64,000 bases of DNA from Alkalicella caledoniensis (lineage in GTDB: Bacteria > Bacillota > Proteinivoracia > Proteinivoracales > Proteinivoracaceae): NCBI RefSeq assembly GCF_014467015.1, contig NZ_CP058559.1:1-64000 (forward strand). Reading direction: 5' to 3'. Below are positions 1 through 64,000 of this stretch, piece by piece. Position numbers and translations under genes: made by a program. How positions within the stretch are numbered: position 1 is the stretch's first letter; each line of letters begins with the position of its first letter. The notes under the pieces were generated by a model. That model saw only the letters and a list, made by a program, of their open reading frames with translations, was not told where the DNA came from and did not search any database.

Positions 1-2
1 TG

Positions 3-566
3 TGGACAGAGCTAGAAACTGTTAAGTTACCTGATGGTTTTAAAGCAGAAGAAATAACATATGGTGAAGATAAAGTTGAGATGGCAGTATCTGAAGAACA
101 AGACCTAGTTCTTGCTTACCTTACAGACAAAGACGGCAAAAACGGAATTTTCTACGTGTATGACTCAGAGTCTAACCAGCTATACCCCCACTTTACTTTC
201 AACTCCCGCAGTAACTATACAATCCTTCAAGTAGGTGCTAATACTACAATTCCAGAAGGTTATGTGGAAACGGAACTTACACTAGATGAACAAACAGTGC
301 AAGCATGGAAACAAGAATCAGGAGAAAATCCAGATTTCTTCCTGATTTATGCCATGAACTCAGAAGGTGAAAAAGGATTTTACCTATATGACAGTTCTGA
401 AGGAACTATACAAAAATTCTTTGATAAGACTGTCATAGTAGAAGTAGAAATTGAGCCAGAACCCCAAACTTTCTTTGAAAAGCTTACAAGTGATAAGACC
501 CTAATGGCACTTATGGCAACACTAACTGTTATAATCCTTACCCTAACAGGTACACCCGCAAACTGA
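3..566 (+). CDS. C-terminal part of an unrecognised membrane-anchored protein (5' end outside window)
   Basis: The frame is open from the first bases of the window, so the Met at base 81 is internal and the true start lies upstream. About 187 residues are visible. Two similar stretches, around NGIFYVYDSESNQLYPHF and KGFYLYDSSEGTIQKFF, suggest an imperfect repeat of a small beta-rich unit. The last 25 residues form one hydrophobic segment (LMALMATLTVIILTLTG) before a very short tail, as expected for a C-terminal membrane anchor. The protein is acidic. I do not recognise the family. The stop codon lies inside the arm of a transcription terminator. It is the only plus-strand gene at this end and converges with the dehydrogenase gene. 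Confidence 0.6.
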   Translation, partial: WTELETVKLPDGFKAEEITYGEDKVEMAVSEEQDLVLAYLTDKDGKNGIFYVYDSESNQLYPHFTFNSRSNYTILQVGANTTIPEGYVETELTLDEQTVQAWKQESGENPDFFLIYAMNSEGEKGFYLYDSSEGTIQKFFDKTVIVEVEIEPEPQTFFEKLTSDKTLMALMATLTVIILTLTGTPAN

Positions 567-586
567 TTTCAGTTTGCGGGGGTTTA
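549..586 (+). terminator. Rho-independent terminator overlapping a stop codon
   Basis: A 12-bp perfect stem, CCCGCAAACTGA with TCAGTTTGCGGG and a two-base loop, is followed by GGTTT. The TGA stop of the upstream gene is part of the left arm. The T-run is short. Confidence 0.75.
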
Positions 587-600
587 AGGTCTACTGCCAA

Positions 601-1512
601 TTATATTCCAAGCTGTTCAATCATACCTGCAATAACATTTACTGAGTCTTCAAAAAGACTTGCTTTATCATTGCTGAGTTTAATGTCTAGGGTACCCATT
701 ATTCCCTTTTTCCCTATTATAGCTGGGTAACTATAGGTTATATCTCTTCCATTATATTTTTGCATGTAGCACACTGGCAGCACTTCCTTTGTATCATACA
801 CAATTGCTTCTATAACTTGGCAGATAGCTATTCCCACAGAATAATATGTACCGCCCTTCAGTGCTATTACCTTTGCTCCACCGTATTTAGTATCATGGAT
901 AATATCTTTCATCCTATCTTCTGTAATGGCTCCATAATGCCGTAGAGGTAATCCAGACACAGTTATATCATCTTCTAAAACAACCATAGAGTCACCATGT
1001 TCACCTATAACCATGGCATTTACTTTTTGAGGATGAACTCCAAGCTCCTTTCCTACTAAGGATCTGAAACGAAGCAGATCCAGTACATTACCCAAACCGA
1101 AAACCTGGTTCTTCCTTTCTCCGAAAACCTTTTGAACTAAATGTGTCATAACATCCACAGGATTAGAAACCATAAGTACCAAAGCATCAGGGGCATTTGC
1201 TAACACTCTTTCCCCTATATCCCTTATAACATTTATATTCTTAGCTGCTAAATCTAATCTACTCTCACCTGGTTTTCTAGGTATCCCCGCAGTGATAACA
1301 ACTATATCTGAACCGGATATTCTTGAGTAATCGCCCCAGATGACATCTACATTTGCCAGCTCAGCGGTCCCGTGTAATAAGTCTAGCTGCTCCCCCTTAG
1401 ATCTATCTGTATTAACATCTACCAAAACAATCTCTCTAGCCAATCCCTTAAGCATCATAGCATAAGCAGTAGTAGTACCAACTCTGCCACAACCAATAAT
1501 GGAAATTTTCAT
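601..1512 (-). CDS. Lactate/malate dehydrogenase family protein, probably malate dehydrogenase by its specificity residue
   Basis: NAD-dependent 2-hydroxyacid dehydrogenase of about 303 residues, the normal family length. A Rossmann motif (IGCGRVGTTTAYAM) opens the protein, followed by the acidic NAD-binding residue in LVDVN and the active-site VIGEHGDS. The substrate-specificity loop reads AGIPRKPGESR. The residue usually Gln in lactate dehydrogenase (Q102 numbering) is Arg here (about R79), which in this family favours oxaloacetate/malate. The rest of the loop is mixed, so function is inferred. I chose the Met at 1512 rather than an upstream in-frame Met at 1560 because GGAGGTG lies seven bases before it and the conserved MKISIIG starts there. 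The next minus-strand gene upstream is the AbrB-family membrane protein. Confidence 0.88.
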   Translation of the reverse strand: MKISIIGCGRVGTTTAYAMMLKGLAREIVLVDVNTDRSKGEQLDLLHGTAELANVDVIWGDYSRISGSDIVVITAGIPRKPGESRLDLAAKNINVIRDIGERVLANAPDALVLMVSNPVDVMTHLVQKVFGERKNQVFGLGNVLDLLRFRSLVGKELGVHPQKVNAMVIGEHGDSMVVLEDDITVSGLPLRHYGAITEDRMKDIIHDTKYGGAKVIALKGGTYYSVGIAICQVIEAIVYDTKEVLPVCYMQKYNGRDITYSYPAIIGKKGIMGTLDIKLSNDKASLFEDSVNVIAGMIEQLGI

Positions 1513-1623
1513 AAATACACCTCCGATAGTTCTATATATTATATCATTAATTACCCGCACAACCCCAGAAAGGTGACAAAGAAAGAAAACTATGAGCGGC
1601 TGAAGCTTTAGTATACTAACTGT

Positions 1624-2700
1624 CTACAAAATCATAGATACATACCTTATAACAATAGGGTAAAAAGCTACTATGCATACATATCTTGCAAGCTGCAATA
1701 TGGCAACCTTTGGTCCATCCCCACCTAACTCCCTTGCTATGAGAGCCATGTCTGACAAACCACCTGGAGCGCTTGCCAGTAAGGCAGTAGTTATCTCTAT
1801 CTTACTAACTTTGCTTATAATAAAGCCAATACATAAATTAACTACAATTATTCCCACAAGCATAATAATTGCGGGTACAAGCACACTTTGTAATGCGATT
1901 ACGTCAGCATAGGTCATCCTAGATCCTATAAGTATTCCTGCAAAAACTTGGGTTGCTCTCCTTAATTTAAGGGGCATATAACCTCTACCTGTGAAAATAT
2001 TCAGCGCCCCAACACCAACCATGGCAAAAGTCATGGTACCTGCTGGTATCCCAATCTTATAACCAACTAGACCTAAAGCAATAGCGGTACCTAGTGTAAA
2101 AAGTAAGTTAACAAAGCTCTCTTTACTAGCTTTTCCTTTGTCATCCATACTTGTTTCAACAGTAGCTGCTACTTCATCCATGGCTACTTTGTCCTGCCCT
2201 TTATTGGCATATACTTTTGTATGTATAAACTTCATTATAGCTGGAAGCACTGTAAAGACTATCATTAACCTCACCATCTGTAGTATAGCCACCTTGGATG
2301 TATCCGCACCCATATCATTACTTATTAAAGACATATCCACTATACCACCTGGAGCACTGGCAAAAAGAGAAGTTACCAAATCTATCCCTGTTGTCTTGCT
2401 CATTATATATCCCATTAGGATATTTAGTAGCATCATACTGGAAACCATCAGTATAGCTGATTTTATCATGTACTTTATATCCATAACATCCTTACGCCCC
2501 ACACCGGAACCAATAAATGCACCTGCTGCCATCTGAGTTAATATCCTTACGTCTTGAGGCATAAAACTACGCCCTGTTGTTATATTAAAAGCAGCAATGG
2601 CTATCATTGAACCTACCATCATCCCAGCTGGAACCTTAAGCTTAAATGCTGTGAATCCCCCTATAAACCCTACAATAATTGTTAAAATTAAGTTCTCCAT
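1624..2700 (-). CDS. AbrB-family (AbrB_dup) integral membrane protein
   Basis: A polytopic membrane protein of 358 residues built as an internal duplication. Each half holds a hydrophobic N-part with a PAGxM motif (KVPAGMM and GIPAGTM), a TGRxxMP motif (TGRSFMP and TGRGYMP) and a SAPGGxxDM motif (SAPGGIVDM and SAPGGLSDM) followed by KVAILQ. This is the AbrB duplication family (Pfam AbrB, TIGR03082), which despite its name is a membrane protein. Transport has been suggested for relatives but the substrate is not established. A charged loop of about 30 residues separates the halves. The gene lies between gamma-glutamyltransferase and the dehydrogenase on the same strand, with a terminator separating it from the former. 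Confidence 0.9.
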   Translation of the reverse strand: MENLILTIIVGFIGGFTAFKLKVPAGMMVGSMIAIAAFNITTGRSFMPQDVRILTQMAAGAFIGSGVGRKDVMDIKYMIKSAILMVSSMMLLNILMGYIMSKTTGIDLVTSLFASAPGGIVDMSLISNDMGADTSKVAILQMVRLMIVFTVLPAIMKFIHTKVYANKGQDKVAMDEVAATVETSMDDKGKASKESFVNLLFTLGTAIALGLVGYKIGIPAGTMTFAMVGVGALNIFTGRGYMPLKLRRATQVFAGILIGSRMTYADVIALQSVLVPAIIMLVGIIVVNLCIGFIISKVSKIEITTALLASAPGGLSDMALIARELGGDGPKVAILQLARYVCIVAFYPIVIRYVSMIL

Positions 2701-2726
2701 ATACTCAACTTTCCTCTCTTCGAGCC

Positions 2727-2762
2727 AAAATTAAAGCCATCCATACGGACAGCTTTAATTAT
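2727..2762 (-). terminator. Terminator after gamma-glutamyltransferase
   Basis: On the minus strand AATTAAAGC and GCTTTAATT form a stem around a short loop, followed by TTTTGG. It lies between the end of the gamma-glutamyltransferase gene and the start of the AbrB-family gene. Confidence 0.6.
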
Positions 2763-2812
2763 ACCACAAATATTTCGAGTGTAGAACTAAAATATATAAT
2801 TGTACACCCTGA

Positions 2813-4426
2813 TTACCAGACAGCTATTGCACCATCTGTACGCATCTCAGTTCCTCCCCTTAGAACCCCAGTCTTAGGATCTCTCCAGATAATTTGACCC
2901 CTACCAAAACTTCCAGAATTACTAGCAATCTGTACCTGATGTCCCTTTGATGCTAATCCTTGGACAAGATGGCTCGGCATTGATTGCTCTACTAACACAG
3001 TCTTGTCCTTCATCCATTGCCAACGGGGTGCATCTAGAGCAGCTTGGGGATTTAAGTGGAAATCAATTGTATTCATAACAACTTGCATATGACCTTGGGG
3101 TTGCATAAAACCACCCATTACACCAAAGGGCCCTACAGGTACATTATCCTTTGTAAGGAAGCCCGGAATAATTGTATGAAGCGTCTTTTTGTTTGGTGCT
3201 AGTGCATTATCATGGTTTGGATCCATGGAGAAGTTATGACCACGATTTTGCAGGGCAATACCTGTTCCAGGTACCACAAGACCTGAGCCAAAACCCATAT
3301 AGTTACTTTGAATATATGACACCATATTACCTTCTTCATCTGCTGTAGCTAAATACACTGTACCACCACGGGGTGGTTCTCCAGCTTCAGGCATCAATGC
3401 CTCGTCCCCTATTAGGCCCCTTCTGGTTTTTGTGTACTCTTCAGAAAGCAATTTTTCCACTGTGGTTTTCATGTGCCCGGGGTCCGTTATATACTTCAGT
3501 CCATCTGCAAAGGCAAGTTTCATGGCCTCAATTTGCTTGTGTAGTGTATCAACACTATCACGATGGGAAAATTCAAATCCCTTTACAATATTTAGCGCCA
3601 TAAGTGCAACAAGCCCTTGACCATTAGGTGGTATCTCCCATACATCATATCCTTTGTAGTTCACACCGATAGGATCAACCCACTCTGGCTTAAAGTTTTG
3701 TAAGTCCTCTTTACTTAAAAATCCACCATACTCTTTAGAGAATGCATCTATTTTATCTGCCAACTCTCCTTCATAAAAAGACTTTGCGCCAGTCTCACCT
3801 ATGAGGCGTAGGGTTTCTGCATGTCCTTTAGATGACCAAACCTCACCTACTTCAGGTGCCCTACCAGCTGGTGCAAATGTCTCAAACCAATGTTTGAATT
3901 CATTACCACTTAAACTTTTCTTATAATTGTTGTAAGCAGCTTTCCAGTAATAAGCCAATGTAGGTGATAGAGGATACCCATTTTTCGCATACTCTATAGC
4001 AGGCTGTAGCACTTCTATCAAAGGTAGTTTTCCAAATTTTTCCGATAACTCAGCCCATGCTCCAGGAGCTCCAGGAACTGTAACAGGAATCCAACCAAAC
4101 TTTGGAATTTCCTCATGGCCCTTCTCTTTAACTGCATCCATAGATATGGAGCTTGGTGAAGGTCCACTGGAATTTAATCCGTGTAGTTTATCCTTTGTCC
4201 AAACAAGGGCAAAAGCATCCCCACCTATTCCATTGGAAGTGGGTTCGACCACTGTAAGACATGCAGCAGCAGCTATGGCAGAATCTATAGCATTACCACC
4301 CTTTTTCAAAATGTCTAATCCAGCCTGTGCAGCAAGAGGCTGAGAAGTTGCAACCATTCCTTTCTTACCGTATGTAACCATACGCTGTGATGAATATGGA
4401 TATTCATTTGCATTTTCAAACAACAT
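2813..4426 (-). CDS. ggt: Gamma-glutamyltransferase (glutathione hydrolase) proenzyme
   Basis: 537 residues, full length for the Ntn-hydrolase gamma-glutamyltransferase family, which transfers or hydrolyses gamma-glutamyl groups of glutathione and related peptides and matures by self-cleavage. The large-subunit start MVATSQPLAAQAGLDILK and the early GGNAIDSAIAAA motif are typical. The predicted cleavage/catalytic Thr is in RGGTVYLAT (about residue 354), followed by DEEGNMVSYIQS and the GFGSGLVVPGTGIALQN oxyanion region. No signal peptide is evident, so the enzyme is probably cytoplasmic, as in the related YwrD-type enzymes. An AAGGGGAGAT ribosome site precedes the ATG. The 5' flank carries a terminator and a structured repeat element. 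Confidence 0.9.
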   Translation of the reverse strand: MLFENANEYPYSSQRMVTYGKKGMVATSQPLAAQAGLDILKKGGNAIDSAIAAAACLTVVEPTSNGIGGDAFALVWTKDKLHGLNSSGPSPSSISMDAVKEKGHEEIPKFGWIPVTVPGAPGAWAELSEKFGKLPLIEVLQPAIEYAKNGYPLSPTLAYYWKAAYNNYKKSLSGNEFKHWFETFAPAGRAPEVGEVWSSKGHAETLRLIGETGAKSFYEGELADKIDAFSKEYGGFLSKEDLQNFKPEWVDPIGVNYKGYDVWEIPPNGQGLVALMALNIVKGFEFSHRDSVDTLHKQIEAMKLAFADGLKYITDPGHMKTTVEKLLSEEYTKTRRGLIGDEALMPEAGEPPRGGTVYLATADEEGNMVSYIQSNYMGFGSGLVVPGTGIALQNRGHNFSMDPNHDNALAPNKKTLHTIIPGFLTKDNVPVGPFGVMGGFMQPQGHMQVVMNTIDFHLNPQAALDAPRWQWMKDKTVLVEQSMPSHLVQGLASKGHQVQIASNSGSFGRGQIIWRDPKTGVLRGGTEMRTDGAIAVW

Positions 4427-4515
4427 TTATATCTCCCCTTTCAAAATAACAATCTACGTAAATATCTCCATTATATATTATTTCGACTATCTAAGGAGAA
4501 TTCCTTCAATAAGTT

Positions 4516-4552
4516 TAAAAAAAAGCATACTCTATTGAGTACGCCCTAAGCT
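4516..4552 (-). terminator. Terminator (original terminator of the coiled-coil gene), first copy of a 24-bp direct repeat
   Basis: On the minus strand GCGTACTC-AATA-GAGTATGC forms a hairpin followed by eight T. The left half of this terminator (4529-4552) is duplicated at 4821-4844 right at the end of the coiled-coil gene, with a 268-bp element between the copies. Confidence 0.7.
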
Positions 4553-4820
4553 TGTAGACTAAGACAAAGTCATTGACCCTAGATGTGTATATTAAAAAGC
4601 AGTACAATTAATTCGAGGAGATAGACTTAAGAGCTGAATAGCTAAACGGAAGAAGGGGCGAGAAACAGGACGTTTCGAGAGCTCCACTGAGCCATGGACG
4701 GTGAATTGGAGCGGTACCCTTCTGGAGTTTAGATAGAAGCCTTAAGTCTCGACGACGAATTTTGTACAGCGTTTAATATGCGACATTCCTAAAAAATGAC
4801 TTTGTCATCAGTCTAAGACG
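4553..4820. mobile_element. 268-bp highly structured miniature element flanked by 24-bp direct repeats
   Basis: The element splits a terminator and is bounded by identical 24-bp direct repeats (4529-4552 and 4821-4844). Its ends are inverted repeats sharing GACAAAGTCATT. Moving inward, the two halves continue to pair: ATATTAAA, GTACAA, ATTCG and GACTTAAG on the left match their complements on the right. The whole element therefore folds as one long interrupted stem. The apical 110 bases contain further hairpins (GAAAC with GTTTC, GCTCCA with TGGAGC, AGAAGGG with CCCTTCT). No open frame is present. It resembles a MITE or a bcr1-like structured repeat in architecture, but I do not recognise the family. 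Confidence 0.6.
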
Positions 4821-4837
4821 ACTCTATTGAGTACGCC

Positions 4838-5173
4838 CTAAGCTCTTTTCTGCTTCATCAGGAAAATATCCTTCTCATTTTTAGTCTCTTTTGTAGTTAG
4901 AAAATCAATATCATCCTTCAAATCTTGAAAGCATACCTGAGTTTCCGTTCTAAATTCCACTAAGTCGGCAGTTTGCTTGTAAACAACATCCAATTTCCTA
5001 GCAATTCCTTCTTGACCTTGGTCCAGTTTGTCTAGTCTTTCCTCTAAGTTCACTTGACCTAGCTCTAGTTTGTCTAGCCTTTGCTCTAAGTTCACTTGAC
5101 CTTCCTTTAAAGACTCTACATCCTTCTTAATACCCCTCAGTTCATCAAGAATTAGATTTAACATTTTTTCCAT
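4838..5173 (-). CDS. Small coiled-coil protein of unknown function
   Basis: About 111 residues. The Met at 5173 is preferred because GGGAGAG precedes it; an in-frame upstream Met at 5227 lacks a site. The protein is one predicted coiled coil, with a repeated unit QVNLEQRLDKLELG, QVNLEERLDKLDQG and QEGIARKLD. Proteins with this pattern are common in Bacillus and Clostridium and are usually annotated only as hypothetical. No catalytic motif, signal or membrane segment is seen. The stop codon overlaps the second copy of the 24-bp repeat that flanks the miniature element. Confidence 0.65.
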   Translation of the reverse strand: MEKMLNLILDELRGIKKDVESLKEGQVNLEQRLDKLELGQVNLEERLDKLDQGQEGIARKLDVVYKQTADLVEFRTETQVCFQDLKDDIDFLTTKETKNEKDIFLMKQKRA

Positions 5174-5320
5174 AATAACTCTCCCATTGTTTATCGATAA
5201 TCTGAGATGACAATTTATATAAAACAATTTTTTGTTAATATTATTCTATCAAAACATACGTTCTGGGTCAATGCTAAACAACTATTTCAGACAGCTAAAA
5301 TTGATGTTCTCTAGAATCAT

Positions 5321-6772
5321 TTACTCTTCTATATTTAAAACTGTAACCTTTTCACGGGTCATGGACTCTAGACTCTTGCGCACACCTTGTGTACCCATCC
5401 CTGAACCCTTTATCCCTATGAACGGGAAATGGTCTGGACCACGCTCTGTACGTCCATTTATTTGAACAGACCCTGCATCTAGCTGGTTAGCAATAGAAAA
5501 AGCTTTGTTTATATTACTAGTAAAAACACTTGCCTGTAGTCCAAACTCTGATTCATTTGCTATACGGATAGCCTCTTCATCTGAGGTAACTCTAACCACT
5601 GGAAGAATAGGGCCAAAGGGTTCTTCCCAAGCCACTTGCATCTCAACAGTAACATGATCAAGGAGGGTTGGATAGATTAAATTTCTCTCCCGCTTATTGC
5701 CAAGTACTACAGTGGCTCCCTTTTCCACAGCATCATCAACTAACCCTTGCACATAATCCGCTGCTTGGTCATCTATCAATGGAACAATAACACTGCCATC
5801 TTCTGGGGAACCAATAGAGAGTTTTTCAATCTCTTCTTTTAATAACGCCACAAGCTCATCTGCAACATTTTCATTTACTAAGACACGCTTGATTGCTGTA
5901 CAACGTTGACCAGAATAAGAAAAAGCACCACCAACTATATGCTTAACTGCTTCTTTTAAGTTTGCATCCTCACGAACGATACCAGGATCTTTACCCCCAA
6001 GTTCCAGTACCAGTGGCACCTGTGTTGCTTTTTTAGCCAGTAAAGCTCCAGTATCTGTTCCACCTGTATATGAAATCATATTAATCCCCTTATGTTCAAC
6101 CAAATAATCACCTATCTCTGAACCTCGACCAGTAATTAAGCTAAGGATTCCTTTAGGCATACCTGACTTATCTAGGGCTTCAATCATTTTTGATCCACTG
6201 ATAGCACCTTGGGTTGCTGGTTTGAAAATAACGGTATTCCCTGCCATAAGAGCTGGTGCTACCTTAGCCGCAGCTAAGTTCACCGGATAATTAAATGGTG
6301 AAATTGCTAGAACCACACCTAAGGGCACTCGGCTGACAATTGCAAGCTTTGACTTTGACCCACCTGGGAAACTATCACCAACTAAACTCTCACCATGCAT
6401 ATGAAGGGCTTCACCCACTGTGTAACGGATAAAGTCAGCTGTTCGGATAACCTCTTTTTTTGCATCTTGAAAATTCTTGCCAACTTCCTTCATTATAACT
6501 TCAGCAATTTCATCTTGCATACTTATGAGCTCATCGGCCCATTTATATAAATACTGGGCCCGTATTTGCAAAGATGTTTTTTCCCAGTCCTTTTGAACTT
6601 TGCGTGCTGACTCAATGGCTTCATCCACTTCGTCCTGAGTAACTGCTTGAACTCTACCGACTGTTTCATGAAGATAGGGAGATACAATATCAATGGTCTT
6701 TCCTGATTTGCTTACTATCCACTGACCACCTAAATAGAATTTATATGTTAAATCATCGATTTTTATTGTCAT
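5321..6772 (-). CDS. gapN: NADP-dependent non-phosphorylating glyceraldehyde-3-phosphate dehydrogenase
   Basis: 483 residues of the aldehyde dehydrogenase superfamily. GapN oxidises glyceraldehyde 3-phosphate straight to 3-phosphoglycerate, giving NADPH and bypassing ATP formation. Visible landmarks are ISPFNYPVNLAAAKVAPALM, the general-base Glu in LELGGKDPGIV and the catalytic Cys in SYSGQRCTAIKRVLV (about residue 290). The SGQRCTAIKR signature is characteristic of GapN rather than of other aldehyde dehydrogenases. EEPFGPILPVVRV closes the nucleotide-binding part. The gene appears monocistronic on the minus strand, between the coiled-coil gene and the potassium channel. Confidence 0.9.
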   Translation of the reverse strand: MTIKIDDLTYKFYLGGQWIVSKSGKTIDIVSPYLHETVGRVQAVTQDEVDEAIESARKVQKDWEKTSLQIRAQYLYKWADELISMQDEIAEVIMKEVGKNFQDAKKEVIRTADFIRYTVGEALHMHGESLVGDSFPGGSKSKLAIVSRVPLGVVLAISPFNYPVNLAAAKVAPALMAGNTVIFKPATQGAISGSKMIEALDKSGMPKGILSLITGRGSEIGDYLVEHKGINMISYTGGTDTGALLAKKATQVPLVLELGGKDPGIVREDANLKEAVKHIVGGAFSYSGQRCTAIKRVLVNENVADELVALLKEEIEKLSIGSPEDGSVIVPLIDDQAADYVQGLVDDAVEKGATVVLGNKRERNLIYPTLLDHVTVEMQVAWEEPFGPILPVVRVTSDEEAIRIANESEFGLQASVFTSNINKAFSIANQLDAGSVQINGRTERGPDHFPFIGIKGSGMGTQGVRKSLESMTREKVTVLNIEE

Positions 6773-6895
6773 ATATATTACCTACCTTTCATTTAAATTA
6801 TCTATGATTTAATCTCATCTTATGCTTAATAGTATTTATTGGTATAACAATTTTCTTCTATATTAAACACATTAAACAATTACCACATTACGCAC

Positions 6896-7654
6896 TTAAG
6901 TTTCTATGTTAATCTCTTTACCGCATTTAGGGCAGAACTTATCATCTAAGCTACCTGCTTGCCAATTACAATGTCTACACTGTTTTCCACCAACTAAATT
7001 TTTCGTTGTATGGGCAAGTTCATTGGAGATAATACCTGTGGGTACTGCGATAATTGAATAACCAATGATCATCAACACACCTGATACAAATTTCCCTACA
7101 GATGTTTGAGGTGATATATCACCATATCCTACGGTGGATACAGTAACTATCGCCCAATACATGGATTCAGGAATACTGACAAACCCATTTTCTGGGCCTT
7201 CAATCACATACATCATTGATCCAACAATTACAATTATGAAAAGTATAGTAAATAGAAAAACAGTAATTTTAGCCCTACTAGCTTTTAAGGCACGCATCAA
7301 CTGGGAAGACTCTTCTATGTAACGCCCCATTTTTAGAATACTAAATAGCCTAAGTAGTCTAAAAATCCTAAATATCACCAACAACCTTGCCTGGGGTAAA
7401 AAAGTGACAAAAAAAGCAGGTAATATGGCAAGTAAGTCTATAATCCCAAAAAAACTAAATATATAGGACATTCTACCATGGGCAACATATACCCTAAGTA
7501 AGTATTCTATAGTAAAAATAAAGATAAAGAACCAGCCTAGTGAAGTAATTAAAAATCCATAACTTTCCCTAACAGATTCAACACTTTCAAATATCATTAA
7601 AGCACTGTTGAAAATTATAGTTAGGATTAACAAAATATCAAATGCTTTTCCCAC
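6896..7654 (-). CDS. Voltage-gated-type potassium channel with C-terminal zinc ribbon
   Basis: A six-transmembrane channel. An arginine-rich S4-like helix (RLLVIFRIFRLLRLFSILK) is followed by the pore helix and the selectivity filter TVGYGD. The last 40 residues carry a zinc ribbon with two pairs of cysteines (CRHC and CPKC). The first residue given here is a GTG with no ribosome site. The frame stays open upstream to about 7762 and reads CKGCGTLGYQDNIKEK then IYDVIFESETPVGKAFD, which matches the usual N-terminus of this channel family. The real protein probably includes that part, but no ATG, GTG or TTG is found there, so a rare start codon or a small lesion is likely. Confidence 0.82.
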   Translation of the reverse strand: MGKAFDILLILTIIFNSALMIFESVESVRESYGFLITSLGWFFIFIFTIEYLLRVYVAHGRMSYIFSFFGIIDLLAILPAFFVTFLPQARLLVIFRIFRLLRLFSILKMGRYIEESSQLMRALKASRAKITVFLFTILFIIVIVGSMMYVIEGPENGFVSIPESMYWAIVTVSTVGYGDISPQTSVGKFVSGVLMIIGYSIIAVPTGIISNELAHTTKNLVGGKQCRHCNWQAGSLDDKFCPKCGKEINIET

Positions 7655-7828
7655 AGGGGTTTCTGATTCAAATATAACATCATATATCTTTTCTTTAATA
7701 TTATCTTGGTATCCTAAAGTTCCACATCCCTTACATATAACATAAGAATTTATTGGAAGAAGTTATCTTTATTATATCACATTGTACAGCTAAGTCATTG
7801 TTTTGGAATTAAAAAGAAATCAACCTAT

Positions 7829-8198
7829 TTAACCTAAACTCTGTTCAAATCTCTCACGGGTTCTATGGGGAAGCTTTTCCCATAAGTAGTTAAAAACCTT
7901 ACGATTTACTGCCATACAAAAAGTTAACCACGCTACTGCCGCAAAATAGCCACCAATTATGTCTGATGCGAAATGTCTATCACGGATTACTTGACCTACT
8001 CCCACGAGGGTGATAGCTATAACTAAAAAAGTAATTAAAAAGCCTTTTAACTTTCTACTTTTCATTTCATGATAGATGGTATAAATTAACACACCGAAAA
8101 GTAACATAGCTTTTAATGCATGACCACTGGGAAAGCTATAGGATACTTGATCAGAAAACAATCCCCATATATTCATATAGAGGAGCTCACCTGGACGT
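7829..8198 (-). pseudogene. 3' half of a PAP2-family phosphatase gene disrupted by an IS1182-type element
   Basis: Reads RPGELLYMNIWGLFS into YSFPSGHALKAM (second motif of the PAP2 phosphatase signature, SGH) and RDRHFASDIIGG (third motif, H and D). The first motif, KLTIARER, is on the other side of the insertion sequence. Rejoining the halves at the duplicated ACGT gives KLTIARERPGELLY, the normal KxxxxxxRP motif, with the frame kept. The family dephosphorylates lipid phosphates such as undecaprenyl pyrophosphate or phosphatidate at the membrane. Several hydrophobic helices are visible. As it stands the product would be inactive. Confidence 0.85.
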
Positions 8199-9855
8199 CA
8201 GACTGTGTGGCTAATCTCTAAAAACTCAAGGATTAGCCGTAAATTTCCTGTCTTTTGGTGCAATATGACTTAAACATATAAAAATACAATGATAAAGTGG
8301 GTCTAAGAGCTACTAATATCCTTAGTAGTTCTTTCACTCCTATAATATTTATTACTCTTTTAAAATTATAGGCTAGCAAAACTAGGGCTGTCTCTGTAGT
8401 TACAGAATCCATCCCTCTTGTTAAAAAATACCCAGCATTCATTGTCCTTTTGATGGTTCCATAAGGATGCTCAACAATCATCTGCCTTTGTAGGTATTTG
8501 TCCATATTTGCTTCTGTTCTAGCATCTATAGTATCCAAAAAATCTTGGTTAGGTGACCGATTTATTATCCTGCCTTTGGCTGCAGTGGTGCATTTGCTTT
8601 TTGATTCACAGTTTTTACAGGCATCGTAGTTTCTATATTTTATTCTTTTTGGTTCTTTTGATTTGTGGTTTATTCTGCGTAATTCATGGCCCAAAGGACA
8701 AATATATAAGTCTTTTTCAGGCACATAAGTAAATTTATCTCCGTAGAAATCTTTGTCTCCTGTGGCGTTAGAATACGACTGTTTTGGCAAATAGACTGTT
8801 GTTTCGTTTCTCTCACATTTCATAAGGTCGTCTGCTTGGTAATAGCCTTTATCTGCTGCTACTTCAAGTTTCCTTTTTCCAAATATATCTTTAGCCTTTT
8901 CTGCAAGTGAATTTAGATTACCTTGATCTGCGGGATTGTTTGTAACATCATATGCCACTATAATACTATGCTTAGAGTCTACAGCTGTTTGTATGTTATA
9001 TGCTACAGTAACACCATTGTTTTTGTTGTCCATAAGCCTAGCATCTTCGTCAACTGTAGATACTTCATTACATTCGCTATCCTGTAGTTTTTTTTCCAAC
9101 TCTTCAAATTTAATTTTACGCTCCTTGAGTTTTTCAATTTTTTGCTGAATTTCTTCAGGTGTATACTTAAGTTTAGGTGAATCGTCTTTGTCACTGCTTT
9201 CTAACAAATCTAGATAGGAATTAACCTTATCTTCGATATATTGTTTGTGTCTTTGTATTTTTTTCTTTGAGAAATTATTCTTCTTTGAATTATTAGCTTG
9301 AATTTTAGTCCCATCTATTGCTATGAATTCCTCGCCTAATAGTTTGAGATCCTTACACAACTTAGTAAAATCCTTGAAAACTTGTTTTAGCTGAGTTTTA
9401 TTTTCTTTCCTGAAATCAGCTATTGTTTTAAAATCAGGTTTTAGTTTTTGTAATAGCCAAACCACTTCTATATTCCTGTGAGATTCTGTTTCTAGCTTTC
9501 TAGATGATCTTATGCCATTTACATACCCATATAGATATAACTTCAATAAAACAGAGGGATGATATCCTGGTGCACCTCTGCGGTGTTCCTTTGATTTAGT
9601 GAATGCACTCATATTGACCAGTTTTACGTATTCATCAATTACCCTAACGGGATTATCCTCACCTATGTAATCTTCTATGCAGTCAGGAAACATTGTTTTT
9701 TGCTTTCTATCTGTACCTTGTATAAATGACATTTAAAATCCCCTCTCCGATATTCTATAACTTAATTATACTACAGAAAAAGGGAAAAGTACTGTATTTA
9801 CAGTACTTTGGAGGCATTTTAGACATATATTATTGTTTAATTCTCACACAGTCTG
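8199..9855 (-). mobile_element. IS1182-family insertion sequence, 1657 bp, with 4-bp target duplication
   Basis: Both ends begin CAGACTGTGTG (11-bp perfect inverted repeat). ACGT is duplicated on each side (8195-8198 and 9856-9859). Removing the element and one ACGT restores the PAP2 reading frame, which fixes the boundaries to the base. It carries a single transposase gene on the minus strand. Confidence 0.93.
8233..9732 (-). CDS. IS1182-family transposase
   Basis: 499 residues with the N-terminal DUF772-type domain (GYHPSVLLKLYLYGY, then IADFRKEN) and a DDE-type catalytic part beginning EEFIAIDGTKIQANNSK. A predicted coiled segment follows, then DARLMDNKNNGVTVAYNIQ, ADKGYYQADDLMKC and a Cys-rich stretch (CPLGHELRR, CKNCESKSKC). 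The C-terminus holds EHPYGTIKRTMNAGYF, typical of the family. It appears intact and at full family length, so the element may still be active. It contributes nothing to the host pathway and simply interrupts the PAP2 gene. Confidence 0.93.
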   Translation of the reverse strand: MSFIQGTDRKQKTMFPDCIEDYIGEDNPVRVIDEYVKLVNMSAFTKSKEHRRGAPGYHPSVLLKLYLYGYVNGIRSSRKLETESHRNIEVVWLLQKLKPDFKTIADFRKENKTQLKQVFKDFTKLCKDLKLLGEEFIAIDGTKIQANNSKKNNFSKKKIQRHKQYIEDKVNSYLDLLESSDKDDSPKLKYTPEEIQQKIEKLKERKIKFEELEKKLQDSECNEVSTVDEDARLMDNKNNGVTVAYNIQTAVDSKHSIIVAYDVTNNPADQGNLNSLAEKAKDIFGKRKLEVAADKGYYQADDLMKCERNETTVYLPKQSYSNATGDKDFYGDKFTYVPEKDLYICPLGHELRRINHKSKEPKRIKYRNYDACKNCESKSKCTTAAKGRIINRSPNQDFLDTIDARTEANMDKYLQRQMIVEHPYGTIKRTMNAGYFLTRGMDSVTTETALVLLAYNFKRVINIIGVKELLRILVALRPTLSLYFYMFKSYCTKRQEIYG

Positions 9856-10188
9856 ACGTTCCCTTGCTATGGTAAGCTTCATGGCATAAGCTATGGCAAC
9901 TCCTCCACCTGCAGAGGTTGTTATCAAAAATGCATAATAATAAAGTTTCTTATATGCTAAAAAAGATATTGCTAAGCCTGTAAGAACAAAGCAAACTTTT
10001 GAGTCTGCTAAAAGAGTAAATGCTCTAACTATTGGAGTAAAGCCTTCTCTCCACCATGAATTAAACCATTTGTAAATAGCACCATCAAAAGCAATTAAAT
10101 CATAGTTTAGTACTATATAAGTTAAACCTAAAGTAAGTACCGTAAAAACACCAGAAAAACATAGTAGTATTCTTTCCTTTTTCTCCAT
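9856..10188 (-). pseudogene. 5' half of the disrupted PAP2-family phosphatase gene
   Basis: Starts at the ATG at 10188, where GGGGGAG lies eight bases upstream; an in-frame ATG at 10218 lacks a comparable site. The fragment encodes about three hydrophobic helices and ends at motif one, KLTIARER, where the insertion adds two foreign residues and a stop. The other half is at 7829-8198. Intact relatives are about 230 residues, matching the sum of the two parts. Confidence 0.85.
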
Positions 10189-10326
10189 TGCACTAGCTCC
10201 CCCTAAATCCATTGCCACATCATAAAGTAATTAAATCTGTGACTTTGTGTTAGATATTTTGTCTATAAGAACTTGACCATATTATACATTCTATAAAAAA
10301 AGTCGAATACCTTCATTAAATTACCC

Positions 10327-10352
10327 AAAAATCCTCTTTACAGAGGATTTTT
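10327..10352. terminator. Perfect hairpin in the divergent intergenic region
   Basis: AAAAATCCTCT, loop TTAC, AGAGGATTTTT: an 11-bp perfect stem with U-runs in both directions. It lies between the divergent PAP2 and surface-protein genes (10189-10554). It may block read-through into the surface-protein gene or be the remnant of a lost gene. Nothing else was recognised in this 366-bp gap apart from AT-rich DNA. Confidence 0.5.
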
Positions 10353-10554
10353 ACTAGCATAATAGCTAATAATGTCTAGTTAGTGGTTTGTTAGGTGGTT
10401 ATTTTGGTTTTGTAATACTAGAAGTTTTTAACAACCATTAATCTATTAGCCTCTCATAAATGTACAATTGTATATATCTTTACAAAAAGTAACTCATAGA
10501 CTGTATCAGGATGATTAATACATTATCTTAGTAAAATCAATAGGAGGTTAAAAA

Positions 10555-11037
10555 ATGTCCATTGACGATTTAATTGTAAATGGTGGATTTGAAACAGGAA
10601 CATTACCACCTTGGGTATCTCTAAATAGTTCAATTACAGAACTTTATAGTCATTCAGGTTTTTTCTCAGTTAACTTAGCAGGGGGCTTACTCAACTCCTA
10701 CATTTTTCAGGTGGTTCCAGTTTCTCCTGGGGAAGCTTACAACTTTGTGGCTTCCTTAGCTAAAGCATCAGATGGCCCTAGCGCAGGAGTTTCAATATCG
10801 ATCCCCGTATTTGATTCAAATTCCAATTTCCTAAGTTATATACTCATCACTAATATAGCAGATAATCGTTTACCTGTCGCATCCCAGAGTGAATGGGTTG
10901 AGATATATCAGACAACAAATCAAACACCTCTTGGTGCTTCTTACGCAATGGTGCTAATAAACAAGTTTAGTCTTGCAGGAGGAGTAGACATAATTGTAGA
11001 TGATATAACATTACAGGAGATAGAGGGGGGGGCGTAG
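10555..11037 (+). CDS. N-terminal part (NTTRR-F1 domain) of a collagen-like surface protein, frame ended at a poly-G tract
   Basis: 160 residues as read. AGGAGG lies seven bases before the ATG. The sequence VNGGFETGTLPPW, SHSGFFSVNLAGG and VPVSPGEAYNF is typical of the NTTRR-F1 domain found at the N-terminus of Firmicutes proteins that continue into collagen-like Gly-X-Thr repeats, many of them linked to spore surface layers. The frame ends with EIEGGA and a TAG just after eight G. The frame shifted by one base continues through a collagen-like segment and two further domains. With six or nine G the whole would be one protein. See the continuation at 11031 and 14130. Confidence 0.8.
   Translation: MSIDDLIVNGGFETGTLPPWVSLNSSITELYSHSGFFSVNLAGGLLNSYIFQVVPVSPGEAYNFVASLAKASDGPSAGVSISIPVFDSNSNFLSYILITNIADNRLPVASQSEWVEIYQTTNQTPLGASYAMVLINKFSLAGGVDIIVDDITLQEIEGGA
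11025..11032 (+). repeat. G8 homopolymer, candidate phase-variation tract
   Basis: Eight consecutive G inside the coding region of the collagen-like surface protein. At G8 the upstream frame stops within two codons; at G6 or G9 it joins the downstream frame that encodes the collagen-like and beta-helix domains. Slippage at such tracts switches surface proteins in many bacteria. Here it is inference from the two aligned open frames. Confidence 0.6.
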
Positions 11038-12573
11038 GTCCTGGACCAACAGGACCTACTGGGTCTACTGGAATAACAGGACCTACTGGGCCCACTGACT
11101 ATGCTTATATATACTCTCAGACAGATCAGCTAGTTAATGTTGATGAGAGTATAAGCTTTGACTATAATGGTTATATCAAAGGCAATATTGGTCATATAGA
11201 AGGCACAAAAGAAATTATCTTAGCTACCCCAGGTGATTATTTAGTAAAAGTATCAGTTACAGGTGCAGATGCTAATCAGTTTGCATTATTTTTAAATTAT
11301 CAGTTAGCCTCAGACACCATATATGGCTCTGGAAAGGATAACCAGCAAAATACAATCCAGGGCATTATTAACATTTCTTCTCCAACAATCTTAAATGTAA
11401 GAAACAATGTTTCAAGCAACAAAGTTGCCCTGCAAACTTCTCAGGGGGGGCTCGAAAGTAACATTACAGCCTCAATCTTTATTCAAAGACTAGATGAAAG
11501 CAATAGTGTTGCTGTATCAACAATCCCAGAATTACTTTCTGCCCTACAAAATGATGATGTCAATATTATAAACTTAGAGTCTGACACCTATAATCTTAAC
11601 ACCGAGCCTGCAATAACAAGAACTACCAGTGTACGACTCCAATCAACTACAGTGGCAGAAATTTATTTTGCTGATAATCAGGACCTCTCTTTTATTACTA
11701 TAGCCAATAATGTTAATCTTTTGAACAACAATGTATATAACGCAACACAACAGCTTTTCTTCACAAGCATTGACGATGCTTTATCTGCTGCTAACCCCTA
11801 TGATGATATAATTCTATATCCAGGCACATACAATCAAGCTACTCAAATCGTAATATCTCAGCCTCTAACTTTAAGTGGTTATTCTTCAGAAAATACCATC
11901 ATAGAATTTGACCCTTCCCTTGTGGTGAGTTTAGTCATTTCTTCAGACGATGTTACAATCAAAAATCTTCACCTAATAGGACCGACTATGGAATCAGGGG
12001 ATAATTGGTTGTTCCAAATCTCTTTAAAAGCTTTCCCCTCTGACTTCTATGAAAATATCATAATTAGTGGTTGTATTATAGAAGGTGGCAGAAGAAATGG
12101 ATTTATTTATGCATCAGATCTTTCAATAGTTGGTTGTTCTTTTATCCACACCGGCAACCGTAATTCTCTAAACATCGTTGCTACTCAAGGATTTACGCTA
12201 ATTTCAAACAACACCTTTAATGGAGGATCGAGCAGTCTAGCTGCCATAACTTATGAAACAGGTGGCAATGAAATTACTAGTGGGACTATAGTTATTCGAG
12301 ATAATTCAATGCAAAGACATTCACAATTTGTGTTGTTCAACACCACACTTTGGGAGGAAGTGGACAAAGTACATGTCATGTCTAATGACATCGACCATGA
12401 AGACCGCAGCGGAAGCTCCATAATACTACTACCCATAGCAGATTTTAACCAAATCAAGTCTATTCAGATATCAAAAAACAGGATTATAAACTCAAACCCA
12501 AATCGTCTTGCTATATTTCTTGACTATAGGTTTGGAGGCAGTGCAGAACCTAATTATGAGCAAATAAAAGTAC
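11031..12573 (+). pseudogene. Collagen-like and beta-helix part of the surface protein, out of frame with its start and cut by IS256
   Basis: Open without a stop from the G tract. It first encodes a short collagen-like run (GPTGPTGSTG, ITGPTGPT), then a BclA/C1q-like beta domain of about 140 residues (from DYAYIYSQT to SIFIQRL), then a parallel beta-helix of the pectate-lyase/NosD kind (DDALSAANPYDDIILYPGTY, ENTIIEFDPS, ISGCIIEGGRRNGFIYASD). No start codon with a ribosome site heads this frame, so it is expressed only by joining to 10555-11037. It ends at an IS256 insertion; the natural C-terminus is at 14130-14276. Likely cell or spore surface exposed. Confidence 0.75.
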
Positions 12574-14122
12574 GGGAGTATAAATAATTTAGTGTAATTG
12601 GATTTCTTACTTTACTGCATCTACTAGTAGAAAATCTAAACATACATCAGAAATATTTTCCCATTACTGGGATATAATATTCATGGCTCTTACTTACTAA
12701 AAGGATAAGGCAATACTGGAGAGTAACCTGAGCGATTAGTAAGGTTCTGCCGAGGATAGAGGATCTGACCCTCTATCTTTTTTTGCCCTTTTTTCTATCC
12801 TTGGGAGAACTAAAGCGATAAACTCCTGGGCAAAGCCCAGCACTAAACAGCTAAATTTGAGTCAATTCTATCCTCAAAATATATTGCAAACTGGGAGATA
12901 CATTGTTTCCAGATCCTAAGTGGTTGAGTCCACTTCTTAGATATTTCCATGGTAGCTAAGTACAATATTTTTTCTAAGGCTTCATCGTTAGGGTAAGATG
13001 TTTTAGTTTTAGTAACTTTACGCAGCTGTCTATGGTATGCTTCGATGGTATTTGTAGTATAGATCAATTTACGTATCTCGTTAGGATACTTAAAGTAAAC
13101 AGTTAACTCATCCCAATTTTTTTCCCATGATTTAATAATTATTGGGTGTTTTTTACCCCACTTTTCTTTGAACTCTTCAAAAGCATATTCTGCTTCATCA
13201 AGAGTTAAAGCTTGGTATACTTTTTTCAGGTCTACCATTACCTGTTTCATTTCTTTATACGAAACATACTTCATCGAGTTTCTGATTTGGTGAATAACAC
13301 ATAGCTGTATTTCTGTTTTTGGAAAGGCAGAGTTAATAGCCTCAGAAAAGCCTGAAAGTCCGTCCTTACAAGCAATTAGGATGTCTTCTACACCTCTATT
13401 TTTAAGGTCATTAAGTACTCCTAGCCAGAACTTTGAACTTTCGTTACCACCAATCCATATTCCTAAAACTTCCTTGTGACCTGCCATATTTATACCTAGT
13501 ACACTGTAAGCCGCTTTATTAATTATCCTGTTATCTTCACGAACTTTAAAGTGAATTGCATCAAGGAAAACTATAGGGTAGATCCTATCTAGTGGCCTAG
13601 ATTGCCATTCAGCAATCATAGGTAGTATCCTGTCTGTAACTTTACTAACCATTGTTGCTGATACCTCGATGCCGTAGATATCTTGCATATGGCTTTCTAT
13701 GTCACGTGTGGTCATTCCGTTAGCATACATGGATATTATTTTATCTTCGAGCTCATTGCTAGTCCGTTGATATTTCTTGATTACTTGTGGTTCAAAATCC
13801 CCATTACGATCCCTTGGGATTTCTATGGTTGATTCTCCGTACTTAGTCTTAATGGTTTTCTTGTTGTAACCATTTCTACTATTCCCTGAATGATCGCCAA
13901 TGGGTGAGTGTTTATCATAGCCTAAATGCTCATCCATTTCAGCTTCGAAGATTTCCTGCATAGTATCTTTGAATAAACTTTTTAAGTGTTCTTGTACTTC
14001 TTCTACACTTCGGCACTCTTTTGCTAATTCTTTGGCTAATAAATTACCCTTTGTAGTCATAATTGGACAACCCCTTTTTTAGTGGTATTATTATCCAATT
14101 ACACGTAATTTATTACGCTCTC
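12574..14122 (-). mobile_element. IS256-family insertion sequence, 1549 bp, with 8-bp target duplication
   Basis: AAAAGTAC is duplicated at 12566-12573 and 14123-14130, the 8-bp size typical of IS256. Terminal inverted repeats are imperfect: GGGAGTATAAATAAT on the left against GAGAGCGTAATAAAT on the right, continuing to a shared GTGTAATTGG. Excision with one copy of the duplication restores the surface-protein frame. The 269-bp left flank within the element carries a terminator-like hairpin (GATAGAGG... CCTCTATC then a T-run, about 12755-12783) but no gene. Confidence 0.92.
12843..14060 (-). CDS. IS256-family transposase
   Basis: 405 residues, intact. Landmarks of the mutator/IS256 DDE transposases are FEAEMDEHLGYDKH and SRNGYNKKTIKTKYGE at the N-terminus, YPIVFLDAIHFKVRE (first catalytic Asp), LIACKDGLSGFSEAI (second Asp) and YTTNTIEAYHRQLRK (catalytic Glu). 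ELCVIHQIRN-type sequence (QLCVIHQIRNSMK) lies between them. The gene runs against the surface-protein gene it interrupts. Confidence 0.95.
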   Translation of the reverse strand: MTTKGNLLAKELAKECRSVEEVQEHLKSLFKDTMQEIFEAEMDEHLGYDKHSPIGDHSGNSRNGYNKKTIKTKYGESTIEIPRDRNGDFEPQVIKKYQRTSNELEDKIISMYANGMTTRDIESHMQDIYGIEVSATMVSKVTDRILPMIAEWQSRPLDRIYPIVFLDAIHFKVREDNRIINKAAYSVLGINMAGHKEVLGIWIGGNESSKFWLGVLNDLKNRGVEDILIACKDGLSGFSEAINSAFPKTEIQLCVIHQIRNSMKYVSYKEMKQVMVDLKKVYQALTLDEAEYAFEEFKEKWGKKHPIIIKSWEKNWDELTVYFKYPNEIRKLIYTTNTIEAYHRQLRKVTKTKTSYPNDEALEKILYLATMEISKKWTQPLRIWKQCISQFAIYFEDRIDSNLAV

Positions 14123-14129
14123 AAAAGTA

Positions 14130-14276
14130 CTGTACAACTACTTCGATATAGTGCAACCATGGGGTTCTGTAGGTTATACAATCGATCCGAATTACCCAGT
14201 TGGTTTTAGTGATAACTCACCTCTAGGGTTAACTTTAGATATTTTTGATCTGGTTGCCAATACAGTTGTTCTCTAA
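14130..14276 (+). pseudogene. C-terminal end of the collagen-like surface protein beyond the IS256 element
   Basis: Reading resumes in the frame of 11031-12573 when the element is removed: EQIKVLYNYFDIVQPWG, then GYTIDPNYPVGFSDN and a final LDIFDLVANTVVL before TAA. This shows that the whole gene ran from 10555 to 14276 and would give a protein of about 725 residues when the tract is in phase and the element absent. Confidence 0.75.
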
Positions 14277-14285
14277 CAATAAAAA

Positions 14286-14322
14286 GATCAGGCTTAACAT
14301 GTATTAACACTTAAGCCTGATC
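14286..14322 (+). terminator. Terminator of the surface-protein gene
   Basis: GATCAGGCTTAA pairs with TTAAGCCTGATC (12-bp perfect stem) ten bases after the stop. The following CAATTTCATATTT is a weak U-run. It also faces the pirin gene from the other side. Confidence 0.6.
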
Positions 14323-14407
14323 CAATTTCATATTTAAATTATCTAATCTTTGATAGGGTTTATAATAGACAAGAACTTCTAAATAAATACGTTGTGCATA
14401 TAATCAA

Positions 14408-15424
14408 CTATCTAATTTCTATATAATCTTCATTGTATTTTGCAAATCTGCCTTTATCCTTATGATTAACTGGATCTCTTCTATCATAAGGCCATCCACC
14501 AAATCCAGTTTTTCTATAGTCTTCATATGCTTGCGTGATTTCTTCCTCGGTATTCATCACAAATGGTCCTTTAGCTACTACAGGTTCTTTTATAGGTTCA
14601 CCTTCTAAAAGGACTAGATAGCTTTCTTCGTTTCCATTGATTACTATTATATCTTCATCTCCAACTAACTTTATACTACTAGGTGCATCAACTTTTGTCC
14701 CCTCTATTTTGATGCTTCCCCCTCTATAAAAATACAGATTTCTATTCAAAGTTGATGAGATACTTGGTATAGTAAACCTCGCAGCAGGTTGTAACTTAAT
14801 GCTCCAGATTCCAACATTATTGTCTCTGTTATTCGCCCATGAATTAATAGTAGGTTTTAGACTTTTTGTCCCATTATGGCTCCCGGCAATAACATTTATT
14901 GTAGCTTTGTTGCCTGCTTCATCAATTTCCTCCACTGTTGGTATATCCTCGGCCCAAAGCATTTTATAACTAGGCTCTACAAGCTTATCCTTACTAGGTA
15001 GATTTAACCATATTTGAAATAACTCCATTGTATTTTCTTTGTCCTGATTTATTAGCGGGAACATCTCAGCGTGCTGCATACCTCTTCCTGCAGTCATCCA
15101 CTGTACATCTCCCGCCCCGTATCTACCCACTGCACCAGATGAATCAGAGTGGTCGACATAGCCTTGAAGTACAACCGTTACAGTCTCAAAGCCTCGGTGG
15201 GGGTGGGAGGGAAATCCAGGGACTTCTTTGCCATAATACATCTTCCACTCATTATTAAAATCAAAATCATTTCCTAGACTTCTACTTTTTAACTGTTCCT
15301 CTGTAACACCTAGATTTCCATTAGATTTAGGATAATAATCTACATGATGCATCCTCACTATAAATGGATCTCCTGGCTCCTCCATGAACTTTAAATCACT
15401 TATACTAATTATTTTATTAGCCAT
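14408..15424 (-). CDS. Pirin-family protein
   Basis: 338 residues with two cupin domains. The N-terminal cupin keeps the pirin metal ligands: FPSHPHRGFETVT (His74, His76) and GRGMQHAEM (His118, Glu120). Some bacterial pirins have quercetin dioxygenase activity and others modulate metabolic enzymes, so the role is open. The C-terminal half holds a conserved PVVAKGPFVMNTEEEI segment. The gene is preceded by an AGGAGGT ribosome site and ends close to the terminator of the converging surface-protein gene. It seems to be transcribed alone. Confidence 0.9.
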   Translation of the reverse strand: MANKIISISDLKFMEEPGDPFIVRMHHVDYYPKSNGNLGVTEEQLKSRSLGNDFDFNNEWKMYYGKEVPGFPSHPHRGFETVTVVLQGYVDHSDSSGAVGRYGAGDVQWMTAGRGMQHAEMFPLINQDKENTMELFQIWLNLPSKDKLVEPSYKMLWAEDIPTVEEIDEAGNKATINVIAGSHNGTKSLKPTINSWANNRDNNVGIWSIKLQPAARFTIPSISSTLNRNLYFYRGGSIKIEGTKVDAPSSIKLVGDEDIIVINGNEESYLVLLEGEPIKEPVVAKGPFVMNTEEEITQAYEDYRKTGFGGWPYDRRDPVNHKDKGRFAKYNEDYIEIR

Positions 15425-15570
15425 TCTATAACCTCCTCTACATAATTATATACTGATCCTTAAAAGCTATTTTATTTGCACTTCGACATTTAATTCCTAA
15501 TGTCCTTCATAATGGTTAAAAAGTAGTTAAGTTTACTATATATAGCTAGAGATTGGCTTCTTCCATTATA

Positions 15571-15604
15571 AAATCAAACTATTCCCTAAGGAATAGTTTG
15601 ATTT
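15571..15604. terminator. 15-bp perfect hairpin, likely bidirectional terminator
   Basis: AAATCAAACTATTCC, loop CTAA, GGAATAGTTTGATTT. It lies between the pirin gene and the small remnant at 15614-15835, just past the latter's end. The flanking runs are A/T rich but not long. Confidence 0.55.
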
Positions 15605-15613
15605 ACTTAATAC

Positions 15614-15835
15614 CTAAAATTCTCCCATTTCCATATTACCTTGTATAACCAATTCTTTAAGATCCGCTAAGATTCTCTTTCTTCATTCTATAGAACCTAT
15701 GGGGCTTGCTGCAGTTAACATACCATTGGCTTTAAATAGTTCTGTACGGTCAAACCAAATAGCTATAACCTTTTGTACCCCTGGAGCATATACACCTTGG
15801 GCTAGACCTAGATGACATAAAAGTTGTTCAATCAC
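15614..15835 (-). pseudogene. Small unrecognised gene with an in-frame TGA
   Basis: A GTG start at 15835 follows AAGGAG at the right distance. The frame encodes 50 residues (VIEQLLCHLGLAQGVYAPG, then VIAIWFDRTELF, ending GSIE), then TGA at 15683-15685, then 22 more residues in the same frame (RKRILADLKELVIQG ending MEMGEF) and TAG. The residues after the TGA look coding, which suggests a nonsense mutation in a gene of about 73 codons. I do not recognise the family. The rest of the 15425-15910 gap holds only the hairpin at 15571. Confidence 0.4.
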
Positions 15836-15897
15836 TAATGGACTCCTTTAGAATCGATACTTTTATGAGTTCTATTGATATAATGCAGTAAACAAAA

Positions 15898-15930
15898 AGG
15901 GTACAGTAGGTTAGATCCCTGCTGTACCCT
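15898..15930 (-). terminator. Terminator overlapping the stop of the 122-residue gene
   Basis: AGGGTACAGTAGG pairs with CCCTGCTGTACCCT around TTAGAT; on the minus strand it is followed by TTTTTG. The stop codon of the gene lies in the loop. Confidence 0.65.
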
Positions 15931-16279
15931 CTTGTAATGCCTTTTCAGCTATTGCAATTGTCATTTTTAAATACTTACCAAAAGTCAGTTTTAGAATATT
16001 ACCACCACTTATTGAAGGTATTTTAGATATTATTGATCTACTATTCCAAGCATCATCAAGTTTCTTTTTAACTTCATCTGTATTTAGGCCATATCTACTA
16101 CTTATGTCAATGAAATTATGATCATAGGCCTCTTTAACGGGTTTGAGAATCTCTGATGCTGTAGAAAATAACCTAAGGGATTTAATTGTCTTATTAAATA
16201 AAAGTTTAAACTCAGGCTGAGCTCCTATGTTCTCTATCTCTGTAATATAATTGCGATATTCTTTTTTACTAAATGTCAT
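15911..16279 (-). CDS. Hypothetical protein, 122 residues
   Basis: Starts at an ATG preceded by AAGGAAG. Mostly alpha-helical by composition, with no Cys, no signal peptide and no clear membrane segment; a moderately hydrophobic C-terminal helix (LKLTFGKYLKMTIAIAEK) is present. No motif is recognised. It is a single gene with its own overlapping terminator, downstream of the sigma factor locus but separated from it by about 180 bases. Confidence 0.55.
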   Translation of the reverse strand: MTFSKKEYRNYITEIENIGAQPEFKLLFNKTIKSLRLFSTASEILKPVKEAYDHNFIDISSRYGLNTDEVKKKLDDAWNSRSIISKIPSISGGNILKLTFGKYLKMTIAIAEKALQEGTAGI

Positions 16280-16455
16280 ATGAATTACTTCCTTTCTTAA
16301 TGAACTCTCTACTATATTACCATATTCCCCCGTAAATTCCCATAACTTAAAATCTGTTATATAAAAACAACAAAAGAGGACAATAGTACAAGTCTAATGT
16401 CTCTTTATGTAAAGTTTTAATGACTTATTAACTTAGTCCCTGGGCATAGTCGCCT

Positions 16456-17967
16456 CTAGTCAATTTCAAACTCCAGAATTTTTCCGGTGTATGCATCGAT
16501 CTCCAATTCATATTCCCGGCCGTTATACTTAATTTCAATTTCATATTCACCGTCGTCCTGATCATATTTAAATTCAATTACGGTTCCTCCACCAACTCTT
16601 TTTAAAGCGATTGCGATTGCTTTGTCCGATCCAATCGTAGTCCTTGATGTAGGACTGCTAGAATAATCATCATCTCTTTGCCGTTCAAATTCTTTGATTT
16701 CTCCTGTATATGCATCAATCTCCAATTCATACTCATAACCATCAAAATAAATCTCTATTTCATACTCCCTGTCATCTCTATCATATTCAAACTCTTTTAC
16801 GACTCCTCCACCAACTTTTTCTAAACCAATTTTAATCGCTTTGTCACGCCCAATCACTTTGCTTGGAAAATAATTTTCGTCTCTCTCTCGTTCAAATTCT
16901 TTGATCTCTCCTGTATATGCATCAATCTCCAATTCATACTCATAACCATCAAAATAAATCTCTATTTCATACTCCCTGTCATCTCTATCATATTCAAACT
17001 CTTTTACGACTCCTCCACCAACTTTTTCTAAAGCGATTTTAATCGCTTTGTCACGCCCAATCACTTTGCCTGAAAAATAATTTTCGTCTCTCTCTCGTTC
17101 AAATTCTTTGATCTCTCCTGTATATGCATCTATCTCCAATTCATACTTATAACCATCAAAATAAATCTCTATTTCATACTCCCTGTCATCTCTATCATAT
17201 TCAAACTCTTTTACGACTCCTCCACCAACTTTTTCTAAAGCGATTTCAATAGCTTTGTCTCTCCCAATCACTTCGACATTATTTGATTCATTAGTAGTTT
17301 CGTTGTCCTGACTATCTATGTCTTGCTCTACATAATCCTTCTGGACCATTCGTGTAAAACCGTGAAATAAGTCCTGAAGTGATAAATTCATTTGTTCTGC
17401 TATGTTGAGTAAATCCTGTAAGCTGATCTCTGCTAAATCATCAAATGTTAAATTTTCGTTTCGGTCTATAAGTTTTTGGATTAGTGCTAATTTTCCTTTG
17501 GAGATTTCCAGATGATCATCATTGTCTCCTTCATCACTCCTGCCTTGATTCAAAATCATATATTCTAATTGTTTGTTCTCAAGGAATGCAGCAATGGCTT
17601 GATTTACCTTTTCTACATATGTTTCAGTTAAATCTTCGTTTTTCACAGTAATCATTACAACATTGTCTTGTCCGCCGATAATATGTCCTGTAAGAATCAT
17701 TCGATCAACCAAATCGTTAATGACGACTTCCAAATCTCGATCCTTAATCTCAAATCCTTCTAAAAATTCTCGACCATCTTCATTGAGTGCTTTAATACTT
17801 GTAATTCTTTCCAATCGATTTGTGGTAATCTCCAGGCTTGGATTTACGTCCAACATAAATTGATGGGCTGGCCACTGTAAATAAGCGACCACAAGGATAG
17901 CAATAAAAATCATCCCACTAATCCCAACAATAAGCCCTAGTTTCTTTTTATTATTGTTCATGTTCAT
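16456..17967 (-). CDS. RsgI-like membrane protein with four PepSY-type repeats
   Basis: About 501 residues. Of the two adjacent Met codons the second (17961) is better spaced from AAGGAGG. Order: about 10 cytoplasmic residues; one transmembrane helix (LGLIVGISGMIFIAILVVAYL); an RsgI-type extracytoplasmic domain opening with LDVNPSLEITTN, where RsgI proteins are known to self-cleave between Asn and Pro; a helical middle part; and four 69-residue PepSY-like units with KAIxIALEKVGGG and YELEIDAYTGEI. Three units are nearly identical at DNA level. The cytoplasmic tail is too short to hold an anti-sigma domain, unlike its neighbour at 18083. It probably senses something outside the membrane or modulates the neighbour. 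Confidence 0.75.
   Translation of the reverse strand: MNMNNNKKKLGLIVGISGMIFIAILVVAYLQWPAHQFMLDVNPSLEITTNRLERITSIKALNEDGREFLEGFEIKDRDLEVVINDLVDRMILTGHIIGGQDNVVMITVKNEDLTETYVEKVNQAIAAFLENKQLEYMILNQGRSDEGDNDDHLEISKGKLALIQKLIDRNENLTFDDLAEISLQDLLNIAEQMNLSLQDLFHGFTRMVQKDYVEQDIDSQDNETTNESNNVEVIGRDKAIEIALEKVGGGVVKEFEYDRDDREYEIEIYFDGYKYELEIDAYTGEIKEFERERDENYFSGKVIGRDKAIKIALEKVGGGVVKEFEYDRDDREYEIEIYFDGYEYELEIDAYTGEIKEFERERDENYFPSKVIGRDKAIKIGLEKVGGGVVKEFEYDRDDREYEIEIYFDGYEYELEIDAYTGEIKEFERQRDDDYSSSPTSRTTIGSDKAIAIALKRVGGGTVIEFKYDQDDGEYEIEIKYNGREYELEIDAYTGKILEFEID
16684..17290 (-). repeat. Tandem 207-bp repeats inside the RsgI-like gene
   Basis: The sequence TGTATATGCATC recurs at 16705, 16912 and 17119, exactly 207 bp apart, with nearly identical DNA throughout each unit. 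A fourth, diverged unit lies toward 16456. Each encodes one 69-residue PepSY-like module. Confidence 0.85.
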
Positions 17968-18035
17968 ATCCTCCTTTTTGCCTTCAATGAATTATTGTTC
18001 TTTATTCATCTACCTTTATAACAAAGAACCCCTAT

Positions 18036-18048
18036 ATTTTATTGCATA
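18036..18048 (-). promoter_or_regulatory. 13-bp box shared with the sigma factor gene upstream region
   Basis: TATGCAATAAAAT on the minus strand, about 70-80 bases before the RsgI-like gene. The same 13 bases occur 44-56 bases before the ECF sigma gene (20056-20068). A shared promoter element read by the sigma factor itself is the simplest explanation. Confidence 0.4.
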
Positions 18049-18082
18049 GATTTTAGATTTTTTTTGGAGGTTGTGCCTTGAG

Positions 18083-19423
18083 TTAATCATTGGTGTCAAA
18101 GGAAAGGATTTTACCAGTGTAGGCATCTATTTCTAATTCGTATTCCCTTCCGTTATATTCCACTTCCACTTCATAGATGAAACGACCATCCTCTTCTTCC
18201 AGTTCAATTTCTTCAATTCGCCCACCACCTACCCTGCCAAGGGCAATTTCCTTTGCACCATTGATCCCAATTAGTTCATCCATTTTTGGGTCTCCTTCAT
18301 TCCAATCGTCGTCATCAAAGTCATCAATATCAATTTCCTTAATCCGCCCCGTATAAGCATCCATTTCGATTTCATGCTCATATCCGTTAAAATAAATGGT
18401 AATTTCATATTCAACATCATCGTAATCATACCCGAATTTTACCGCAACCCCGCCTCCAACTTCACCTAATGCAATTTCTATGGCTTTCTTCACACTCAAT
18501 CTTCCCAGCGTAGGTCTTGGTTCAAACTTAGGCTCAGGCTTAGGCTCAGGCTTAGGTTCAAGCTTAGGCTCAGGATTAGGTTCAAGCTTAGGTTCAGGAT
18601 TAGGTTCAAGCTTAGGTTCTGATTTATCATCAATGTCCGGTATACGAATTTTTTCGTAATCATCATCCGAATCAATTACTCTATCAAGCTCTAATCCTGT
18701 TTCAAGTGACAAAATCAGTAATTTTTCTAAACTTAACTCTACTAATTCTTCCAAAAGGAAGTCAGGGTTGAGAATCATTAGGTTTCGGATAAATGTAATT
18801 TTCCCCATGGAGACCTGATAGGTTTCTGCAAATTCTTCCAAAGTATTGCTTTTCTCTAAGACCTGGCGCAGAACCACAAGTTTAAGATCCTCATTTTTGA
18901 AATACTCATGAATTCTGCGATCGAACATTTGAACCACTTCTAAGCTTTTATCCTGATCTTTGTTTAGGACTGAAACTAGCATCACTTGTCTTGGATCTTC
19001 TAATATACCTTTTTCCATAAATTGATCCAACAATTGTTGTTGAACGAGGTCCAAGTCCTTCCTTCGGTAATCGATGGATTCCACAATCTCTTTGCCTTCT
19101 TGGTTAATCCCTATAAGTTCAATCACTTGGTTTTGACGATTTGTGACGATTTTAATTCCGGGATTCACATCAAAATAGATGTAGCTGTCAGGGCTAAGAA
19201 AGTATTGGTACCATCCTGTAAACGCCACAAGGATGAGTATAAAAGAAAGTCCGATGGTTAATGGCTTCAGAAAGCTTATATGAATTTTGTCCTTTTTCTG
19301 GTCAGTAATAGCATCGTGCTTTAGCAATTTTTTCATAGGGGCATCCTGTATTGATTGGAACAAATCTACGGGTGCTTCATTAACTGACCGTTCTAATCGC
19401 AGACGAATTTCTTTATTCTTCAA
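18083..19423 (-). CDS. RsgI-like anti-sigma factor with PepSY-type domains
   Basis: 446 residues starting at TTG (GGGGGAAG four bases upstream), overlapping the end of the sigma gene by 11 bases, so translation is coupled. Order: about 55 cytoplasmic residues (candidate sigma-binding part); one transmembrane helix (PLTIGLSFILILVAFTGWY); an RsgI-type juxtamembrane domain beginning YFDVNPGIKIVTN, containing the NP pair at which RsgI proteins self-cleave; a helical region; a Pro-Glu-Lys-rich linker of repeated EPKLEPNP units; and two PepSY-like modules (KKAIEIALGEVGGG, YELEIDAYTGKI). It should hold the neighbouring ECF sigma factor inactive until cleavage. RsgI usually pairs with SigI, so pairing with an ECF factor is notable. 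Confidence 0.8.
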   Translation of the reverse strand: MKNKEIRLRLERSVNEAPVDLFQSIQDAPMKKLLKHDAITDQKKDKIHISFLKPLTIGLSFILILVAFTGWYQYFLSPDSYIYFDVNPGIKIVTNRQNQVIELIGINQEGKEIVESIDYRRKDLDLVQQQLLDQFMEKGILEDPRQVMLVSVLNKDQDKSLEVVQMFDRRIHEYFKNEDLKLVVLRQVLEKSNTLEEFAETYQVSMGKITFIRNLMILNPDFLLEELVELSLEKLLILSLETGLELDRVIDSDDDYEKIRIPDIDDKSEPKLEPNPEPKLEPNPEPKLEPKPEPKPEPKFEPRPTLGRLSVKKAIEIALGEVGGGVAVKFGYDYDDVEYEITIYFNGYEHEIEMDAYTGRIKEIDIDDFDDDDWNEGDPKMDELIGINGAKEIALGRVGGGRIEEIELEEEDGRFIYEVEVEYNGREYELEIDAYTGKILSFDTND

Positions 19424-20012
19424 GATGCTTCCCCCTTATCAGTAATTCCGCACGTAATTTTTTTAGAGCTCGATGATATTTTGACAACACTGTTGCAATG
19501 GGCATATCAAGATTTTTTGCCAACTCCCGGTGTTTAAAGCCTGCAACACTATGAAGGATAACAATCTGTCGTTCCTCTTCACTTAAAATGTCCATTGCTG
19601 CCGTCAATACCATGCGATCCTCAGGATCCGATACATAGGAAAATTTCGTATCATTTTCGAAATCCAAGGACTCGGGATTAACAAACCGTTGATACCATCG
19701 TATCTTGTTTCGAGTCAAATTTTTTGCGATGGTAAACATCCATGCTAGTGGTTTTCCCATGGGTTTATATAAATGGGCTGCTGTACGGATTTTTATAAAC
19801 GTGTCCTGTACAAGATCTAATGCATCCTCATGATTTTTCACCATGGAGAGGATAAAAGCATACAAAACAACGTGAGTAGACTGGTAAAGCTCTTTTAGGG
19901 CTTCCGGGTCATCATCACCTATTCGTCGAAAAATTCTTTCATCTATATGGGGTAATTTAGGTTTTTCCTGTTTTGGAACTGGGTTCCCCAGTACGTTTGC
20001 AAATAGTATCAT
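19413..20012 (-). CDS. ECF-type RNA polymerase sigma factor
   Basis: 199 residues. Region 2 is visible as LYAFILSMVKNHEDALDLVQDTFIK with KPLAWMFTIAKNLTRNKIRW, and region 4 as LSEEERQIVILHSVAGFKHRELAKNLDMP followed by VLSKYHRALKKLR. This is the standard two-domain ECF layout. AAGGGAG precedes the ATG. The gene overlaps an RsgI-like membrane protein, and a 13-bp box upstream is repeated before a second RsgI-like gene, so the sigma factor probably drives both. What it responds to is not visible, although PepSY-bearing partners suggest a signal at the cell surface. Confidence 0.9.
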   Translation of the reverse strand: MILFANVLGNPVPKQEKPKLPHIDERIFRRIGDDDPEALKELYQSTHVVLYAFILSMVKNHEDALDLVQDTFIKIRTAAHLYKPMGKPLAWMFTIAKNLTRNKIRWYQRFVNPESLDFENDTKFSYVSDPEDRMVLTAAMDILSEEERQIVILHSVAGFKHRELAKNLDMPIATVLSKYHRALKKLRAELLIRGKHLEE

Positions 20013-20055
20013 CGTGAGCTCCCTTCACTTCACTCAGTTAACCACCGAGACATCA

Positions 20056-20068
20056 ATTTTATTGCATA
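20056..20068 (-). promoter_or_regulatory. 13-bp box upstream of the ECF sigma gene
   Basis: TATGCAATAAAAT on the minus strand, identical to the box at 18036-18048. It would suit an autoregulated ECF promoter, but the -10 element is not clear. Confidence 0.4.
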
Positions 20069-20230
20069 AATCTAAAAAAATTTAACCTAAATTCCTACAT
20101 CAGTCTAATTATGTTATCGGGATATAAAAGTGTCAAGTAGATCGAGACACTTTCCAAGAAAAAACAGTAACCTTTAACTGAGACAGCCACAGTTAAACCA
20201 ACTTCTTATCACAAATTTATGTAAAGGCAC

Positions 20231-20261
20231 AAAAAAAGCAGCAGACTATAGGTTCTACTGC
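20231..20261 (-). terminator. Terminator after the NimA-like gene
   Basis: GCAGTAGA pairs with TCTGCTGC on the minus strand and is followed by seven T. It lies 120 bases past the stop of the NimA-like gene. Apart from it and the sigma box, I see nothing in 20013-20384. Confidence 0.55.
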
Positions 20262-20384
20262 CTAGCTTGGTAAATTTTTCATAACATCTTTACGTCTACT
20301 ATCTCCTTCTACATCATCACTTACACTTCTTTCAACAAGTAATTCATTTGTTGGTTATGAACCCTTGATCAAGGGATCTTGCAT

Positions 20385-20870
20385 CTACTTCTTTGCTCTC
20401 ACCAATTCTTTAGCCTCTTTGCCAGTTATGTGGTCAATATCAATTGCAATGATATGAGATCGTGTACATCCTGCTATTTCTTTATGTTTGGCTTCTTTTG
20501 GCTGATCCCCTGAGTACTTTTCAACCAAAGCTTCAAAAGCATTAAACCATTCATCACCTTCAACAAATCTTGCTCTTCCGAAAGCGATTACGCTCCGGAA
20601 ATAAGTAGTATATTCTTCACTTACTATTTTGTCTTCATCAATTACTGAAAATGATACCTTCGAATTTTTAGTAATAGCATCAATCTTGTGCCCTGCCTTT
20701 GCAGAGTGAAAATATATCTTACCATTGTAATAAACATAGCTAAGTGGAACTGCATATGGATAGTCATCATCACCTATACAAGCCAGTACACCATTGGTAC
20801 ATCTTTCCAATACAGCAATCGTGTCATCGATTGATAATAACTGTTTCTTTCTTCTCATTTCCCTAAACAT
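20385..20870 (-). CDS. Pyridoxamine 5'-phosphate oxidase-like (NimA-type) flavoprotein
   Basis: 161 residues with the split-barrel flavin-binding fold of the PNPOx-like family. MRRKKQLLSIDDTIAVLERC opens the protein, then VLACIGDDDYPYAVPLSYVYYNGKIYFHS, the typical FMN-binding core, and later FRSVIAFGRARFVEG. The arrangement matches NimA-like proteins, some of which reduce nitroimidazoles; most are uncharacterised. The ribosome site GGGAGG precedes the ATG. It stands alone between the sigma locus and the YolD/polymerase pair. Confidence 0.85.
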   Translation of the reverse strand: MFREMRRKKQLLSIDDTIAVLERCTNGVLACIGDDDYPYAVPLSYVYYNGKIYFHSAKAGHKIDAITKNSKVSFSVIDEDKIVSEEYTTYFRSVIAFGRARFVEGDEWFNAFEALVEKYSGDQPKEAKHKEIAGCTRSHIIAIDIDHITGKEAKELVRAKK

Positions 20871-20918
20871 ATACTTTTACCTCCCTTTGACTTATATCCC
20901 TTAATATAAGTTATCATG

Positions 20919-21344
20919 TTATTTAAGAATTGCTTCAAATATCTGCCCCTCAATGCTAATGATCTCGTCTATGGGGATTACAGTAGCATCGGTCATAATA
21001 ACAACCCGTTCATAGATGTCTATCTTTTTAGCCCTGCCAGTTGCAGTAACATATGCCCCGCCGCTCTTCTTTGCATCTGGTTGAAAGTAGGTGATTGCCA
21101 TTTCAGGATGCTCATTAATGCTATCTGCTAGGATTTGTAACCTATGGTTCAAGATGTCCTTAGTATATTCGTCCAATTCTACTCTCTGGTCAGTTAATCT
21201 TGCAGTTTCTTTGATAGCGGCATCATGTCCAGTCAGTGCAGCAAATGGGGAAAACTGAGCTGCCCGATTAATGGCAGTCATAGGAGGGCGTTTCGTAGAG
21301 ACATGACGCGGTAGATTGATGATGTCATGGTATTTACTCGTCAT
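20919..21344 (-). CDS. YolD-like family protein
   Basis: 141 residues. AINRAAQFSPFAALTGHDAAI and RLTDQRVELDEYTKDILN are typical of YolD-like proteins encoded beside UmuC-type polymerases. The gene overlaps the polymerase gene by four bases (ATGA), so both are translated from one message. YolD proteins are thought to assist or control the polymerase much as UmuD does for UmuC, although without sequence relation. Confidence 0.85.
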   Translation of the reverse strand: MTSKYHDIINLPRHVSTKRPPMTAINRAAQFSPFAALTGHDAAIKETARLTDQRVELDEYTKDILNHRLQILADSINEHPEMAITYFQPDAKKSGGAYVTATGRAKKIDIYERVVIMTDATVIPIDEIISIEGQIFEAILK

Positions 21345-22864
21345 GCCTTATGCCCTCCAATCTGCTTGTTTCGGTCTATTGTGGTAGCCCCTTCCTCCAG
21401 ATTCATACCCCTTAGAACGGCGTTTTTGCCGTATTTCTTTTTTATCTGAAGCATTGCTTTCTGAATCTTTTTTTCACGTGCAAGTTCGGCTTCTTCTTCC
21501 TCTTTTTTCACATTCACAGTCTCGTAATCTGTAAAGAGATCAAGCTGTTCATATGTATCTTTTTCTTTAGCATTTGCCTCATCCACAACATGATTCGCTG
21601 CAATGTTGACTCTCCTGACCAGGAGATTTTTATCAACGATGCGCTCAAACAACTCTGTGACGGCACCCATGATTAGCTTTGTAGAGGATGTCTGTCTACC
21701 AAGATTTGTGGTTCCATGTGCAGATTTCGGAACAGCACGCCCATAGTGGTCAGTGGTAATCTTCCCGTGATATGATTTCGTTTCTTTAGAGTTTGACAGA
21801 TTTTCAATATCATATCCAACTGTCAAAACAAGCTGGTCCGTCACAAGCCTTTTGTCCACTAAATCGAGGACAAGGAGATCGGTCATTTCCCGCACAATCA
21901 GCTTCGCTTTGTCAAAGGTATAGGCAGATTGCAACACTTGCCCCGATCCAATACTGTTTGTACTTGGCTTATATGCTTTAATATCAGCGATAGTACATGG
22001 TTCCCATCCCCATGCATGGTCGATTAACAACTCAGCATTGATGCCGAACAATTTGTACAGTAAATCCTCATTGTAATAATCGGTGGCTTTACCTAGGGAG
22101 CATCTTGCAATATCTCCCATAGTAAAGAGACCTTGATCCTCCAGTTTCTTGGCGTAACCTTTGCCAACACGCCAAAAGTCAGTTAGGGGCCGGTGTGACC
22201 AAAGCAAATGGCGATAACTCATTTCGTCAAGTTCAGCTACCCGCACACCGTTTTGATCAGCTGGGGTATTCTTTGCCTGAATATCCATAGCTATCTTGCA
22301 AAGATACAGATTTGTGCCAATTCCAGCTGTTGCAGTAATACCGGTGGTTTTAATAACATCCGTAATCATTTTCGTGGCAAGTTCACGGGCTGAAAGATTG
22401 TAGGTGTTCAAATAATTGGTAGCATCAATGAATACCTCATCAATGGAGTAAACATGAAGATCTTCAGGGGCGATGTACTTCAAATAGATATTGTAAATCT
22501 GTGTACTGTACTCTATATAACGCGCCATTTGAGGCTGAGCAACAATATAGTCAAGGGAGATACTCGGTGAGGATTTCAATTCAGAATCGTTGAAGGAAGC
22601 ACCGGAAGAAACTCGCCCCGGTGCTTTGCTTTTTCGTAATGCGTTTACTTCCCTGACCTTCTGCACTACCTCAAACAGCCTCGCCCTACCAGAAATGCCG
22701 TACCCTTTTAATGAGGGAGATACAGCGAGGCAGATGGTTTTTTCTGTACGGCTTGCATCAGCAACAACTAGGTTAGTTGTCATGGGATCAAGTCCTCGTT
22801 CTATACACTCCACCGAAGCATAAAAGGATTTTAAATCAAATGCCATATAGGTTCTATTCTTCAT
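21341..22864 (-). CDS. Y-family DNA polymerase (UmuC/UvrX-like)
   Basis: 507 residues of the translesion polymerase family. The catalytic motifs are AFDLKSFYASVE (first Asp) and YSIDEVFID (Asp-Glu pair). RHLLWSHRPLTDFWRVGKG and a helix-hairpin-helix part follow, then the little-finger domain. The C-terminus has a long charged stretch (KKEEEEAELAREKKIQK). Polymerases of this subtype with a YolD partner are common on plasmids, ICEs and prophages of Firmicutes. No LexA-type operator was recognised upstream. It would copy past damaged bases, at the cost of errors. Confidence 0.92.
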   Translation of the reverse strand: MKNRTYMAFDLKSFYASVECIERGLDPMTTNLVVADASRTEKTICLAVSPSLKGYGISGRARLFEVVQKVREVNALRKSKAPGRVSSGASFNDSELKSSPSISLDYIVAQPQMARYIEYSTQIYNIYLKYIAPEDLHVYSIDEVFIDATNYLNTYNLSARELATKMITDVIKTTGITATAGIGTNLYLCKIAMDIQAKNTPADQNGVRVAELDEMSYRHLLWSHRPLTDFWRVGKGYAKKLEDQGLFTMGDIARCSLGKATDYYNEDLLYKLFGINAELLIDHAWGWEPCTIADIKAYKPSTNSIGSGQVLQSAYTFDKAKLIVREMTDLLVLDLVDKRLVTDQLVLTVGYDIENLSNSKETKSYHGKITTDHYGRAVPKSAHGTTNLGRQTSSTKLIMGAVTELFERIVDKNLLVRRVNIAANHVVDEANAKEKDTYEQLDLFTDYETVNVKKEEEEAELAREKKIQKAMLQIKKKYGKNAVLRGMNLEEGATTIDRNKQIGGHKA

Positions 22865-22923
22865 TTTACTCTTCAGTGGCCTCCTTCAAAAATTATCTGT
22901 TTTTCCCTCTCTTTTAGCTCATA

Positions 22924-23121
22924 CTATTGATTTTTATTCAGTATCTTAACAATATTACAAGAACAGCATCTCTTTGTTGGACTTAATTCTTTACATTTAC
23001 CTAGGGTGCAAGCACCTGTCATATCTCTAATGTCTTGTAAAGATTTTGCTCCATTTGCCATAGCTTCTAGTATTTTTCCCTTACTAACACTAGAGCAATA
23101 ACATATTATTTCATTTTCCAT
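22924..23121 (-). CDS. Small [2Fe-2S]-binding BFD-like protein
   Basis: About 65 residues. The cysteine pattern IICYCSSVSKGKI and GACTLGKC matches the BFD-like [2Fe-2S] domain of bacterioferritin-associated ferredoxin and related proteins, with an extra Cys-Cys pair near the end (RCCSCN). I start at the ATG at 23121, which begins MENEIICYC; an in-frame GTG nine bases earlier is possible. It stands alone, so its partner is unknown. Confidence 0.75.
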   Translation of the reverse strand: MENEIICYCSSVSKGKILEAMANGAKSLQDIRDMTGACTLGKCKELSPTKRCCSCNIVKILNKNQ

Positions 23122-23341
23122 ACCTAACACCCACTTAATATTTTATTAAACTACACAAACAAAATTTTAATTATACATATTATAGCACATACATTCTATC
23201 ATATAAACTTACACTTTGGGTTATTACAGCTACTTTATCCATTTTCATTAGGTTTTTGGATTTTCTAGTAAGGAAGCCTCTAAAATAGTAATAAAAAAGG
23301 ATAGGATCTAAGCCCCACCCCATTATATCTCACTACTACCT

Positions 23342-23553
23342 CTACTCCTCATCCTCAATTAACCTTGCGACACTCTGGCCACACTTCTGACACTTCCCAC
23401 TGAGTAGATTACCAAACTCATCATTTTGAATTGAGTAATCTACTATGGTTGTGACACCGCATTTTACACAGAACACGTTACTAAGTAATCTCCCTTGGAT
23501 GGTCTTGGTAATGGTGTTCCAATTTTCATTGCATTAAAGTCTATTACTGACAT
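23342..23553 (-). pseudogene. Small zinc-ribbon protein gene with a one-base frameshift
   Basis: GGAGGTGA precedes an ATG at 23553 that reads MSVIDFNAMK. One base appears to be missing in the A-run at about 23522-23525. After it, the next frame gives WNTITKTIQGRLLSNV, FCVKCGVTTIVDYS and GKCQKCGQSVARLIEDEE, with two CxxC pairs that would bind one zinc. Inserting one A makes a clean gene of about 70 codons. Function unknown. A true sequencing error cannot be excluded. Confidence 0.55.
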
Positions 23554-23574
23554 TGGTTGTCACCTCCTTAATCC

Positions 23575-24066
23575 TTAAAATATACCACCGTTCTCTCCCC
23601 TAGCTCGAACCTTTTCCATCACGTTAGTTAGTCCCAAATAAACCCCTATTCCTACGCTGGAACCGGCACTATCAATTATAACATCCCTTACTTCCCCGCT
23701 TCTACCAGGGACAAATAGCTGATGAACCTCATCACTAATGGCATAGAGTATACATATGGATAGAGCGAAAACTATCCCTTTCCAACCTTCTACTACACTA
23801 ACATTGAGGGCATTTATAACCAACACTCCAAGTATTAGGTAAATAATAAAATGGGCGTTCTTCCTTACTATATGGTGTAAATACCTTATATCCAACTGCT
23901 CTGCCAAACTTGGAGCTACTCTTTCAACTGTCTGTACAACAACCTCAACTACACCTTTGCTCATTTCCTGAGATTGGGTTGCTGGTTGGGCTGACATGTA
24001 AAAGATGAGTCCCATCCAAAGTAATACTAAAGTCCATGAAAATATCTGTTTACTATATTGCCCCAT
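23575..24066 (-). CDS. VanZ-family membrane protein
   Basis: About 163 residues with four hydrophobic segments. VRKNAHFIIYLILGVL and ISDEVHQLFVPGRSGEVRDVIID are the VanZ signature, with a final GxxxG helix. VanZ-like proteins give low-level teicoplanin resistance in vancomycin clusters, but most stand-alone members have no known role. The ATG at 24066 overlaps the stop of the SEC-C gene (TAATG), so the two are translationally coupled. A second in-frame Met 15 bases upstream lies inside that gene. Confidence 0.85.
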   Translation of the reverse strand: MGQYSKQIFSWTLVLLWMGLIFYMSAQPATQSQEMSKGVVEVVVQTVERVAPSLAEQLDIRYLHHIVRKNAHFIIYLILGVLVINALNVSVVEGWKGIVFALSICILYAISDEVHQLFVPGRSGEVRDVIIDSAGSSVGIGVYLGLTNVMEKVRARGENGGIF

Positions 24067-24818
24067 TACTTTCCGCAGCATTTTTTATATTTCTTCCCAC
24101 TATCACAAGGACATGGTTCGTTTCTACCTACTTTTTTTGGTCCACTCTTTTTATTTGTGGTATCCATTTCCTCGAAGTTCATAAAGCCAGGGAATCGTTC
24201 TTTAGGAAGCGGCCTTAAATTAGGCTTTTCTATCTTTTCAAATATCTCATTTGGTGTATGCCCGTTATTTTCCCAAAGTCTTGTATTATTGGCAAGTTTC
24301 ATTACTAATTCCATCAGTTCTGAAATTTGCTTCTCGCTTTTAAAACTAATTTCATTCCTATTAAAAATATCAAATATAGTGCTAACAGAAAAAGCAAATT
24401 GGCATATTCCCTGAATGTCTTCACACAATATTTCTGCGAAATGCTCATCGCCATCAGTTAAGTTATTAGCTATGTAACTAAGTAAATCCTCATACTCCTT
24501 GGGAACCTCAAAGTAGGTTTCGTTTTTATACTTTAAAAGCTCCTCCTTCTTTGGTATGTAAAAAGGCTTCCCCTTACGCTGCATTAACTGAGTCTCAAAT
24601 TCATCAAACTCCATTATAGTTTCACTAACAAAGTAGTCCCCGTTAATTTCAACAAAGTTTTTGGCAAGCATCTCTGGTGCTTCTTTCATTATTTTGTCTA
24701 TTACTTCCAAATCTATCTTCTCATCATTTTGAATATTGCAAATCTCTAAAACCTTATCCTTATGTACTAGTCCATATAAGTTCGTTAGCGACATAATGTA
24801 ATCTATTACTTGGTTCAT
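24066..24818 (-). CDS. SEC-C motif protein
   Basis: About 250 residues. The start at 24818 is six bases from AGGAGG; a second Met at 24839 has none. The body is helical with no known catalytic motif. The last 24 residues form the SEC-C metal-binding motif (GRNEPCPCDSGKKYKKCCG), which binds zinc in SecA and in many stand-alone proteins. The Cys ligands are all present. It shares an overlap with VanZ, which suggests one transcription unit. Confidence 0.8.
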   Translation of the reverse strand: MNQVIDYIMSLTNLYGLVHKDKVLEICNIQNDEKIDLEVIDKIMKEAPEMLAKNFVEINGDYFVSETIMEFDEFETQLMQRKGKPFYIPKKEELLKYKNETYFEVPKEYEDLLSYIANNLTDGDEHFAEILCEDIQGICQFAFSVSTIFDIFNRNEISFKSEKQISELMELVMKLANNTRLWENNGHTPNEIFEKIEKPNLRPLPKERFPGFMNFEEMDTTNKKSGPKKVGRNEPCPCDSGKKYKKCCGK

Positions 24819-24994
24819 TGGTATCCTCCTAAATTTCAATACAGTTATTTAAAAATGCCGGAAAAAGGCTCATAATGTCATTTTACCACTATTGCCTAGA
24901 AAATGCTTGGAAATGGTGGTATTTCTTAAATTCGGCATAAAGCTTTAGTCTTCAAACTTCATTGTGTGTTCGTTTTCGTTTTTGATATTCGCTA

Positions 24995-25225
24995 TCAAGC
25001 TCCATGCTCAGTAGGTTGATTGTAATCATAACAATCTTTTTCTGAACTATACTTATGCTCAAGAGCATCATTTACTGTTCCAATGATTGAAAATTCAAAT
25101 TCCTTCCTTGACATTTCTATGGAAGACAAGAACTTCTTGTTACCTTTGAAAGACTTCCATAATAATTTCTTATCTTTTTCATCAAGATTTATCTTGTACA
25201 AGAGATTTGAGAGAGAAACAATCAA
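24995..25225 (-). pseudogene. Hypothetical fragment, probably the end of a frameshifted gene
   Basis: The 76-residue frame (LSNLLYKINLDEKDKKLLW in the middle) stays open upstream to about 25280 but has no ribosome site at its Met. A neighbouring frame just upstream reads GKKIPLAEAIHSFQ and would join it at about 25255 with a single-base shift. The sequence has coding character. No family is recognised. Decayed gene of unknown function is the most likely reading. Confidence 0.35.
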
Positions 25226-25395
25226 ATTTGTCTGCTTATCATCAACATTTTTTTTATTGAAAGCTATGAATTGCTTCTGCTAAAGGAATTTTCTTTCCCT
25301 TGTGGTTCTTCATCTAGTTGATTTTTCTCTGCATCAGAGGTATTCGTTTTAAGGTAATCTCACTAAATGTAGGATTTGAAGCATTGTACATTAGT

Positions 25396-26259
25396 TTAAT
25401 CCCTACAGTTATCAGACCTTCTCTCTTCTTCAGGACATTCGCCACGACGTGCCACATCTATGACATCTAGATAGTCCTGTATCATATTTCTACTTACATT
25501 CATTTCCCGTAGATATGAGTCTGCCAGTGCTACCTTTAATTTCAGAAGCATTTCTTTATCTTTAATATCATTGGGTACGGGGGTGTACTCCACTAAAAAA
25601 ACAGTTCTCGCAACATCAAACAAATAAACTCCTCGACATATGTTCATAAAGTCTAATATTGCAGGTTTGCCATTGGAAATCATAATATTACCTGGGTGAA
25701 AGTCTCCATGACAAAGAACATCTCCCTCTGGTAAAGCATTTAGCTTCTGTAATATTTTCTCTAGTTTGACAGGGTCAACATTTCGAGCTCTTAAAATATC
25801 ATGCTTTAATAACCCTTTATAATCGGGAACTTTATCAACGGAATTATCTAGAATTTCCTTATGCAATTTGGCCATCAGTGAAGCACATTCTTCCACATTA
25901 CCTGTTCTCATAACCCACTCTACCAATGAGTATCCTTGAACCATATCATAAATGATGCCCATTTGACCCTCAACTTTAATCATCTCATATGCTTGTGGTT
26001 TTAAAAATCCCATTTTCTCTATCATCTTTGCATTAGAAAATTCTCTTTCCACCGCATCTTTTGGATAGCCTTTGTTAAAAAGTTTTAGGACTTTTTCATT
26101 AGACAACTTATACACAGTTGCCGTATTACCAATACCAAGTACTTTTCCATCTACCAATGTACACACCAACCCCTCTTTGGAATACAACTTTTCCATCTGT
26201 TCTAAGTATACTTTATTCCACGCCTGACTGAAAATTCCCTTTAATAACTGCAAAAGCAC
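25396..26259 (-). CDS. Aminoglycoside phosphotransferase/choline kinase-like protein
   Basis: 287 residues with a protein-kinase-like fold. GIGNTATVYKL is the glycine-loop equivalent, EKVLKLF holds the ATP-binding Lys, HGDFHPGN (His184, Asp186, Asn191) is the Brenner catalytic motif and ILDF (Asp203) the magnesium site. The family includes aminoglycoside, choline and fructosamine kinases; the substrate cannot be told from the sequence. The gene ends in an odd charged tail (RRGECPEEERRSDN). A weak GTG start is used, and a Met at 26196 is an alternative. Confidence 0.8.
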   Translation of the reverse strand: MLLQLLKGIFSQAWNKVYLEQMEKLYSKEGLVCTLVDGKVLGIGNTATVYKLSNEKVLKLFNKGYPKDAVEREFSNAKMIEKMGFLKPQAYEMIKVEGQMGIIYDMVQGYSLVEWVMRTGNVEECASLMAKLHKEILDNSVDKVPDYKGLLKHDILRARNVDPVKLEKILQKLNALPEGDVLCHGDFHPGNIMISNGKPAILDFMNICRGVYLFDVARTVFLVEYTPVPNDIKDKEMLLKLKVALADSYLREMNVSRNMIQDYLDVIDVARRGECPEEERRSDNCRD

Positions 26260-26424
26260 TCTTAAAAGGTCCGTATGGATAAAATATTAAGGTAATTATA
26301 TCCCCCCATACAACAAAACACACACACATCCCTAGCTACTAAGCCCATGTCTCAGCTTACTAATTTGGATGAATTGTGGTTTAAACCTCTTAATGAACTC
26401 TAGTTTACCTGAAGGTGGATGGGG

Positions 26425-26630
26425 TCAGTACTGCAATAGTGCAATATTCATCTTTGATAAATAGTCTTTCTTACTCTGAGCGAAAAGAGCTTCTTTAATA
26501 TTAGCACCAATACTAGTTCCTGAACGCAATATCTGTTTAGATAAAACATACTCTCTTTTAGATTCTAAAGAAACTGATATAGCTTGATAGCTTTTACGGC
26601 AAAATTAAAAGCCTTATCATACCTATACTC
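26425..26630 (-). pseudogene. Four-helix-bundle (IVS-type) protein remnant
   Basis: The minus strand reads YDKAFNFAVK, then after a one-base loss in an A-run (near 26603) SYQAISVSLESKREYVLSKQ, ILRSGTSIGANIKEALFAQS and KKDYLSKMNIALLQY before TGA. This is the family of small four-helix-bundle proteins related to the 23S rRNA intervening-sequence product. The start codon is lost, the frame is broken and the normal C-terminal helix after MNIAL is missing: the gene ends exactly in the repeat sequence that codes for ALLQ. Confidence 0.6.
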
Positions 26631-26652
26631 TTAACCAAAGAACCTACCTCCA

Positions 26653-26687
26653 ATTTATTATTTATTATTTATTATTTATTATTTAAT
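26653..26687. repeat. Heptanucleotide tandem repeat
   Basis: ATTTATT repeated five times (last copy ATTTAAT), upstream of the four-helix-bundle remnant. No function assigned. Confidence 0.8.
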
Positions 26688-26744
26688 GTAGAGCAGTCTT
26701 TCTGATTCGAAGGCAGCTTTTAGTAACCTGACCCCATCCTGCAT

Positions 26745-27203
26745 CTATTTTATGCTAGCATATTCCGTAACTAAATCAGTGAATAGGACACCGTCTAAAT
26801 GATCTATCTCATGGCAAAAACATTTTGCCATATCCCCTTTTCCCTCCAATATGATTTCTTGACCATATTCATTTAATGCACGGATTTTAACTTTAGCAGG
26901 CCTTTTTAATTTTCCATAAATATTTGGCATGCTCAAACATCCTTCAATTACCTCCTGAACTCCTTCGGCTCTTATAATCTCAGGATTGACAAGCTTTATA
27001 AGCCCCTCTCCCATATCAATTACAACCAAGCGCTTTAGTATCCCTACTTGAACTGCTGCTAACCCGCCACCATTTTCTGTGTCGTACATCGTGTCTGCCA
27101 TATCGTCTAATATTTTCCTTATTCTATCATCCACTACATCCACTGGTTTGCTTTTTTTCCTAAGGATTTTATCACCAAAGGGTCTAATTTGTCTTATGCC
27201 CAT
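26745..27203 (-). CDS. def: Peptide deformylase
   Basis: 152 residues with all three motifs: GGGLAAVQ (45-52), EGCLSMP (Cys89) and HEIDH (131-135). The enzyme removes the formyl group from new N-termini; Cys89 and both His bind the metal. The first Gly of the usual GxGLAAxQ motif is kept. The start ATG abuts the stop of the XRE regulator gene, so the two form an operon read from the promoter at 27476-27504. An insertion element begins just after its stop codon. Confidence 0.93.
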   Translation of the reverse strand: MGIRQIRPFGDKILRKKSKPVDVVDDRIRKILDDMADTMYDTENGGGLAAVQVGILKRLVVIDMGEGLIKLVNPEIIRAEGVQEVIEGCLSMPNIYGKLKRPAKVKIRALNEYGQEIILEGKGDMAKCFCHEIDHLDGVLFTDLVTEYASIK

Positions 27204-27440
27204 TTAAACCACACCTCTGCTTTGCTGAGCCCTGGATTTTCTCTGGCTTTCCTCAAAAAGAAATATCTCTTCAATGGAACATTGGAATACTTTGCTGATG
27301 TCAAAGGCCATCCATATGGAAGGTTCATATTTCTCTGTTTCAATGGCATTAATCGCTTGCCTCGAAACACCGATAAGCTCACCTAATTGCTCTTGAGTAA
27401 GTCCATGGCTTTCCCTTAGTTCCTTTAACCTGTTTTTCAT
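27204..27440 (-). CDS. XRE-family transcriptional regulator, short (YozG-like)
   Basis: 78 residues. An N-terminal helix-turn-helix (LTQEQLGELIGVSRQAINAIE) is followed by EPSIWMAFDISKVFQCSIEEIFLFE, typical of the small Cro/CI-like regulators that often neighbour membrane protein genes. AGGAGG precedes the ATG. It is directly followed by the peptide deformylase gene without a gap. A consensus promoter lies upstream; the repressor may control its own operon there. Confidence 0.9.
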   Translation of the reverse strand: MKNRLKELRESHGLTQEQLGELIGVSRQAINAIETEKYEPSIWMAFDISKVFQCSIEEIFLFEESQRKSRAQQSRGVV

Positions 27441-27475
27441 ATCTCATCCTCCTGTAATGTTGACCTTACACCTAA

Positions 27476-27504
27476 AACATATCATCATTGGTTTATCGTG
27501 TCAA
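27476..27504 (-). promoter_or_regulatory. Sigma-A-type promoter of the XRE-def operon
   Basis: TTGACA, 17 bases, TATGTT on the minus strand, followed about 36 bases later by the XRE start. The flanks carry GGTTGAC and GGTCAAC, an inverted pair that could be the regulator's operator. Confidence 0.65.
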
Positions 27505-27532
27505 GTCAACCTTACTAACTTCTAAGTCTATG

Positions 27533-27727
27533 TTACGTCATACCCATTATCCTTTGAGATGTTATATGCATTGATTGGTACAAAGAAGAACTCGTCTTCT
27601 GGGAAGCCATCTGGTAAAACATTAAACTGCTTCTAGCATGGAGGGTTTTGCAGAGGTCACTATCCTTTTTACAAATAAAAATAGAAATAAGTTCTTGAGC
27701 TTTATGCTCATCACTCATTTCTATCAA
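27533..27727 (-). pseudogene. Truncated partner gene of the small MATSSFDKKF protein (GNAT-like remnant)
   Basis: The first 40 residues (EMSDEHKAQELISIFICKKD, then a DLCKTLH segment and MFYQMAS) look like the start of the small acetyltransferase-like proteins usually encoded after MATSSFDKKF-type genes. The rest of the frame does not fit; the end in another frame reads LPDGFPEDEFFFVPINAYN, apparently from a different gene. The normal GNAT core is absent. I read it as a deletion remnant joining two genes. Confidence 0.4.
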
Positions 27728-27732
27728 CTTTT

Positions 27733-27906
27733 TTAGCGAGATAATATTCTTTTTAATTTTTTCTCACCTCGCGACTCTTGTTCTCGTGAAACTAATCCTC
27801 TCTCTATTTTAACACTCTTTGGAGGAGTATTAGCTATTTTCAGAAAAGAGTCAACAGCTTTCTTAGTATCTAGCACAAATTTTTTATCAAAAGATGATGT
27901 TGCCAT
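27733..27906 (-). CDS. Small conserved protein, possible antitoxin-like
   Basis: 57 residues starting MATSSFDKKFVLDTKKAVDS, with GGAGGAG before the ATG; the longer frame to 27987 has no ribosome site. Proteins of this type are found throughout Firmicutes in front of a GNAT-like or similar gene and have been treated as putative antitoxins, but this is inference. The partner downstream (27533-27727) is broken. Confidence 0.6.
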   Translation of the reverse strand: MATSSFDKKFVLDTKKAVDSFLKIANTPPKSVKIERGLVSREQESRGEKKLKRILSR

Positions 27907-27953
27907 TTTTTCTCCTCCTTCCAGTAATTTAAACTTTATCTTTGTAAGTAAAT

Positions 27954-28148
27954 TTATATCAAAACTACAATAGGATTGTCGATACAAAATCTACCATTAT
28001 AGCATTCCCGCTCTTCATCATATGTCTTTCCGCCTTCCATGTACTCTGTCCATCTTTTCCTGCCAAGGGCGAGGATGCATGTAAATATATTCCAATTAGG
28101 TGCAGGAGTAGCTACATTATGTAAAGGTGTAGTGAAGAGCCATATGCC
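27954..28148 (-). pseudogene. Unrecognised coding remnant
   Basis: A frame without start codon reads PLHNVATPAPNWN, ILALGRKRWTEYMEGGK and YDEERECYNGRFCIDN before TAA. Composition looks coding, but the strand is opposite to a group II intron fragment that overlaps its upstream end, so it may be chance. Low confidence. Confidence 0.2.
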
Positions 28149-28207
28149 TTAATAGGGCCCGTGCGGTTCTGTGAGGGGTTGGAATCGCGAGGTTCCGCCT
28201 ACTCGAC
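28137..28207 (+). ncRNA. 3' end of a degraded group II intron (domains V and VI)
   Basis: GAGCCATATGCC... GTGCGGTTC (28137-28169) has the shape and length of domain V with the AGC catalytic triad. It is followed by a domain VI-like hairpin (GGAATCGCGAGGTTCC) and CTACTCGAC, a typical 3' intron end. No maturase gene is left upstream. This is a fragment and cannot splice. Confidence 0.5.
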
Positions 28208-28245
28208 CTGTCAGTTAGTGTCTGACAACATGCTCTCTTGTCAAA

Positions 28246-29121
28246 CTATGCTAAAGAGTCAAATAGTATCTCTGTCTCTAACTTATCCTCCAAATACCTT
28301 TTTTTGTACATCATATTCGCTACCTCAGCTATGTCCTTAATGAAGCCGTAGTTAAAAAAACCTCCAAATACTCCGCCTACCATTGGAATCCCTTTTAGTA
28401 ATGTTTTACGAGTGAGCCTTTTACCTACATTTTTCCCTACATTTCTTGCTGCAATAATTACAGCATATTTACCTCCAATTTCCTCTAACTTCATAAATGA
28501 GAACCTTTTTATGGCTATTCTGAGCATTTGCAACTCCGCCTGTATTGCAATTTTCCCACTAGTTTTTACTGCTGTTCCAAAAGATAGAAGCTTAATCATA
28601 TATAGTTTTTCTATAGGGTCTTCTGGGTCATAGCCATAAATTGCTGCTATCTGTTGCATTACTCTAAAAGTCAGAGTGAAGAATATCGGAATGTCAATTA
28701 TAGCCGCAGTAATATCACCTAGTCCCATTACAAATCCCTCAACTCCTCCAGCCACCTTGTTCTCAAACACAACGCCTCTAGCTAACTCATCCAATTTAGA
28801 AACATCGACTTTAACTAAGTCTTTTAAAGAAGAAACTCCGTCATTCTTAAATCTCTTAACAGCCTTATCTTTATCGTACGTATACTTAACCAAATCTTGA
28901 CCCGCGTCCATACAACCTACCAGCGCAGTTTGTGTAGCTTCAGTAACCTTACCAGATAATTTTCTCACATACTCAGGACTAGCCTTTGAAACTTTATCTA
29001 GAGAGTTTGAAATAAATTGGCCACTCTTTGCTAGTATTTTATTCTGATTTTTTTCAATATAATTCTTTTCCCATATCTTAACCTTTCTTAATTCTAGCAG
29101 TTCAGTACTACTTAACTTCAT
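28246..29121 (-). CDS. EcsC-family protein
   Basis: About 291 residues starting at the ATG at 29121, which follows GGGGGATAAG; the longer frame has no site. EVEGFVMGLGD-like (GVEGFVMGLGDITAAIIDIP) and FRVMQQIAAIYGYDPED are typical of EcsC domain proteins, followed by a glycine-rich hydrophobic segment (KGIPMVGGVFGGFFNYGF). EcsC in Bacillus is encoded with an ABC transporter affecting secretion, but stand-alone members such as this have no defined role. Probably membrane-associated. Confidence 0.85.
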   Translation of the reverse strand: MKLSSTELLELRKVKIWEKNYIEKNQNKILAKSGQFISNSLDKVSKASPEYVRKLSGKVTEATQTALVGCMDAGQDLVKYTYDKDKAVKRFKNDGVSSLKDLVKVDVSKLDELARGVVFENKVAGGVEGFVMGLGDITAAIIDIPIFFTLTFRVMQQIAAIYGYDPEDPIEKLYMIKLLSFGTAVKTSGKIAIQAELQMLRIAIKRFSFMKLEEIGGKYAVIIAARNVGKNVGKRLTRKTLLKGIPMVGGVFGGFFNYGFIKDIAEVANMMYKKRYLEDKLETEILFDSLA

Positions 29122-29345
29122 TAACTTATCCCCCTCAAAAATTAATAAGAAAAAATACAAAACTGGAACCATATAACTTATCTTTCCCTTCTGCTTAAAA
29201 CCTTAAATTTACAAGGTTTGAAAACTAGTAAATTTAATCTTGAACTTAGTATTGATTCACAATTAAAAGTGACCACTAATTAACGAGTAAAATTGCTCAT
29301 TAAGCATACACATCAAGAAATCTCTAAAAAATTTGACAAAGAGCC

Positions 29346-29417
29346 AAAAAAACACCACAACCCATCAAGGCTCAGTGGACTATATCTGCAGCTTACCAAT
29401 TTGGATGATTTGTTGTG
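29346..29417 (-). terminator. Terminator-like hairpin after the RAYT gene
   Basis: CACAA... TTGTG with further imperfect pairing (CATCAA with TTGGATG), followed on the minus strand by GGTGTTTTTTTGG. A 27-base segment of it (29389-29415) recurs with few changes at 26353-26379. The rest of 29122-29713 holds AT-rich DNA and a GC-rich CCCGGCACCGTCC patch at 29469 but no gene. Confidence 0.45.
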
Positions 29418-29713
29418 TATTTTATACACAATATTGTGAGAATATTTAATAACTTATTAATTTTGTTCCCGGCACCGTCCACCCTCTAGTTATAGCTAAT
29501 ACTACTAATTTATTCAATAATTATCATTTTTTACCACTCACGACTAATACTTATCACTCTATGGTTTAGCCTTATATGGCAGTTTTTTACACCCTTTATC
29601 ATCCGAAACACCACTCCGGGGGCTCAATGTAAAAGGTGACCATGTCGTAGATGCTATATTGACACAGTAATTAAGTGGCATTTAAACATAATTCAGTATT
29701 TAATGAAAAAGAG

Positions 29714-30433
29714 TCAGGACTGCAATAGTGCAATTCCATCCTCTGTCATTCTCTTCACTTCCTGCGAAACAGTACCTTCCCCTTTAATTCTAGCAATAAC
29801 TGATGGTGATATGTTCAGGATCTTCCCTAGTTCAATGTTAGTAATCTCAGCATATTTTGAACAAAGTATAACAATAGCTTTGCGAGCATTAACATGCTTC
29901 CTATTTTTACTTTTTTTGGTGATTTCATCTAAACTCATATTGGATATTACACTAACACACTTGATTATTTGCATAACACTGTATTTATTATTAGGAGAAT
30001 TAGTTTTCATCTCTTTGACTTCCTCTAATGTAGCATATAGCTCTTCTTCATCGAAAGTAAACTCTTTTATATCTAGCTTTCCCTGTTCTAAATTCATAAA
30101 ACGCTTATACTCTTTTAAGCCACGCTTAATAACTTTACCTAACATTTTTAGAACAAACTCTACCTCTACTACTGACTTTGTATTCACTTTAAGATAGTCT
30201 TGATGGCTACTCCACTTATAATTAAGACCTTCTTTCATCCATGCTTTAACAGGGTTTCTGTGTATGTACTTCACCAGTTGCAGCAAGTAGGAGTCTCCAT
30301 CAACCAGTGTTGCTTTATATCTCTGTTGGAAAACATGACCAGTCCTATCATGCTTAATATTATAATTTTGGGTAAAACTTTGTTGTATTCCTTGCATGAT
30401 TTTAGATAAAGCCATATCTCCAGTTTCTATAAG
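29714..30433 (-). pseudogene. C-terminal part of a RAYT/Y1 transposase gene split by IS21
   Basis: From the IS21 edge the frame reads LIETGDMALSKIMQGIQQSF, then HVFQQRYKATLVDGDSYLL and YIHRNPVKAWM, the core of the IS200-like Y1 domain found in REP-associated tyrosine transposases. A C-terminal extension with a helix-turn-helix-like part (LGKILNISPSVIARIKGEG) follows. The final residues IALLQS are encoded by the conserved GTGCAAT/CTGCAATAG repeat. The other part of the gene is at 32938-33133. Confidence 0.85.
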
Positions 30434-30592
30434 TGCGAATGTCAACGAATTTTTTTACCACTTGCTATTCAATTTGTTTACCACTAGTGATATCGAAAAA
30501 GTTTACCACCAGCATAGTTTTTGCTACTCAAAAAGTTTACCACAAAGTTGTTTAATAATAGGAAATACCCAACGAGTATTTCCTTAGTTTAA

Positions 30593-31345
30593 TTAACCCA
30601 AATCTTGTTCGGAGTTTTCACTGCGATATGATGTGCCATTCATGTTAAGTACGTGAGATCTAAATGTAAGTCTATCAACTAATGCAGCGACCATTGTTTC
30701 GTTTTCAAATAGGGTTGTCCACTCTGAAAACTTTAAGTTAGTAGAAACTATGACGCTCCTTTTTTCTGCTCGATCTGCAACAACTTTGAAAAGTAACTCT
30801 GATTGATGTCTATTAAACGTCAAATACGACATTTCGTCGATAATCAATAAATCTGTTTTAGCTAACTGTTTTTCAAACTTAAGTAGGCGTTTATACTCCA
30901 TGGCCTCAATTAGTTCATTAGATAAGTTAGCAGCAGTATAGAACTTAACATTTAATCCCTGCATACAGGCCTTTATTCCTAGAGCAATCGAGCAGTGAGT
31001 TTTTCCTCTTCCAGTGTTACCAATCATGACTATGTTTTGTCTCTTTCTAACAAAATCACATGTAGCAAGCTCGTGGAAACACGCCTCTGAAACATATTCG
31101 TATCTGTTTAAATTAAGTTCGTCGAATGTTTTTATGTAGGGGAACTTTGCGGCATTTATCTTCCTCTTTTGGCTGCTTTCCATTCTTGATAATGACTCCA
31201 TTTTTAGCAGTTCTATGAGAAAGTTCTCATAGCTTTTATTGTTATCTAACTGCCGTATTACATCGTCGTACCTGTTGAAAGAAGGTACTTTTAACTGCTT
31301 TGCGTAAAGCGCAATCGTCTCTGCATTTACATTTATTTTACTCAT
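30593..31345 (-). CDS. istB: IS21-family helper ATPase IstB
   Basis: 250 residues, DnaC-like AAA+ ATPase. Walker A is GNTGRGKTHCSIALG, Walker B LLIIDEMSYL, with the sensor region SVIVSTNLKFSEW after it. IstB stimulates IstA and chooses target DNA. The start overlaps the stop of istA by one base, so the pair is translationally coupled. Intact. Confidence 0.93.
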   Translation of the reverse strand: MSKINVNAETIALYAKQLKVPSFNRYDDVIRQLDNNKSYENFLIELLKMESLSRMESSQKRKINAAKFPYIKTFDELNLNRYEYVSEACFHELATCDFVRKRQNIVMIGNTGRGKTHCSIALGIKACMQGLNVKFYTAANLSNELIEAMEYKRLLKFEKQLAKTDLLIIDEMSYLTFNRHQSELLFKVVADRAEKRSVIVSTNLKFSEWTTLFENETMVAALVDRLTFRSHVLNMNGTSYRSENSEQDLG

Positions 31346-32823
31346 TAATGCACCACCATTCCATATTTTTTATCATATTGATTAAGATCTACTGGTTCTA
31401 CAGGGACCTCTTTACTCATTTTAATGGTTGGTACATTAACGGGTTTATTTAAATAAGTCCTTATCATATCTACGGAAGGTGCTGTGGTGCTAGGTATAGA
31501 CCTTTTTAAATCAAGGATATACTCTTCGCCATAGTCTAGACAGAGGCGTAAAAGTTTAACCATTTCCCTATTACCACCTGGCAGTTCTTTTCCCCATTTA
31601 AGAAGTTCGCTTGTTACATTCTGTTTAACAGGCTTTGCGTTAAATACAGATCTTGGCTTTTTCTCAATTAAGTCAATGTAGTGCTCTAGCTGATATTGAG
31701 TGTGCCCAGAGTGATATGCTCTACTGTGTGCAGCAATCTCAGTATTTTGGTATATCACTCGAATTGTATTTCCATAGCCCTTGACTGTTACTTCTTTTCT
31801 TAGATATTTAGTAGGCACTGAATAATAATTCTTTTCATAGCGTACCGTTGAATAATCATCTACGGTCGCTACGATTGATTTACTAGTATCAAAGCGGAAT
31901 GAGGGTATGGAACTAAGGTAAGGCAACTCTTCTGTATACATTGTTTTTACAGAATGAACTCGACCGGCTATATGGTGCTTTTCTCTATATTTCAAACAAT
32001 CATCCCAAAGTCTTTGGTTCAATTCTTCGATATTTGAAGTCCTAGGAATTGGGACTAGGAAGTTTCTCCTTGAATATCCCACTAAGTTTTCAACTAGCCC
32101 TTTTTCATTCCCTTTAGCAGGATTGCAAAAGTCAAGATTGAAGGCGTAGTGAGCGCTAAATGAGAGATATCGTTTCTGTGGTTTAGCATAAATTCCAAAG
32201 CCTTCTTTTACCGCCACCTTAGCATTATCAAAAATAAGGCGAACTGGGATACCACCGAAGAAGTCAAACATTCTTTGTTGAGCTTCCAAAAAAGATTCTT
32301 CGTTAGCTGATTTGAATACTTGGACGAAGATATCACAGCTGTAACAAAGCCTAGCACAAAAAGTGTATAGCTTAGTTTTTTCATTGCTAAGATATACAGT
32401 TGCTTCACCCCAATCTATCTGAACAGCTTCACCAGGCTCATAAGATAGGGGGACATTGCTTTGAGGAGGAACTTTTTGTTCTTCACGTAAAGCCTTAACA
32501 GCTTTCCGTATTGTAGACTCTCCACCAGTAAATCCTTTTTCCTTAACAAGACGATCATAAATCTTCTTAGCAGTGTGTTTTTGTTTCTTTACATTTTCTC
32601 TTTTATCCAAGTCAAAACATTCTAAGATAAAGGATTTAACCTCGTCAGTTACTATGTCCGGATCTCTTTCATATGACTTTCTGGACTCTGGGTGAGAAGA
32701 GCCGTCATAGTACTTTTTAACCGTTGGTCTTGAAATTCCTAATCTTTTTGCAATGGATCTTTGAGACTCTCCTCTAAGAGCACCCATTCTAATTTCTTTG
32801 TATATATCCACTTCTATTTTCAC
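31345..32823 (-). CDS. istA: IS21-family transposase IstA
   Basis: 492 residues. An N-terminal helix-turn-helix (ESQRSIAKRLGISRPTVKKY) is followed by the DDE core: Asp in VQIDWGEA (about 136), Asp in LIFDNAKVAV and Glu in NEKGLVENLVGYSRRN. A beta-rich C-terminal domain (YEKNYYSVPTKYL) follows. Intact and at family length, so the element may be mobile. Confidence 0.93.
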   Translation of the reverse strand: MKIEVDIYKEIRMGALRGESQRSIAKRLGISRPTVKKYYDGSSHPESRKSYERDPDIVTDEVKSFILECFDLDKRENVKKQKHTAKKIYDRLVKEKGFTGGESTIRKAVKALREEQKVPPQSNVPLSYEPGEAVQIDWGEATVYLSNEKTKLYTFCARLCYSCDIFVQVFKSANEESFLEAQQRMFDFFGGIPVRLIFDNAKVAVKEGFGIYAKPQKRYLSFSAHYAFNLDFCNPAKGNEKGLVENLVGYSRRNFLVPIPRTSNIEELNQRLWDDCLKYREKHHIAGRVHSVKTMYTEELPYLSSIPSFRFDTSKSIVATVDDYSTVRYEKNYYSVPTKYLRKEVTVKGYGNTIRVIYQNTEIAAHSRAYHSGHTQYQLEHYIDLIEKKPRSVFNAKPVKQNVTSELLKWGKELPGGNREMVKLLRLCLDYGEEYILDLKRSIPSTTAPSVDMIRTYLNKPVNVPTIKMSKEVPVEPVDLNQYDKKYGMVVH

Positions 32824-32937
32824 ACCCTCACCTCCCGCAAAATATATAGCTATATTTTACAGGATTATTTGATAGGTGGTAAACAAATTCAGTAGCGTTA
32901 GGTGCCCAAGTGGTATACTTTTATATTAGCATTTACA

Positions 32938-33133
32938 CTATAAGCATGTGTACATGGTTATCCATTATACAATAAGCATATATCTTAAAGTAATAACGTT
33001 CTTTATATTTTTCAATAAGGAATAGGTATAATTCCTTATCTTCATCGTCACGGAGATTAAACTCCCCGTTATTCCCTCTACACATAACGTGGTAAAATGC
33101 TCCTGGATACTCGATTCTAGGTTTCCTTGGCAT
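32938..33133 (-). pseudogene. N-terminal part of the RAYT/Y1 transposase gene
   Basis: Starts MPRKPRIEYPGAFYHVMCRG, the standard opening of REP-associated Y1 transposases, and ends at YCIMDNHVHMLI, which contains the HUH motif (HVH). The catalytic Tyr would be in the second part. The ATG at 33133 is preceded by GGGGGGTG. Confidence 0.85.
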
Positions 33134-33287
33134 AAGAGAACACCCCCCAAAATCTGAATAATTTCTCAATTACTAATTCTATATCTATAGAGTGATTTCC
33201 TTTATTACGACAAAAAAACCTATTGAATTAAAAAATATCCTCTTTGATGAGGATATAAAAATTTTCGATAAATTATCTATATAAATT

Positions 33288-33731
33288 TTACCTAAAACTA
33301 TCACATTTGTGGGAGAATTGCACAATTGCAGGCCTGACCCCAATTCTTCCAGCGCATCTTGCAGCGACTTTGTCTCTCCTGTCCTCTGCCCATGCATCAT
33401 CCAGCTTGCTTTGTGCTTTAGCAATATTCAACGGGCCTGATTTTTTATTGGGGATACTGTACTTCAATAATGTATTTCTAATCGGACCTTCAAAAATCGC
33501 TCTTGGACTGCAAGCATAAAAATCACTGGCGGGAGTGAAATCTTCATCAACCATCTTGCCAATTAATGATGTCAGTACAACTTCTCTAATCCCAAAGTCC
33601 TTAGATTCAAAAATCCCATCTAAGTCAGGCTTAAAGTTATCTTCCATAGTATACTCTCCATCGTTTGCCTTTTGAATGTAGCCTTCCATTAGTGTAACAA
33701 TCAACTCATTACGTTCTCCTGCTTTCATCAT
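33288..33731 (-). pseudogene. Restriction-endonuclease-like protein (SacI-type?) with its C-terminus replaced by a repeat
   Basis: About 147 residues from the ATG at 33731, after GGAGGGAGG. The sequence IREVVLTSLIGKMVDEDFTP, SPRAIFEGPIRNTLLKY and KKSGPLNIAKAQ recalls the N-terminal part of SacI-family restriction endonucleases, though I am not certain. At 33341 the natural sequence stops at the repeat GGGGTCAGGCCTGCAAT and the remaining residues (IGVRPAIVQFSH) are translated from that repeat. The partner gene is immediately upstream (33801). The catalytic part is missing. Confidence 0.4.
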
Positions 33732-33800
33732 GTTCCTCCCTCCGTTTCTGTAATTCTTTGTTCTAATGATCTTGTAATACTGTTCTAATCCTAAATACAT

Positions 33801-34565
33801 CTACTTAATGGTTCTAATCAAGAATTTCATCAATAGGCTTGTCAGCTCAATCATATATTCTATTTCATTGACGTTCACATTATCATCATGTTTTATGTAG
33901 GTATTCTGGTAATCCTTATAGTAGTTAATCAAGGCATTAAACATATTCCTTAACTCTTTAGATACTTCCGTTTGTTTAAGAGCTTGTCCAATTTCAGCTA
34001 TTTGGTTCTCTAGACTTTTCCCATTCCCTAGTATTTCTTTAAGTAATAATTCAAAAGCCAACCTCATATCATCAAGAATATTGCGTTCATAAATTCTATT
34101 GTCATATTTAACTAGAGCCTCGTTATATACTTTCAATGATCTAGGATACTGACTCAACCAATGAATAGTCTCCTGAACTAATTCGAGTTCACTGATAAGT
34201 ATATCAGTATATAGTTTTCCATACTTTGATAAGAGCTTTGTTTTTAAAGCCTTAGCATCCTCATTACCTGCAAAATCAGGTAAATCACAAAGCTCCTTAA
34301 TGATGAAAAACTGCTGTTCATCATTAAATGCCATTATATTTTTTCTCAGTGCAGTTCTCTTATTAGGTGCAGAATCCGGAAACGGATAATTACTATAAGG
34401 TATATTTACGTCGAATTTCACCGCATAAGCAGTGGAATACTCAGCTATTTTACTGCCAGATAACCCAGTATTGGTTTCTCCTAAGACATCCGATGCATAT
34501 GTTATAAATGCACTATCCATCAAAACACTCCTCCCCATATCAGCAAAATATTCTGACACCTTCAT
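33801..34565 (-). CDS. Hypothetical protein, possible abortive-infection (AbiJ/HEPN-like) partner
   Basis: 254 residues, mostly helical. The N-terminal 95 residues (AFITYASDVLGETNTGLSGS, PFPDSAPNKRTALRKNIMAF, QQFFIIKELCDLP) form a compact conserved-looking domain reminiscent of the N-terminal domains attached to AbiJ-type proteins. The C-terminal half has a HEPN-like length and an acidic to hydrophobic helix (EIEYMIELTSLLMKFLIR). I cannot place the RxxxxH motif of active HEPN RNases. It precedes the truncated endonuclease-like gene by 69 bases on the same strand and probably formed a two-gene system with it. Confidence 0.45.
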   Translation of the reverse strand: MKVSEYFADMGRSVLMDSAFITYASDVLGETNTGLSGSKIAEYSTAYAVKFDVNIPYSNYPFPDSAPNKRTALRKNIMAFNDEQQFFIIKELCDLPDFAGNEDAKALKTKLLSKYGKLYTDILISELELVQETIHWLSQYPRSLKVYNEALVKYDNRIYERNILDDMRLAFELLLKEILGNGKSLENQIAEIGQALKQTEVSKELRNMFNALINYYKDYQNTYIKHDDNVNVNEIEYMIELTSLLMKFLIRTIK

Positions 34566-35090
34566 TTATAAATAAAACGGACAAAGCTATCTAACTTACT
34601 CTCTTCATGCCCGTTCTCTTCGATGTGTTATGTCTGTATTATTCTGTTATGTCTTTATTCTTTATTTGTCCGTTCTCTTTCACTGCTCATCAGGATTGTC
34701 AAACTTATTCTCGGTGTCAATGTAATCATGCATATCTGCAATATCATCTTCACTACCGATCTTGATACCAGCCTATTTTCCTATCTGTTTATTCTGTATA
34801 GCTGCTCATCTCTCCATCACCCTAATCAACTTGTCCACTTGTCCGTGCCCGGTACCTCTAAAATCTAAGCTTTAGTTGATATAACCCTTATTACTTCTAA
34901 GCCTCATATAAGATTCCCAAAATTTACTTATGTGGTGGAATAGTTTCTTGGTGACTTTTGGGGGCTTAAGTGACTTGCCTGTAGGGACCAGAAGATAGAA
35001 TAAAATGCAGATGCAAAATCAACTGGTCCATTTATCTGTGCCCAGCATCTCTCAGATCAGAATCTTTAATATCGGCAAATAATACTGTCT
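34566..35090. other. Gene-poor gap with decayed sequence
   Basis: No intact gene. On the minus strand a short frame near 34690-34780 reads IKIGSEDDIADMHDYIDTEN and FDNPDEQ before TGA, probably the end of a lost gene. A CCGTGCCCGGTACC patch lies at 34845, similar in composition to the CCCGGCACCGTCC patch at 29469. Nothing else is recognised. Confidence 0.35.
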
Positions 35091-36065
35091 CTAAATTCTC
35101 TCTTTTTGAACAAGACGTCGATAATGTTCTCCCAAAGCTGTAAGTCGACACGATTTACTCTCCATCGCAGCATTCCACATATGTTTTGCATCAACTGGAA
35201 CCAATAAATTTAATCTATTATACTTCTGTAAGATTGCGAATATTTCTGTATTTTCTTCAATCGGATCTGGCATGTCTTGATCTCGGCCCTTCATCTCTGG
35301 CTCATAAGTAGGATCAAGTTTAAACTCATATCCAGCATCAGGAAAATATTCAGCGATTAATCTTAAATCGTCCAATGATATCGGAGGTGCAACTTTTCTT
35401 AGGGACACAAATTGTTTAACATTTGTTTTGAATACCGGTCTTTGCTCCCAGGCTCCTAATGACTGATCAATATGTGCATATATGCTGCCGGGAGTTACTT
35501 CTCCAATTAAATTAGCAGCACTTCCACTTAATGCATCAACTAAAAGTGTTGTAAATACTCCTCTTCCATTTTCTTCTGATGCGTATTGATCTTTTGTTGA
35601 GGCAGTTAATACTGTAACTCCTTCATTTATATTAGCCACTTGAGGACTTGATACGTCTGAACCAGCAATTCCTGAATGACAACTATCCAAAATAATAATT
35701 TTATTTTTTGCTGGTGAATTATTCGCATAAGTTATAATTTCAGAAAGAGATACTCCTTCATCACCCCTTCTTGAATCACTAGCCATTATGTAACCGCCTG
35801 ATGATTCTATATGGCCATGTCCTGCAAAATAAAATAATACAACTTCAATGTCTTTCTTAAATAATTCCTCGATATTATCTTTCAAATCTGCTCTAGATAC
35901 TAAATCAGTTGGTCCAGTACCCGTCATAATTTCACAATCGAAATTAACACCGCCTCCATCGTTTCTTTCAAGTATCGATTTCACAGAATAGGCATCATTG
36001 ACACAACCAAACAATGGTGAACCACTTTGATAATAGTTTATACCTACAATAAGTGCAGCTCTCAT
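35091..36065 (-). CDS. Caspase-like (C14) protease, effector of a TIR-linked defence system
   Basis: 324 residues. The peptidase C14 fold is clear: [11 protein letters not shown], the catalytic His in [11 protein letters not shown] (His83) and the catalytic Cys in [11 protein letters not shown] (Cys129), then the [12 protein letters not shown] region. A C-terminal domain of about 100 residues (from [15 protein letters not shown] to [11 protein letters not shown]) may bind the signal. The gene follows a TIR-like gene by 17 bases. In caspase-type (type IV) Thoeris, the TIR protein makes an NAD-derived cyclic nucleotide that switches on a caspase-like protease, which then degrades host proteins. 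That role is inferred from the pairing. Confidence 0.85.
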
Positions 36066-36082
36066 ACATCCACCCCCTCAAT

Positions 36083-36454
36083 CTATAAACTATCAATAAA
36101 ATTAGTTATATTATCCCAAGTCCAAACTTTTGTATTTACTCCTTCAATGTTAGTTCTGTCATCTTTATATGCCCATACACCTAATATTTTTTTCTTCTCT
36201 TCTTTAGCACACTTGATTTCCCATTTTTGACCACTTGAGCTAAGAGAATTTTTACTCACCAATACTATAACACCATCCGACCTTTTAATTCTAGTTCTCA
36301 CCCTATCTTTCCAATCAGTTGCATAAGGTTCTTTCACAGACATATCTACATATTCAAATGGAGAATTTGTATTTAATGACTGTCCTTTTAAAAAATCTCT
36401 TTGTCTTTCATCCTCTATTGCAAAAGCAATAAAAACCACTTTTTTCGTTCCCAT
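36083..36454 (-). CDS. TIR-like ThsB-family protein (DUF1863)
   Basis: 123 residues. The ATG at 36454 is chosen because GAGGAGG lies six bases before it. KVVFIAFAIEDERQRDFL is the opening strand and helix of TIR-like ThsB proteins, DWKDRVRTRIKRSDGVIVL follows, and QKWEIKCAKE holds the expected catalytic Glu (Glu79). The protein ends TKVWTWDNITNFIDSL, as in this family. ThsB proteins detect infection and convert NAD to a signal molecule. It sits between a small gene (36472) and the caspase gene on one transcript. Confidence 0.85.
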   Translation of the reverse strand: MGTKKVVFIAFAIEDERQRDFLKGQSLNTNSPFEYVDMSVKEPYATDWKDRVRTRIKRSDGVIVLVSKNSLSSSGQKWEIKCAKEEKKKILGVWAYKDDRTNIEGVNTKVWTWDNITNFIDSL

Positions 36455-36471
36455 TTTATACCTCCTCGAAT

Positions 36472-36810
36472 TTATATTTCCCAAGATCTACATTCTGTTT
36501 CAACTTTATCCGATACTAGTGATATTAATAGTAACAAACCATCATTTTTCTTTACAATCCCATATTTTCTAGATTCATTTCCATTAATATACCCTGAGTA
36601 ATTACCAAAGTACTTGTTTAAACCCTCAACATCATAAATTCCATTTATGAAATCAACATTAAGTGATTCTTTAAATCTTTCAGTGATAAACTCTATTACA
36701 TCTTCATTATCGATATGCTTTTCTATCTCTTCAATTGTTACAGTTTTACCTGCTGAAATCAATGCTGTAATCTCTAATACAAAAAGTCCTAATCCAGTTA
36801 ATTTTGCCAT
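36472..36810 (-). CDS. Small unknown protein, first gene of the caspase-TIR operon
   Basis: 112 residues from an ATG with GGAGGGAAAAG upstream. The N-terminal helix (LTGLGLFVLEITALISAGK) is hydrophobic and amphipathic rather than clearly transmembrane. The rest is small and acidic (TIEEIEKHIDNEDVIEFI), followed by a beta-rich tail. No family recognised. It ends 17 bases before the TIR gene, so it belongs to the same operon and may be an additional component, for instance a sensor or inhibitor. Confidence 0.55.
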   Translation of the reverse strand: MAKLTGLGLFVLEITALISAGKTVTIEEIEKHIDNEDVIEFITERFKESLNVDFINGIYDVEGLNKYFGNYSGYINGNESRKYGIVKKNDGLLLLISLVSDKVETECRSWEI

Positions 36811-36848
36811 CTTTTCCCTCCTTTAATTTGATTTGTTCATTAGTCGGT

Positions 36849-37847
36849 TTACTTATTGTTCTGTTCAAATCTCCACGCATCTCTGACCATTTCGTCAATC
36901 CCAAGTTCAGCCTTCCAGCCTAGATTATTCTCAGCTTTGCTGGCATCAGCGAAGCTGATCGAAATATCGCCCGGACGTCTTCCGACTATCTCATAAGGAA
37001 CAATAATATCATTGACCTTCATAAAGGTGTTGACAAGTTCTAAAACTGAAGTGCCTCTGCCGGTTCCAAGATTATAGATCTTAATGCCATTTTTAAGATT
37101 CTCAATAGCCTTCACATGGCCTTTAGCGAGATCAACAACATGGATATAATCACGAACGCCTGTCCCATCTATTGTATCATAGTCATTTCCAAATACACTT
37201 AACTTCTGTAACTGTCCCTTAGCAACTTTAGTAACAAAGGGCATCAGATTATTTGGAATGCCATTAGGATCCTCTCCAATCAGTCCACTCTCATGAGCAC
37301 CAACTGGATTGAAATATCTTAATAGACTAACTGAAAAATTAGGATTTGCTATTGAAATGTCTGTCAATATCCTCTCGCTCATCGCCTTCGTTTCACCATA
37401 TGGATTGGTGGTTTTCTTAAGCTCCATGTCTTCTTTAAGTGGAGATGGCTGGTCACCATACACCGTTGCAGATGAACTGAAGACAAATTTACCAACTCCA
37501 TACTTCACACACATCTTGCTAAGTACCATCGTACTTACCAGATTATTATAATAATACTCAATTGGCTTGGAAACAGACTCACCTACTGCCTTAAGGCCAG
37601 CGAAGTGAATTACACCATTAATTTTATGATTATTAAAGATTTCCTCTACATTTGCTTCATCCGTCACATCGATCTGATAGAAAGTTGGTTTAATGCCCGT
37701 TATGGTAGATAGCTTGTCCAGCACTTCAATCTTTGAGTTTATAAGGTTATCAGCGATGATCACTTCATGGTTGTTTTTAATAAGTTCTACTACCGTATGG
37801 CTGCCAATAAAGCCTAGGCCTCCGGTTACTAATATGTTCATCTTCAT
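36849..37847 (-). CDS. galE: UDP-glucose 4-epimerase
   Basis: 332 residues of the extended short-chain dehydrogenase family. The NAD motif is ILVTGGLGFIGSHTVVELI; the active site has Ser/Thr in VFSSSATVYG and the YxxxK pair in NPYGETKAMSE. VVDLAKGHVKAIENL and the C-terminal WKAELGIDEMVRDAWRF are typical of GalE. It interconverts UDP-glucose and UDP-galactose for envelope sugars. Its start overlaps the stop of the truncated galU by four bases (ATGA), so the two once formed an operon. It is an intact metabolic gene inside the defence island. Confidence 0.93.
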   Translation of the reverse strand: MKMNILVTGGLGFIGSHTVVELIKNNHEVIIADNLINSKIEVLDKLSTITGIKPTFYQIDVTDEANVEEIFNNHKINGVIHFAGLKAVGESVSKPIEYYYNNLVSTMVLSKMCVKYGVGKFVFSSSATVYGDQPSPLKEDMELKKTTNPYGETKAMSERILTDISIANPNFSVSLLRYFNPVGAHESGLIGEDPNGIPNNLMPFVTKVAKGQLQKLSVFGNDYDTIDGTGVRDYIHVVDLAKGHVKAIENLKNGIKIYNLGTGRGTSVLELVNTFMKVNDIIVPYEIVGRRPGDISISFADASKAENNLGWKAELGIDEMVRDAWRFEQNNK

Positions 37848-38494
37848 AACCCTTTTTCCTTAGCTACTATTTTTTCAAGATAGTCCAAGAAGTCATCTCG
37901 TAAATCATCCCTCTTAAGTGCAAATTCCACGGTGGCCTGTAAAAAACCGAGCTTATCACCTACATCATGGCGTCTTCCTTCAAAGTTGTAAGCATACATG
38001 GCTTCTCTTGTTGCAAGTTCTTTTAACGCATCTGTTAACTGAATTTCTCCACCTTTACCGGGTTTCGTATTTTCTAGGATTTCAAATATCTCTGGATTAA
38101 TAATGTAGCGTCCCAGAATAGCAATATTTGATGGAGCCTCTTCCATTGAAGGTTTTTCCACTAGATCTTTTACCCTGTATACTCTATCTTCGATTTTTGT
38201 ACCAGCTACAATCCCATACTTATTTGTATTCTCTCTTGGGATTTCCTGCACACCTAAGATTGAAGTTTTGAACTGATCATACATTTCAAGCATCTGCTGC
38301 AGACAAGGCTTCCCGTCCCCATTTTCAACAATATCATCACCAAGCATTACAGCAAAAGGTTCATTTCCGACAAATGTCTTAGCACAGTGAATAGCATGAC
38401 CTAAGCCTTTAGCTTCCTTTTGACGGATGTAATGAATGTCCGCCTTGATACGAGATGGATAAAAATATGGCCAATATCCGCCTATAATTTGCAA
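37844..38494 (-). pseudogene. galU: UTP-glucose-1-phosphate uridylyltransferase, 5' truncated
   Basis: The frame gives 216 residues, but GalU proteins are about 290. From ADIHYIRQKEAKGLGHAI onward the match to GalU is clear (MLGDDIVEN, KDLVEKPSMEEAPS, GGEIQLTDAL, GRRHDVGDKLGF). The first 18 residues (MQIIGGYWPYFYPS and following) are foreign, and the N-terminal nucleotide-binding part with the GxGTRFLP motif is missing. The break is at about 38440-38460. The product should be inactive. A deletion or insertion at the edge of the ABC-3C cassette is the likely cause. Confidence 0.85.
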
Positions 38495-38573
38495 TATTAT
38501 TGAAATTTGGACCTATATGAGCATATTATGTATTGACTTTCAGAGCCTCTTCCCTCACAAAAATTAAATTGAG

Positions 38574-38612
38574 ACATAAAAAAAGAGCCCACCTCGTTTA
38601 AGAGATGAGCCT
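38574..38612 (-). terminator. Terminator between the ABC-3C operon and galU
   Basis: AGGCTCATCTC and GAGGTGGGCTCT pair imperfectly around TTAAAC and are followed by seven T on the minus strand. Confidence 0.5.
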
Positions 38613-38727
38613 TACTGATAAATTTCTTTTATATTATATGTAGTTTTAGTAGTTTTAATTGCTTTTCCTAAAGAGTTTTTTTATTTATGAGCTATATCAC
38701 ATAAAACCGCTAACAAAAGAACTTTAC

Positions 38728-38802
38728 TAAAAAACCAGCAACCCCACCAAGGCTGAGTCTAAGCTCTGGACTTTACTGAACTTAGATACATTATTGGTGG
38801 GG
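38728..38802 (-). terminator. Terminator of the ABC-3C operon
   Basis: CCCCACCAA pairs exactly with TTGGTGGGG around a 40-base loop, with a TTTTTT run on the minus strand. It is 40 bases after the ATPase stop. A similar CCCCAC-type hairpin follows the IetS gene (42611-42672). Confidence 0.65.
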
Positions 38803-38842
38803 TACAAAACTAAATTGAATTTCTTAGAATTAATAGTAGCTG

Positions 38843-40579
38843 TTAATCATCATTAATATCTATAGTAATACCCAAGAGCTTCTCTGATTCATGATCATCC
38901 GTAAGAGTCAGTACTGTATTATCATTAATGATCTTCTGGAACAATTCAGGTTCCAGATAATCTTTAATTTCATTGAGCTGGTTTTGGTTCACTGTAGCAA
39001 TATATTGTTTTTTTGAATCCACAAACTCTTCATATACAATCTTAAAGAGCTCGGCTTTTTGCCTTTCGTCGATACCATCGAAAAGTCTACTGTCATGAAA
39101 TAGAAAATTGATATTATGATTTTGGCCCTTAAATAATAGTGTCATGTCATAACAAAAGATTTTAACATTATTTATACCATCTGAATTGTCTGACTCAATT
39201 TTTGCATCAATATTGTATCGTTGGAGATTCTCTCCGTCATTATTGCTAACTGACAATCCCGCAACAGCATTCGGATAAAACCTTTTAGCTAAGCTTCTAA
39301 AGTAATCTCTTAATACATTGATTTCTGTCTCAATTTCAGCAAGGAAGTTCTCCGCTATTTCTGATTGCTCTAGTTGAATTTTTTCCGCATCTCGTAATTT
39401 TTCTTTATACTCTAGTTGAAGAGATTGGTATTTTTTTAAACTCTCTAGTTTGGTTTTCAAGTGAGCGCTCTTATCACTAAGTGATAAAAATACATCAAGC
39501 GCTTGATGATCTCCAAGATACTTCATTAAATGATCAAGTTCATTTTTAAGTTTATTTGCCGTCTGGGACTTTGCTGCAATCTCAGACTCAAATTTATTTT
39601 TTTGTTCAAGAAGTCTTTTTTTCCTGTTTGAAACTAACTTCTCATAAAATCTTTCTAAGTCGTTAAGAGTTTTTTGCAGATTTTCAGAAAAATGTACGTT
39701 AGCTTCTTCATATACTTTGGCAATATCATTCTGATCAGTTTTTGATTCCATATTCAAGCTCTTGTTTACAGACTCAATGTTATTTTGAATTAGAATGATT
39801 TTATTATTGAGTGCGAATAATTCGCTTTCTATTCTATCCGCTTCTTTTTGCACATCACGGTAGTCTTCTGCAACCTTGAAATTGCTAAGATTTCTATTTA
39901 ATTTCTCTATTTGTTCTTCCAAATCAACTATAGTCAATGTAACATCTTTATTTCCTGTAAAGAAATCCCTTAACAATTCATCATTCTTAAAATTACCTTC
40001 TAATGTTTTAATTCTATCTTGCTCTTTTTTAATATTATATTTTTTCTGAGCTAGAAAAACATCAAGTCCTAGCAGAAATGCATTGTACAGCATTGTCTGA
40101 TACTGGTTATAGCTACTTGAGGCTCCATTGAAATCTACATACCATTTTTTATTAGGTCTTATGAAAAATGGGAACAGAGATCTAAAGCTCAAATGTGAAA
40201 TATCATCCGGTATATTAAAACACACAGACTCCATTTTAGCGTTAAATTTTGTTAGCGTAAGCTCTTCGTCATTTAATATGATCTTATTTGGATTATCCGT
40301 CGATCTCTTAGCTGTATAATCTACTCCTCCAATAAAAAACTCTAAATAAAACTCCCAACCTGGGAGCTTGTTACAGAAGGATGTATAATTTTTCTTTTTC
40401 GACCCCATGCAAAAATGTATTATATTAACTATAAGAGATTTTCCTACACCATTGTATGTTTTGCCATTACTCTTATTTTCAGGATCCTTCTGCTTAGCAA
40501 CAATAAAACTTAATCCGGTTTCGTTAAATTCCACTGTCCTAAAGCTGGACTTATTAGCATAGACCTTCTTTAATTGCAT
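38843..40579 (-). CDS. ABC-3C system SMC-like ATPase (DUF2326)
   Basis: 578 residues. A split ABC/SMC ATPase: Walker A NGVGKSLIVNIIHF near the N-terminus (GVGKS at 44-48), two long coiled coils in the middle (about 180-430), and the C-terminal conserved LFHDSRLFDGIDERQKAE of DUF2326. These ATPases belong to the ABC-three-component conflict systems described from comparative genomics, in which the ATPase is thought to recognise foreign or damaged nucleic acid and release an effector. Its start overlaps the end of the middle-component gene. Confidence 0.85.
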   Translation of the reverse strand: MQLKKVYANKSSFRTVEFNETGLSFIVAKQKDPENKSNGKTYNGVGKSLIVNIIHFCMGSKKKNYTSFCNKLPGWEFYLEFFIGGVDYTAKRSTDNPNKIILNDEELTLTKFNAKMESVCFNIPDDISHLSFRSLFPFFIRPNKKWYVDFNGASSSYNQYQTMLYNAFLLGLDVFLAQKKYNIKKEQDRIKTLEGNFKNDELLRDFFTGNKDVTLTIVDLEEQIEKLNRNLSNFKVAEDYRDVQKEADRIESELFALNNKIILIQNNIESVNKSLNMESKTDQNDIAKVYEEANVHFSENLQKTLNDLERFYEKLVSNRKKRLLEQKNKFESEIAAKSQTANKLKNELDHLMKYLGDHQALDVFLSLSDKSAHLKTKLESLKKYQSLQLEYKEKLRDAEKIQLEQSEIAENFLAEIETEINVLRDYFRSLAKRFYPNAVAGLSVSNNDGENLQRYNIDAKIESDNSDGINNVKIFCYDMTLLFKGQNHNINFLFHDSRLFDGIDERQKAELFKIVYEEFVDSKKQYIATVNQNQLNEIKDYLEPELFQKIINDNTVLTLTDDHESEKLLGITIDINDD

Positions 40580-40812
40580 CTTACAACACCCCCATCTTTT
40601 TCTTCAACAACTCCAATAGAGTAAAGAAAAACAAGAGTGAGTAACAAGTTGTCAAAACTATGTTTTGCAACATATTGACTCTTTGATAAATCATTCTGAT
40701 ATTCATTCCATAACGAATCTATTGATTTTATAGAATCGACTTTACCTAATAAATATGCACCAAAACCTAGTAGGGATTCTGAAAAATGGGTATGTTTAGT
40801 TGGTACTATCAT
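40570..40812 (-). CDS. ABC-3C middle component
   Basis: 80 residues. HFSESLLGFGAYLLGKVDSI and FDNLLLTLVFLYSIGVVEEK fit the small all-helical middle component (type 6 like) that links the ATPase and the effector. It overlaps the effector gene by four bases and the ATPase gene by ten, so the three are made in fixed proportion. Its own family is short and variable, so the call rests mainly on context. Confidence 0.75.
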   Translation of the reverse strand: MIVPTKHTHFSESLLGFGAYLLGKVDSIKSIDSLWNEYQNDLSKSQYVAKHSFDNLLLTLVFLYSIGVVEEKDGGVVRCN

Positions 40813-41720
40813 TCTTCTCCCTCCTTAAAAGGTTCTTCGAAAATGTCACAAGTTTCAAAATACTTAGACATTATAACGATAACTGTCACTTGATATACCT
40901 GCTGCTTTTTCGGACTTAGTTGGTTAACTATATTCCAGAATAGCTCATCTCCACTATATTTCTCTTTTTCTTGAAGATAAACTTCATTTAATTTATCTCT
41001 CAGTAAATCCGCAATAAAATCGCTATTATTCGAAAGATAATCGTTTAAGTAAACCACTCTCACAAAAGCACTGTTTAAATACTCTGCTGTAACTTCTGAA
41101 AGATCGTTAAACTTTATCTTCTCATTAAAATCAGGAACTACTAAGCTAGGTTCTTTCTTTAAATCTATCGGTAAACCCATAATATGTGAGATTACTTCAT
41201 TAAGGATAGAAAAATCCATGTTTTTCAAATTGCTCGGGTCAGGCAGAAAACCTACAATTCTAAAAATTTGATCATCCTCTAGTGAAAATACTTCATTTTC
41301 TAAATCTTTAGCAGTAAGAATCTTAGCATCTTTCAACTTATAAGTATCTTTAAGACCTTGAATTAACTGTTCACAATCGGCGTTAACACCTCTATATTTA
41401 TCATTTACAACAAAGTAAAAATTATTAACGGGAGACCACTGCTCGACTAAACCTATAAAATCTGTTTCTATTTTTTTAACGAAATCAACATATGATTTTG
41501 TGATGTCTTCAGGAGCATAAACTTGATAATATGTGCCCTCACTCTTTATATACCCATCATTTTTCCGATCCCCGATGTTTCCCCAAGGTTTAATTGATTG
41601 GAATCCTTCATGCGCATAATACATCGTCTGAGTAAATATATCTTCAAATGCCTGCCCATTTGCTTCATGTATTTTATTTTTGAATAGTATTCTTGCTACA
41701 CTTCGCTCCTGAACATTCAT
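40809..41720 (-). CDS. ABC-3C effector with restriction-endonuclease-like N-terminal domain
   Basis: 303 residues. The N-terminal part has a PD-(D/E)xK-like order: GQAFEDIFTQTM (Glu26), GNIGDRKNDGYI (Asp55) and TYYQVYAPE (Gln66). This nuclease-like domain covers about 130 residues. The C-terminal half (from LNEVISHIMGLPI to MSKYFETCDIFEEP) is the ABC-3C C-terminal domain that docks with the middle component. Expected action: nucleic acid cleavage when the ATPase senses invasion. AGGAGGTTTGATTTA lies before the ATG. First gene of the operon. Confidence 0.75.
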   Translation of the reverse strand: MNVQERSVARILFKNKIHEANGQAFEDIFTQTMYYAHEGFQSIKPWGNIGDRKNDGYIKSEGTYYQVYAPEDITKSYVDFVKKIETDFIGLVEQWSPVNNFYFVVNDKYRGVNADCEQLIQGLKDTYKLKDAKILTAKDLENEVFSLEDDQIFRIVGFLPDPSNLKNMDFSILNEVISHIMGLPIDLKKEPSLVVPDFNEKIKFNDLSEVTAEYLNSAFVRVVYLNDYLSNNSDFIADLLRDKLNEVYLQEKEKYSGDELFWNIVNQLSPKKQQVYQVTVIVIMSKYFETCDIFEEPFKEGEE

Positions 41721-41959
41721 TAAATCAAACCTCCTGAAAGAATATTATCACTACTATTATAAAACAAATCTATCTATTTGTAACCTGTTTTCTAAAAGGT
41801 TTATTATATCACTTTGTGTTACTTCATGCAACTAGCCGAGTATTAACCTTCTTTAAAATTTAGGGGTTACATTAGGTATACCCATAAGGTTTACATCTTC
41901 TATCCTATTAAGAATTTTCCTGCAAAATTATAGCCATAGCAATTAAAAGCATTCCTTGT

Positions 41960-42565
41960 TTAATTGGCTTGGATCATTTTTGATATCTCACCAAGGTATG
42001 GCAGTAGAGCAATTCCAACTTCAATTCCTTTGTCAACAACATATTTTAAAATACTACCTAGCTTCTTTGATGTTTTCTCTTTATCACCACTTCTAACCAA
42101 AATTTCAAGAGCAGCTATTTTCTCTTCTAAGGCTTCCTTATCTTCATTAGAAAGAGTATCATCCGGGAGATTATTTATACTATCTATAGCCTGAGTTACT
42201 GTTACAGTAACCGACGAACTTGCAGTGGCTGTTGAAGATGAGTCATTGTTATTTGTGTTGTTGATATTCAAAATTGACTGTTTTAATTTAAGCATTTCTA
42301 GCTCATCTTTTCTAATGTCATCTTCACGTTTCAGATTTGCTTTATAATTAATTAGTATGGCTTTTAACACCGCTAAGTCTTTGAAATAATCTACGGAGGA
42401 ACTTCCCCACCCATAAAGCGTTAGCTGAGATTTTATATGAGTAATCTCTTCTTCAAATACCCCAATAACCTCTTTGACTAGCTCCTCGGCTTTTGATCTA
42501 TCCTTTGAATCAATATACTCAGCGCACTTTTCAATATAATTAATTAAAATACTCATTTTATCCAT
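41960..42565 (-). CDS. Hypothetical protein in the defence island
   Basis: About 201 residues from the ATG at 42565 (GGAAG upstream); the ATG at 42580 has no site. Order: a helical domain of about 95 residues (MSILINYIEKCAEYIDSKD, EEEITHIKSQLTLYGWG); a low-complexity Asn/Ser/Thr linker (NINNTNNNDSSSTATASSS); a short helical region (LSNEDKEALEEKIAALEILV); and a C-terminal amphipathic helix (VDKGIEVGIALLPYLGEISK) that could touch membrane. The linker-plus-helix layout is common in small phage-defence effectors, but no family is recognised. It lies between the IetAS and ABC-3C genes on the same strand. Confidence 0.5.
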   Translation of the reverse strand: MDKMSILINYIEKCAEYIDSKDRSKAEELVKEVIGVFEEEITHIKSQLTLYGWGSSSVDYFKDLAVLKAILINYKANLKREDDIRKDELEMLKLKQSILNINNTNNNDSSSTATASSSVTVTVTQAIDSINNLPDDTLSNEDKEALEEKIAALEILVRSGDKEKTSKKLGSILKYVVDKGIEVGIALLPYLGEISKMIQAN

Positions 42566-42610
42566 ATAAACATCTTCCATCCCGTCTATGTTCTCAATAG
42601 TAATTACAAT

Positions 42611-42672
42611 TTAAAAATAGCCCCACCAAGTAGCTGGATAATTTCAATCTGCCTACTCAGTGGGGTCCTTTT
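42611..42672. terminator. Bidirectional terminator after IetS
   Basis: CCCCAC..GTAG pairs with CTAC..GTGGGG around a loop of about 19 bases; T-runs flank both sides (TATTTTTAAA on the minus strand, CCTTTTTTC on the plus strand). Confidence 0.65.
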
Positions 42673-42697
42673 TTCTTAATGCTGCATCAATATATTT

Positions 42698-45055
42698 TTA
42701 GTTTCGAATTGTAACATCCGTTTGAAGCTTGATGCTGTTATGCCAGAAGTTGTACTCATTTAGCTTCTGGTTTGCTTCATTATATACAGGCTTTGTTCCC
42801 GTTGGATCCTTTATGGTTACCATTAAACAGAACTCTTGACTTGGCACTGAGCCTTCTTGCTGAGATTTCACTTCGATATGATCTCTGTAAAGTCCTCTGA
42901 TATATAAGTACCAGTTCTTATCTTTAGTAAGAAACTTTTTCTGATTTCCATCAGTCATTTCCGATAGATTCACAGCGTATTTTTTCACAGGGTAGTACTT
43001 GTCCCCATATTTTATCAAAAGTCTTTCCTTTAGGGCAAATTCATCAGTATTGCTTCTCATCTTTTTCTTACTGTAATAATCTTCAAGAAGTACATTTTGA
43101 GACCCGTCTCGCCCTACTGGATTTAGAATATTTCGCTTCGTTGTATCTCTATCTTTTTTACCATCATAAGTACCCATCTTAATATCCACATTGGATTGGC
43201 AGTACTCCGCTCGCTGGCTTGAATCCAAAATAGGGTTATAGACTAGGGTCACAACAATCTGCCCAGTGAAATAATCTCCATCAACAAGACAGTCCGGCAT
43301 AGGGAAATCCATCATGTCTATGTACTCCCCTTTTGCAATTTCATCTCTAAGAATCAGCGTTACTTCATGAGGTGAATTGTAAAGTATCTCTCTTACTGGC
43401 TGTGGCTTTCCAAACCCGACTTGATTTACCCTTTCAGTAACAGGAACATTAAGGTTTTCTGAGTAGCTTGCAGAATGAACCATTAATGCTTTGATTAGTA
43501 ATGGATCAAACTCTTCATCCATTTCTTGATGAAGGCCTGCTGCAAGTGCTGCAATCCTTGGAGTTGAATAGCTTGTTCCCACAGATTGACGAACAGCGCC
43601 ATCCAAACCAAATGATTTAACGCCTGTTGTAACCATACTGCCATTCCCATCAGTACCAGCATTCCCACCATAATGTACAATCTCTGGCTTTATAATGTAG
43701 GATGGGCCTCTGCCAATACGTGTAAATGGGGAAGGGTTATCAACCTCTGCAAAGTCTAAAGACGCTTTCTTATGGGCCAGAGAGCCGACCACAATGGAAC
43801 GGACACTATCAGCTCCTTGATGAATCTTTCCCTTTGGATGGCCTTTTCTAAAATTTCCGCAGTTTCCCGCTGACTTACAGATTAGCACCCCATACTGGTC
43901 CTGCAGAGCATCAAGAGCTACTGCAAAATCTGAAAAACTATACTCATCTACTTCGTTAACAACACTAATGGATAAATTCCATACTTTAACCTTTCGATGG
44001 TGGGCCTTTACAGCCTCTTGGATATTTCTAATTAACTCATCCTCTTCAATTCCTTCTTTATCTGTATCTGGATATACACAGGCATCTAGGATTTTGACAC
44101 CCTCAGTTCCTACCCATTCTTGATCTTCTAGATGATCACCATAAACAACCACACCAGATACAAAAGTTCCATGATCTCTTTTTACATATGGTTCTGGATA
44201 AGCTGTATACCTCTCTTCAGTAAGCCATGGTTTTAAATGAGGAATATCTGCCACTCCATTATCTAATACTCCAACTATTGCATATTTTTTCCCTTGTTTA
44301 GGGCTAGAAATATTAATAGTAGCTTCATCTTCTCCCATATCCAATGCAACTGTGTATTTTGGCATTGGCTCTATAGAGAAGATCGCTTCAAAAACTTCAT
44401 TTTGATTAATTGACATAAACTCATCAAGATTAACACCTTTAATATTGTAAACCACGTGACTTGGGGTGTAGTTGGTCCTAGATATCTCCAAGCCTAATTC
44501 TTTTATAGACCTTTCAAAATAGTTCCTTATGGCTGTATTTTGCTCGTAGTTTTGGAAGTCAATAAGTTTAACCTTGTAATCAATAGGCTCTGAGCTTTCA
44601 CTTTTATCAATAATCGGTTTAAAATCCGAAATACTATCAATAGCTGATAGCGCATGAGCATAGCGTTGTGTATTATTAAGGCGTTCGATAATCTTCTCTA
44701 CTTCCCGAGAGTCATCCACCTTGATAATTAATTCGTCTTCTTCCGCTAAACCAAGTACATTATTATCTGTACCTGTTCTAAAAAGATTGCTAACTTCACG
44801 CCTATGGGTCTTAGCCGTAGCATCATCAATAATTTTAGTCTTGAAAACAACAGGAATTAACGAATTTTCTTTTTCTTTTTTCAACACTTCAGCTTTAAAT
44901 TCTTGAACAACATCTACAAAGGCTCTAGATTTAATCATCAGCTCTTCTGGACTCAAGACGAACTTAGGAGGATCTCCGCCTCCACCAGCTTCCACCCTCA
45001 TGTTATCGACTTCTCTTTTAGCAAAAAACTTAATTGGTAATCTTTCATCTGCCAT
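42698..45055 (-). CDS. ietS: IetS-like subtilisin-family serine protease
   Basis: 785 residues. The S8 catalytic triad is visible: VGVLDNGVAD (Asp265), KRDHGTFVSGV (His295) and VGTSYSTPRIAALAAG (Ser495), with the oxyanion Asn in CKSAGNCG (Asn398). There is no signal peptide, so it acts in the cytoplasm. A 240-residue N-terminal region and a 270-residue C-terminal beta-rich region flank the protease. It follows an AAA ATPase gene by 20 bases. This pair matches IetAS, first known from Ti plasmid stability and incompatibility and later shown to act against phage. Confidence 0.85.
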   Translation of the reverse strand: MADERLPIKFFAKREVDNMRVEAGGGGDPPKFVLSPEELMIKSRAFVDVVQEFKAEVLKKEKENSLIPVVFKTKIIDDATAKTHRREVSNLFRTGTDNNVLGLAEEDELIIKVDDSREVEKIIERLNNTQRYAHALSAIDSISDFKPIIDKSESSEPIDYKVKLIDFQNYEQNTAIRNYFERSIKELGLEISRTNYTPSHVVYNIKGVNLDEFMSINQNEVFEAIFSIEPMPKYTVALDMGEDEATINISSPKQGKKYAIVGVLDNGVADIPHLKPWLTEERYTAYPEPYVKRDHGTFVSGVVVYGDHLEDQEWVGTEGVKILDACVYPDTDKEGIEEDELIRNIQEAVKAHHRKVKVWNLSISVVNEVDEYSFSDFAVALDALQDQYGVLICKSAGNCGNFRKGHPKGKIHQGADSVRSIVVGSLAHKKASLDFAEVDNPSPFTRIGRGPSYIIKPEIVHYGGNAGTDGNGSMVTTGVKSFGLDGAVRQSVGTSYSTPRIAALAAGLHQEMDEEFDPLLIKALMVHSASYSENLNVPVTERVNQVGFGKPQPVREILYNSPHEVTLILRDEIAKGEYIDMMDFPMPDCLVDGDYFTGQIVVTLVYNPILDSSQRAEYCQSNVDIKMGTYDGKKDRDTTKRNILNPVGRDGSQNVLLEDYYSKKKMRSNTDEFALKERLLIKYGDKYYPVKKYAVNLSEMTDGNQKKFLTKDKNWYLYIRGLYRDHIEVKSQQEGSVPSQEFCLMVTIKDPTGTKPVYNEANQKLNEYNFWHNSIKLQTDVTIRN

Positions 45056-45075
45056 TTACTACACCACCCCTCGTT

Positions 45076-46170
45076 TTATTCTGGCGAACTTGCTACATCT
45101 CTCACCTTCCGTAATGAATAATTGAAATTGTCACTAACTTCCTTTTGAGTCACGCCATATTGCAATAAATACTTGATAAATTCATTCTCGCTTATAATCT
45201 TATGATTCCGATATAAATAAACTTCTTGAAGCATATCCCAGTTATGTGTTGCTCCCTTTTTGTTGATGATAGATTTCTTTATGGTATTGTTTACGACTGT
45301 CTTTACATCCGCATGGCTAATGCCTTCAAAGGCCGCTGCCAACATTTCTAGTTTTTTATCGTTCTCAACCACATTGCTTTTTAGACTTTTTACATGAAGT
45401 TTAATCAGCTGCATAATCTCTTCTTTATTAGGTTTTTCCAAAGTAATAATCTTAGAGAATCTTCTCCACACAGCAGGGTCCAACAGTTCATGATGATTAG
45501 TTGCTGCAATAAGGATACTGTTTTGACTAAAATCATCTATATTTTGAAGTAGGCTATTCACAACCCTTTTTAATTCCCCTAGTTCATGCTTATCATCTCT
45601 TAATTTTGCAACAACATCAAATTCATCTAGGAACAAGATGCAGTCTCTCTTCGAAGCATAGTCAAAGATTTTTCTTATGTTCTTTGCTGTACTACCAAGA
45701 AGCGATGATACTAGACCATCTAATCTTACTGTTACAAGTGGTAATCCTGTTTTATATGCAATAAATCTCGCCACCGTTGTTTTCCCACATCCCGGTGGAC
45801 CGTATAAAAGTAAAGAGCTAACCATTTCAATCCCAGCACGTAGTATTTCATCTCTCTCCTCGTAGCCATGAATGAACTCGTCAATCTCTTCATGTATATA
45901 AGACTTCAAAATAGGTGCTTCAAATGATTTATCCGGTATAAAAATATCCACCATATCCATACGACTCTCCGTATCTACTGGCTTGGTGGAGAAATCATCT
46001 AAAGATGCCATCCTCGTTTTCTTATTCACTAAAAGAGATCGTATTTTCTTGGCAAGAGAAGCATCTCCAGATTTCTCTAAGTTTTCAGCGAGAACCTGAG
46101 CATAATTATAAACCTTCTCTTTATCGCCAATCATTCCACCTTCTATAATTTTAACAATCTCTGTATACAT
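45076..46170 (-). CDS. ietA: IetA-like AAA-family ATPase
   Basis: About 364 residues from the ATG at 46170, nine bases past GGAGG; an in-frame Met at 46215 has no site. Walker A LLYGPPGCGKTTVARFIA, Walker B CILFLDEFDVVA, sensor ATNHHELLDPAVWRRF and the arginine finger region are all of the FtsH/Spastin-like AAA class. A short N-terminal helical domain precedes. Together with the subtilase it forms the IetAS system, where the ATPase is thought to restrain or target the protease. The upstream region contains 21-bp repeats. Confidence 0.87.
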   Translation of the reverse strand: MYTEIVKIIEGGMIGDKEKVYNYAQVLAENLEKSGDASLAKKIRSLLVNKKTRMASLDDFSTKPVDTESRMDMVDIFIPDKSFEAPILKSYIHEEIDEFIHGYEERDEILRAGIEMVSSLLLYGPPGCGKTTVARFIAYKTGLPLVTVRLDGLVSSLLGSTAKNIRKIFDYASKRDCILFLDEFDVVAKLRDDKHELGELKRVVNSLLQNIDDFSQNSILIAATNHHELLDPAVWRRFSKIITLEKPNKEEIMQLIKLHVKSLKSNVVENDKKLEMLAAAFEGISHADVKTVVNNTIKKSIINKKGATHNWDMLQEVYLYRNHKIISENEFIKYLLQYGVTQKEVSDNFNYSLRKVRDVASSPE

Positions 46171-46249
46171 TTCGCATTCCTCCAGACAGTAATATTTTAA
46201 CCCACACAGATACATTTGTCAATGTATTTGTTATTTTTATTCCCATTTT

Positions 46250-46333
46250 CGTTAGATTTATTCCGTTATTCGTTATATTTTATCGTTCTATCGTTATTTT
46301 GTTGCTTGATTTCGTTATCTTTCATTTTAACCA
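46250..46333. repeat. Degenerate 21-bp repeats upstream of the IetAS operon
   Basis: CGTTA recurs at 46250, 46271, 46292 and 46313, exactly 21 bp (two helical turns) apart, with an intermediate copy at 46264 and a CGTTC at 46284. The DNA is AT-rich between. Spacing suits an operator array bound on one face of the helix, or iteron-like sites. Confidence 0.5.
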
Positions 46334-46356
46334 GCGTAGTGTCTCCCCCTAAATAA

Positions 46357-46404
46357 AAAAGAACCAAGGCCAGAGCTTCTTTCATACTGACTGCTTGGTT
46401 CTTT
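46357..46404 (-). terminator. Terminator after the fused recombinase gene
   Basis: AAAGAACCAAG pairs with CTTGGTTCTTT (11 bp) around a 25-base loop, followed by TTTATTT on the minus strand. It separates the recombinases from the IetAS operon. Confidence 0.7.
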
Positions 46405-46416
46405 ATCTAATACTTT

Positions 46417-49400
46417 TTAAATTGAGATGTATCTTTGATGGCGATTTCCAGGATCTTCAGGAATTGTATACTTTAATCTTTTCATTTTCATTAAAGGCTT
46501 TATAACTGATTTTCTAAAATAGCTATAGGATATTTGCTTCCTCTCATTCATGAAGGCGTGCAGCTCTTTATACTGTTTAGGTTCTTTACAATACTCAAGC
46601 ATAGCTTTTACATCTGGCCCATTTAGAAAATCTAGCTTCTTAGCTTTTCTTATTTTCTCTCTCCGTGTATCAAGTAACTTCTGAAATTCTTCGTACCTGT
46701 AATCTATGGTCCACTCAATACCTAAGTGAAGTTGGTAAACTATACCCCCATCTTTATAAATCCACGCTTCCTTAATAACCCTATCAAATATGGATGCCTC
46801 AAAATACATAAACTTTTCAGGATCTATTCCTTCCATGCTATTGATTCTTCCTTCATCTACTTTTTCTATCTCTTTTATAAACCATGCTAGCTCCTGCCCA
46901 AGCTCATCCACCTTAACCTCACGATCCGTGTATTCCTTCAGTTTGCTTTGTAACGCCACTATTTTCTCGGTCAATTCATCTACCTTCTTTGAATCCTGGC
47001 CCTTCTTATTAAGCTCTTGATCTACTACCTTATACAAAGTTTGATTCAGGTTTTCTATCTGCATCTTAATATCGTCTTTATCTCTTTGTTCTTCTTTGCT
47101 AAGCTTAAGGGAATTAATATACTTCATTACTTTAGACTGAAATGCACTACCATGATTTTTTATGTGTTGCAGGGTCTTCATGAAATGAAGCTCTAAATAC
47201 TTCTGGTTTAATTGATGGGTGTCACATTTGTCTACTAAAAAACCTTTGTGGGCCCTATTACAAATCCAACTATGTTTTTCTATCGAACCCTCAATAACTC
47301 TTCTATGCCCAATGGGTGAACCGCACTCACTACAATTTAATAACCCTTCAAACGATTTATTTTTTCTTCCATCTTTGGGGTATTTCATTTTATTTCGATT
47401 GACAAATTTCTCTGCTCGTTTTTCAAGAATCTCTTGTACCCTTTCCCAGTCATCACTTGAAACAATGGCTTCATGGCGGTTTTCAATTAAGTACTGTGGT
47501 AACTCACCCCTATTTGGCGCCTTCTTATCTGATAGGGTGTCTTTGGTATAGGTCTTTTGATATAAATAATTTCCTCGATAAACTTCACTCATTACCATAA
47601 ATTTTACGGTCTGAAGCCACCACTGGCCATTACCAGTTGATGTTTTAACTCCCTTAAAATTAAGGTCCTTAGCTATTTGATTGTAGCTTTTTCCGTCAAG
47701 AATATCTTGATACATTCCTCTAATAACCTCAGCTTCTTCCTCTACTATTTCCCACTCTCCATTTTTTCCTGCTCTGTAGCCATAGGGAGTAATACTTGGA
47801 TTAACAATTCCCCTTTCAGCATATCGCCTTTTCCCCCATGACATAGCCTCCCCAGTATTTATGCTCTCTTCCTGTGCGATGCTTCCAAAGATTGAAATCA
47901 TCAAATCACTTTTTTCATCTTTTGTATGAATGCATTCTTTCTCAAAGTATACATAGACTGGGTTTGGTAGGTTTTTGAGCATACGGATTTTTTCAAGGCA
48001 ATCCAGAGAGTTTCGGCTAAACCTTGAAATTGATTTTGTTAATATCAAATCTACATTGCCCGCTTTGCATTCATCCATTAGCTTTAGAAACTCATTTCTA
48101 TTTCTGAGGGATTTTCCTGATATTCCTTCATCAGCATATATCCCGGCATATTCATATTGGGGATCTTTAAGAATAAGGTAGGTATAGTAGGCCACTTGGG
48201 TTTTCAAACTAACCATTTGCTCTTCTGAGTCAGTTGAAATTCTACAATAAGCCGCAGTCTTTAATTTAGGCTTATCGACCCTAGGAAGCAGATCCTTACG
48301 ATCTCTTAAAAGTAGATTAGCATTCAAACTTTTATTTAAACTCTTCATCACATAATCCTTCTGCCCTGGCTCTATTTTGATGATGTCAGAATATGCGTTA
48401 AGACTCAAATCAACATCCTCCTTCCCCTTAGATTTTTTCACGTCAGCTTTATCTTTATTAGGGCCATTATCCCTTTCAAAGAAATAAAGCTCTTCACTTT
48501 TACTACCTTCTATTTTTTTAGCAGGCTCAAATGTCATGTCATTCTTCGGTTCTACTTTATCTAATTTGGCCTGCTTTTCTTTATAAATTGCTTTTAACTT
48601 CTCTGCATCTCCCATCTCCGTCTGAGTACCATCAATCCAGCGAACAGTATAGTCCTCAGGTGTATAAATAATTAACTCTGAAATCCATGCCCGCATTATT
48701 TCAATGGTTACATTTGAAAGGAATAACTCCAGTGATTTATTTTCTTTAAGCCAAGTGATAGCATTTACTCTAAGCCCTCTATCATCCTCAATCTTTGCTA
48801 CCTTGTTTTCAAAGTCCCGGTATTCCTTTTCCATCCGATCAATGTCTATGGATGTATCAGGAATTTCTGAAAGTGCTAGCTTTCTTTTAACAATTTCAAT
48901 CTCTGTAATGTATTTGAGGCGATGAAATTCAAAATGGTCATTCTGGTTAATTACTTGAAGCTCCTTCAAAAGCTCTGTCACTACTGCATCACAAGTTAAA
49001 TCATACTTTGTCTGCATGGCCCTTAGCATCATCTCTCGAAGCATATGTTTTTTATAGGTAATCGAATCACAGATTTTCATTACCCTGGGTGCGCACCGGT
49101 AATTTTGAAGTTCACGCTTATATTCGCAGCTGAACTTGTATCCACACCTACCACACTCTAATCTTCCCGATAATGAGTTATAGGCTTTTGGTTTTACCGG
49201 ACCACGCTTTTGAGTACTTCCTTCTATTTTCTTTTGAACCAGATTAAATAAATCGGTGCTAATTATTGCTTCATGAGAATTCTCTATAAACACCAAATCT
49301 CGCTGCCCATACTGTACTTTATTTGTAAACAAATCCCTTGTTATCTCTCTAGCAAGTTTGTTCCCTGTGTAGGTCACATTTTTAAGGACAGCTTTCACAA

Positions 49401-50148
49401 GTTGGGATGACCATATATCTTTTCCCTTAATAGTTTTGATCTTCTTACCACTTAAGTTTCTGCCAATATCCGTAAAAGAAAGCCCCTCAAGATACAGATT
49501 AAAGATCATCTTGACCACCTCTGCTTCTTCGTCAATGATCTCAAGGGTCTGATCATCTCCCTCTCCCACCACTTTATAGCCTAGTAATCGCCCGAACTTT
49601 GGACTCCCTTTAAGAAACTTCTTTTCATACCCCCACATGGTTGAATTGGAGATGCTTTCAATTTCCTCCTGGGCCAATGCAGCATAGGTACTTAATAGAA
49701 ATTTATTATAATCCGTCGAGGTGTCTATCTTTTCTTTCTCAAAGTAGATTCCTACCTCTAGCTCTTTTAAGCGATTGACTAAGTCTATCAGTTCTTTGGA
49801 GTTTCGAGAAAACCTTGAAATGTTCTTTGTAAGAATCAGGTCAATCTTACCTTCTTCCGCATGACGAATTAATCTTTGAAATCCCCTCCTTCTACTAACT
49901 GAGGCTCCACTTACTCCATTGTCATAATAAATGCCTACAAATCGCCAATTGGGTTTACTCTTAATATAATGTGTATAGTGATGGACCTGATTCTCAAGAG
50001 ACCTTAATTGCTCTTGTTCTTTTAAACTTACTCGACAATAAGCTGCCACTTTAATTCCAGCCTCATTACTTTCAAATGGACTTTGATGCCTTTCGTTAAT
50101 GGGATTCCAAAGGGTCTGGACCCATAATCGTTTATCATTATCTTTCAA
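46417..50148 (-). CDS. Tandem fusion of two large serine recombinases
   Basis: 1243 residues with two complete serine recombinases in one chain. First unit: catalytic Ser in VAAYCRVSLKEQE (about residue 40), LTKNISRFSRNSKEL, a recombinase domain and a zinc ribbon (CGRCGYKFSC). Second unit: AAYCRISTDSEEQ (about residue 645), LTKSISRFSRNSLDC, then a zinc ribbon (CSECGSPIG) and coiled coil. A charged linker of about 110 residues joins them (SEELYFFERDNGPNKDK within). Large serine recombinases act as tetramers on att sites; a covalent dimer is unusual. The gene is the last of three adjacent recombinase genes between the prophage lysis module and the IetAS operon. Confidence 0.88.
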   Translation of the reverse strand: MKDNDKRLWVQTLWNPINERHQSPFESNEAGIKVAAYCRVSLKEQEQLRSLENQVHHYTHYIKSKPNWRFVGIYYDNGVSGASVSRRRGFQRLIRHAEEGKIDLILTKNISRFSRNSKELIDLVNRLKELEVGIYFEKEKIDTSTDYNKFLLSTYAALAQEEIESISNSTMWGYEKKFLKGSPKFGRLLGYKVVGEGDDQTLEIIDEEAEVVKMIFNLYLEGLSFTDIGRNLSGKKIKTIKGKDIWSSQLVKAVLKNVTYTGNKLAREITRDLFTNKVQYGQRDLVFIENSHEAIISTDLFNLVQKKIEGSTQKRGPVKPKAYNSLSGRLECGRCGYKFSCEYKRELQNYRCAPRVMKICDSITYKKHMLREMMLRAMQTKYDLTCDAVVTELLKELQVINQNDHFEFHRLKYITEIEIVKRKLALSEIPDTSIDIDRMEKEYRDFENKVAKIEDDRGLRVNAITWLKENKSLELFLSNVTIEIMRAWISELIIYTPEDYTVRWIDGTQTEMGDAEKLKAIYKEKQAKLDKVEPKNDMTFEPAKKIEGSKSEELYFFERDNGPNKDKADVKKSKGKEDVDLSLNAYSDIIKIEPGQKDYVMKSLNKSLNANLLLRDRKDLLPRVDKPKLKTAAYCRISTDSEEQMVSLKTQVAYYTYLILKDPQYEYAGIYADEGISGKSLRNRNEFLKLMDECKAGNVDLILTKSISRFSRNSLDCLEKIRMLKNLPNPVYVYFEKECIHTKDEKSDLMISIFGSIAQEESINTGEAMSWGKRRYAERGIVNPSITPYGYRAGKNGEWEIVEEEAEVIRGMYQDILDGKSYNQIAKDLNFKGVKTSTGNGQWWLQTVKFMVMSEVYRGNYLYQKTYTKDTLSDKKAPNRGELPQYLIENRHEAIVSSDDWERVQEILEKRAEKFVNRNKMKYPKDGRKNKSFEGLLNCSECGSPIGHRRVIEGSIEKHSWICNRAHKGFLVDKCDTHQLNQKYLELHFMKTLQHIKNHGSAFQSKVMKYINSLKLSKEEQRDKDDIKMQIENLNQTLYKVVDQELNKKGQDSKKVDELTEKIVALQSKLKEYTDREVKVDELGQELAWFIKEIEKVDEGRINSMEGIDPEKFMYFEASIFDRVIKEAWIYKDGGIVYQLHLGIEWTIDYRYEEFQKLLDTRREKIRKAKKLDFLNGPDVKAMLEYCKEPKQYKELHAFMNERKQISYSYFRKSVIKPLMKMKRLKYTIPEDPGNRHQRYISI

Positions 50149-50283
50149 TAAAAAAACTCCCTTCTTCAGTTGTGTTCTACCTATAAATAGATAGCTATAG
50201 GTATGTTCACTCTGTACCAGAGATATTGCAAGTTCTTTCTCTAGTTTTGAAAGGAGTTTTTTATATTTTGTTTGATTTATTCC

Positions 50284-51948
50284 TTATTTGGGTCTTTTAG
50301 CAAGGATTTTGCGCTTAACCCCACACTTAAATATAAATTCTACTATGTGATTTTTATATACTGTCACCCGTTCGATGGTTTTTACAAAGGCTTTTGAGTC
50401 AAATTCATCATCCGGTTTTTCTATCAAGTGAAGGTATTCAAGAAGCTTATCTAGGTTCTTCTTTAGATAAATACTCTCTTGTTTGTTTTTATAAAGGCCT
50501 TCATGCTCCATCTGTAGAATTTCCTGCTCATAAATTAGGTGTCTAAGATTTGCTTCATATAGTGGATCATGGGTCGTCATTTCTCTTTCAGATAGCTGAG
50601 TGATCTGGTCAGATACCCTGTCAATTTGTTCTTCCAATTCTTTAAGTCTAGCCTCTTCAGATTCAGTTAAAGCACATTCTTCTATGGCTTTATTGGCGTC
50701 CGCCATGACTCTCCCTATATTTTTCTGCATGTCATATAGTAGTTTCATAAAGCCTATCTCAAGGGCTGTTTCCCAAACATACTGGCTATTACAATCCTGA
50801 AACTCTGGATCCCTTCTGCAAGCTGCTCTACAATGCCATGTGGTGAAATAATATTTTTCCCCTTTTTTTGAAGATGTCATTCTCCTCCTAGTGACAGGCC
50901 TTCCACACTCACCGCAAAACAGTCGGTTTGAAAATGGTGAGGTTCCGCTATAACACATCCGGTATTTCTCATCCGGGTCTCGGAGCATTTTATTCCTTCT
51001 GTCCAGCTCCTCCTGAACCGCATACCAATCTTCCTCAGGAATTATGGCTGGGTGGGTATTCCTTATAAAATACTGGGGCTGATGGTCCTTGTTTCTCACC
51101 CTTTTATGGGTAAGAAAATCTACCGTGACCGATTTTTGTGCCAAGCAGTGGCCCATATACTTTTCATTTTTTAAAATTTTATAAACAGCATCACTGGTCC
51201 AGGTTTTATTTCCTCTAGCGGTTTTAAGACCATCTTTCGTGAGTCCTTTGGCAATGGTTGGTGTCCCTTTTCCATCTAGCAGCTCCTGGAAGATGCGTCT
51301 TACAATTTCAGCTTGTTCTTCATCAATGAATATCTGCCCTTCTTCATCGGTATCATAGCCTAAAAAGTAGGTGGTTGGGATATGAGGTTTTCCTTGAGAA
51401 AATCGTTTTTGAACTCCCCACTTTGTGTTTTCACTAATGGACCTTGATTCTTCCTGAGCCATAGATGAAAGAATGGTTAAAAAGAGCTCACTTTTACTGT
51501 CTAATGTGTCCAGGTTTTCCTTTTCAAAATACACGCCACAGGGCTTTGGTAGGTTCTTCAGCATTCGAACCGTTGACAAGCAGTCCAGTGTATTTCTGGC
51601 AAATCGACTAATGGATTTGGTAATAATGTAGTCAATCTTACCAGCCTTTGCATCTTCAATCATTTCTAAAAATCCTGCTCGATTTTTCGTTGAGGTTCCA
51701 GTAATTCCCTCATCAGTGTAAACCTTATAAAGTTCCCATGCCGGATTTTTTTGAATGTAGTCTGTGTAATATTCAACTTGAAGCTCATAACTGCCGCTTT
51801 GATGTTCTTCCATAGTGGATACCCTGGCATAAGCAGCGATTTTCTTTTTCTGTCCATCAACATGTTCTGCATTTCGATTAGTTCGAACCCTTGCAGGAAT
51901 AACCTTAACTCTTGATGTCCCACCAGGTCTAGATTGGTTTGTGATCAT
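50284..51948 (-). CDS. Large serine recombinase
   Basis: 554 residues. The N-terminal resolvase domain has the catalytic Ser in IAAYARVSTMEEHQ and the Arg in ITKSISRFARNTLDC, followed by the recombinase domain (GLKTARGNKTWTSDAVYKIL), a zinc ribbon (LFCGECGRPVTRRRM) and a coiled coil. This is the phage-integrase type that joins attP and attB and, with a directionality factor, reverses the reaction. Its start overlaps the stop of the upstream recombinase by one base. Translation of all is thus linked. Confidence 0.93.
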   Translation of the reverse strand: MITNQSRPGGTSRVKVIPARVRTNRNAEHVDGQKKKIAAYARVSTMEEHQSGSYELQVEYYTDYIQKNPAWELYKVYTDEGITGTSTKNRAGFLEMIEDAKAGKIDYIITKSISRFARNTLDCLSTVRMLKNLPKPCGVYFEKENLDTLDSKSELFLTILSSMAQEESRSISENTKWGVQKRFSQGKPHIPTTYFLGYDTDEEGQIFIDEEQAEIVRRIFQELLDGKGTPTIAKGLTKDGLKTARGNKTWTSDAVYKILKNEKYMGHCLAQKSVTVDFLTHKRVRNKDHQPQYFIRNTHPAIIPEEDWYAVQEELDRRNKMLRDPDEKYRMCYSGTSPFSNRLFCGECGRPVTRRRMTSSKKGEKYYFTTWHCRAACRRDPEFQDCNSQYVWETALEIGFMKLLYDMQKNIGRVMADANKAIEECALTESEEARLKELEEQIDRVSDQITQLSEREMTTHDPLYEANLRHLIYEQEILQMEHEGLYKNKQESIYLKKNLDKLLEYLHLIEKPDDEFDSKAFVKTIERVTVYKNHIVEFIFKCGVKRKILAKRPK

Positions 51949-53600
51949 TATGTCTCCTCTCCTTCCTCGATTTCTACAGTGGTTTCATCTCCGTTGATCC
52001 AGGAGATGGTAAATAAAAAAGGCGATACCGCTTTTATACGGACCACCCATCCTCTGAGAAATTCAATATTATTTTTTGTTACTTGTAATTCTTTTGCTGG
52101 CGAGGTTTTCTCCTTGATCTCAGCCAGTCTTGATAGTGCTTTTTTCCGGTAGATATCATCAGCATCTACTAACTGCCACCAAGACTCTTTTATAACTATC
52201 TGGTTTTCTACTTCCTTTCTTTTCTCTGTAAACTCTTTTGGGTCTTCACTTTTAAAAATGGCGTTGTTCTCAGCTAAGAGTGCACGTTCAAGGGTAAGAC
52301 GTAGTTGATTTTGTTGAGCAGCTCTAATAGAAACAGCACTCTGTAGTTCTTTTATAAGATTTATAATTTGACGCCTTCCTTGACCTATTGCACTTTCATA
52401 TCGCTGGTCAAAAGCTTTAACCATGGCTTTTAAAATTCTTTCCTCCTTTATCCCTTTCATTTTACAAAGCTGATTACTTATGGTTTGATGACCGCACCTC
52501 CAAGTCACAACTTCTCTACATACATATCGGTGAAGGTTATAGCCACATTCTCCACAAACCAGTCTCCCCGATAGAGGATAAGACTTTTTCTTACCTCTTT
52601 TTAAGTTTTGCTTATTATTAGCCATACGTTTTTGAACTGCCTCAAATGTTTTACGGTCAATGATTGGTTCGTGGTTATTCTTTATTAAAAACTGGCTTCT
52701 CTCTCCATTATTTTTTACTGACTCATGACTTAAATGATCTTTGGTATAGGTCTTTTGGCAAAGCACATCGCCAGTATAACGTTCATTGCTCAGCATGTCC
52801 CGTATAGCTATTGCAGTCCATTCTTTTTTTCCATTTGCCTTTTTATATCCTTTTCCTATGAAAGACTGGGCAATCTGTCTAAATCCCAATCCCTCTAAAT
52901 AAAGCTGAAAAGCTTCTCTAACAATCTTCGCTTCTTCTTCAACCACAATCCAGGCCCTATTTTTCTCCTTCTTATATCCAAGTATCCGACAGAAGATACC
53001 TTCGCCTTGTTCAAATCGTTTTGAATTGGCCCAGGTAATGTTTGATGAGGTGCTTCTGCTTTCTTCCTGAGCCACTGCTGAAAGCATGGTTAAAATAAAT
53101 TCACTTTGCATACTACTTGTATCAAGTTGCTCTTTCTCGAATACCACATTTACACCTACATTGCTTAAGGTTCTGATGGTATTTAAGGTGTCAGTTACAT
53201 TTCTAGCAAACCGAGATATGGATTTGCAAAGGATCGTATCAATCTTTCCTTCTATAGCATCCCTTACCATTTTGTTAAACCCTGTCCGTTTCTCTATTTG
53301 GGTTCCCGTCTTTCCCCTGTCGGAGTAAATGCCTGCAAACTGCCAATGTGGATTGGAGCGGATATAGTTTGTGTAATGTATCATTTGATTTTCAAGGGAC
53401 TCTTCTTGAGGGTCCGATAATGAACTTACACGGCAGTAGCTGGCTACTTTAGGTCTTTCTGGTTGTACTTTAAGCGCTGAAGTTCCTGCCTCCCCATATT
53501 GGAGTTTGCTTATAACCGTTACTGTATGTCCATCTGAATAGTCTTTAAAATTAAAATTATTTTGAGTTAATGAGTTTTGCATGTTTTCGCCTCCTTTCAT
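51948..53600 (-). CDS. Large serine recombinase
   Basis: 550 residues, same layout: catalytic Ser in VASYCRVSSLSDPQ, Arg in LCKSISRFARNVTD, zinc ribbon LVCGECGYNLHRY with CGHQTISNQLC, and a C-terminal helical part ending in a short beta region. GGAGGCGAAA precedes the inner Met (MQNSLTQNNFNF at 53582), so that Met may be the real start. It is the first of the recombinase genes and follows the prophage amidase across a terminator. Confidence 0.92.
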   Translation of the reverse strand: MKGGENMQNSLTQNNFNFKDYSDGHTVTVISKLQYGEAGTSALKVQPERPKVASYCRVSSLSDPQEESLENQMIHYTNYIRSNPHWQFAGIYSDRGKTGTQIEKRTGFNKMVRDAIEGKIDTILCKSISRFARNVTDTLNTIRTLSNVGVNVVFEKEQLDTSSMQSEFILTMLSAVAQEESRSTSSNITWANSKRFEQGEGIFCRILGYKKEKNRAWIVVEEEAKIVREAFQLYLEGLGFRQIAQSFIGKGYKKANGKKEWTAIAIRDMLSNERYTGDVLCQKTYTKDHLSHESVKNNGERSQFLIKNNHEPIIDRKTFEAVQKRMANNKQNLKRGKKKSYPLSGRLVCGECGYNLHRYVCREVVTWRCGHQTISNQLCKMKGIKEERILKAMVKAFDQRYESAIGQGRRQIINLIKELQSAVSIRAAQQNQLRLTLERALLAENNAIFKSEDPKEFTEKRKEVENQIVIKESWWQLVDADDIYRKKALSRLAEIKEKTSPAKELQVTKNNIEFLRGWVVRIKAVSPFLFTISWINGDETTVEIEEGEET

Positions 53601-53766
53601 CAGATTTATCTCTGCTTTGTGGTCATGTCCTTAGCTCCATACAATCTACTAATTAAAAAATATATCCCCGCCAAACCCTTTGTTCACCTGGGTTATACGG
53701 TTTTGGGGTTATAGTATATATCACTCAAAAGGCCTCTAATAGCAAGTAATACTTTGATAAAAAGGA

Positions 53767-53806
53767 TAAAAAAAGAGCTGATGCTATTCTGATAACACCA
53801 GCTCTA
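53767..53806 (-). terminator. Terminator of the prophage lysis module
   Basis: AGAGCTG pairs with CAGCTCT around an 18-base loop, with seven T after it on the minus strand, 20 bases past the amidase stop. Confidence 0.7.
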
Positions 53807-53824
53807 AATATTCGATTTTTTCTC

Positions 53825-54529
53825 TTAATCGTATTTCATATAAGCATCAAATCCTGCCTTTTTAAGACGATTCATTAAAGCTTCTGCATTCTCTTTTTTA
53901 CCAAAGGCACCTACCTGAACCCGATAGAACTTTTGAGTAGTTTTTGATTCAGGCTCAGGGTTGACCTCTACACCTTTACTCACCAGATCTAGAATGTCTT
54001 TATCTGCCCAAGTCATAATGCCGTCCTTCTCAGCCATGTTATTTTTAAGAATGGTCCTACCTAAGAGTACACATTCTTTTCCACCTTTTATAACCGGCCT
54101 ATTACCAGACTTATCTTGAGTGATTAAATGATAATTCCATTTCACCCAATTCGGAATAATAGGCCCATTTTGATAATAGCGTTTAGCTGATGCTTTAATT
54201 TCTACAATATCTCCGGCTTCTAAATCATCTTTATCCTCTACCGCTTTAGCATTGTTTAATGCTTTCTTTACTGCCGCTCTAAAGGTATCCATACTCTCTC
54301 CATGCTTTGGAAACCAGTGCATCGGGTCCGCATGATTGCTGGCTATGCCCTGTCTATGCCCTTCAGCATGACCGATGATATCTTTTTCAGTAAGACCATA
54401 CTCCCTGCAAAGAAATACACATAAGGCTACTGCATTTTTCCAGGCCGCCCTAAAATATGCTTCATTCTTTTTCACACCATAACCCACCATATTAGCGCCG
54501 TCAGAATAAGAAAACCCACCCGGTTCACA
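53825..54529 (-). CDS. Prophage N-acetylmuramoyl-L-alanine amidase, 3' exon
   Basis: Continues the amidase after the group II intron: exon 2 opens CEPGGFSYSDGANMVGYG, which follows HIGFEI of exon 1 as expected for the amidase_2 core. Later come HAEGHRQGIASNHADPMHWF (zinc ligand His and catalytic residues). A middle region of about 80 residues with an SH3-like sequence follows, then a C-terminal SPOR domain (FYRVQVGAFGKKENAEALM). The enzyme cuts peptidoglycan to release phage. It is active only if the intron splices. Confidence 0.88.
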   Translation of the reverse strand, partial: CEPGGFSYSDGANMVGYGVKKNEAYFRAAWKNAVALCVFLCREYGLTEKDIIGHAEGHRQGIASNHADPMHWFPKHGESMDTFRAAVKKALNNAKAVEDKDDLEAGDIVEIKASAKRYYQNGPIIPNWVKWNYHLITQDKSGNRPVIKGGKECVLLGRTILKNNMAEKDGIMTWADKDILDLVSKGVEVNPEPESKTTQKFYRVQVGAFGKKENAEALMNRLKKAGFDAYMKYD

Positions 54530-54590
54530 GTAGAGTAGGAAAGCGCCGCCTTATTGTATTTCTACAACAGGTTTGCGCAGACCCCTCCCC

Positions 54591-54624
54591 GAACCGTGCT
54601 TACACCTCTCGATGTACACGGCTC
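54591..54624 (-). ncRNA. Group II intron domain V
   Basis: 34-base hairpin GAGCCGTGTAC, GAGA tetraloop region, GTAAGCACGGTTC, with the AGC catalytic triad in its base. Confidence 0.75.
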
Positions 54625-54650
54625 TCCATTGTTACTCAATTATTCAAAAC

Positions 54651-56444
54651 TCAATTTCTGTGGATTTCTTTGTGACAATCTCGACAGACCACCATAGTTT
54701 TTCGGTTTCGCGCTATTAGGTATTTCTCCCATGGAGCTTTTCCCTTCAAGTCTTTGAGCCTTTTAACATGGTGTATTTCATAGTGTGTCGCTTCGGTTGT
54801 TCCACACAACTTACAAACTCTTGCTTTTAATCCATCTTCAAAAGGGTTACGTTTATGACTATAGATAACTGCGTCATTACGTATTTTGTCACTAAATGAA
54901 CTTTGCCCTTTACAATCAGAATATTTTGCGAAATAGAGTCGTTTTTCACCTTTAGCCGTCTTATATGGTACACACCATTTCCCTTGCCCATCTTGATGCG
55001 AGCGAATAATTTGGGCAATGCTGCTTTTACGCTTTGCTGCAAGTGTTTTTAAGCAACTATACTCCATAAGGTAAGCAAAGTAATTTAAGTTGTTAAAATT
55101 ACTTGCCATTCGGTAGTAGTTGCATATTCCCCGCAATTCTGCGTTGTAGGTTGAAACAATCTCGTATTCCGTGATTTGTAGCAAGCTTGGGCGGTGGACA
55201 AAGCGATACTTACCGTTAATCTGTTTCACTATACCTTTATCTAACAGAAAACGTTCAATTTTATCTTTGAATGGAACCGTGAGTTCCACTTTGTTGTTAA
55301 GCGTTCTTTTGGTATACCCATTTCCACCCTGTTTGATTTGACTGTTACGCCTTACACAAACATCATAGCCTAGAAATCTTGCTTTGTTGTGGCTGTGAGT
55401 AATAAGTGTTTTTTCTTCACTGAGTTCCATTTTCAGCGTATTTCTGATAAATGTTTTCAGTTCCGATTTTACCCATTCACAGTCAGATTTACTTCCGATA
55501 ACCCCGATAAGGAAATCATCTGCATAACGCACATATTTAATTTTCTTATCCTCTTGTAATTTACTAGGGGTTGAAAGCTGTTTCGCTCTAGTTTGTCGTA
55601 ATTCAGCAAGTAGTGCCGGCTTTTGGTGCTCATCCGCATTTTCTAACTTCTTTCTCAAGCGGACTGCTTTACTTCGTAGTCTTGAATATTCCGGTGTTCT
55701 CTTGCCTCGGGGTAAGGGCTTGTCAAATTTAGCTTTTAGCTGTTCAACAAACATGTCCAACTCGTGCAAGTATATATTGGCTAGTACAGGTGAAATTATT
55801 CCACCTTGGGGCGTCCCACTATATGTACTGTGGTATCGCCAATCTTCCATATATCCTGCCTTTAAGAATTTGCGAATAAGTTGGTTGAAACGCGCGTCCT
55901 TGATTTTCTTTCCTATCAATTCAGCGAGCACATTGTGATTAATGTTATCAAAACAGCCTTTGATATCACCTTCGACGAACCATTTCACTCCATTGAATCC
56001 TTTTGATACCATTCCTAGAGCGGTATGACAGCTTCTGTTAGGTCTGAAGCCATGGGAAGTATCACAAAATGTAGGTTCATAAATAGCTTCTAGAATCATT
56101 CTGATTACTTCCTGAACCAATTTATCAGTGAATGTCGGAAGTCCTAAAGGACGTAATTTATTACTTTGCTTTTTTGCAATATACGTCCTACGTACAGGCT
56201 TAGGTGTATAGGTTCCATCTGTTAGACTTTGGATAATAAGCTCTATCTTTTCCTCGCTGAAGCCATCTGCTGTGTCATTATCGACACCAGGTGTTGCTGC
56301 GCCACTATTGGCATACAGATTTTTGTAAGCAAGAAAATAGATGTCTGGTCTTTGCAGGTAACGGTAAACCCGCGTGAAAATTTCATTCTTGTTGCGATTT
56401 GAGTTTTGATTCATTCTCTCCAAAATCTCAATTGTTGGTTTCAT
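54651..56444 (-). CDS. ltrA: Group II intron reverse transcriptase/maturase with HNH domain
   Basis: 597 residues. Reverse transcriptase motifs: RRTYIAKKQSNKLRPLGLPT, CDTSHGFRPNRSCHTAL, EGDIKGCFDNINH, GTPQGGIISPVLANIYL and the catalytic YADD in KYVRYADDFLIG. A maturase X domain follows, then an HNH endonuclease with zinc-binding cysteines (CKLCGTTEATHYEIHHVKR, VVCRDCHKEIH). All motifs are intact, so the intron may still move by retrohoming. The protein also helps the intron fold and splice. It lies in domain IV. Confidence 0.95.
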   Translation of the reverse strand: MKPTIEILERMNQNSNRNKNEIFTRVYRYLQRPDIYFLAYKNLYANSGAATPGVDNDTADGFSEEKIELIIQSLTDGTYTPKPVRRTYIAKKQSNKLRPLGLPTFTDKLVQEVIRMILEAIYEPTFCDTSHGFRPNRSCHTALGMVSKGFNGVKWFVEGDIKGCFDNINHNVLAELIGKKIKDARFNQLIRKFLKAGYMEDWRYHSTYSGTPQGGIISPVLANIYLHELDMFVEQLKAKFDKPLPRGKRTPEYSRLRSKAVRLRKKLENADEHQKPALLAELRQTRAKQLSTPSKLQEDKKIKYVRYADDFLIGVIGSKSDCEWVKSELKTFIRNTLKMELSEEKTLITHSHNKARFLGYDVCVRRNSQIKQGGNGYTKRTLNNKVELTVPFKDKIERFLLDKGIVKQINGKYRFVHRPSLLQITEYEIVSTYNAELRGICNYYRMASNFNNLNYFAYLMEYSCLKTLAAKRKSSIAQIIRSHQDGQGKWCVPYKTAKGEKRLYFAKYSDCKGQSSFSDKIRNDAVIYSHKRNPFEDGLKARVCKLCGTTEATHYEIHHVKRLKDLKGKAPWEKYLIARNRKTMVVCRDCHKEIHRN

Positions 56445-57000
56445 TGAGGTATTCCTCCCTAATCAATATAAATTTTGGCGCGTAACAACTGCTTCCCTTC
56501 GCCATGTAAGGGTCATTACCCCTCGCGGACTACTATGGAAGCTCCGTACCCATGCAGAATATTCAAGCCCTTTAGCTATAGCCGTTTCCGGCGTTTCTGT
56601 TTAGGGTATCCCCAGTTAACAATGCCAATAGGTATGTGGATTTTCGGATACGTTTTCGTTTCTTTACCATTGGTTCTCCAACAGGTCATGTGAACTAAAT
56701 GATAACCAATTGCGCGAAATCTGTACGCAATTACATTCACATCAGAGGTTACAGGCAAATTTCCTCTGTCCGGGCATTAACAGAAACTCGAAACTTACGT
56801 TCAACAAACCCAGTTTTATCCTCATATCCACTTGTCATTGCGGTTCAGTCGCATCTGATTGCCTTTAGATGACTTACCGCTTTCCTGCCATGCTATGTTC
56901 CCGTGTCAGCTTTCGCCTTTCGGTTGGGCAGGTTGACAATAGCGTTATCTTACTATGCGGTACCTTAAACCGCTGTTGACATTGCCCTATCTGGGCGCAC

Positions 57001-57291
57001 TATCTCAAAACCGATGTGGGTATTATTCGCATCTCCTCCTGCATGCCAGCCTCTGTGATTCCAGGGAAGGTACTGCCAGATTTCCTTATCATCTAAAAAG
57101 GCATGGACACAAACCTGCCTGTTAATCTCTCCCGCCCTAAAGGACTTATTCCACCTGCTAAACCAAGCACCTGCCATCACTCCAGGTGTTGCTGTGGAAT
57201 GGACCATAATGCCTTTAGGAGTAATTTTTCGATTAGCTGTATAGCAGTCGTTTCTTGTCATGAATTTGGTTTTTAGATTACTTAGTGCCAT
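57001..57291 (-). CDS. Prophage N-acetylmuramoyl-L-alanine amidase, 5' exon
   Basis: About 97 residues from the ATG at 57291, which follows GGAGGGGATAAG; it overlaps the end of the holin gene. MVHSTATPG carries the first zinc His, and GWHAGGDANNTHIGFEI the next part of the amidase_2 fold. Exon 1 ends at the I of HIGFEI, where the intron begins. Without splicing the frame runs on for 17 residues and stops. Confidence 0.88.
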
Positions 57292-57694
57292 CCTTATCCC
57301 CTCCACTTTTTAGTTGTTCTAAGACATCTACCAGTTTCTTAGGTATCGGTAGTCCAAGCCTTGTAGCATTTTCAATGATGCTAATTCCTTCATTGGACAT
57401 ATAAAAGAAAATAACTGCAGTTCGAATGGCACTGCCATCACCTATGATATTTTGGTCAATGATATGGGCCACTCCTACTAAAGAAAAAATCACCACTTTC
57501 TTAAAAATTCCTCTAGCACCTACATCGCTGGACAGGTGTTTTTCAATGATGGCACACATGACTCCTAAGATGTAGTCAATGACAACGAAAGCTATTAGAG
57601 CATATAAAAACCCATCGTAACCTCCAAGAAACCAGCCCAGCCATCCGCCGATGGCAGCAAATATTATCTGAACAACATTCCAAATCTCTCTCAT
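57278..57694 (-). CDS. Phage holin (phage_holin_4 family)
   Basis: 138 residues with three to four hydrophobic helices: IIFAAIGGWLGWFLGG, FLYALIAFVVIDYILGVMCA and a later one beginning GIFKKVVIFSLVGVAHIID, with NEGISIIENATRLGLPIPK conserved in the toxin-secretion/lysis holin family. It makes the pore that lets the amidase reach the wall. It overlaps the amidase by 14 bases. Confidence 0.88.
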   Translation of the reverse strand: MREIWNVVQIIFAAIGGWLGWFLGGYDGFLYALIAFVVIDYILGVMCAIIEKHLSSDVGARGIFKKVVIFSLVGVAHIIDQNIIGDGSAIRTAVIFFYMSNEGISIIENATRLGLPIPKKLVDVLEQLKSGGDKDGTK

Positions 57695-57730
57695 GTTCTT
57701 TCCCTCACTTTCATAAAAGTTTTATCTATT

Positions 57731-57757
57731 AAAAAAACGCCCGGTGAAGGACGTCAT
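57731..57757 (-). terminator. Terminator between tail and lysis genes
   Basis: ACGTCC and GGGCGT pair around TTCACC with a mismatch, followed by seven T on the minus strand. Weak stem. Confidence 0.4.
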
Positions 57758-57780
57758 ATCATTCTCTTAAGTTGTTGTAT

Positions 57781-58851
57781 TTAGTAAGGAGCGTAATAGA
57801 CAAACCCGTTCCCTTTCACGTAGAAGCCATCTCCCGGTACATAAATAGCACCACCAAACATATTGCCGTGGGGTGTTAGAGCAAAGCCTGGCTGTTCTAC
57901 TCCTTCCCAATAAATCCCGTCTGCTGAAGCATAAAGCATATTTTGAGTAAAGAGAGCATATTTTCCCCAGTCCTTCATCCATACAATATTTTGAGGATTT
58001 GGCGCTCTGTTATCTGCTAAATCTCCATAGTGGGATAGGTTGGTCTCAATAAGCTGGGTGGCACTATCATTTAGGACACACAGATTAACACTAAAATTCC
58101 CCGGAGATCCATGGTATCTAAAGCGGTGAACAAAAAGTTTGTTATTAACAGACCGAATGTACATGTAGCGATGATCCAGTGGATCTTCTGGAATGGTAGT
58201 AGTCCATGCCCAAGGTGTGGCAGAGCTTGCTACAGCTATGGATTTATCTCCTCCAACCACCCCTACAAAGTTTCCTTTATGGGCAGTCATATACTTAAAA
58301 ATCGGTACAGAATTTCCATCAGAGCCTGTAAGGGTCCATTCTGTTCTTTCCGTAAGGGAATCAAAGCTGTAATAGACAGGTGACTTATACCACCACCAGC
58401 TTACAACCCCTACATTCCTTGTAATGTCGTAAGCCCCTGTTTCCATATGGTTTTGGGCACCTCTACAAAATCCTGCATTATGCCAGGTGATACCGTCAAA
58501 GGAAGCGATGATGTTAGCAAGCCCTACGATTCTAGCTAAAAAAACACCATCTCCTGCCCATAGGATTTCTGGTATTCCGTGATTCCACCAAGGCACATCG
58601 GCGATGGTCCACTGCTTTGTTTGATGGTTGAAATATGACATCCTGGGGTTCTGTGCTCTATAAACTGCTATTTGGGCATTTCCGTTATCAAATACATCAA
58701 TCCTTGTTGCACTGCCGGTTTGAGGGTAGCCAAAATGATGATAATAGCGTTTTTCCCACTTTAATGTTGGGATGGGAAGAATAAGATTTCCCCTACCACC
58801 AAAGGCTGTCCATATGGCTAGTGTATTATTAAATCTTTCATGATAGGTCAC
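57781..58851 (-). CDS. Putative prophage tail-tip protein, beta-propeller-like
   Basis: 356 residues starting at GTG after GGGGGAG. Rich in Trp, Tyr, Gly and Asn, with spaced short units such as ILWAGDGVFLAR, TAHKGNFVGVVGG, VNNKLFVHRF and WGKYALFTQNMLYASADG, each resembling a blade of a beta-propeller. The place after the tail endopeptidase gene and before the holin is where receptor-binding proteins lie in siphoviruses. No family recognised; function inferred from position. Confidence 0.55.
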   Translation of the reverse strand: MTYHERFNNTLAIWTAFGGRGNLILPIPTLKWEKRYYHHFGYPQTGSATRIDVFDNGNAQIAVYRAQNPRMSYFNHQTKQWTIADVPWWNHGIPEILWAGDGVFLARIVGLANIIASFDGITWHNAGFCRGAQNHMETGAYDITRNVGVVSWWWYKSPVYYSFDSLTERTEWTLTGSDGNSVPIFKYMTAHKGNFVGVVGGDKSIAVASSATPWAWTTTIPEDPLDHRYMYIRSVNNKLFVHRFRYHGSPGNFSVNLCVLNDSATQLIETNLSHYGDLADNRAPNPQNIVWMKDWGKYALFTQNMLYASADGIYWEGVEQPGFALTPHGNMFGGAIYVPGDGFYVKGNGFVYYAPY

Positions 58852-58852
58852 T

Positions 58853-60250
58853 TTACTCCCCCTCCCATACCTTTTCTATTGCTGTAATTCTGCCACTACT
58901 ATCTGTGGTAAAGTTGTATTTTGCCTTTTTCCCATCAGCGTAAACAATATCAAAACTTGTCATATCCACTATCAGAGTGGATACTTCTTTTAATAAAAGT
59001 TCTGAAAATATTCCTTCGAGAGTGATGCTGGTCATACGGCCTGAATCATCTAAGGTAAAACTGTAATCTGCATGGTACTGATGGGTGCTGCCCCTCTCCA
59101 CCTCATAGGTGACATGAATCATATTTTCTTCAATACTAATGTTTTTTACTATGGTATAAGAGACTCCCAAATCATCTAGCTGGGTTCTAATACCACCAAT
59201 GGATTCATCCACCTCTTGAAAGTTTTCATCGACATTCTCTTTAAATTCCTCAATGTACTGGTCTAGTGTATAAAGAGGTTTTCCCAGTTCCACTTTGGTA
59301 TTTTGAGACCTCAAGATATCTTTTTCTATGGAGATCACTTTAATTTTAAAATCTACTCCAAGAAGCTTATGCTTTACGGTTACGGTGTCTCCAATGCTTA
59401 CTTTTAAAAGCGGCTTATAATCCTCATACTCCTTGGTGTGTTCAAGCTGGATAAAATCCACTTGATAATTAACTGCAAAGCCTGCATGTTCATAAAGGTA
59501 GTTCTCCGCCATTTGTCTAAGGCTTTCTTCATCCTTGGCTTCTTTAAAGTCCACTCTCTTGATGAGTTTAAAATCCGGATAGTCTGCGCCTGACCACTGG
59601 GCATTAATAAGATATTTTTCTGGTAGGGTTAGTCCTTCTGCCCCAACAGGATAAATTCCCGTTAGGACTTCGTCGGCACTGAGCTTCTCGTTAATCCCCG
59701 TGATGTTTTTTCCATAGGCTACAGTAACCCCTTTATCATTTAAGTGTCTTCCATTAATCTTTATATGAAAATTATCTCTGAAAAGCTCACTCTTCCACCT
59801 ATTAGCCACCATAAACATGGCCTGGGAAGCGGACCTTCTAATAAAATACTGGGTGTTTAATGCTTCAATATCACTTTCAATGGTATAGATATCTGTTAAG
59901 CCTGCTTCATCTAAAACCATCTCCATAGCATCAATGGCCTTTTTATCTACTGCCCTTCGATCTTCGATGAAATAATGATTGAGATCATAAAAGATATGCC
60001 TTCCACTAACCCTTAGAAGGTTACTAGGTATGTCTTTTTCTACATGATAAATCCTGAAAAGCTGTCCATCTGCTTTGATAATATTAAAAGGCTTTAGATG
60101 CTTTTTCTTCTCTAAATGCAGGGGATAGGAGAGCTTAATTTCATAAATTCCGTTTAGCTTTTCTAGGGTTTTGCACTCTGAGCACTTATCTAAAATACCT
60201 AGCCCATTGGTTGAGAAGTTACTTTCCTTCTTGTCATAAACCGTAATCAT
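58853..60250 (-). CDS. Phage tail endopeptidase/tail-spike-type protein (Tal-like)
   Basis: About 465 residues from the ATG at 60250, which overlaps the Dit stop by one base (TAATG). MITVYDKKESNFSTNGLG, LNGIYEIKLSYPL, NIIKADGQLFRIYHVEK and VSGRHIFYDLNHYFIED are the N-terminal part of the phage minor structural/prophage tail family. This forms the baseplate hub below the Dit ring. A coiled-coil section (IEEFKENVDENFQEVDESI) and a small beta domain end the protein. No peptidase motif was seen, so the activity is open. Confidence 0.82.
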   Translation of the reverse strand: MITVYDKKESNFSTNGLGILDKCSECKTLEKLNGIYEIKLSYPLHLEKKKHLKPFNIIKADGQLFRIYHVEKDIPSNLLRVSGRHIFYDLNHYFIEDRRAVDKKAIDAMEMVLDEAGLTDIYTIESDIEALNTQYFIRRSASQAMFMVANRWKSELFRDNFHIKINGRHLNDKGVTVAYGKNITGINEKLSADEVLTGIYPVGAEGLTLPEKYLINAQWSGADYPDFKLIKRVDFKEAKDEESLRQMAENYLYEHAGFAVNYQVDFIQLEHTKEYEDYKPLLKVSIGDTVTVKHKLLGVDFKIKVISIEKDILRSQNTKVELGKPLYTLDQYIEEFKENVDENFQEVDESIGGIRTQLDDLGVSYTIVKNISIEENMIHVTYEVERGSTHQYHADYSFTLDDSGRMTSITLEGIFSELLLKEVSTLIVDMTSFDIVYADGKKAKYNFTTDSSGRITAIEKVWEGE

Positions 60251-60957
60251 TATAACCACCGCCAATTTGGAAGTACTTCAAGTTTTGTCACATTCCCAGT
60301 CCAGGATATAATATTCTCACCAGACTTTAGAAGTGGAAGCTCCCCTACCATTTTAGAATTGAGATTGTTCATGGCATCATCATAACAGTCCTGGATTTCA
60401 GAGTTTAAGATGATTTTTCCTTGAGTTCCATTTAGTCCTATGGATTGATCATTAATATTTAATAGGATATCCCCATTTCCATACACATAAATAACAGGTT
60501 CACTCTCTAGGGTTCCTGGATTGTTGATTAACTCTCCGCTTGTATTCAAAGTTATTAACTGGTTTTGAACTGCATATTTAAAAGGATGACAGTTAAAGAT
60601 TATCGGAAAGCTTGAAGTGTATTTATAGACTTGGGTGAAGTCGATGGCATTTACCACTTGAGCAATGTATTTCTTATCTTCAGAAAAACTAAAAATAAGG
60701 TCACTTTCCCCAGCATTAAAAAGCCAAGCCTTTATGGTATCTAATCTTTCCACTAAGTTCTCTGTATCTATAAGGCCACATTCCACCACGATGGTAATGT
60801 CTTCATAGGTGTTTTCATCGTAATGAACCCTGCCATGCCTTCCTGGAATATCCATATAATGTACTCTTCTTTTAGGAGAGGGAAGGTTAGGCCTTTTGGC
60901 AATAACTATCCCGTAATCTTCATAGCTGTTCTTTCCGCCAAATGTAAAACTAAGCAT
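60250..60957 (-). CDS. Phage distal tail protein (Dit)
   Basis: 235 residues, typical for Dit of siphoviruses. MLSFTFGGKNSYEDYGIVIA opens the protein, then RRVHYMDIPGRHGRVHYDEN, TIVVECGL and KYIAQVVNAIDFTQVYKY. The C-terminal galectin-like part (YVYGNGDILLNIND) follows. Dit forms the ring joining tail tube to the tip. The start overlaps the tape measure stop by one base. Confidence 0.85.
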   Translation of the reverse strand: MLSFTFGGKNSYEDYGIVIAKRPNLPSPKRRVHYMDIPGRHGRVHYDENTYEDITIVVECGLIDTENLVERLDTIKAWLFNAGESDLIFSFSEDKKYIAQVVNAIDFTQVYKYTSSFPIIFNCHPFKYAVQNQLITLNTSGELINNPGTLESEPVIYVYGNGDILLNINDQSIGLNGTQGKIILNSEIQDCYDDAMNNLNSKMVGELPLLKSGENIISWTGNVTKLEVLPNWRWL

Positions 60958-63677
60958 TAGCCTCGCCCCCTTCCAAGTGATACTCTTTGACGATAGAACT
61001 CCAGCTCATAGGCCAGTTGTTCAATATCTTTTTCAGTGTTGTTTACAAATTTATCTATATTAAGGGTAAGTCCTCCACCACGACCAGTGCTATCTCCCAT
61101 AATTTGATTGGTCTGATAATCGTTATAAATTTTACTTCCACGGGGTAGCTCTACAAGTTCTGGGCCAAGTTCCCCTACCATGGTTAGTCCCCCTTGGAAG
61201 AAGGAAGTTCCTGCAAAGTTCTTTCTAAAAGGAGCGGTTACGGTGTTGACCACATTCTCTGTAATATTTCTAATTCTATTGGTGAAGGTGGCTTCTTTGT
61301 TTTCCACCCTTTGGTTATTCCATTCACGGATTCTGCTAATTCCACCTTGAATGGCATCTCTTACCCTTGAAAAGGCACCAGATACTTTACTGGCCATAGA
61401 AGAGAATTTTCCACCGGTTACGCTATCCATGGTGTTTAGTGCGGCACCCCAAACGGACTTATAGCCTTCAGTATAGGTGGTAATAACCCCTCTAATACCT
61501 CCACCGTTTTCTTCGATTCTTCCTTTGATGTTGCTCCAAGCTGAAGCTGTATTACTCTTTAAAAACTCCCATGTTTCATTGGTTCTGCCCTTTACATTGT
61601 CCCAGCTAGAGCTTATATTTTCTCTAATGTTCCCTAGCGTCTGTGAAGTGCTGTCTTTGATATTTCCCCACTTCTCTGAAATGCCCCCTCTAATGGATTC
61701 CCATCTTTCAGATGTAGCGGTTTTGACATTGTCCCATCCATTACGGATAGATTCTCCCATGGAAGATAAAGTTTCGCTGGTACTTTCCTTGATACTAGTC
61801 CATCTTTCACTAATCCCTGTTTTAACATTTTCCCAGGCTTCAGCTGTGCTTTCTTTGATCGAGTTCCACCGTTCAGCTATGGCATCTTTCAGTTCTCCTG
61901 CCTTCTCCTTAATGGTATCCCAGTTTTTATAGAGAGCCACACCAACTGCAGTAATTCCAACAATGGCTGCAACAGCGATCCCAATAGGTCCTGTTAAAGC
62001 TGTAAAGGCAGCAGCTAATACGCCTTTAATGGCAACAAGTCCACCTGCAGCTGCAGAGGCCCCTCCTACGGCGGCGGTTTTACCTGCGATAGCGAGTGAT
62101 ATCTTAGAGAACGCACCAATAATGGCTCCTGCTCCTGCTACAATCTTTCCTCCAATAATTAAAAGAGGTCCTACTGCTGCAGCTAGGGCAGCTACTTTTA
62201 CTATCGTTTCTTGGGTAGCTGGACTAAGGTTAGAAAACCACTCCACTGCTCTTTGAAGATTTTCAACTAAAGTCTTCAGATGCGGAACGAGGATTTCAAA
62301 GATCTCAATGGCTACTCCTTCAAGTTGGGATTTTAAAATGGTAAGTTGCCCCTGAAGGTTGTCCTGCATAATATCTGCCATTTCACCGGCAGCACCACTG
62401 TATTCTCTTGTAGCATCTGTAAGCTTTTTATAATCTTCATCGGTGGCATTTATCACTGCAAGCATTCCACTCATGGCTTCTTTTCCAAAGAGGGTGGCGG
62501 CATATTGGGCCTGCTGCTCTTGAGTAAGGTTTCCAAAGGAACCCCTAAGTTGATCCATTACATCTTTGAAGGGTAGCATGTTCCCTTGAGCGTCCGTAAG
62601 ATTTAAACCTAATTCATCAATAATTTTAGCCGCTTGTGATGTAGGCTGAGTAAGCCTTGTAATGGCACCTCTTAAAGTTGTACCGGCTTGGGACCCTTTA
62701 ATTCCCGCATTGGCCATAAGCCCAAGGGCTAAAGCGGCATCTTCTGCACTGTAGCCTAGGGATCCAAAGAGTGGCGCTACATATTTAAAGGACTCCCCTA
62801 GCATTCCTACATTGGTATTGGCATTACTTGAGGCACTGGCTAAAAGGTCTGCAAAGTCTCCGGCATCTGAAGCCTGCATACCAAAGGCGGTGAGGGCATC
62901 AGTGACGATATCAGATACTGAAGCTAAACTTTCTCCGCTGGCTGCTGCAAGCATCATGACACCATCTAGACCATCCATCATTTGTGTTGTATCCCAACCT
63001 GCCATGGCCATATAGTTTAGAGCCTGGGCTGATTCACTGGCACTGAACTTTGTGCTTGAACCCATCTCTTTTGCTTTATCACTAAGCTTCTCTAAATCCT
63101 CTCCTGTGGCTCCTGAGATGGCCTGAACTTTGCTCATTTCAGCTTGAAAATCCGAACCGATTTTAACTGCTGCAGCTCCAATCCCCACAATCGGTAGGGT
63201 GACTTTTTTTGTGAGGTCTTTTCCTACGCTTTCCATCTTTTTACCGATGTCTTGCATAGACTGACCGATTGGCTCTAGGCTTTTTCCAAGCTTATACCAA
63301 CTAGAGGATTGGACTTCGATTTGTCGATTAACGCTGGTTAGGTCCTGTTCCATCTGAACCAGTCTTGTTCTGGCTTGATTTAGTTTTATTTCTAAGTCTC
63401 CAGTAGCCTTAGCATCTTTTCCTTTTGTCTCTACGGACTTTTGATGGGCCTTTTCTAAAGCCTCTACTTTTTGCCTTTGGAGTTCTTTTTGTTTGGTTAA
63501 AGAGTCTGATTTGGTTTTTAATTTATCCAGCTCACTACCATGTTTCCCAAGCTCTGTGCTTGCCAGCTTAAACTCCGACTGAACCTTTCTCATTTCTTGA
63601 TTCAGTTTTCCAATCCCATTTTGAAAGCCAGTAGAATCAAGACCTACCCTGACATTAAGTTGACCGATATCTGCCAT
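60957..63677 (-). CDS. Phage tail tape measure protein (TP901 family)
   Basis: About 906 residues; the ATG at 63677 is chosen after GGGGAGGTGAG. Order: coiled coil (25-120), the TP901 core (FQAEMSKVQAISGATGEDL, FSASESAQALNYMAMAGWDT, NAGIKGSQAGTTLRGAI), several hydrophobic stretches at 510-590 that may enter the host membrane, then about ten 11-residue units with a Trp in most (ERWNSIKES, EAWENVKTG, ERWTSIKES). The length of this protein sets tail length; about 0.15 nm per residue would give a tail near 135 nm. Confidence 0.92.
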   Translation of the reverse strand: MADIGQLNVRVGLDSTGFQNGIGKLNQEMRKVQSEFKLASTELGKHGSELDKLKTKSDSLTKQKELQRQKVEALEKAHQKSVETKGKDAKATGDLEIKLNQARTRLVQMEQDLTSVNRQIEVQSSSWYKLGKSLEPIGQSMQDIGKKMESVGKDLTKKVTLPIVGIGAAAVKIGSDFQAEMSKVQAISGATGEDLEKLSDKAKEMGSSTKFSASESAQALNYMAMAGWDTTQMMDGLDGVMMLAAASGESLASVSDIVTDALTAFGMQASDAGDFADLLASASSNANTNVGMLGESFKYVAPLFGSLGYSAEDAALALGLMANAGIKGSQAGTTLRGAITRLTQPTSQAAKIIDELGLNLTDAQGNMLPFKDVMDQLRGSFGNLTQEQQAQYAATLFGKEAMSGMLAVINATDEDYKKLTDATREYSGAAGEMADIMQDNLQGQLTILKSQLEGVAIEIFEILVPHLKTLVENLQRAVEWFSNLSPATQETIVKVAALAAAVGPLLIIGGKIVAGAGAIIGAFSKISLAIAGKTAAVGGASAAAGGLVAIKGVLAAAFTALTGPIGIAVAAIVGITAVGVALYKNWDTIKEKAGELKDAIAERWNSIKESTAEAWENVKTGISERWTSIKESTSETLSSMGESIRNGWDNVKTATSERWESIRGGISEKWGNIKDSTSQTLGNIRENISSSWDNVKGRTNETWEFLKSNTASAWSNIKGRIEENGGGIRGVITTYTEGYKSVWGAALNTMDSVTGGKFSSMASKVSGAFSRVRDAIQGGISRIREWNNQRVENKEATFTNRIRNITENVVNTVTAPFRKNFAGTSFFQGGLTMVGELGPELVELPRGSKIYNDYQTNQIMGDSTGRGGGLTLNIDKFVNNTEKDIEQLAYELEFYRQRVSLGRGRG

Positions 63678-63744
63678 ATCCCTCACCTCCCCTTGGCATA
63701 AAATTTAGTTAACATGGGCAATAAAAAAACACCCATTTTAGGTG

Positions 63745-63911
63745 TTATAAAATCTCATCAATATAGGTTTGTTCCGTGGAAATCTTTCTTTTAAGAAGCT
63801 TTAAATAGTAGATCATATCCATCTCATCAATTTCATGAAGCTTCCAGCCTTTGTTTAAGAGAACCAGATAAAACTGATCAATAAACTCCTGGGGATCCAT
63901 GAAGTTCCCCT
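63745..63911 (-). CDS. Tail assembly chaperone frameshift extension (gpGT-type)
   Basis: 54 residues beginning with MDPQEFIDQFYLVLLNKGW (ATG in the frame) and ending KISTEQTYIDEIL. In the -1 frame relative to the upstream gene, it is open through the junction (RIEGNF then MDPQEF). With the slippery site at 63918-63924 this reproduces the G/GT pair that chaperones the tape measure in siphoviruses. GGGGAACTTC before the ATG could also allow separate translation. A terminator-like hairpin (ACACC, GGTGT, seven T) follows at 63720-63745. Confidence 0.7.
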
Positions 63912-64000
63912 CTATTCGTTTTTTTCATCACCCGCTGTGGCTTCTCCCATTTCCCCTACCACTTCATTAATACAATTCATCATGGTGGGTATCAGCTCTT
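63912..64000 (-). CDS. Tail assembly chaperone, C-terminal end (partial at window edge)
   Basis: Only the last 28 residues are in the window (ELIPTMMNCINEVVGEMGEA, then TAGDEKNE and TAG). The position just before the tape measure gene and a slippery A AAA AAC near its stop identify it as the shorter chaperone. Confidence 0.6.
   Translation of the reverse strand, partial: ELIPTMMNCINEVVGEMGEATAGDEKNE
63918..63924 (-). promoter_or_regulatory. -1 ribosomal frameshift site A AAA AAC
   Basis: Codons GAA AAA AAC contain the heptamer A AAA AAC in the zero frame, two codons before the stop. A -1 slip continues into the 63911-63745 frame without a stop. Confidence 0.7.

Follow-up and report, generated by a model that had tools for sequence, protein, structure and literature searches.

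At positions 4548–4815 on the plus strand of the window, the 64,000-nucleotide stretch of Alkalicella caledoniensis DNA analysed here, we have identified a 268 bp segment with terminal inverted repeats and without a long ORF, which has the character of a non-autonomous mobile element. Its left end, AAGCTTGTAGA... (4548–4574, plus strand), is the outer arm of a long stem and reads CAGCTTGTAGACAAA in other copies; its right end, ...GACTTTGTCATCAGTCTA (4795–4815, plus strand), reads ...CAGTCTG in other copies. The termini of the element are CAG...CTG inverted repeats, and its insertion sites are terminators. On both sides of the window element lies a copy of the same minus-strand hairpin. The left copy (4524–4547) forms an intrinsic terminator hairpin with a T run after it in the minus-strand reading (4547–4522 in the terminator scan), and the right copy (4816–4839) adjoins the minus-strand ORF 4838–5227. 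Alignment with sister copies gave a target duplication of 24 nt, with three mismatches between the two copies.

An earlier note on this DNA had pointed out direct repeats of 24 bp at 4529–4552 and 4821–4844, and these are identical as claimed. However, the left repeat, which the note took as pure flank, is flank only up to its last five bases; these belong to the element's own end and match the flank by accident. The size of 268 bp given there was correct, while the borders had to be moved to those stated above. The note also read the flanking repeat as one half of a terminator, but the left copy is a whole terminator hairpin with its T run. The observation itself was thus confirmed and its interpretation partly supported.

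Folding of the 316-nt stretch that includes both repeats gave −113.1 kcal/mol on the plus strand (z −7.35; none of 100 shuffles was as good) and z −8.17 on the minus strand, so that the strong structure noted between the repeats is far from chance. The structured core (4613–4760, plus strand) is a relative of the TwoAYGGAY RNA (RF01731). At lax thresholds it matched the full model (positions 1–168) with 32.2 bits (E = 0.0024), below the gathering score of 43 bits, and no Rfam match was found inside the window element at gathering thresholds. The note had matched the segment to no riboswitch or intron class; its core does have kin in a catalogued RNA motif, although the window copy falls short of that family's gathering score. 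Core hairpin 1 (4662–4676, GAAAC-AGGAC-GTTTC) has a loop one base short of AYGGAY, and core hairpin 2 (4691–4702) has an exact AYGGAY loop (AUGGAC) with a C-G closing pair. The note had left a choice between a miniature mobile element and a large structured RNA. Each part of this proposal was sound, but the "or" was not, as the segment is both at once.

The search for further copies by BLASTN, which the note had suggested, found many in the window's own genome (G000) and in a related genus. In G000, 43 matching stretches were chained and, with other loci read, resolved into 32 places. In G002, a genome from a different genus of the family, there were 41 element places with about 77–81% identity to the window element. 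No copies were found by DNA match in the family's other three genomes. A search with the end sequences alone pointed to further places in G000; 11 of these were read, and an IS110 element is nested in one of them. In the locus L178 (500–2716), a copy of the 268 bp element is split by an IS110-family element (NF033542, 218 bits). The loci L070–L072 carry the IS1182 element IS-B (transposase 42% identical), whose L072 copy is nested in a copy of the 268 bp element.

Both ends of the element could be read by script in 65 of the 73 places in G000 and G002, and the other 8 had no clear ends. A full duplication of the target hairpin, 16–35 nt long (median 24), was found in 44 of these 65 copies. Its midpoint was at most 1 nt from the hairpin dyad in 42 of the 44, including 32 in which it coincided with the dyad; the remaining two, both in G000, are over-long duplications. 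For 41 of the 44 duplicated sequences, the folding was matched by no more than one of 100 dinucleotide shuffles. The left copy was preceded by a stretch with at least four A in eight bases in 36 cases, the right copy was followed by one with at least four T in eight in 34, and one or both of these runs were present in 41. The duplication test failed in 21 of the 65 copies, several of which show, by eye, hairpins with small indels or ends misplaced by the script. Duplication length correlated with hairpin length (Spearman 0.31, p = 0.04) by a fold-based measure of the hairpin feet, which is of little use because, in the empty site, the A run pairs with the T run; the dyad-centre test was used in its place. 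The suspicion that a duplication of 24 bp reflects unusual insertion was well founded, as its length follows the target and its centre is the hairpin dyad. As regards the empty sites that the note had proposed to look for, the duplicated hairpins imply that such sites existed.

Our analysis also revealed elements that code for a transposase and have near-identical ends. In G001, another genome of the family, contig-end IS fragments carry an IS1182-type transposase, have ends like those of the window element and lie beside hairpins. Among 398 sampled genomes of the phylum, 17 have relatives of this transposase. The ends of these autonomous partners are CAGACTGTCGACAAAG...TTTGTCTACAAGCTG and variants, and the five partner transposases tested scored 388–474 bits, over the NCBIfam cut-off for IS1182 (NF033551). 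A whole-hairpin duplication of 20–35 nt was found in 9 of 14 IS copies, with its midpoint on the dyad in eight and 0.5 nt off in one. Among the remaining five, no duplication was found in four and the left end was out of reach in one. In a plasmid collection, 328 records matched the hairpin-duplicating transposase, and six were examined for duplications. Five of them, from Acetoanaerobium, Sutcliffiella, Peribacillus, Cetobacterium and Enterococcus, had perfect hairpin duplications of 21–30 nt whose midpoint coincided exactly with the dyad, and the sixth, labelled Arthrobacter citreus, had no scored duplication. Duplication of the whole hairpin by this IS1182 clade is therefore well supported.

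When five of these transposases were compared with those of IS-A, IS-B, IS-C and IS-E from the window's own genome, the five fell together in one supported clade that excluded the other four. The termini CAGACTGAAGACAAA of the G002 copies and CAGACTGTAGACAAA of the copies in G042, G128 and G257 are shared with the IS ends, CAGACTGT(A/C)GACAAA, while the first base and some end positions of the window copy differ from the shared terminal sequence. The element and the IS clade also agree in the kind of target and in the mode of duplication (42/44 against 9/14 and 5/6). On these shared ends and this shared duplication mode, the best reading is that the window element is linked to this clade. A search of G000 with the C-terminus of the G001 transposase did not reveal an intact enzyme of this kind (no match at E ≤ 1e-15), and the four IS1182 groups of G000 have other ends or other duplications. 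The only matching transposase found in G002 is truncated at a contig end.

Taken together, the segment is very probably a MITE-like non-autonomous element that is moved in trans by the DDE transposase of one IS1182 clade, via a cruciform, with duplication of the hairpin and with a core related to TwoAYGGAY. The terminator hairpin would form the cruciform that serves as substrate, and the transposase, acting in trans on the window element, would attack it at its two 5′ feet. Gap repair would then leave the whole hairpin on both sides of the element, with the duplication centred on the dyad. A varying length with a constant symmetry is the pattern expected from such an attack. Alternatively, the transposase may recognise palindromic DNA in its linear form, without a cruciform. 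With the cruciform route, the A run, hairpin and T run would be copied whole, and each flank would tend to keep a hairpin beside its own A or T run. The insertion should cost the host little for this reason, and the duplicated terminators presumably stay functional. Landing in terminators and copying them would amount to a low-harm strategy, which may serve low-impact insertion tools.

Targets of the IS1182 family are hairpins or palindromes, often terminators, according to PMC4923244 and PMC5678879, which also cite the IS review of Siguier and colleagues for palindromic targets. The element resembles this family, including IS1272 (NF033551), in its hairpin and terminator targets and in the DDE transposase of its clade partners. 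However, IS1272 loses its target hairpin, which is deleted or replaced without duplication (PMC5678879), and TnSha1 likewise loses it (PMC4923244), whereas here a hairpin stands on both sides of the element, so that the event is not a stem-loop replacement of the IS1272 type; moreover, no transposase is encoded in the window element. Duplication of a whole hairpin was drawn in 2017 as pathway b, a hypothetical outcome of cruciform attack (PMC5678879, Fig 13). As far as our searches reached, in the parts available of PMC4923244, PMC4333381, PMC11701678, PMC11661157, PMC2864571 and PMC5678879, this mode of insertion had been drawn as a possibility and its detailed documentation was not found. 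The copies in more than one phylum show the outcome drawn in the IS1272 paper (PMC5678879) and offer ready substrates for biochemistry. Where the target's hairpin dictates both the length and the centre of a duplication, this can be regarded as a fingerprint of structure-guided strand transfer. Like bacterial MITEs, the element is short and non-coding, has inverted-repeat ends and target duplications, and is present in many copies. It differs from them in duplicating a whole hairpin of variable length and in having a covarying structured core that is common to elements of unrelated families.

Two other origins of the element have to be weighed against transposition by this clade. The IS1182-family element IS-A (8199–9855; NF033551, 391.6 bits; ends CAGACTGTGTG) lies 3.4 kb from the element in the window, between ORFs 7829–8176 and 9844–10218, which resemble the halves of one interrupted gene. 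The element could be an internally deleted derivative of IS-A that IS-A moves, and CAGACTG is indeed common to the ends of IS-A and some ends of the element. Moreover, 13 of the 20 IS-A copies in the genome lie inside copies of the 268 bp element, all at the same ACGT in core hairpin 1. However, six of these are in one orientation and seven in the other, which means that the insertions are nested and IS-A is the guest. All 20 copies have 4 bp ACGT-like duplications, and the IS-A transposase is only about 21–26% identical to those of the hairpin-duplicating clade. IS-A was therefore rejected as the parent of the element, and such a descent is very improbable. Group IIC introns insert at terminators, and a retroelement-like mobile RNA that shared this preference and inserted by target-primed reverse transcription would combine a conserved structured RNA with terminator targets and long duplications. 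A group II intron (RF00029, 61.9 bits) is present elsewhere in the window, at 54530–54626 on the minus strand, and it is the sole intron match there. Apart from its terminator insertion, however, the element is unlike group IIC introns, as it has no intron domains and no Rfam intron match, its ends are inverted repeats and its target is duplicated. The same dyad-centred duplications are made by DDE-transposase elements with similar ends, and we consider a retroelement origin extremely improbable.

Since 2010, TwoAYGGAY has been an orphan among structured-RNA motifs, with no function assigned to it. RF01731 searches of the relatives gave 23 matches in G000, one of them over 43 bits, and 41 in G002, 14 of them over; one G002 copy scored 42.0 bits (E = 1.4e-5). 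A single copy was found in G004, also of the family (L248, 62.5 bits), with long inverted arms; no hairpin duplication was found at this locus, and the copy is perhaps decayed or resident. The covariation check that the note had asked for showed that the stems covary. For 22 of 43 clean copies, aligned with MAFFT, the RNAalifold structure had 68 pairs, 11 of them with two-sided changes and few broken, with some arm pairs under-counted owing to one badly placed gap; these changes represent few independent events, because the copies come from two genomes. The overall fold, a long stem with two apical hairpins, agrees among the window, G002 and G042 elements and is that of RF01731. Loop 1, however, lacks one base (AGGAC) in all copies that matched the pattern. 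The window core is therefore filed as a relative of TwoAYGGAY and not as a full member. It resembles the class in its match to the full model, its stem and apical hairpins and its AYGGAY loop 2, and differs in its low score, its short loop 1 and its location within a mobile element flanked by duplicated hairpins. No mention of mobility or hairpin duplication was found in the parts of the TwoAYGGAY literature covered.

RF01731 was found in at least 51 of the 398 genomes of the phylum, with up to six candidates scored per genome. By eye, only G185 and G383 have both this RNA and a transposase like that of G001, so their co-occurrence is not enriched. We examined 69 RF01731 loci by script, leaving out L266, which is a copy of the window element set. 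Clear hairpin duplications together with ends of the window element's kind were found in five of them. These TwoAYGGAY cores sit in elements of the type seen in the window and belong to three families other than the window's (L259 and L297 in G042, L246 and L277 in G128, L307 in G257); the left end of L246 is decayed. A few of the other loci look decayed by eye, and most have other ends, so that the link to mobility covers only part of RF01731. In G250 and G068, TwoAYGGAY cores lie in multicopy fold-back elements with other ends. At L276 and L281 they lie in a further multicopy fold-back element, whose ends are GAGTCACGGGGACGGTTCT(T/A)CTGACT. This suggests that mobile elements of more than one type carry TwoAYGGAY RNA.

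The orientation of the element relative to the terminated gene was determined at 70 of the 73 places in G000 and G002. It was antisense only in 28, sense only in 8 (p = 0.0012) and convergent in 18. Either oriented insertion or selection against the sense strand may account for this bias. GC skew cannot separate replication from transcription orientation, because the skew follows the gene strand. Host readthrough was rejected as the usual source of plus-strand RNA, given the antisense bias and the minus-strand ORFs that flank the window copy.

The association of a TwoAYGGAY-type RNA with these elements raises a testable question, namely what the transposon gains from carrying it. The element may be mobile as described while its core is no functional RNA, the arm pairing being kept for DNA folding in transposition or by hairpin-templated repair. 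The excess of antisense copies in both genomes fits such a core, as does the finding that no promoter-like site was detected inside the element. The RNA motif is, however, common to elements with other ends, and off-type pairs counted by eye were G-U in 17 cases and C-A in 8, which weakly favours a plus-strand RNA. We regard a core that acts as DNA only as quite possible, if doubtful. A rather unlikely alternative is that the RNA is a decoy that binds CsrA/RsmA and is spread by transposition. AYGGAY corresponds to the ANGGAN hexaloop of CsrA sites. CsrA was found in 49 of the 51 TwoAYGGAY genomes, compared with 285 of the 398 overall (Fisher odds ratio 11.5, p = 4e-6, ignoring relatedness and completeness); G189 and G240 had no CsrA match when the lists were compared by eye. 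CsrA binding has also been proposed for TwoAYGGAY (PMC4333381). Against a decoy stand the short loop 1 described above and the mostly antisense position of the element relative to host transcription. CsrA binding by the element RNA is to be taken as a lead only. It would be more speculative to suppose that TwoAYGGAY is largely cargo of mobile fold-back elements, that a hairpin-duplicating transposase clade which reads DNA four-way junctions spreads some of these elements, and that the cargo acts as a mobile RNA which titrates an RNA-binding protein of the host, for instance CsrA; we think this unlikely.

Our analysis also showed another IS1182 element, IS-C (L164–L168), which is 1698 bp long and present in five copies, with ends GAGGGCACTGAAAA and duplications of 8–9 bp. 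In four of the five copies, inspection by eye places the duplication at the apex of a hairpin that resembles a terminator, as in pathway c of PMC5678879.

Follow-up and report, generated by a model that had tools for sequence, protein, structure and literature searches.

The closest described counterpart of the locus presented here is type IV Thoeris, a defence system attributed to Rousset et al. 2025, the name of which also occurs in the accessible part of PMC13373217. According to the portion of PMC12847820 that is available, the product of the TIR protein of this system, N7-cADPR, specifically activates a caspase-like protease, and the two proteins are encoded in one operon. A second term of comparison is Hfx_cass2 (PDB entry 3FXH), a protein from an integron cassette that is, according to the accessible text of PMC3548836, dimeric and bears an acidic stripe as well as a binding groove, and for which the same text reports no sequence or structural relatives as of 2013. 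Full-text literature on Hfx_cass2 or 3FXH, searched with subscription journals mostly outside the coverage, returned only this structure paper of 2013. We have compared with the description of the former and with the structure and sequence of the latter a run of three genes lying in the first 64,000 nucleotides of contig NZ_CP058559.1 of Alkalicella caledoniensis, hereafter called the window.

Gene layout and the TIR-caspase pair

Between positions 35091 and 36810, the minus strand of the window contains three co-directional open reading frames of 112, 123 and 324 residues. The small first gene (36472..36810, minus strand) encodes an acidic protein that is predicted to be all-alpha and belongs to an Hfx_cass2-like family; it is followed by the gene of a ThsB-type TIR protein of 123 residues (36083..36454, minus strand) and by that of a caspase-like protease of 324 residues (35091..36065, minus strand), in which the caspase domain covers approximately residues 1-225 and a conserved C-terminal region approximately residues 226-324. 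When the TIR gene is counted from the ATG at 36454, as done here, instead of the upstream TTG at 36484 with which the listing of open reading frames begins it, both intergenic gaps amount to 17 bases. Each of the three starts is preceded by a purine-rich, ribosome-binding-like site on the same strand, read from the sequence, namely AAAGGAGGG (36816..36824) for the small gene, GAGGAGG (36461..36467) for the TIR gene and GAGGGGG (36073..36079) for the caspase gene. The frames, gaps and ribosome-like sites of the three minus-strand genes spaced 17 bases apart, as described in the earlier sequence-only reading of this DNA, are thus all present. A galE-like epimerase gene (36849..37847, minus strand) lies 38 bases upstream of the small gene, in the flank and outside the system. 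Promoter-like sites at the locus number 9 (versus 16.1 in shuffled sequences) and terminator-like sites 2 (versus 2.0), and neither count was given any weight. The whole genome consists of a single contig (3,695,371 bases), in which one match was obtained for the caspase domain and likewise one for the small protein.

The TIR protein matches the Pfam model ThsB_TIR (PF08937, E 1e-10), which we take to be the former DUF1863. Its Glu79, by its place the presumed catalytic glutamate of the TIR domain, is retained in all 57 relatives that were aligned from the best 80 of 369 loci (see below). The protease matches Peptidase_C14 (PF00656, E 8e-18), in agreement with the identities proposed earlier for both proteins. 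Its His83 and Cys129, previously noted as intact, are indeed so and, together with Asp127, occur without exception in the 80 relatives aligned (the best 80 of 369), 73 of the matched sequences being distinct. Over residues 1-225, the predicted structure of the protease (pLDDT 86.1, pTM 0.81) resembles the domains of paracaspases and metacaspases, the best match having Z 22.6 and rmsd 2.8 with 205 residues aligned, and the matches of the protease profile in the PDB are metacaspases and MALT1, with no entry named Thoeris among them. Residues 226-324 (window 35091-35390) contain conserved alignment columns and lie outside the rows of the fold matches. This C-terminal region is a candidate for the part of the protein that would bind a messenger. 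The caspase domain also matches the model of EACC1-associated caspases (NCBIfam NF047832), but its score of 97.3 bits lies below the model cut-off of 140, and a further difference from these caspases is that the accompanying small protein matches no Pfam family.

The pair fits the printed description of type IV Thoeris and its core can therefore be considered of a known kind: the TIR gene precedes the caspase-like protease gene in one run, adjacent to it and in the same direction, the two being separated by 17 bases, and the active sites, the TIR glutamate on one side and the H83/C129 dyad on the other, are intact. Domain content and operon form support the assignment of the core as a type IV Thoeris-like pair, a likeness drawn between the accessible part of a printed description and a locus known from its genes alone. 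The difference is that the window locus carries an extra first gene of 112 residues.

We consider it quite probable that the locus consists of a type IV Thoeris-like abortive-infection pair accompanied by a lineage-specific, mobile accessory gene of a phage family. We infer that the TIR-caspase pair acts by messenger signalling and cell shutdown: phage infection would activate the ThsB-type TIR protein, which would then make a small messenger from NAD+ (in type IV systems as described, N7-cADPR); this messenger would turn on the caspase-like protease, perhaps via its conserved C-terminal region, and the protease would break down cell proteins so as to halt phage production. The small first gene would be an accessory, either modulating the pair or riding along with it. 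A different division of labour, in which the TIR protein is a plain NAD-depleting effector that the caspase activates or removes by cleavage, would agree with the description of TIR proteins of both modes in the accessible part of PMC12847820, yet it appears improbable because the TIR protein matches the ThsB model and a TIR-caspase operon is the arrangement described for type IV.

Distribution of the pair

A search of 398 genomes of the phylum with a caspase threshold of E 1e-10 produced matches in nine genomes, that of the window included. Six of these (G125, G312, G212, G120, G265 and G385) have caspases with 45-62% identity and a TIR-like gene directly before or after the caspase gene in every case, while the caspases of G013 and G235, with 31-35% identity, were not counted in the same family. 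At locus L018 of G125 the adjacent TIR protein is 50% identical to that of the window and a second TIR gene lies ahead of it; Pfam TIR models recognize the adjacent TIR proteins of L019 and L020, and the remaining three of the six were judged by eye.

Scanning of genome contigs with an alignment of seven caspases retrieved 369 relatives, the best 80 of which were kept; these have 56-76% identity and record titles spanning many phyla. Among these best 80 of 369, a TIR-like frame of at least 75 residues is found within 900 bp of the caspase at 76 loci; it lies upstream on the same strand at 75 loci, and more than one such frame is present at 18. The five TIR queries other than that of the window match Pfam TIR models, L020 barely so (22.0 bits versus 21.2). 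No TIR-like frame was seen within 900 bp at four of the best 80 loci (L063, L068, L090 and L107), the caspase of L107 beginning 161 bases into its contig. With the window TIR protein as the query, tblastn found matches in 57 of the same 80 loci, with identity up to 84%. The pair is carried by plasmids as well: the caspase has matches in 95 plasmid records, and in 43 of these the match covers at least 80% of its length. Eight of 5,426 E. coli genomes partly match the operon DNA. In each of the four regions inspected in this connection (H2, H9, H11 and H36) a TIR gene adjoins the caspase gene, which is truncated in H36. TIR and caspase genes thus form a widespread and recurrent pair. The gene families, the operon form, the conservation in many phyla and the printed descriptions all agree with the type IV Thoeris reading that had been proposed earlier for this locus.

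The family of the small protein

No family of Pfam, PADLOC or PHROGs matches the small open reading frame, and its single match in NCBIfam (E 0.038, 12.5 bits versus a cut-off of 1143) is not credible. Used alone as the query, the small protein found nothing in genome contigs, viral contigs, plasmids and phages; in the PDB it did not find 3FXH, and its best match, a thioredoxin-like protein aligned over 38 residues with E 0.039, was rejected. Its first relative lies in genome G196, with E 2e-4 for one genome when 398 were searched, a weak match that we trust only because of the chain of relatives that extends from it. Weaker matches in G039, G122, G141, G218 and G381 (E 0.004-0.01) were dropped, since the family profile finds none of them. 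From G196 the chain continues with a 299-residue protein encoded by a plasmid of Desulfosarcina ovata, which matches in its C-terminal part (E 3e-7), and then with a copy on a Methylobacterium plasmid (E 1e-6) that is interrupted by a stop. Viral relatives emerged only with a three-row profile built via G196 and the Desulfosarcina plasmid; the closest of them shares 47% identity with the window protein.

In all, the family was found on six distinct IMG/VR viral contigs (L115, L116, L117, L124, L125 and L126, one of them a remnant), one chromosome and two plasmids. Its profile recovered the window and G196 alone in the 398 genomes of the phylum and G196 alone in 387 genomes of the phylum, a draw that overlaps with the former, and nothing in three genomes of the order of G125, a search run without a positive control. 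The scope of these searches was thus one phylum plus three genomes for the cellular profile, and single sequences for plasmids and phages; phage records contained no relative of the two viral members used as queries. On the Desulfosarcina plasmid (L109 3958-8282) the family domain forms the C-terminal portion of its protein, which has a probable membrane segment as judged by eye, and the gene adjoins one with an FGE-sulfatase domain and another whose product has a NACHT match slightly short of the cut-off.

The position of the viral members follows from the tables of open reading frames. In L117 the small terminase gene follows the family gene after 60 bp; in L116, L125 and L126 the terminase genes follow it after approximately 0.5-2 kb, and in L115 and L124 the family gene lies approximately 1-1.6 kb after the portal gene. 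A Pfam name supports the terminase or portal of L115 (portal), L116, L117 and L125; the portal of L124 is 40% identical to that of L115, the putative large terminases of these two contigs are 35% identical to each other and match no Pfam model, and the terminases of L126 were judged by eye from their likeness to those of L125. Family members are characterized by the motifs G-x-E-x-R-K-x-G and G-L-x-L-x-I near the C-terminus, and by a low isoelectric point, which is 4.7 for the window protein and 4.5-5.3 for seven family members or domains. A viral protein with 47% identity and relatives sharing the motif residues argue that the small frame is more than a chance occurrence, and these sequence comparisons identify it as a real gene, one of a rare family without annotation.

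A structural model of the small protein, built with five sequences (pLDDT 81.5, pTM 0.75), is almost wholly helical. It has one strong match in the PDB, namely 3FXH (Foldseek E 0.0092, TM 0.74), with no Foldseek match reaching E 0.001. In VIA the same entry has Z 13.7 and rmsd 2.1 with 102 of 113 residues aligned, while the next row has Z 3.9, to be read with the caveat that mostly helical models can score Z near 14 without a clear relative. Without recourse to the model, the family profile also retrieves 3FXH as the best PDB entry, with E 0.0017 (six rows) or 0.0019 (seven rows), the next having E 0.5. The case for kinship with Hfx_cass2 comes from this agreement of fold and profile, the fold being shared and the sequence kinship detectable via the profile. 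Both proteins are small, with a predicted all-alpha fold for the family, and the acidic surface of Hfx_cass2, as reported in the accessible text of PMC3548836, has its counterpart in the low isoelectric point of the window protein. However, the identity is about 15%, Hfx_cass2 does not have the R-K pair of the family in the profile alignment, and its gene comes from an integron cassette whereas the window gene precedes a TIR-caspase pair. By analogy with Hfx_cass2, the small, acidic protein of the window probably forms a dimer that has a binding groove. A library of viral structures offered nothing better than E 3.2 for the model, and a 101-residue stretch of 3FXH had no match in plasmids.

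While the TIR-caspase pair is already known as a type of defence, what is new is the proposed link that joins an orphan structure from an integron cassette to uncharacterised phage genes close to the packaging module and to the first gene of a defence operon. A so far unexplained protein family gains three mobile contexts, and a role in the conflict between phage and host becomes directly testable. It is conceivable, though we would call it unlikely, that Hfx_cass2-like proteins are mobile sensors or modulators of phage stage, which phages keep next to their packaging genes, and that one of them, captured by bacteria as a third component, gates the TIR-caspase suicide system in the window.

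The small gene in relation to the pair

Since its relatives are found in viruses, on plasmids and, judging by structure, in an integron cassette, the small gene looks like a mobile add-on. The earlier reading had suggested that it might be a component not described in the minimal two-gene form, for example a sensor or regulator. As a general component of such pairs it is not supported by the comparison: neither tblastn (E 0.01) nor the family profile found the gene at any of the 80 other caspase loci (the best 80 of 369), and this is the absence that the reading itself had named, jointly with a lack of effect when the gene is lost, as telling against it. The profile was run over open reading frames of at least 30 residues and found no member in nine other fetched regions and four plasmid regions, a tenth fetched region (L025) being the family's own locus in G196; as a control, it found again eight loci, six of which are rows of the profile while L124 and L126 are not. 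The sequence before the caspase exceeds 1 kb at 76 of the 80 loci (best 80 of 369), and L037, L057, L089 and L107 have too little of it to reveal a first gene. Within this set of the best 80 of 369, the TIR protein has at least 65% identity at 41 loci, 39 of which have enough upstream sequence; at 13 of these 39 loci a same-strand frame of at least 50 residues ends near the TIR start, three such frames (at L036, L055 and L064) holding an extra TIR and none of the 13 being a relative of the small protein by the profile. The absence of the small gene from the 80 loci indicates that the pair generally does without it. By gene content, therefore, the small gene is an accessory of the lineage and neither a standard nor a core part of the TIR-caspase pair, and its role may be confined to the lineage of the window.

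Such a local role could consist of a brake on the TIR protein or the caspase, or of a receptor for a late product of the phage, in which case the system would fire when a phage homologue competes with the small protein or when a packaging protein binds it. This possibility, which we regard as rather doubtful, draws on the small gene being the first of three genes closely spaced at 17 bases, on its third-position GC content (0.18, compared with 0.21 for the TIR gene and 0.20 for the caspase gene), which resembles that of the two downstream genes and not that of galE (0.38), and on its relatives on six viral contigs, all near terminase or portal-like genes. (Among other comparison genes, galU has 0.31 and three further genes of the surrounding island 0.26-0.32.) Against it stands the lack of the gene at all of the best 80 of 369 loci, nearly all of which have near-full-length caspase matches.

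A second locus of G125, L024, shares with the window the galE gene (82% DNA identity) as well as the TIR gene and the start of the caspase gene (89%). Its order is galE-TIR-caspase, with galE abutting the TIR gene and the small gene missing at the matching positions; this junction was read from the sequence letters, the MAFFT alignment having misplaced the right half. The TIR protein of L024 is 92% identical to that of the window. The locus is decayed, with an early stop in the TIR frame from the matching ATG and a caspase match that stops after 31 residues, and is for this reason no evidence that the pair can function in the absence of the small gene. That a locus devoid of the small gene also has a broken TIR and a broken caspase would fit the function of a brake, but this is a single case and the decay may be unrelated. 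L024 9159-12933 lies near transposase-like frames, and the same sequences occur at L018, the TIR-TIR-caspase locus of the same genome. The ruin of so close a relative might suggest that the operon of the window genome is no longer functional either; we consider this highly improbable, given that the three window frames are open and that their start sites and active-site residues are present.

The small gene of the window is flanked by a short repeat, with a left copy AAATTAAAGGAGG (36817..36829, minus strand) that has 11 of 13 letters in common with the other copy, AAATTCGAGGAGG (36461-36473); the two copies lie at the ribosome-like sites of the small gene and the TIR gene. Because this repeat brackets the small gene, the difference may be due either to a deletion in L024 or to an insertion in the window. 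The repeat also agrees with the idea that the small gene arrived between galE and the TIR gene as mobile cargo and performs unrelated work of its own. The scattered occurrence of its family, known from viral contigs, plasmids and a chromosome and, judging by structure and profile, from an integron cassette, agrees with this as well, as does the failure of the gene to recur beside TIR-caspase genes in the best 80 of 369 loci. We hold this idea to be plausible, though not probable, since the close spacing, a ribosome-like site of its own and a composition like that of the two downstream genes speak against it. Within the reading that we favour, a type IV Thoeris-like pair with a lineage-specific accessory gene, the accessory is rated about equally as modulator and as bystander: the tight run and the low third-position GC content argue for a tie to the pair, while the absence from the 80 loci argues against it.

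Other genes of the window resemble defence genes. Homologues of IetS (PADLOC E 0) and IetA (E 5.5e-141) are encoded at 42698-46215, and on their account the region looks like a defence island. Nearer to the operon, two minus-strand genes at 38843-41720 match PDC-M68B (PADLOC E 6e-92) and PDC-M68A (E 2.5e-11) and, less strongly, LmuB and LmuA; they thus form a pair of the ABC-three-component or Lamassu-like kind. On the other side, the gene at 33801-34565 resembles the candidate defence family PDC-S32 (E 1.5e-82) and that at 28246-29172 the candidate defence family PDC-S29 (E 4e-16).

Follow-up and report, generated by a model that had tools for sequence, protein, structure and literature searches.

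Why would a prophage carry four large serine recombinases (LSRs) in three neighbouring genes, two of them within a single protein, and on which DNA do they act? The question is raised by the window, a stretch of 64,000 nucleotides from Alkalicella caledoniensis (NZ_CP058559.1, positions 1 to 64,000; genome G000), in which an earlier note had described two LSR genes overlapping by one base and a third gene encoding two complete recombinases in tandem. ORF coordinates, Pfam domains and the cysteines of the C half bear out this description, including the 1 bp shared by the ORFs of A and B (Table 1). Pfam recognises a Resolvase, a Recombinase and a zinc ribbon domain in each of A and B, and in CD, which has a TTG start and no internal stop, two Resolvase (PF00239) and two Recombinase (PF07508) domains as well as one scored zinc ribbon, located in D. 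The ribbon of C obtains no Pfam score; its CxxC pair and two later cysteines are invariant among homologues. All four units hence show the three domains of an LSR, C with regard to the ribbon through conserved cysteines only. Three further matches to the resolvase domain lie elsewhere in the genome, in the region 987-990 kb and at 3651 kb.

Table 1. Features of the recombinase module, the prophage, the cargo and the element end (window positions)
Feature	Position	Strand	Basis
Prophage lysis and tail genes upstream of A	53825..63686	(-)	PHROGs; group II intron RT by Pfam
Recombinase A, first LSR of the module, 550 aa	51948..53600	(-)	ORF, Pfam; A clade 100/100
Recombinase B, second LSR, 554 aa	50284..51948	(-)	ORF, Pfam; B clade 100/100
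Recombinase CD, fusion of two LSRs, 1243 aa	46417..50148	(-)	ORF, Pfam, fused homologues
C half, residues 1 to ~530	48559..50148	(-)	C clade 100/98; active-site residues kept
CD linker, residues ~531-626, predicted disordered	48271..48558	(-)	AlphaFold pLDDT <50 over most of it
D half, residues ~627-1243, extra helical C-terminal segment	46417..48270	(-)	D clade 99/97; structure model
Cargo IetA (AAA ATPase)	45076..46215	(-)	PADLOC 5.5e-141
Cargo IetS (subtilase)	42698..45055	(-)	PADLOC IetS, 1140 bits
Cargo protein, 206 aa	41960..42580	(-)	no Pfam or PADLOC match
Cargo PDC-M68A (ABC-3C CTD10)	40809..41720	(-)	PADLOC 2.5e-11, Pfam PF20275
Cargo PDC-M68B (DUF2326)	38843..40579	(-)	PADLOC 5.9e-92
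CD-side element end (arm) ATTTTTATCCATCTCGTATCAAGGCG, last base 38441	38441..38466	(-)	conserved in 27 aligned ends
Displaced 3' part of galU, codon ~97 on, joined to the arm	37844..38440	(-)	PF00483, galU alignments
galE-like epimerase, outside the element	36849..37847	(-)	Pfam Epimerase; follows displaced galU in contig L048 too

The AlphaFold model of CD (trimmed to 1200 aa, 10-row alignment, mean pLDDT 70.6) comprises two LSR-like halves separated by a linker of low confidence; with a pTM of only 0.38, the placement of the halves relative to each other carries no meaning. Structure and sequence searches matched both halves to known serine integrases by fold or by sequence family. Two motifs stand out by strong conservation, NQND.FEF.RLK in the C-terminal helical region of the C half (alignment A2, positions 378-395) and KI.PGQ in the linker.

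We found the module A-B-CD, with CD fused, at 34-66% identity in complete genomes, metagenome-assembled genomes (MAGs), viral contigs and a phage assigned to Ca. Heliusvirales. In a different genus of the same family, one genome encodes a full-length fused CD at 50% identity, and scans of public collections added Youngiibacter fragilis, several MAGs, viral contigs and the phage PV036459.1, the record classified as Ca. Heliusvirales, where the module shows 34-60% identity. The archaeal labels of two of the MAG contigs (L048 and L051) are probably binning errors. With only three carriers in a sample of 398 genomes of the phylum, the module is uncommon. The order A-B-CD is constant in all intact modules. 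Some copies of CD homologues are broken by frameshifts or stops, and in no homologue found were C and D present as two intact separate genes. A stop codon lost in one strain, or homologues that always occur as separate genes, would, according to the earlier note, have refuted its reading of the fusion; the former was not encountered, and the homologues proved to be fused over their full length. That the fusion is an accident or a sequencing artefact of one strain is, in our judgement, next to impossible, since CD is fused in every intact module, including those of complete genomes and those on the deepest branches of C and D, and we rejected this explanation. The fusion is real and, judged from the sequences, old.

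A tree built from 71 recombinase domains resolves each of A, B, C and D as one clade (99-100% bootstrap support) and unites A with C to the exclusion of the other classes (99/93); as the tree is unrooted, the order of the duplications cannot be read from it. Those LSR pairs of related phages that were placed in it fall into clades separate from all four. The catalytic Tyr, Arg, Ser, Asp and second Arg are retained in 12 of 12 sequences per class, and the Arg of the SRF motif in 11 of 12 in class A. One could imagine two independent systems, in which A and B integrate the phage and CD serves excision, inversion or resolution, and the fact that related phages manage on an unfused LSR pair is compatible with such a division. 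We regard it as improbable, because the order A-B-CD is kept in all intact modules and A groups with C and not with B.

Upstream of A lies a set of genes for an endolysin, a holin, tail proteins, Dit and a tape measure protein, together with a group II intron. The endolysin is split (53825-57306): its parts at 56965-57306 and 53825-54490 match one 341-aa endolysin of genome G296, and the intron with its reverse transcriptase (54651-56444) lies between them.

On the other side, beyond CD, the element ends in a conserved arm of about 25 bp (TTTATCC.TC.CG.ATCA.GGCG), whose last base lies inside galU. Contig L048 has the identical junction between arm and galU, and most contigs that reach far enough show the same kind of arm joined to another sequence. 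Among 27 aligned ends, positions -19, -8, -7, -4, -3 and -1 are invariant and the arm reaches up to 2 bits per position; the joined side holds almost no information and lacks a fixed dinucleotide core across these ends. The spacing of the arm, whose inner block covers -11 to -1 and whose outer TTATC lies near -20, seems to resemble that of an LSR half-site. When two arm patterns were searched against 2.9 million viral contigs, only eight matched; six of them carry CD, and the other two end about 1.4 kb or less from the arm.

A search for the opposite end with the inverted arm gave no acceptable match. The best one, at C1:115300, reads as the frame of an IS110-type transposase and was rejected. 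GAGTGATATATGTA was also dismissed as a right arm, as it is part of a repeated phage promoter-like element, CTTGCTAT followed after about 12 nucleotides by GAGTGATATATGTA. This element occurs in G000 at C1:75335 and C1:72986 and upstream of A in many related phages, in many of them exactly, and is itself a site to which arms are joined.

The interval between CD and the arm measures 2-8 kb and usually codes for known or candidate defence proteins; for many of the matches the family is a candidate one and its role in defence unproven. Besides IetAS and PDC-M68 in the window, the slot contains a Bunzi-like BnzB and an ApeA-type HEPN protein in L048, PDC-M69 in L044, viperin in L050, AbiEi/AbiEii in L039, a Schlafen/AlbA protein with only weak PADLOC scores in L042, and a cytosine methylase with a SIR2-domain protein in PV036459. 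Since the element ends beyond them, IetAS and PDC-M68 lie inside it, and A-B-CD plausibly moves them together with the prophage. The suggestion of the earlier note that the prophage and the adjoining defence genes are cut out as one unit is thus plausible for these two systems but does not extend to the caspase-like gene and PDC-S32, which lie outside position 38441. The latter genes (35091-36065 and 33801-34565) belong to a group of defence-like genes at 33288-36484, which an IS21 element at 30593-32823 adjoins.

We regard it as fairly probable that A-B-CD serves a family of temperate phages, the Ca. Heliusvirales record among them, as the module for integration and excision, with prophage and cargo forming one element. 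Four intact active sites, a conserved module, a precise conserved end, a cargo slot and arrays in which arms are joined to older recombinase genes are observed directly. Four co-evolving LSRs, of which C and D would have been covalently joined before the family split, may act on the phage end beyond the cargo slot, so that prophage and cargo would move as a single element. The four subunits could form mixed tetramers, within which C-D would be a built-in heterodimer covering two unlike half-sites. Against this reading stands that neither a circular form nor an attP or a right-hand end came to light.

To which sequences is the arm joined? We collected 31 ends, the 27 aligned ones and four found separately. 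Because two pairs of ends in G296 may each go back to the copying of one event, the independent events number fewer than 31, and as the contigs were found via these recombinases, the sample favours arrays. More than half of the ends (17 of 31) adjoin the 3' portion of a B or D gene from another module, and the homologous positions at which they do so recur. Five adjoin other parts of related phages, namely the promoter (three ends), a helicase and a tail-like gene (one each, both read by eye). The remaining nine adjoin other DNA: galU three times, the leader ACGTGAGTAT three times, once followed by an apparent sugar transferase, and, at one end each, ugd (PF03720), a SEC-C protein and a membrane protein read as a flippase, without a Pfam match. 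All readable joined genes are directed away from the element.

The joins to recombinase genes are best seen in G296, a single-contig genome, and in G417 of the same genus, where arrays of five to seven remnants include defence-like genes. In both, a prophage related to that of the window is followed by tandem units of a 3' piece of B or D, CD, cargo and arm. Remnants of one genome have their uninterrupted counterparts in the other, about 94% identical and twice part of a working module, and the break points are therefore exact. In at least three places of these genomes, a module type termed X combines one arm type with one join site, located after the Asp codon of SRFARNTLD. At a second position, AA/YACNAARTGG (the slash marks the join), four ends lie at exactly the same homologous base of B or D. 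The remnant units retain defence-like genes (PDC-S05 and PDC-M69B/capP), and successive prophages appear to displace each other, leaving fossils of CD plus defence genes behind. A related phage (IMGVR_UViG_3300002219_000599, 43226-48325) possesses four separate, adjacent short LSRs and a different arm, joined to the B gene of a B-CD remnant.

These joins suggest a history for the arrays. On the simplest reading, a newcomer would recombine within B or D of a resident prophage, the duplicated phage genome would be lost afterwards, two similar genomes collapsing by homologous recombination, and a 3' recombinase piece, the defence cargo and the old end would stay in the chromosome. That the phage integrates into the recombinase genes of a relative, disables it and evicts its genome, each round leaving CD, cargo and end as a further layer of a defence island, is a tentative reading, to which we give somewhat less than an even chance. 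No resident 5' remnants were seen at the recombinase-gene joins, so that displacement needs an extra step. Sister copies of the recombinase targets lack the last two bases of the arm; hence, a 2-bp LSR core of the classical kind cannot be made out at these sites.

Both observations would also follow if the phage had integrated in the classical way elsewhere, for instance at a capsule-operon leader (CG or GG directly followed by ACGTGAGTAT), and the arm had later been re-cut by the recombinases with loss of the neighbouring DNA up to a variable point in a resident recombinase gene, galU or ugd, which would leave a precise arm next to unrelated 3' gene pieces. Three ends do lie on the one leader sequence, whose unoccupied copies are preceded by CG in G000 (C1:122752) and by GG in G296 (1134216), matching the arm of the respective genome, and a 2-bp core could hold at this site. 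The ends in a resident helicase, in promoters and in a tail-like gene fit such deletions as well. Random loss would not, though, place end points again and again at exactly homologous bases of B and D, and we consider deletion unlikely, albeit the least unlikely of the alternatives.

The joins to galU bear on a third explanation. Integrases that target tRNA genes keep the target gene whole by swapping 3' ends. Similarly, the phage might carry the 3' part of its target beside attP, so that the gene, here galU, stays whole after integration. In G000 and G002, the sole 5' part of galU is found in a complete galU past the other side of the prophage, and a second 3' part at the arm. Had the phage simply inserted into a single galU, this complete copy would stay unexplained; a swap of 3' ends would account for it and for the missing fixed core. 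Identity windows along the galU pieces, at DNA and protein level, gave no clear answer on chimerism, and the far side of the G296 prophage lacks a recombinase copy. Our analysis thus leaves such gene-restoring integration rather unlikely, slightly more so than deletion. An epimerase at the right flank of the G296 prophage was discarded as the original target, since no 3' copy was found on the left. The complete galU of G000 lies to the right of the window (C1:95256-111528). A group II intron with the 5' end GTGCGAC splits it at codon ~70 and itself seems to have received an insertion of about 13 kb; at C1:100234-103457 there are three adjacent tyrosine recombinase genes, resembling a RIT or Tn554-like trio.

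As a conserved natural fusion in which both active sites are intact, CD would offer a ready-made heterodimer with which to study the choice of half-sites and direction by LSR subunits, and it might also become a tool. The fixed slot beside CD provides a simple landmark for new defence systems. The remnant arrays record the order in which prophages succeeded one another, and they offer a concrete way for defence genes to stay behind when prophages are lost. If the eviction of residents by newcomers is the true reading, prophage turnover builds the defence island, and its layers are legible as a record of past prophages.

The enzyme family is known; a fused four-LSR module, a cargo slot and joins to sister recombinase genes were not described in the literature searched. 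New here are the ends joined to B or D pieces of other modules and the remnant arrays with defence-like genes. The paper on the Heliusviridae (PMC9226167) makes no mention of an integrase or recombinase. Our search for fused or multiple LSRs yielded only the triplets of serine integrases of streptococcal ICEs, reported in 2016 (PMC4701971). According to the parts of that report considered here, the triplets resemble A-B-CD in being adjacent genes of the same orientation at the end of the element, with classes that cluster by position, and in inserting inside genes, including traG of another element. They differ in comprising three separate genes, whereas the third gene of A-B-CD is a double LSR, and in belonging to ICEs and not to phages; in these parts no fusion was found, and direct repeats of 2-8 bp are reported, of which none is shown for A-B-CD. 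With such triplets, and with pairs being usual in related phages, the premise of the earlier note that an element normally carries one LSR was too strong. The pairs of Ca. Heliusvirales, Streptococcus Javan and Gardnerella phages (PV036460, MK448825, MW387018 and others) are likewise adjacent and sit just downstream of holin and endolysin, as does A-B-CD in temperate phages, but consist of two unfused LSRs, or three in a Gardnerella phage. The SPbeta integrase YokA and those of phiC31, Bxb1 and Listeria, with solved structures, share fold or sequence family with the halves of CD, with one LSR per protein and phage. In SCCmec, two different LSRs, CcrA and CcrB, act together, and elements pile up at one site with accessory genes. 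In contrast to A-B-CD, they are encoded by two separate genes, do not belong to a phage and use one fixed site in rlmH.
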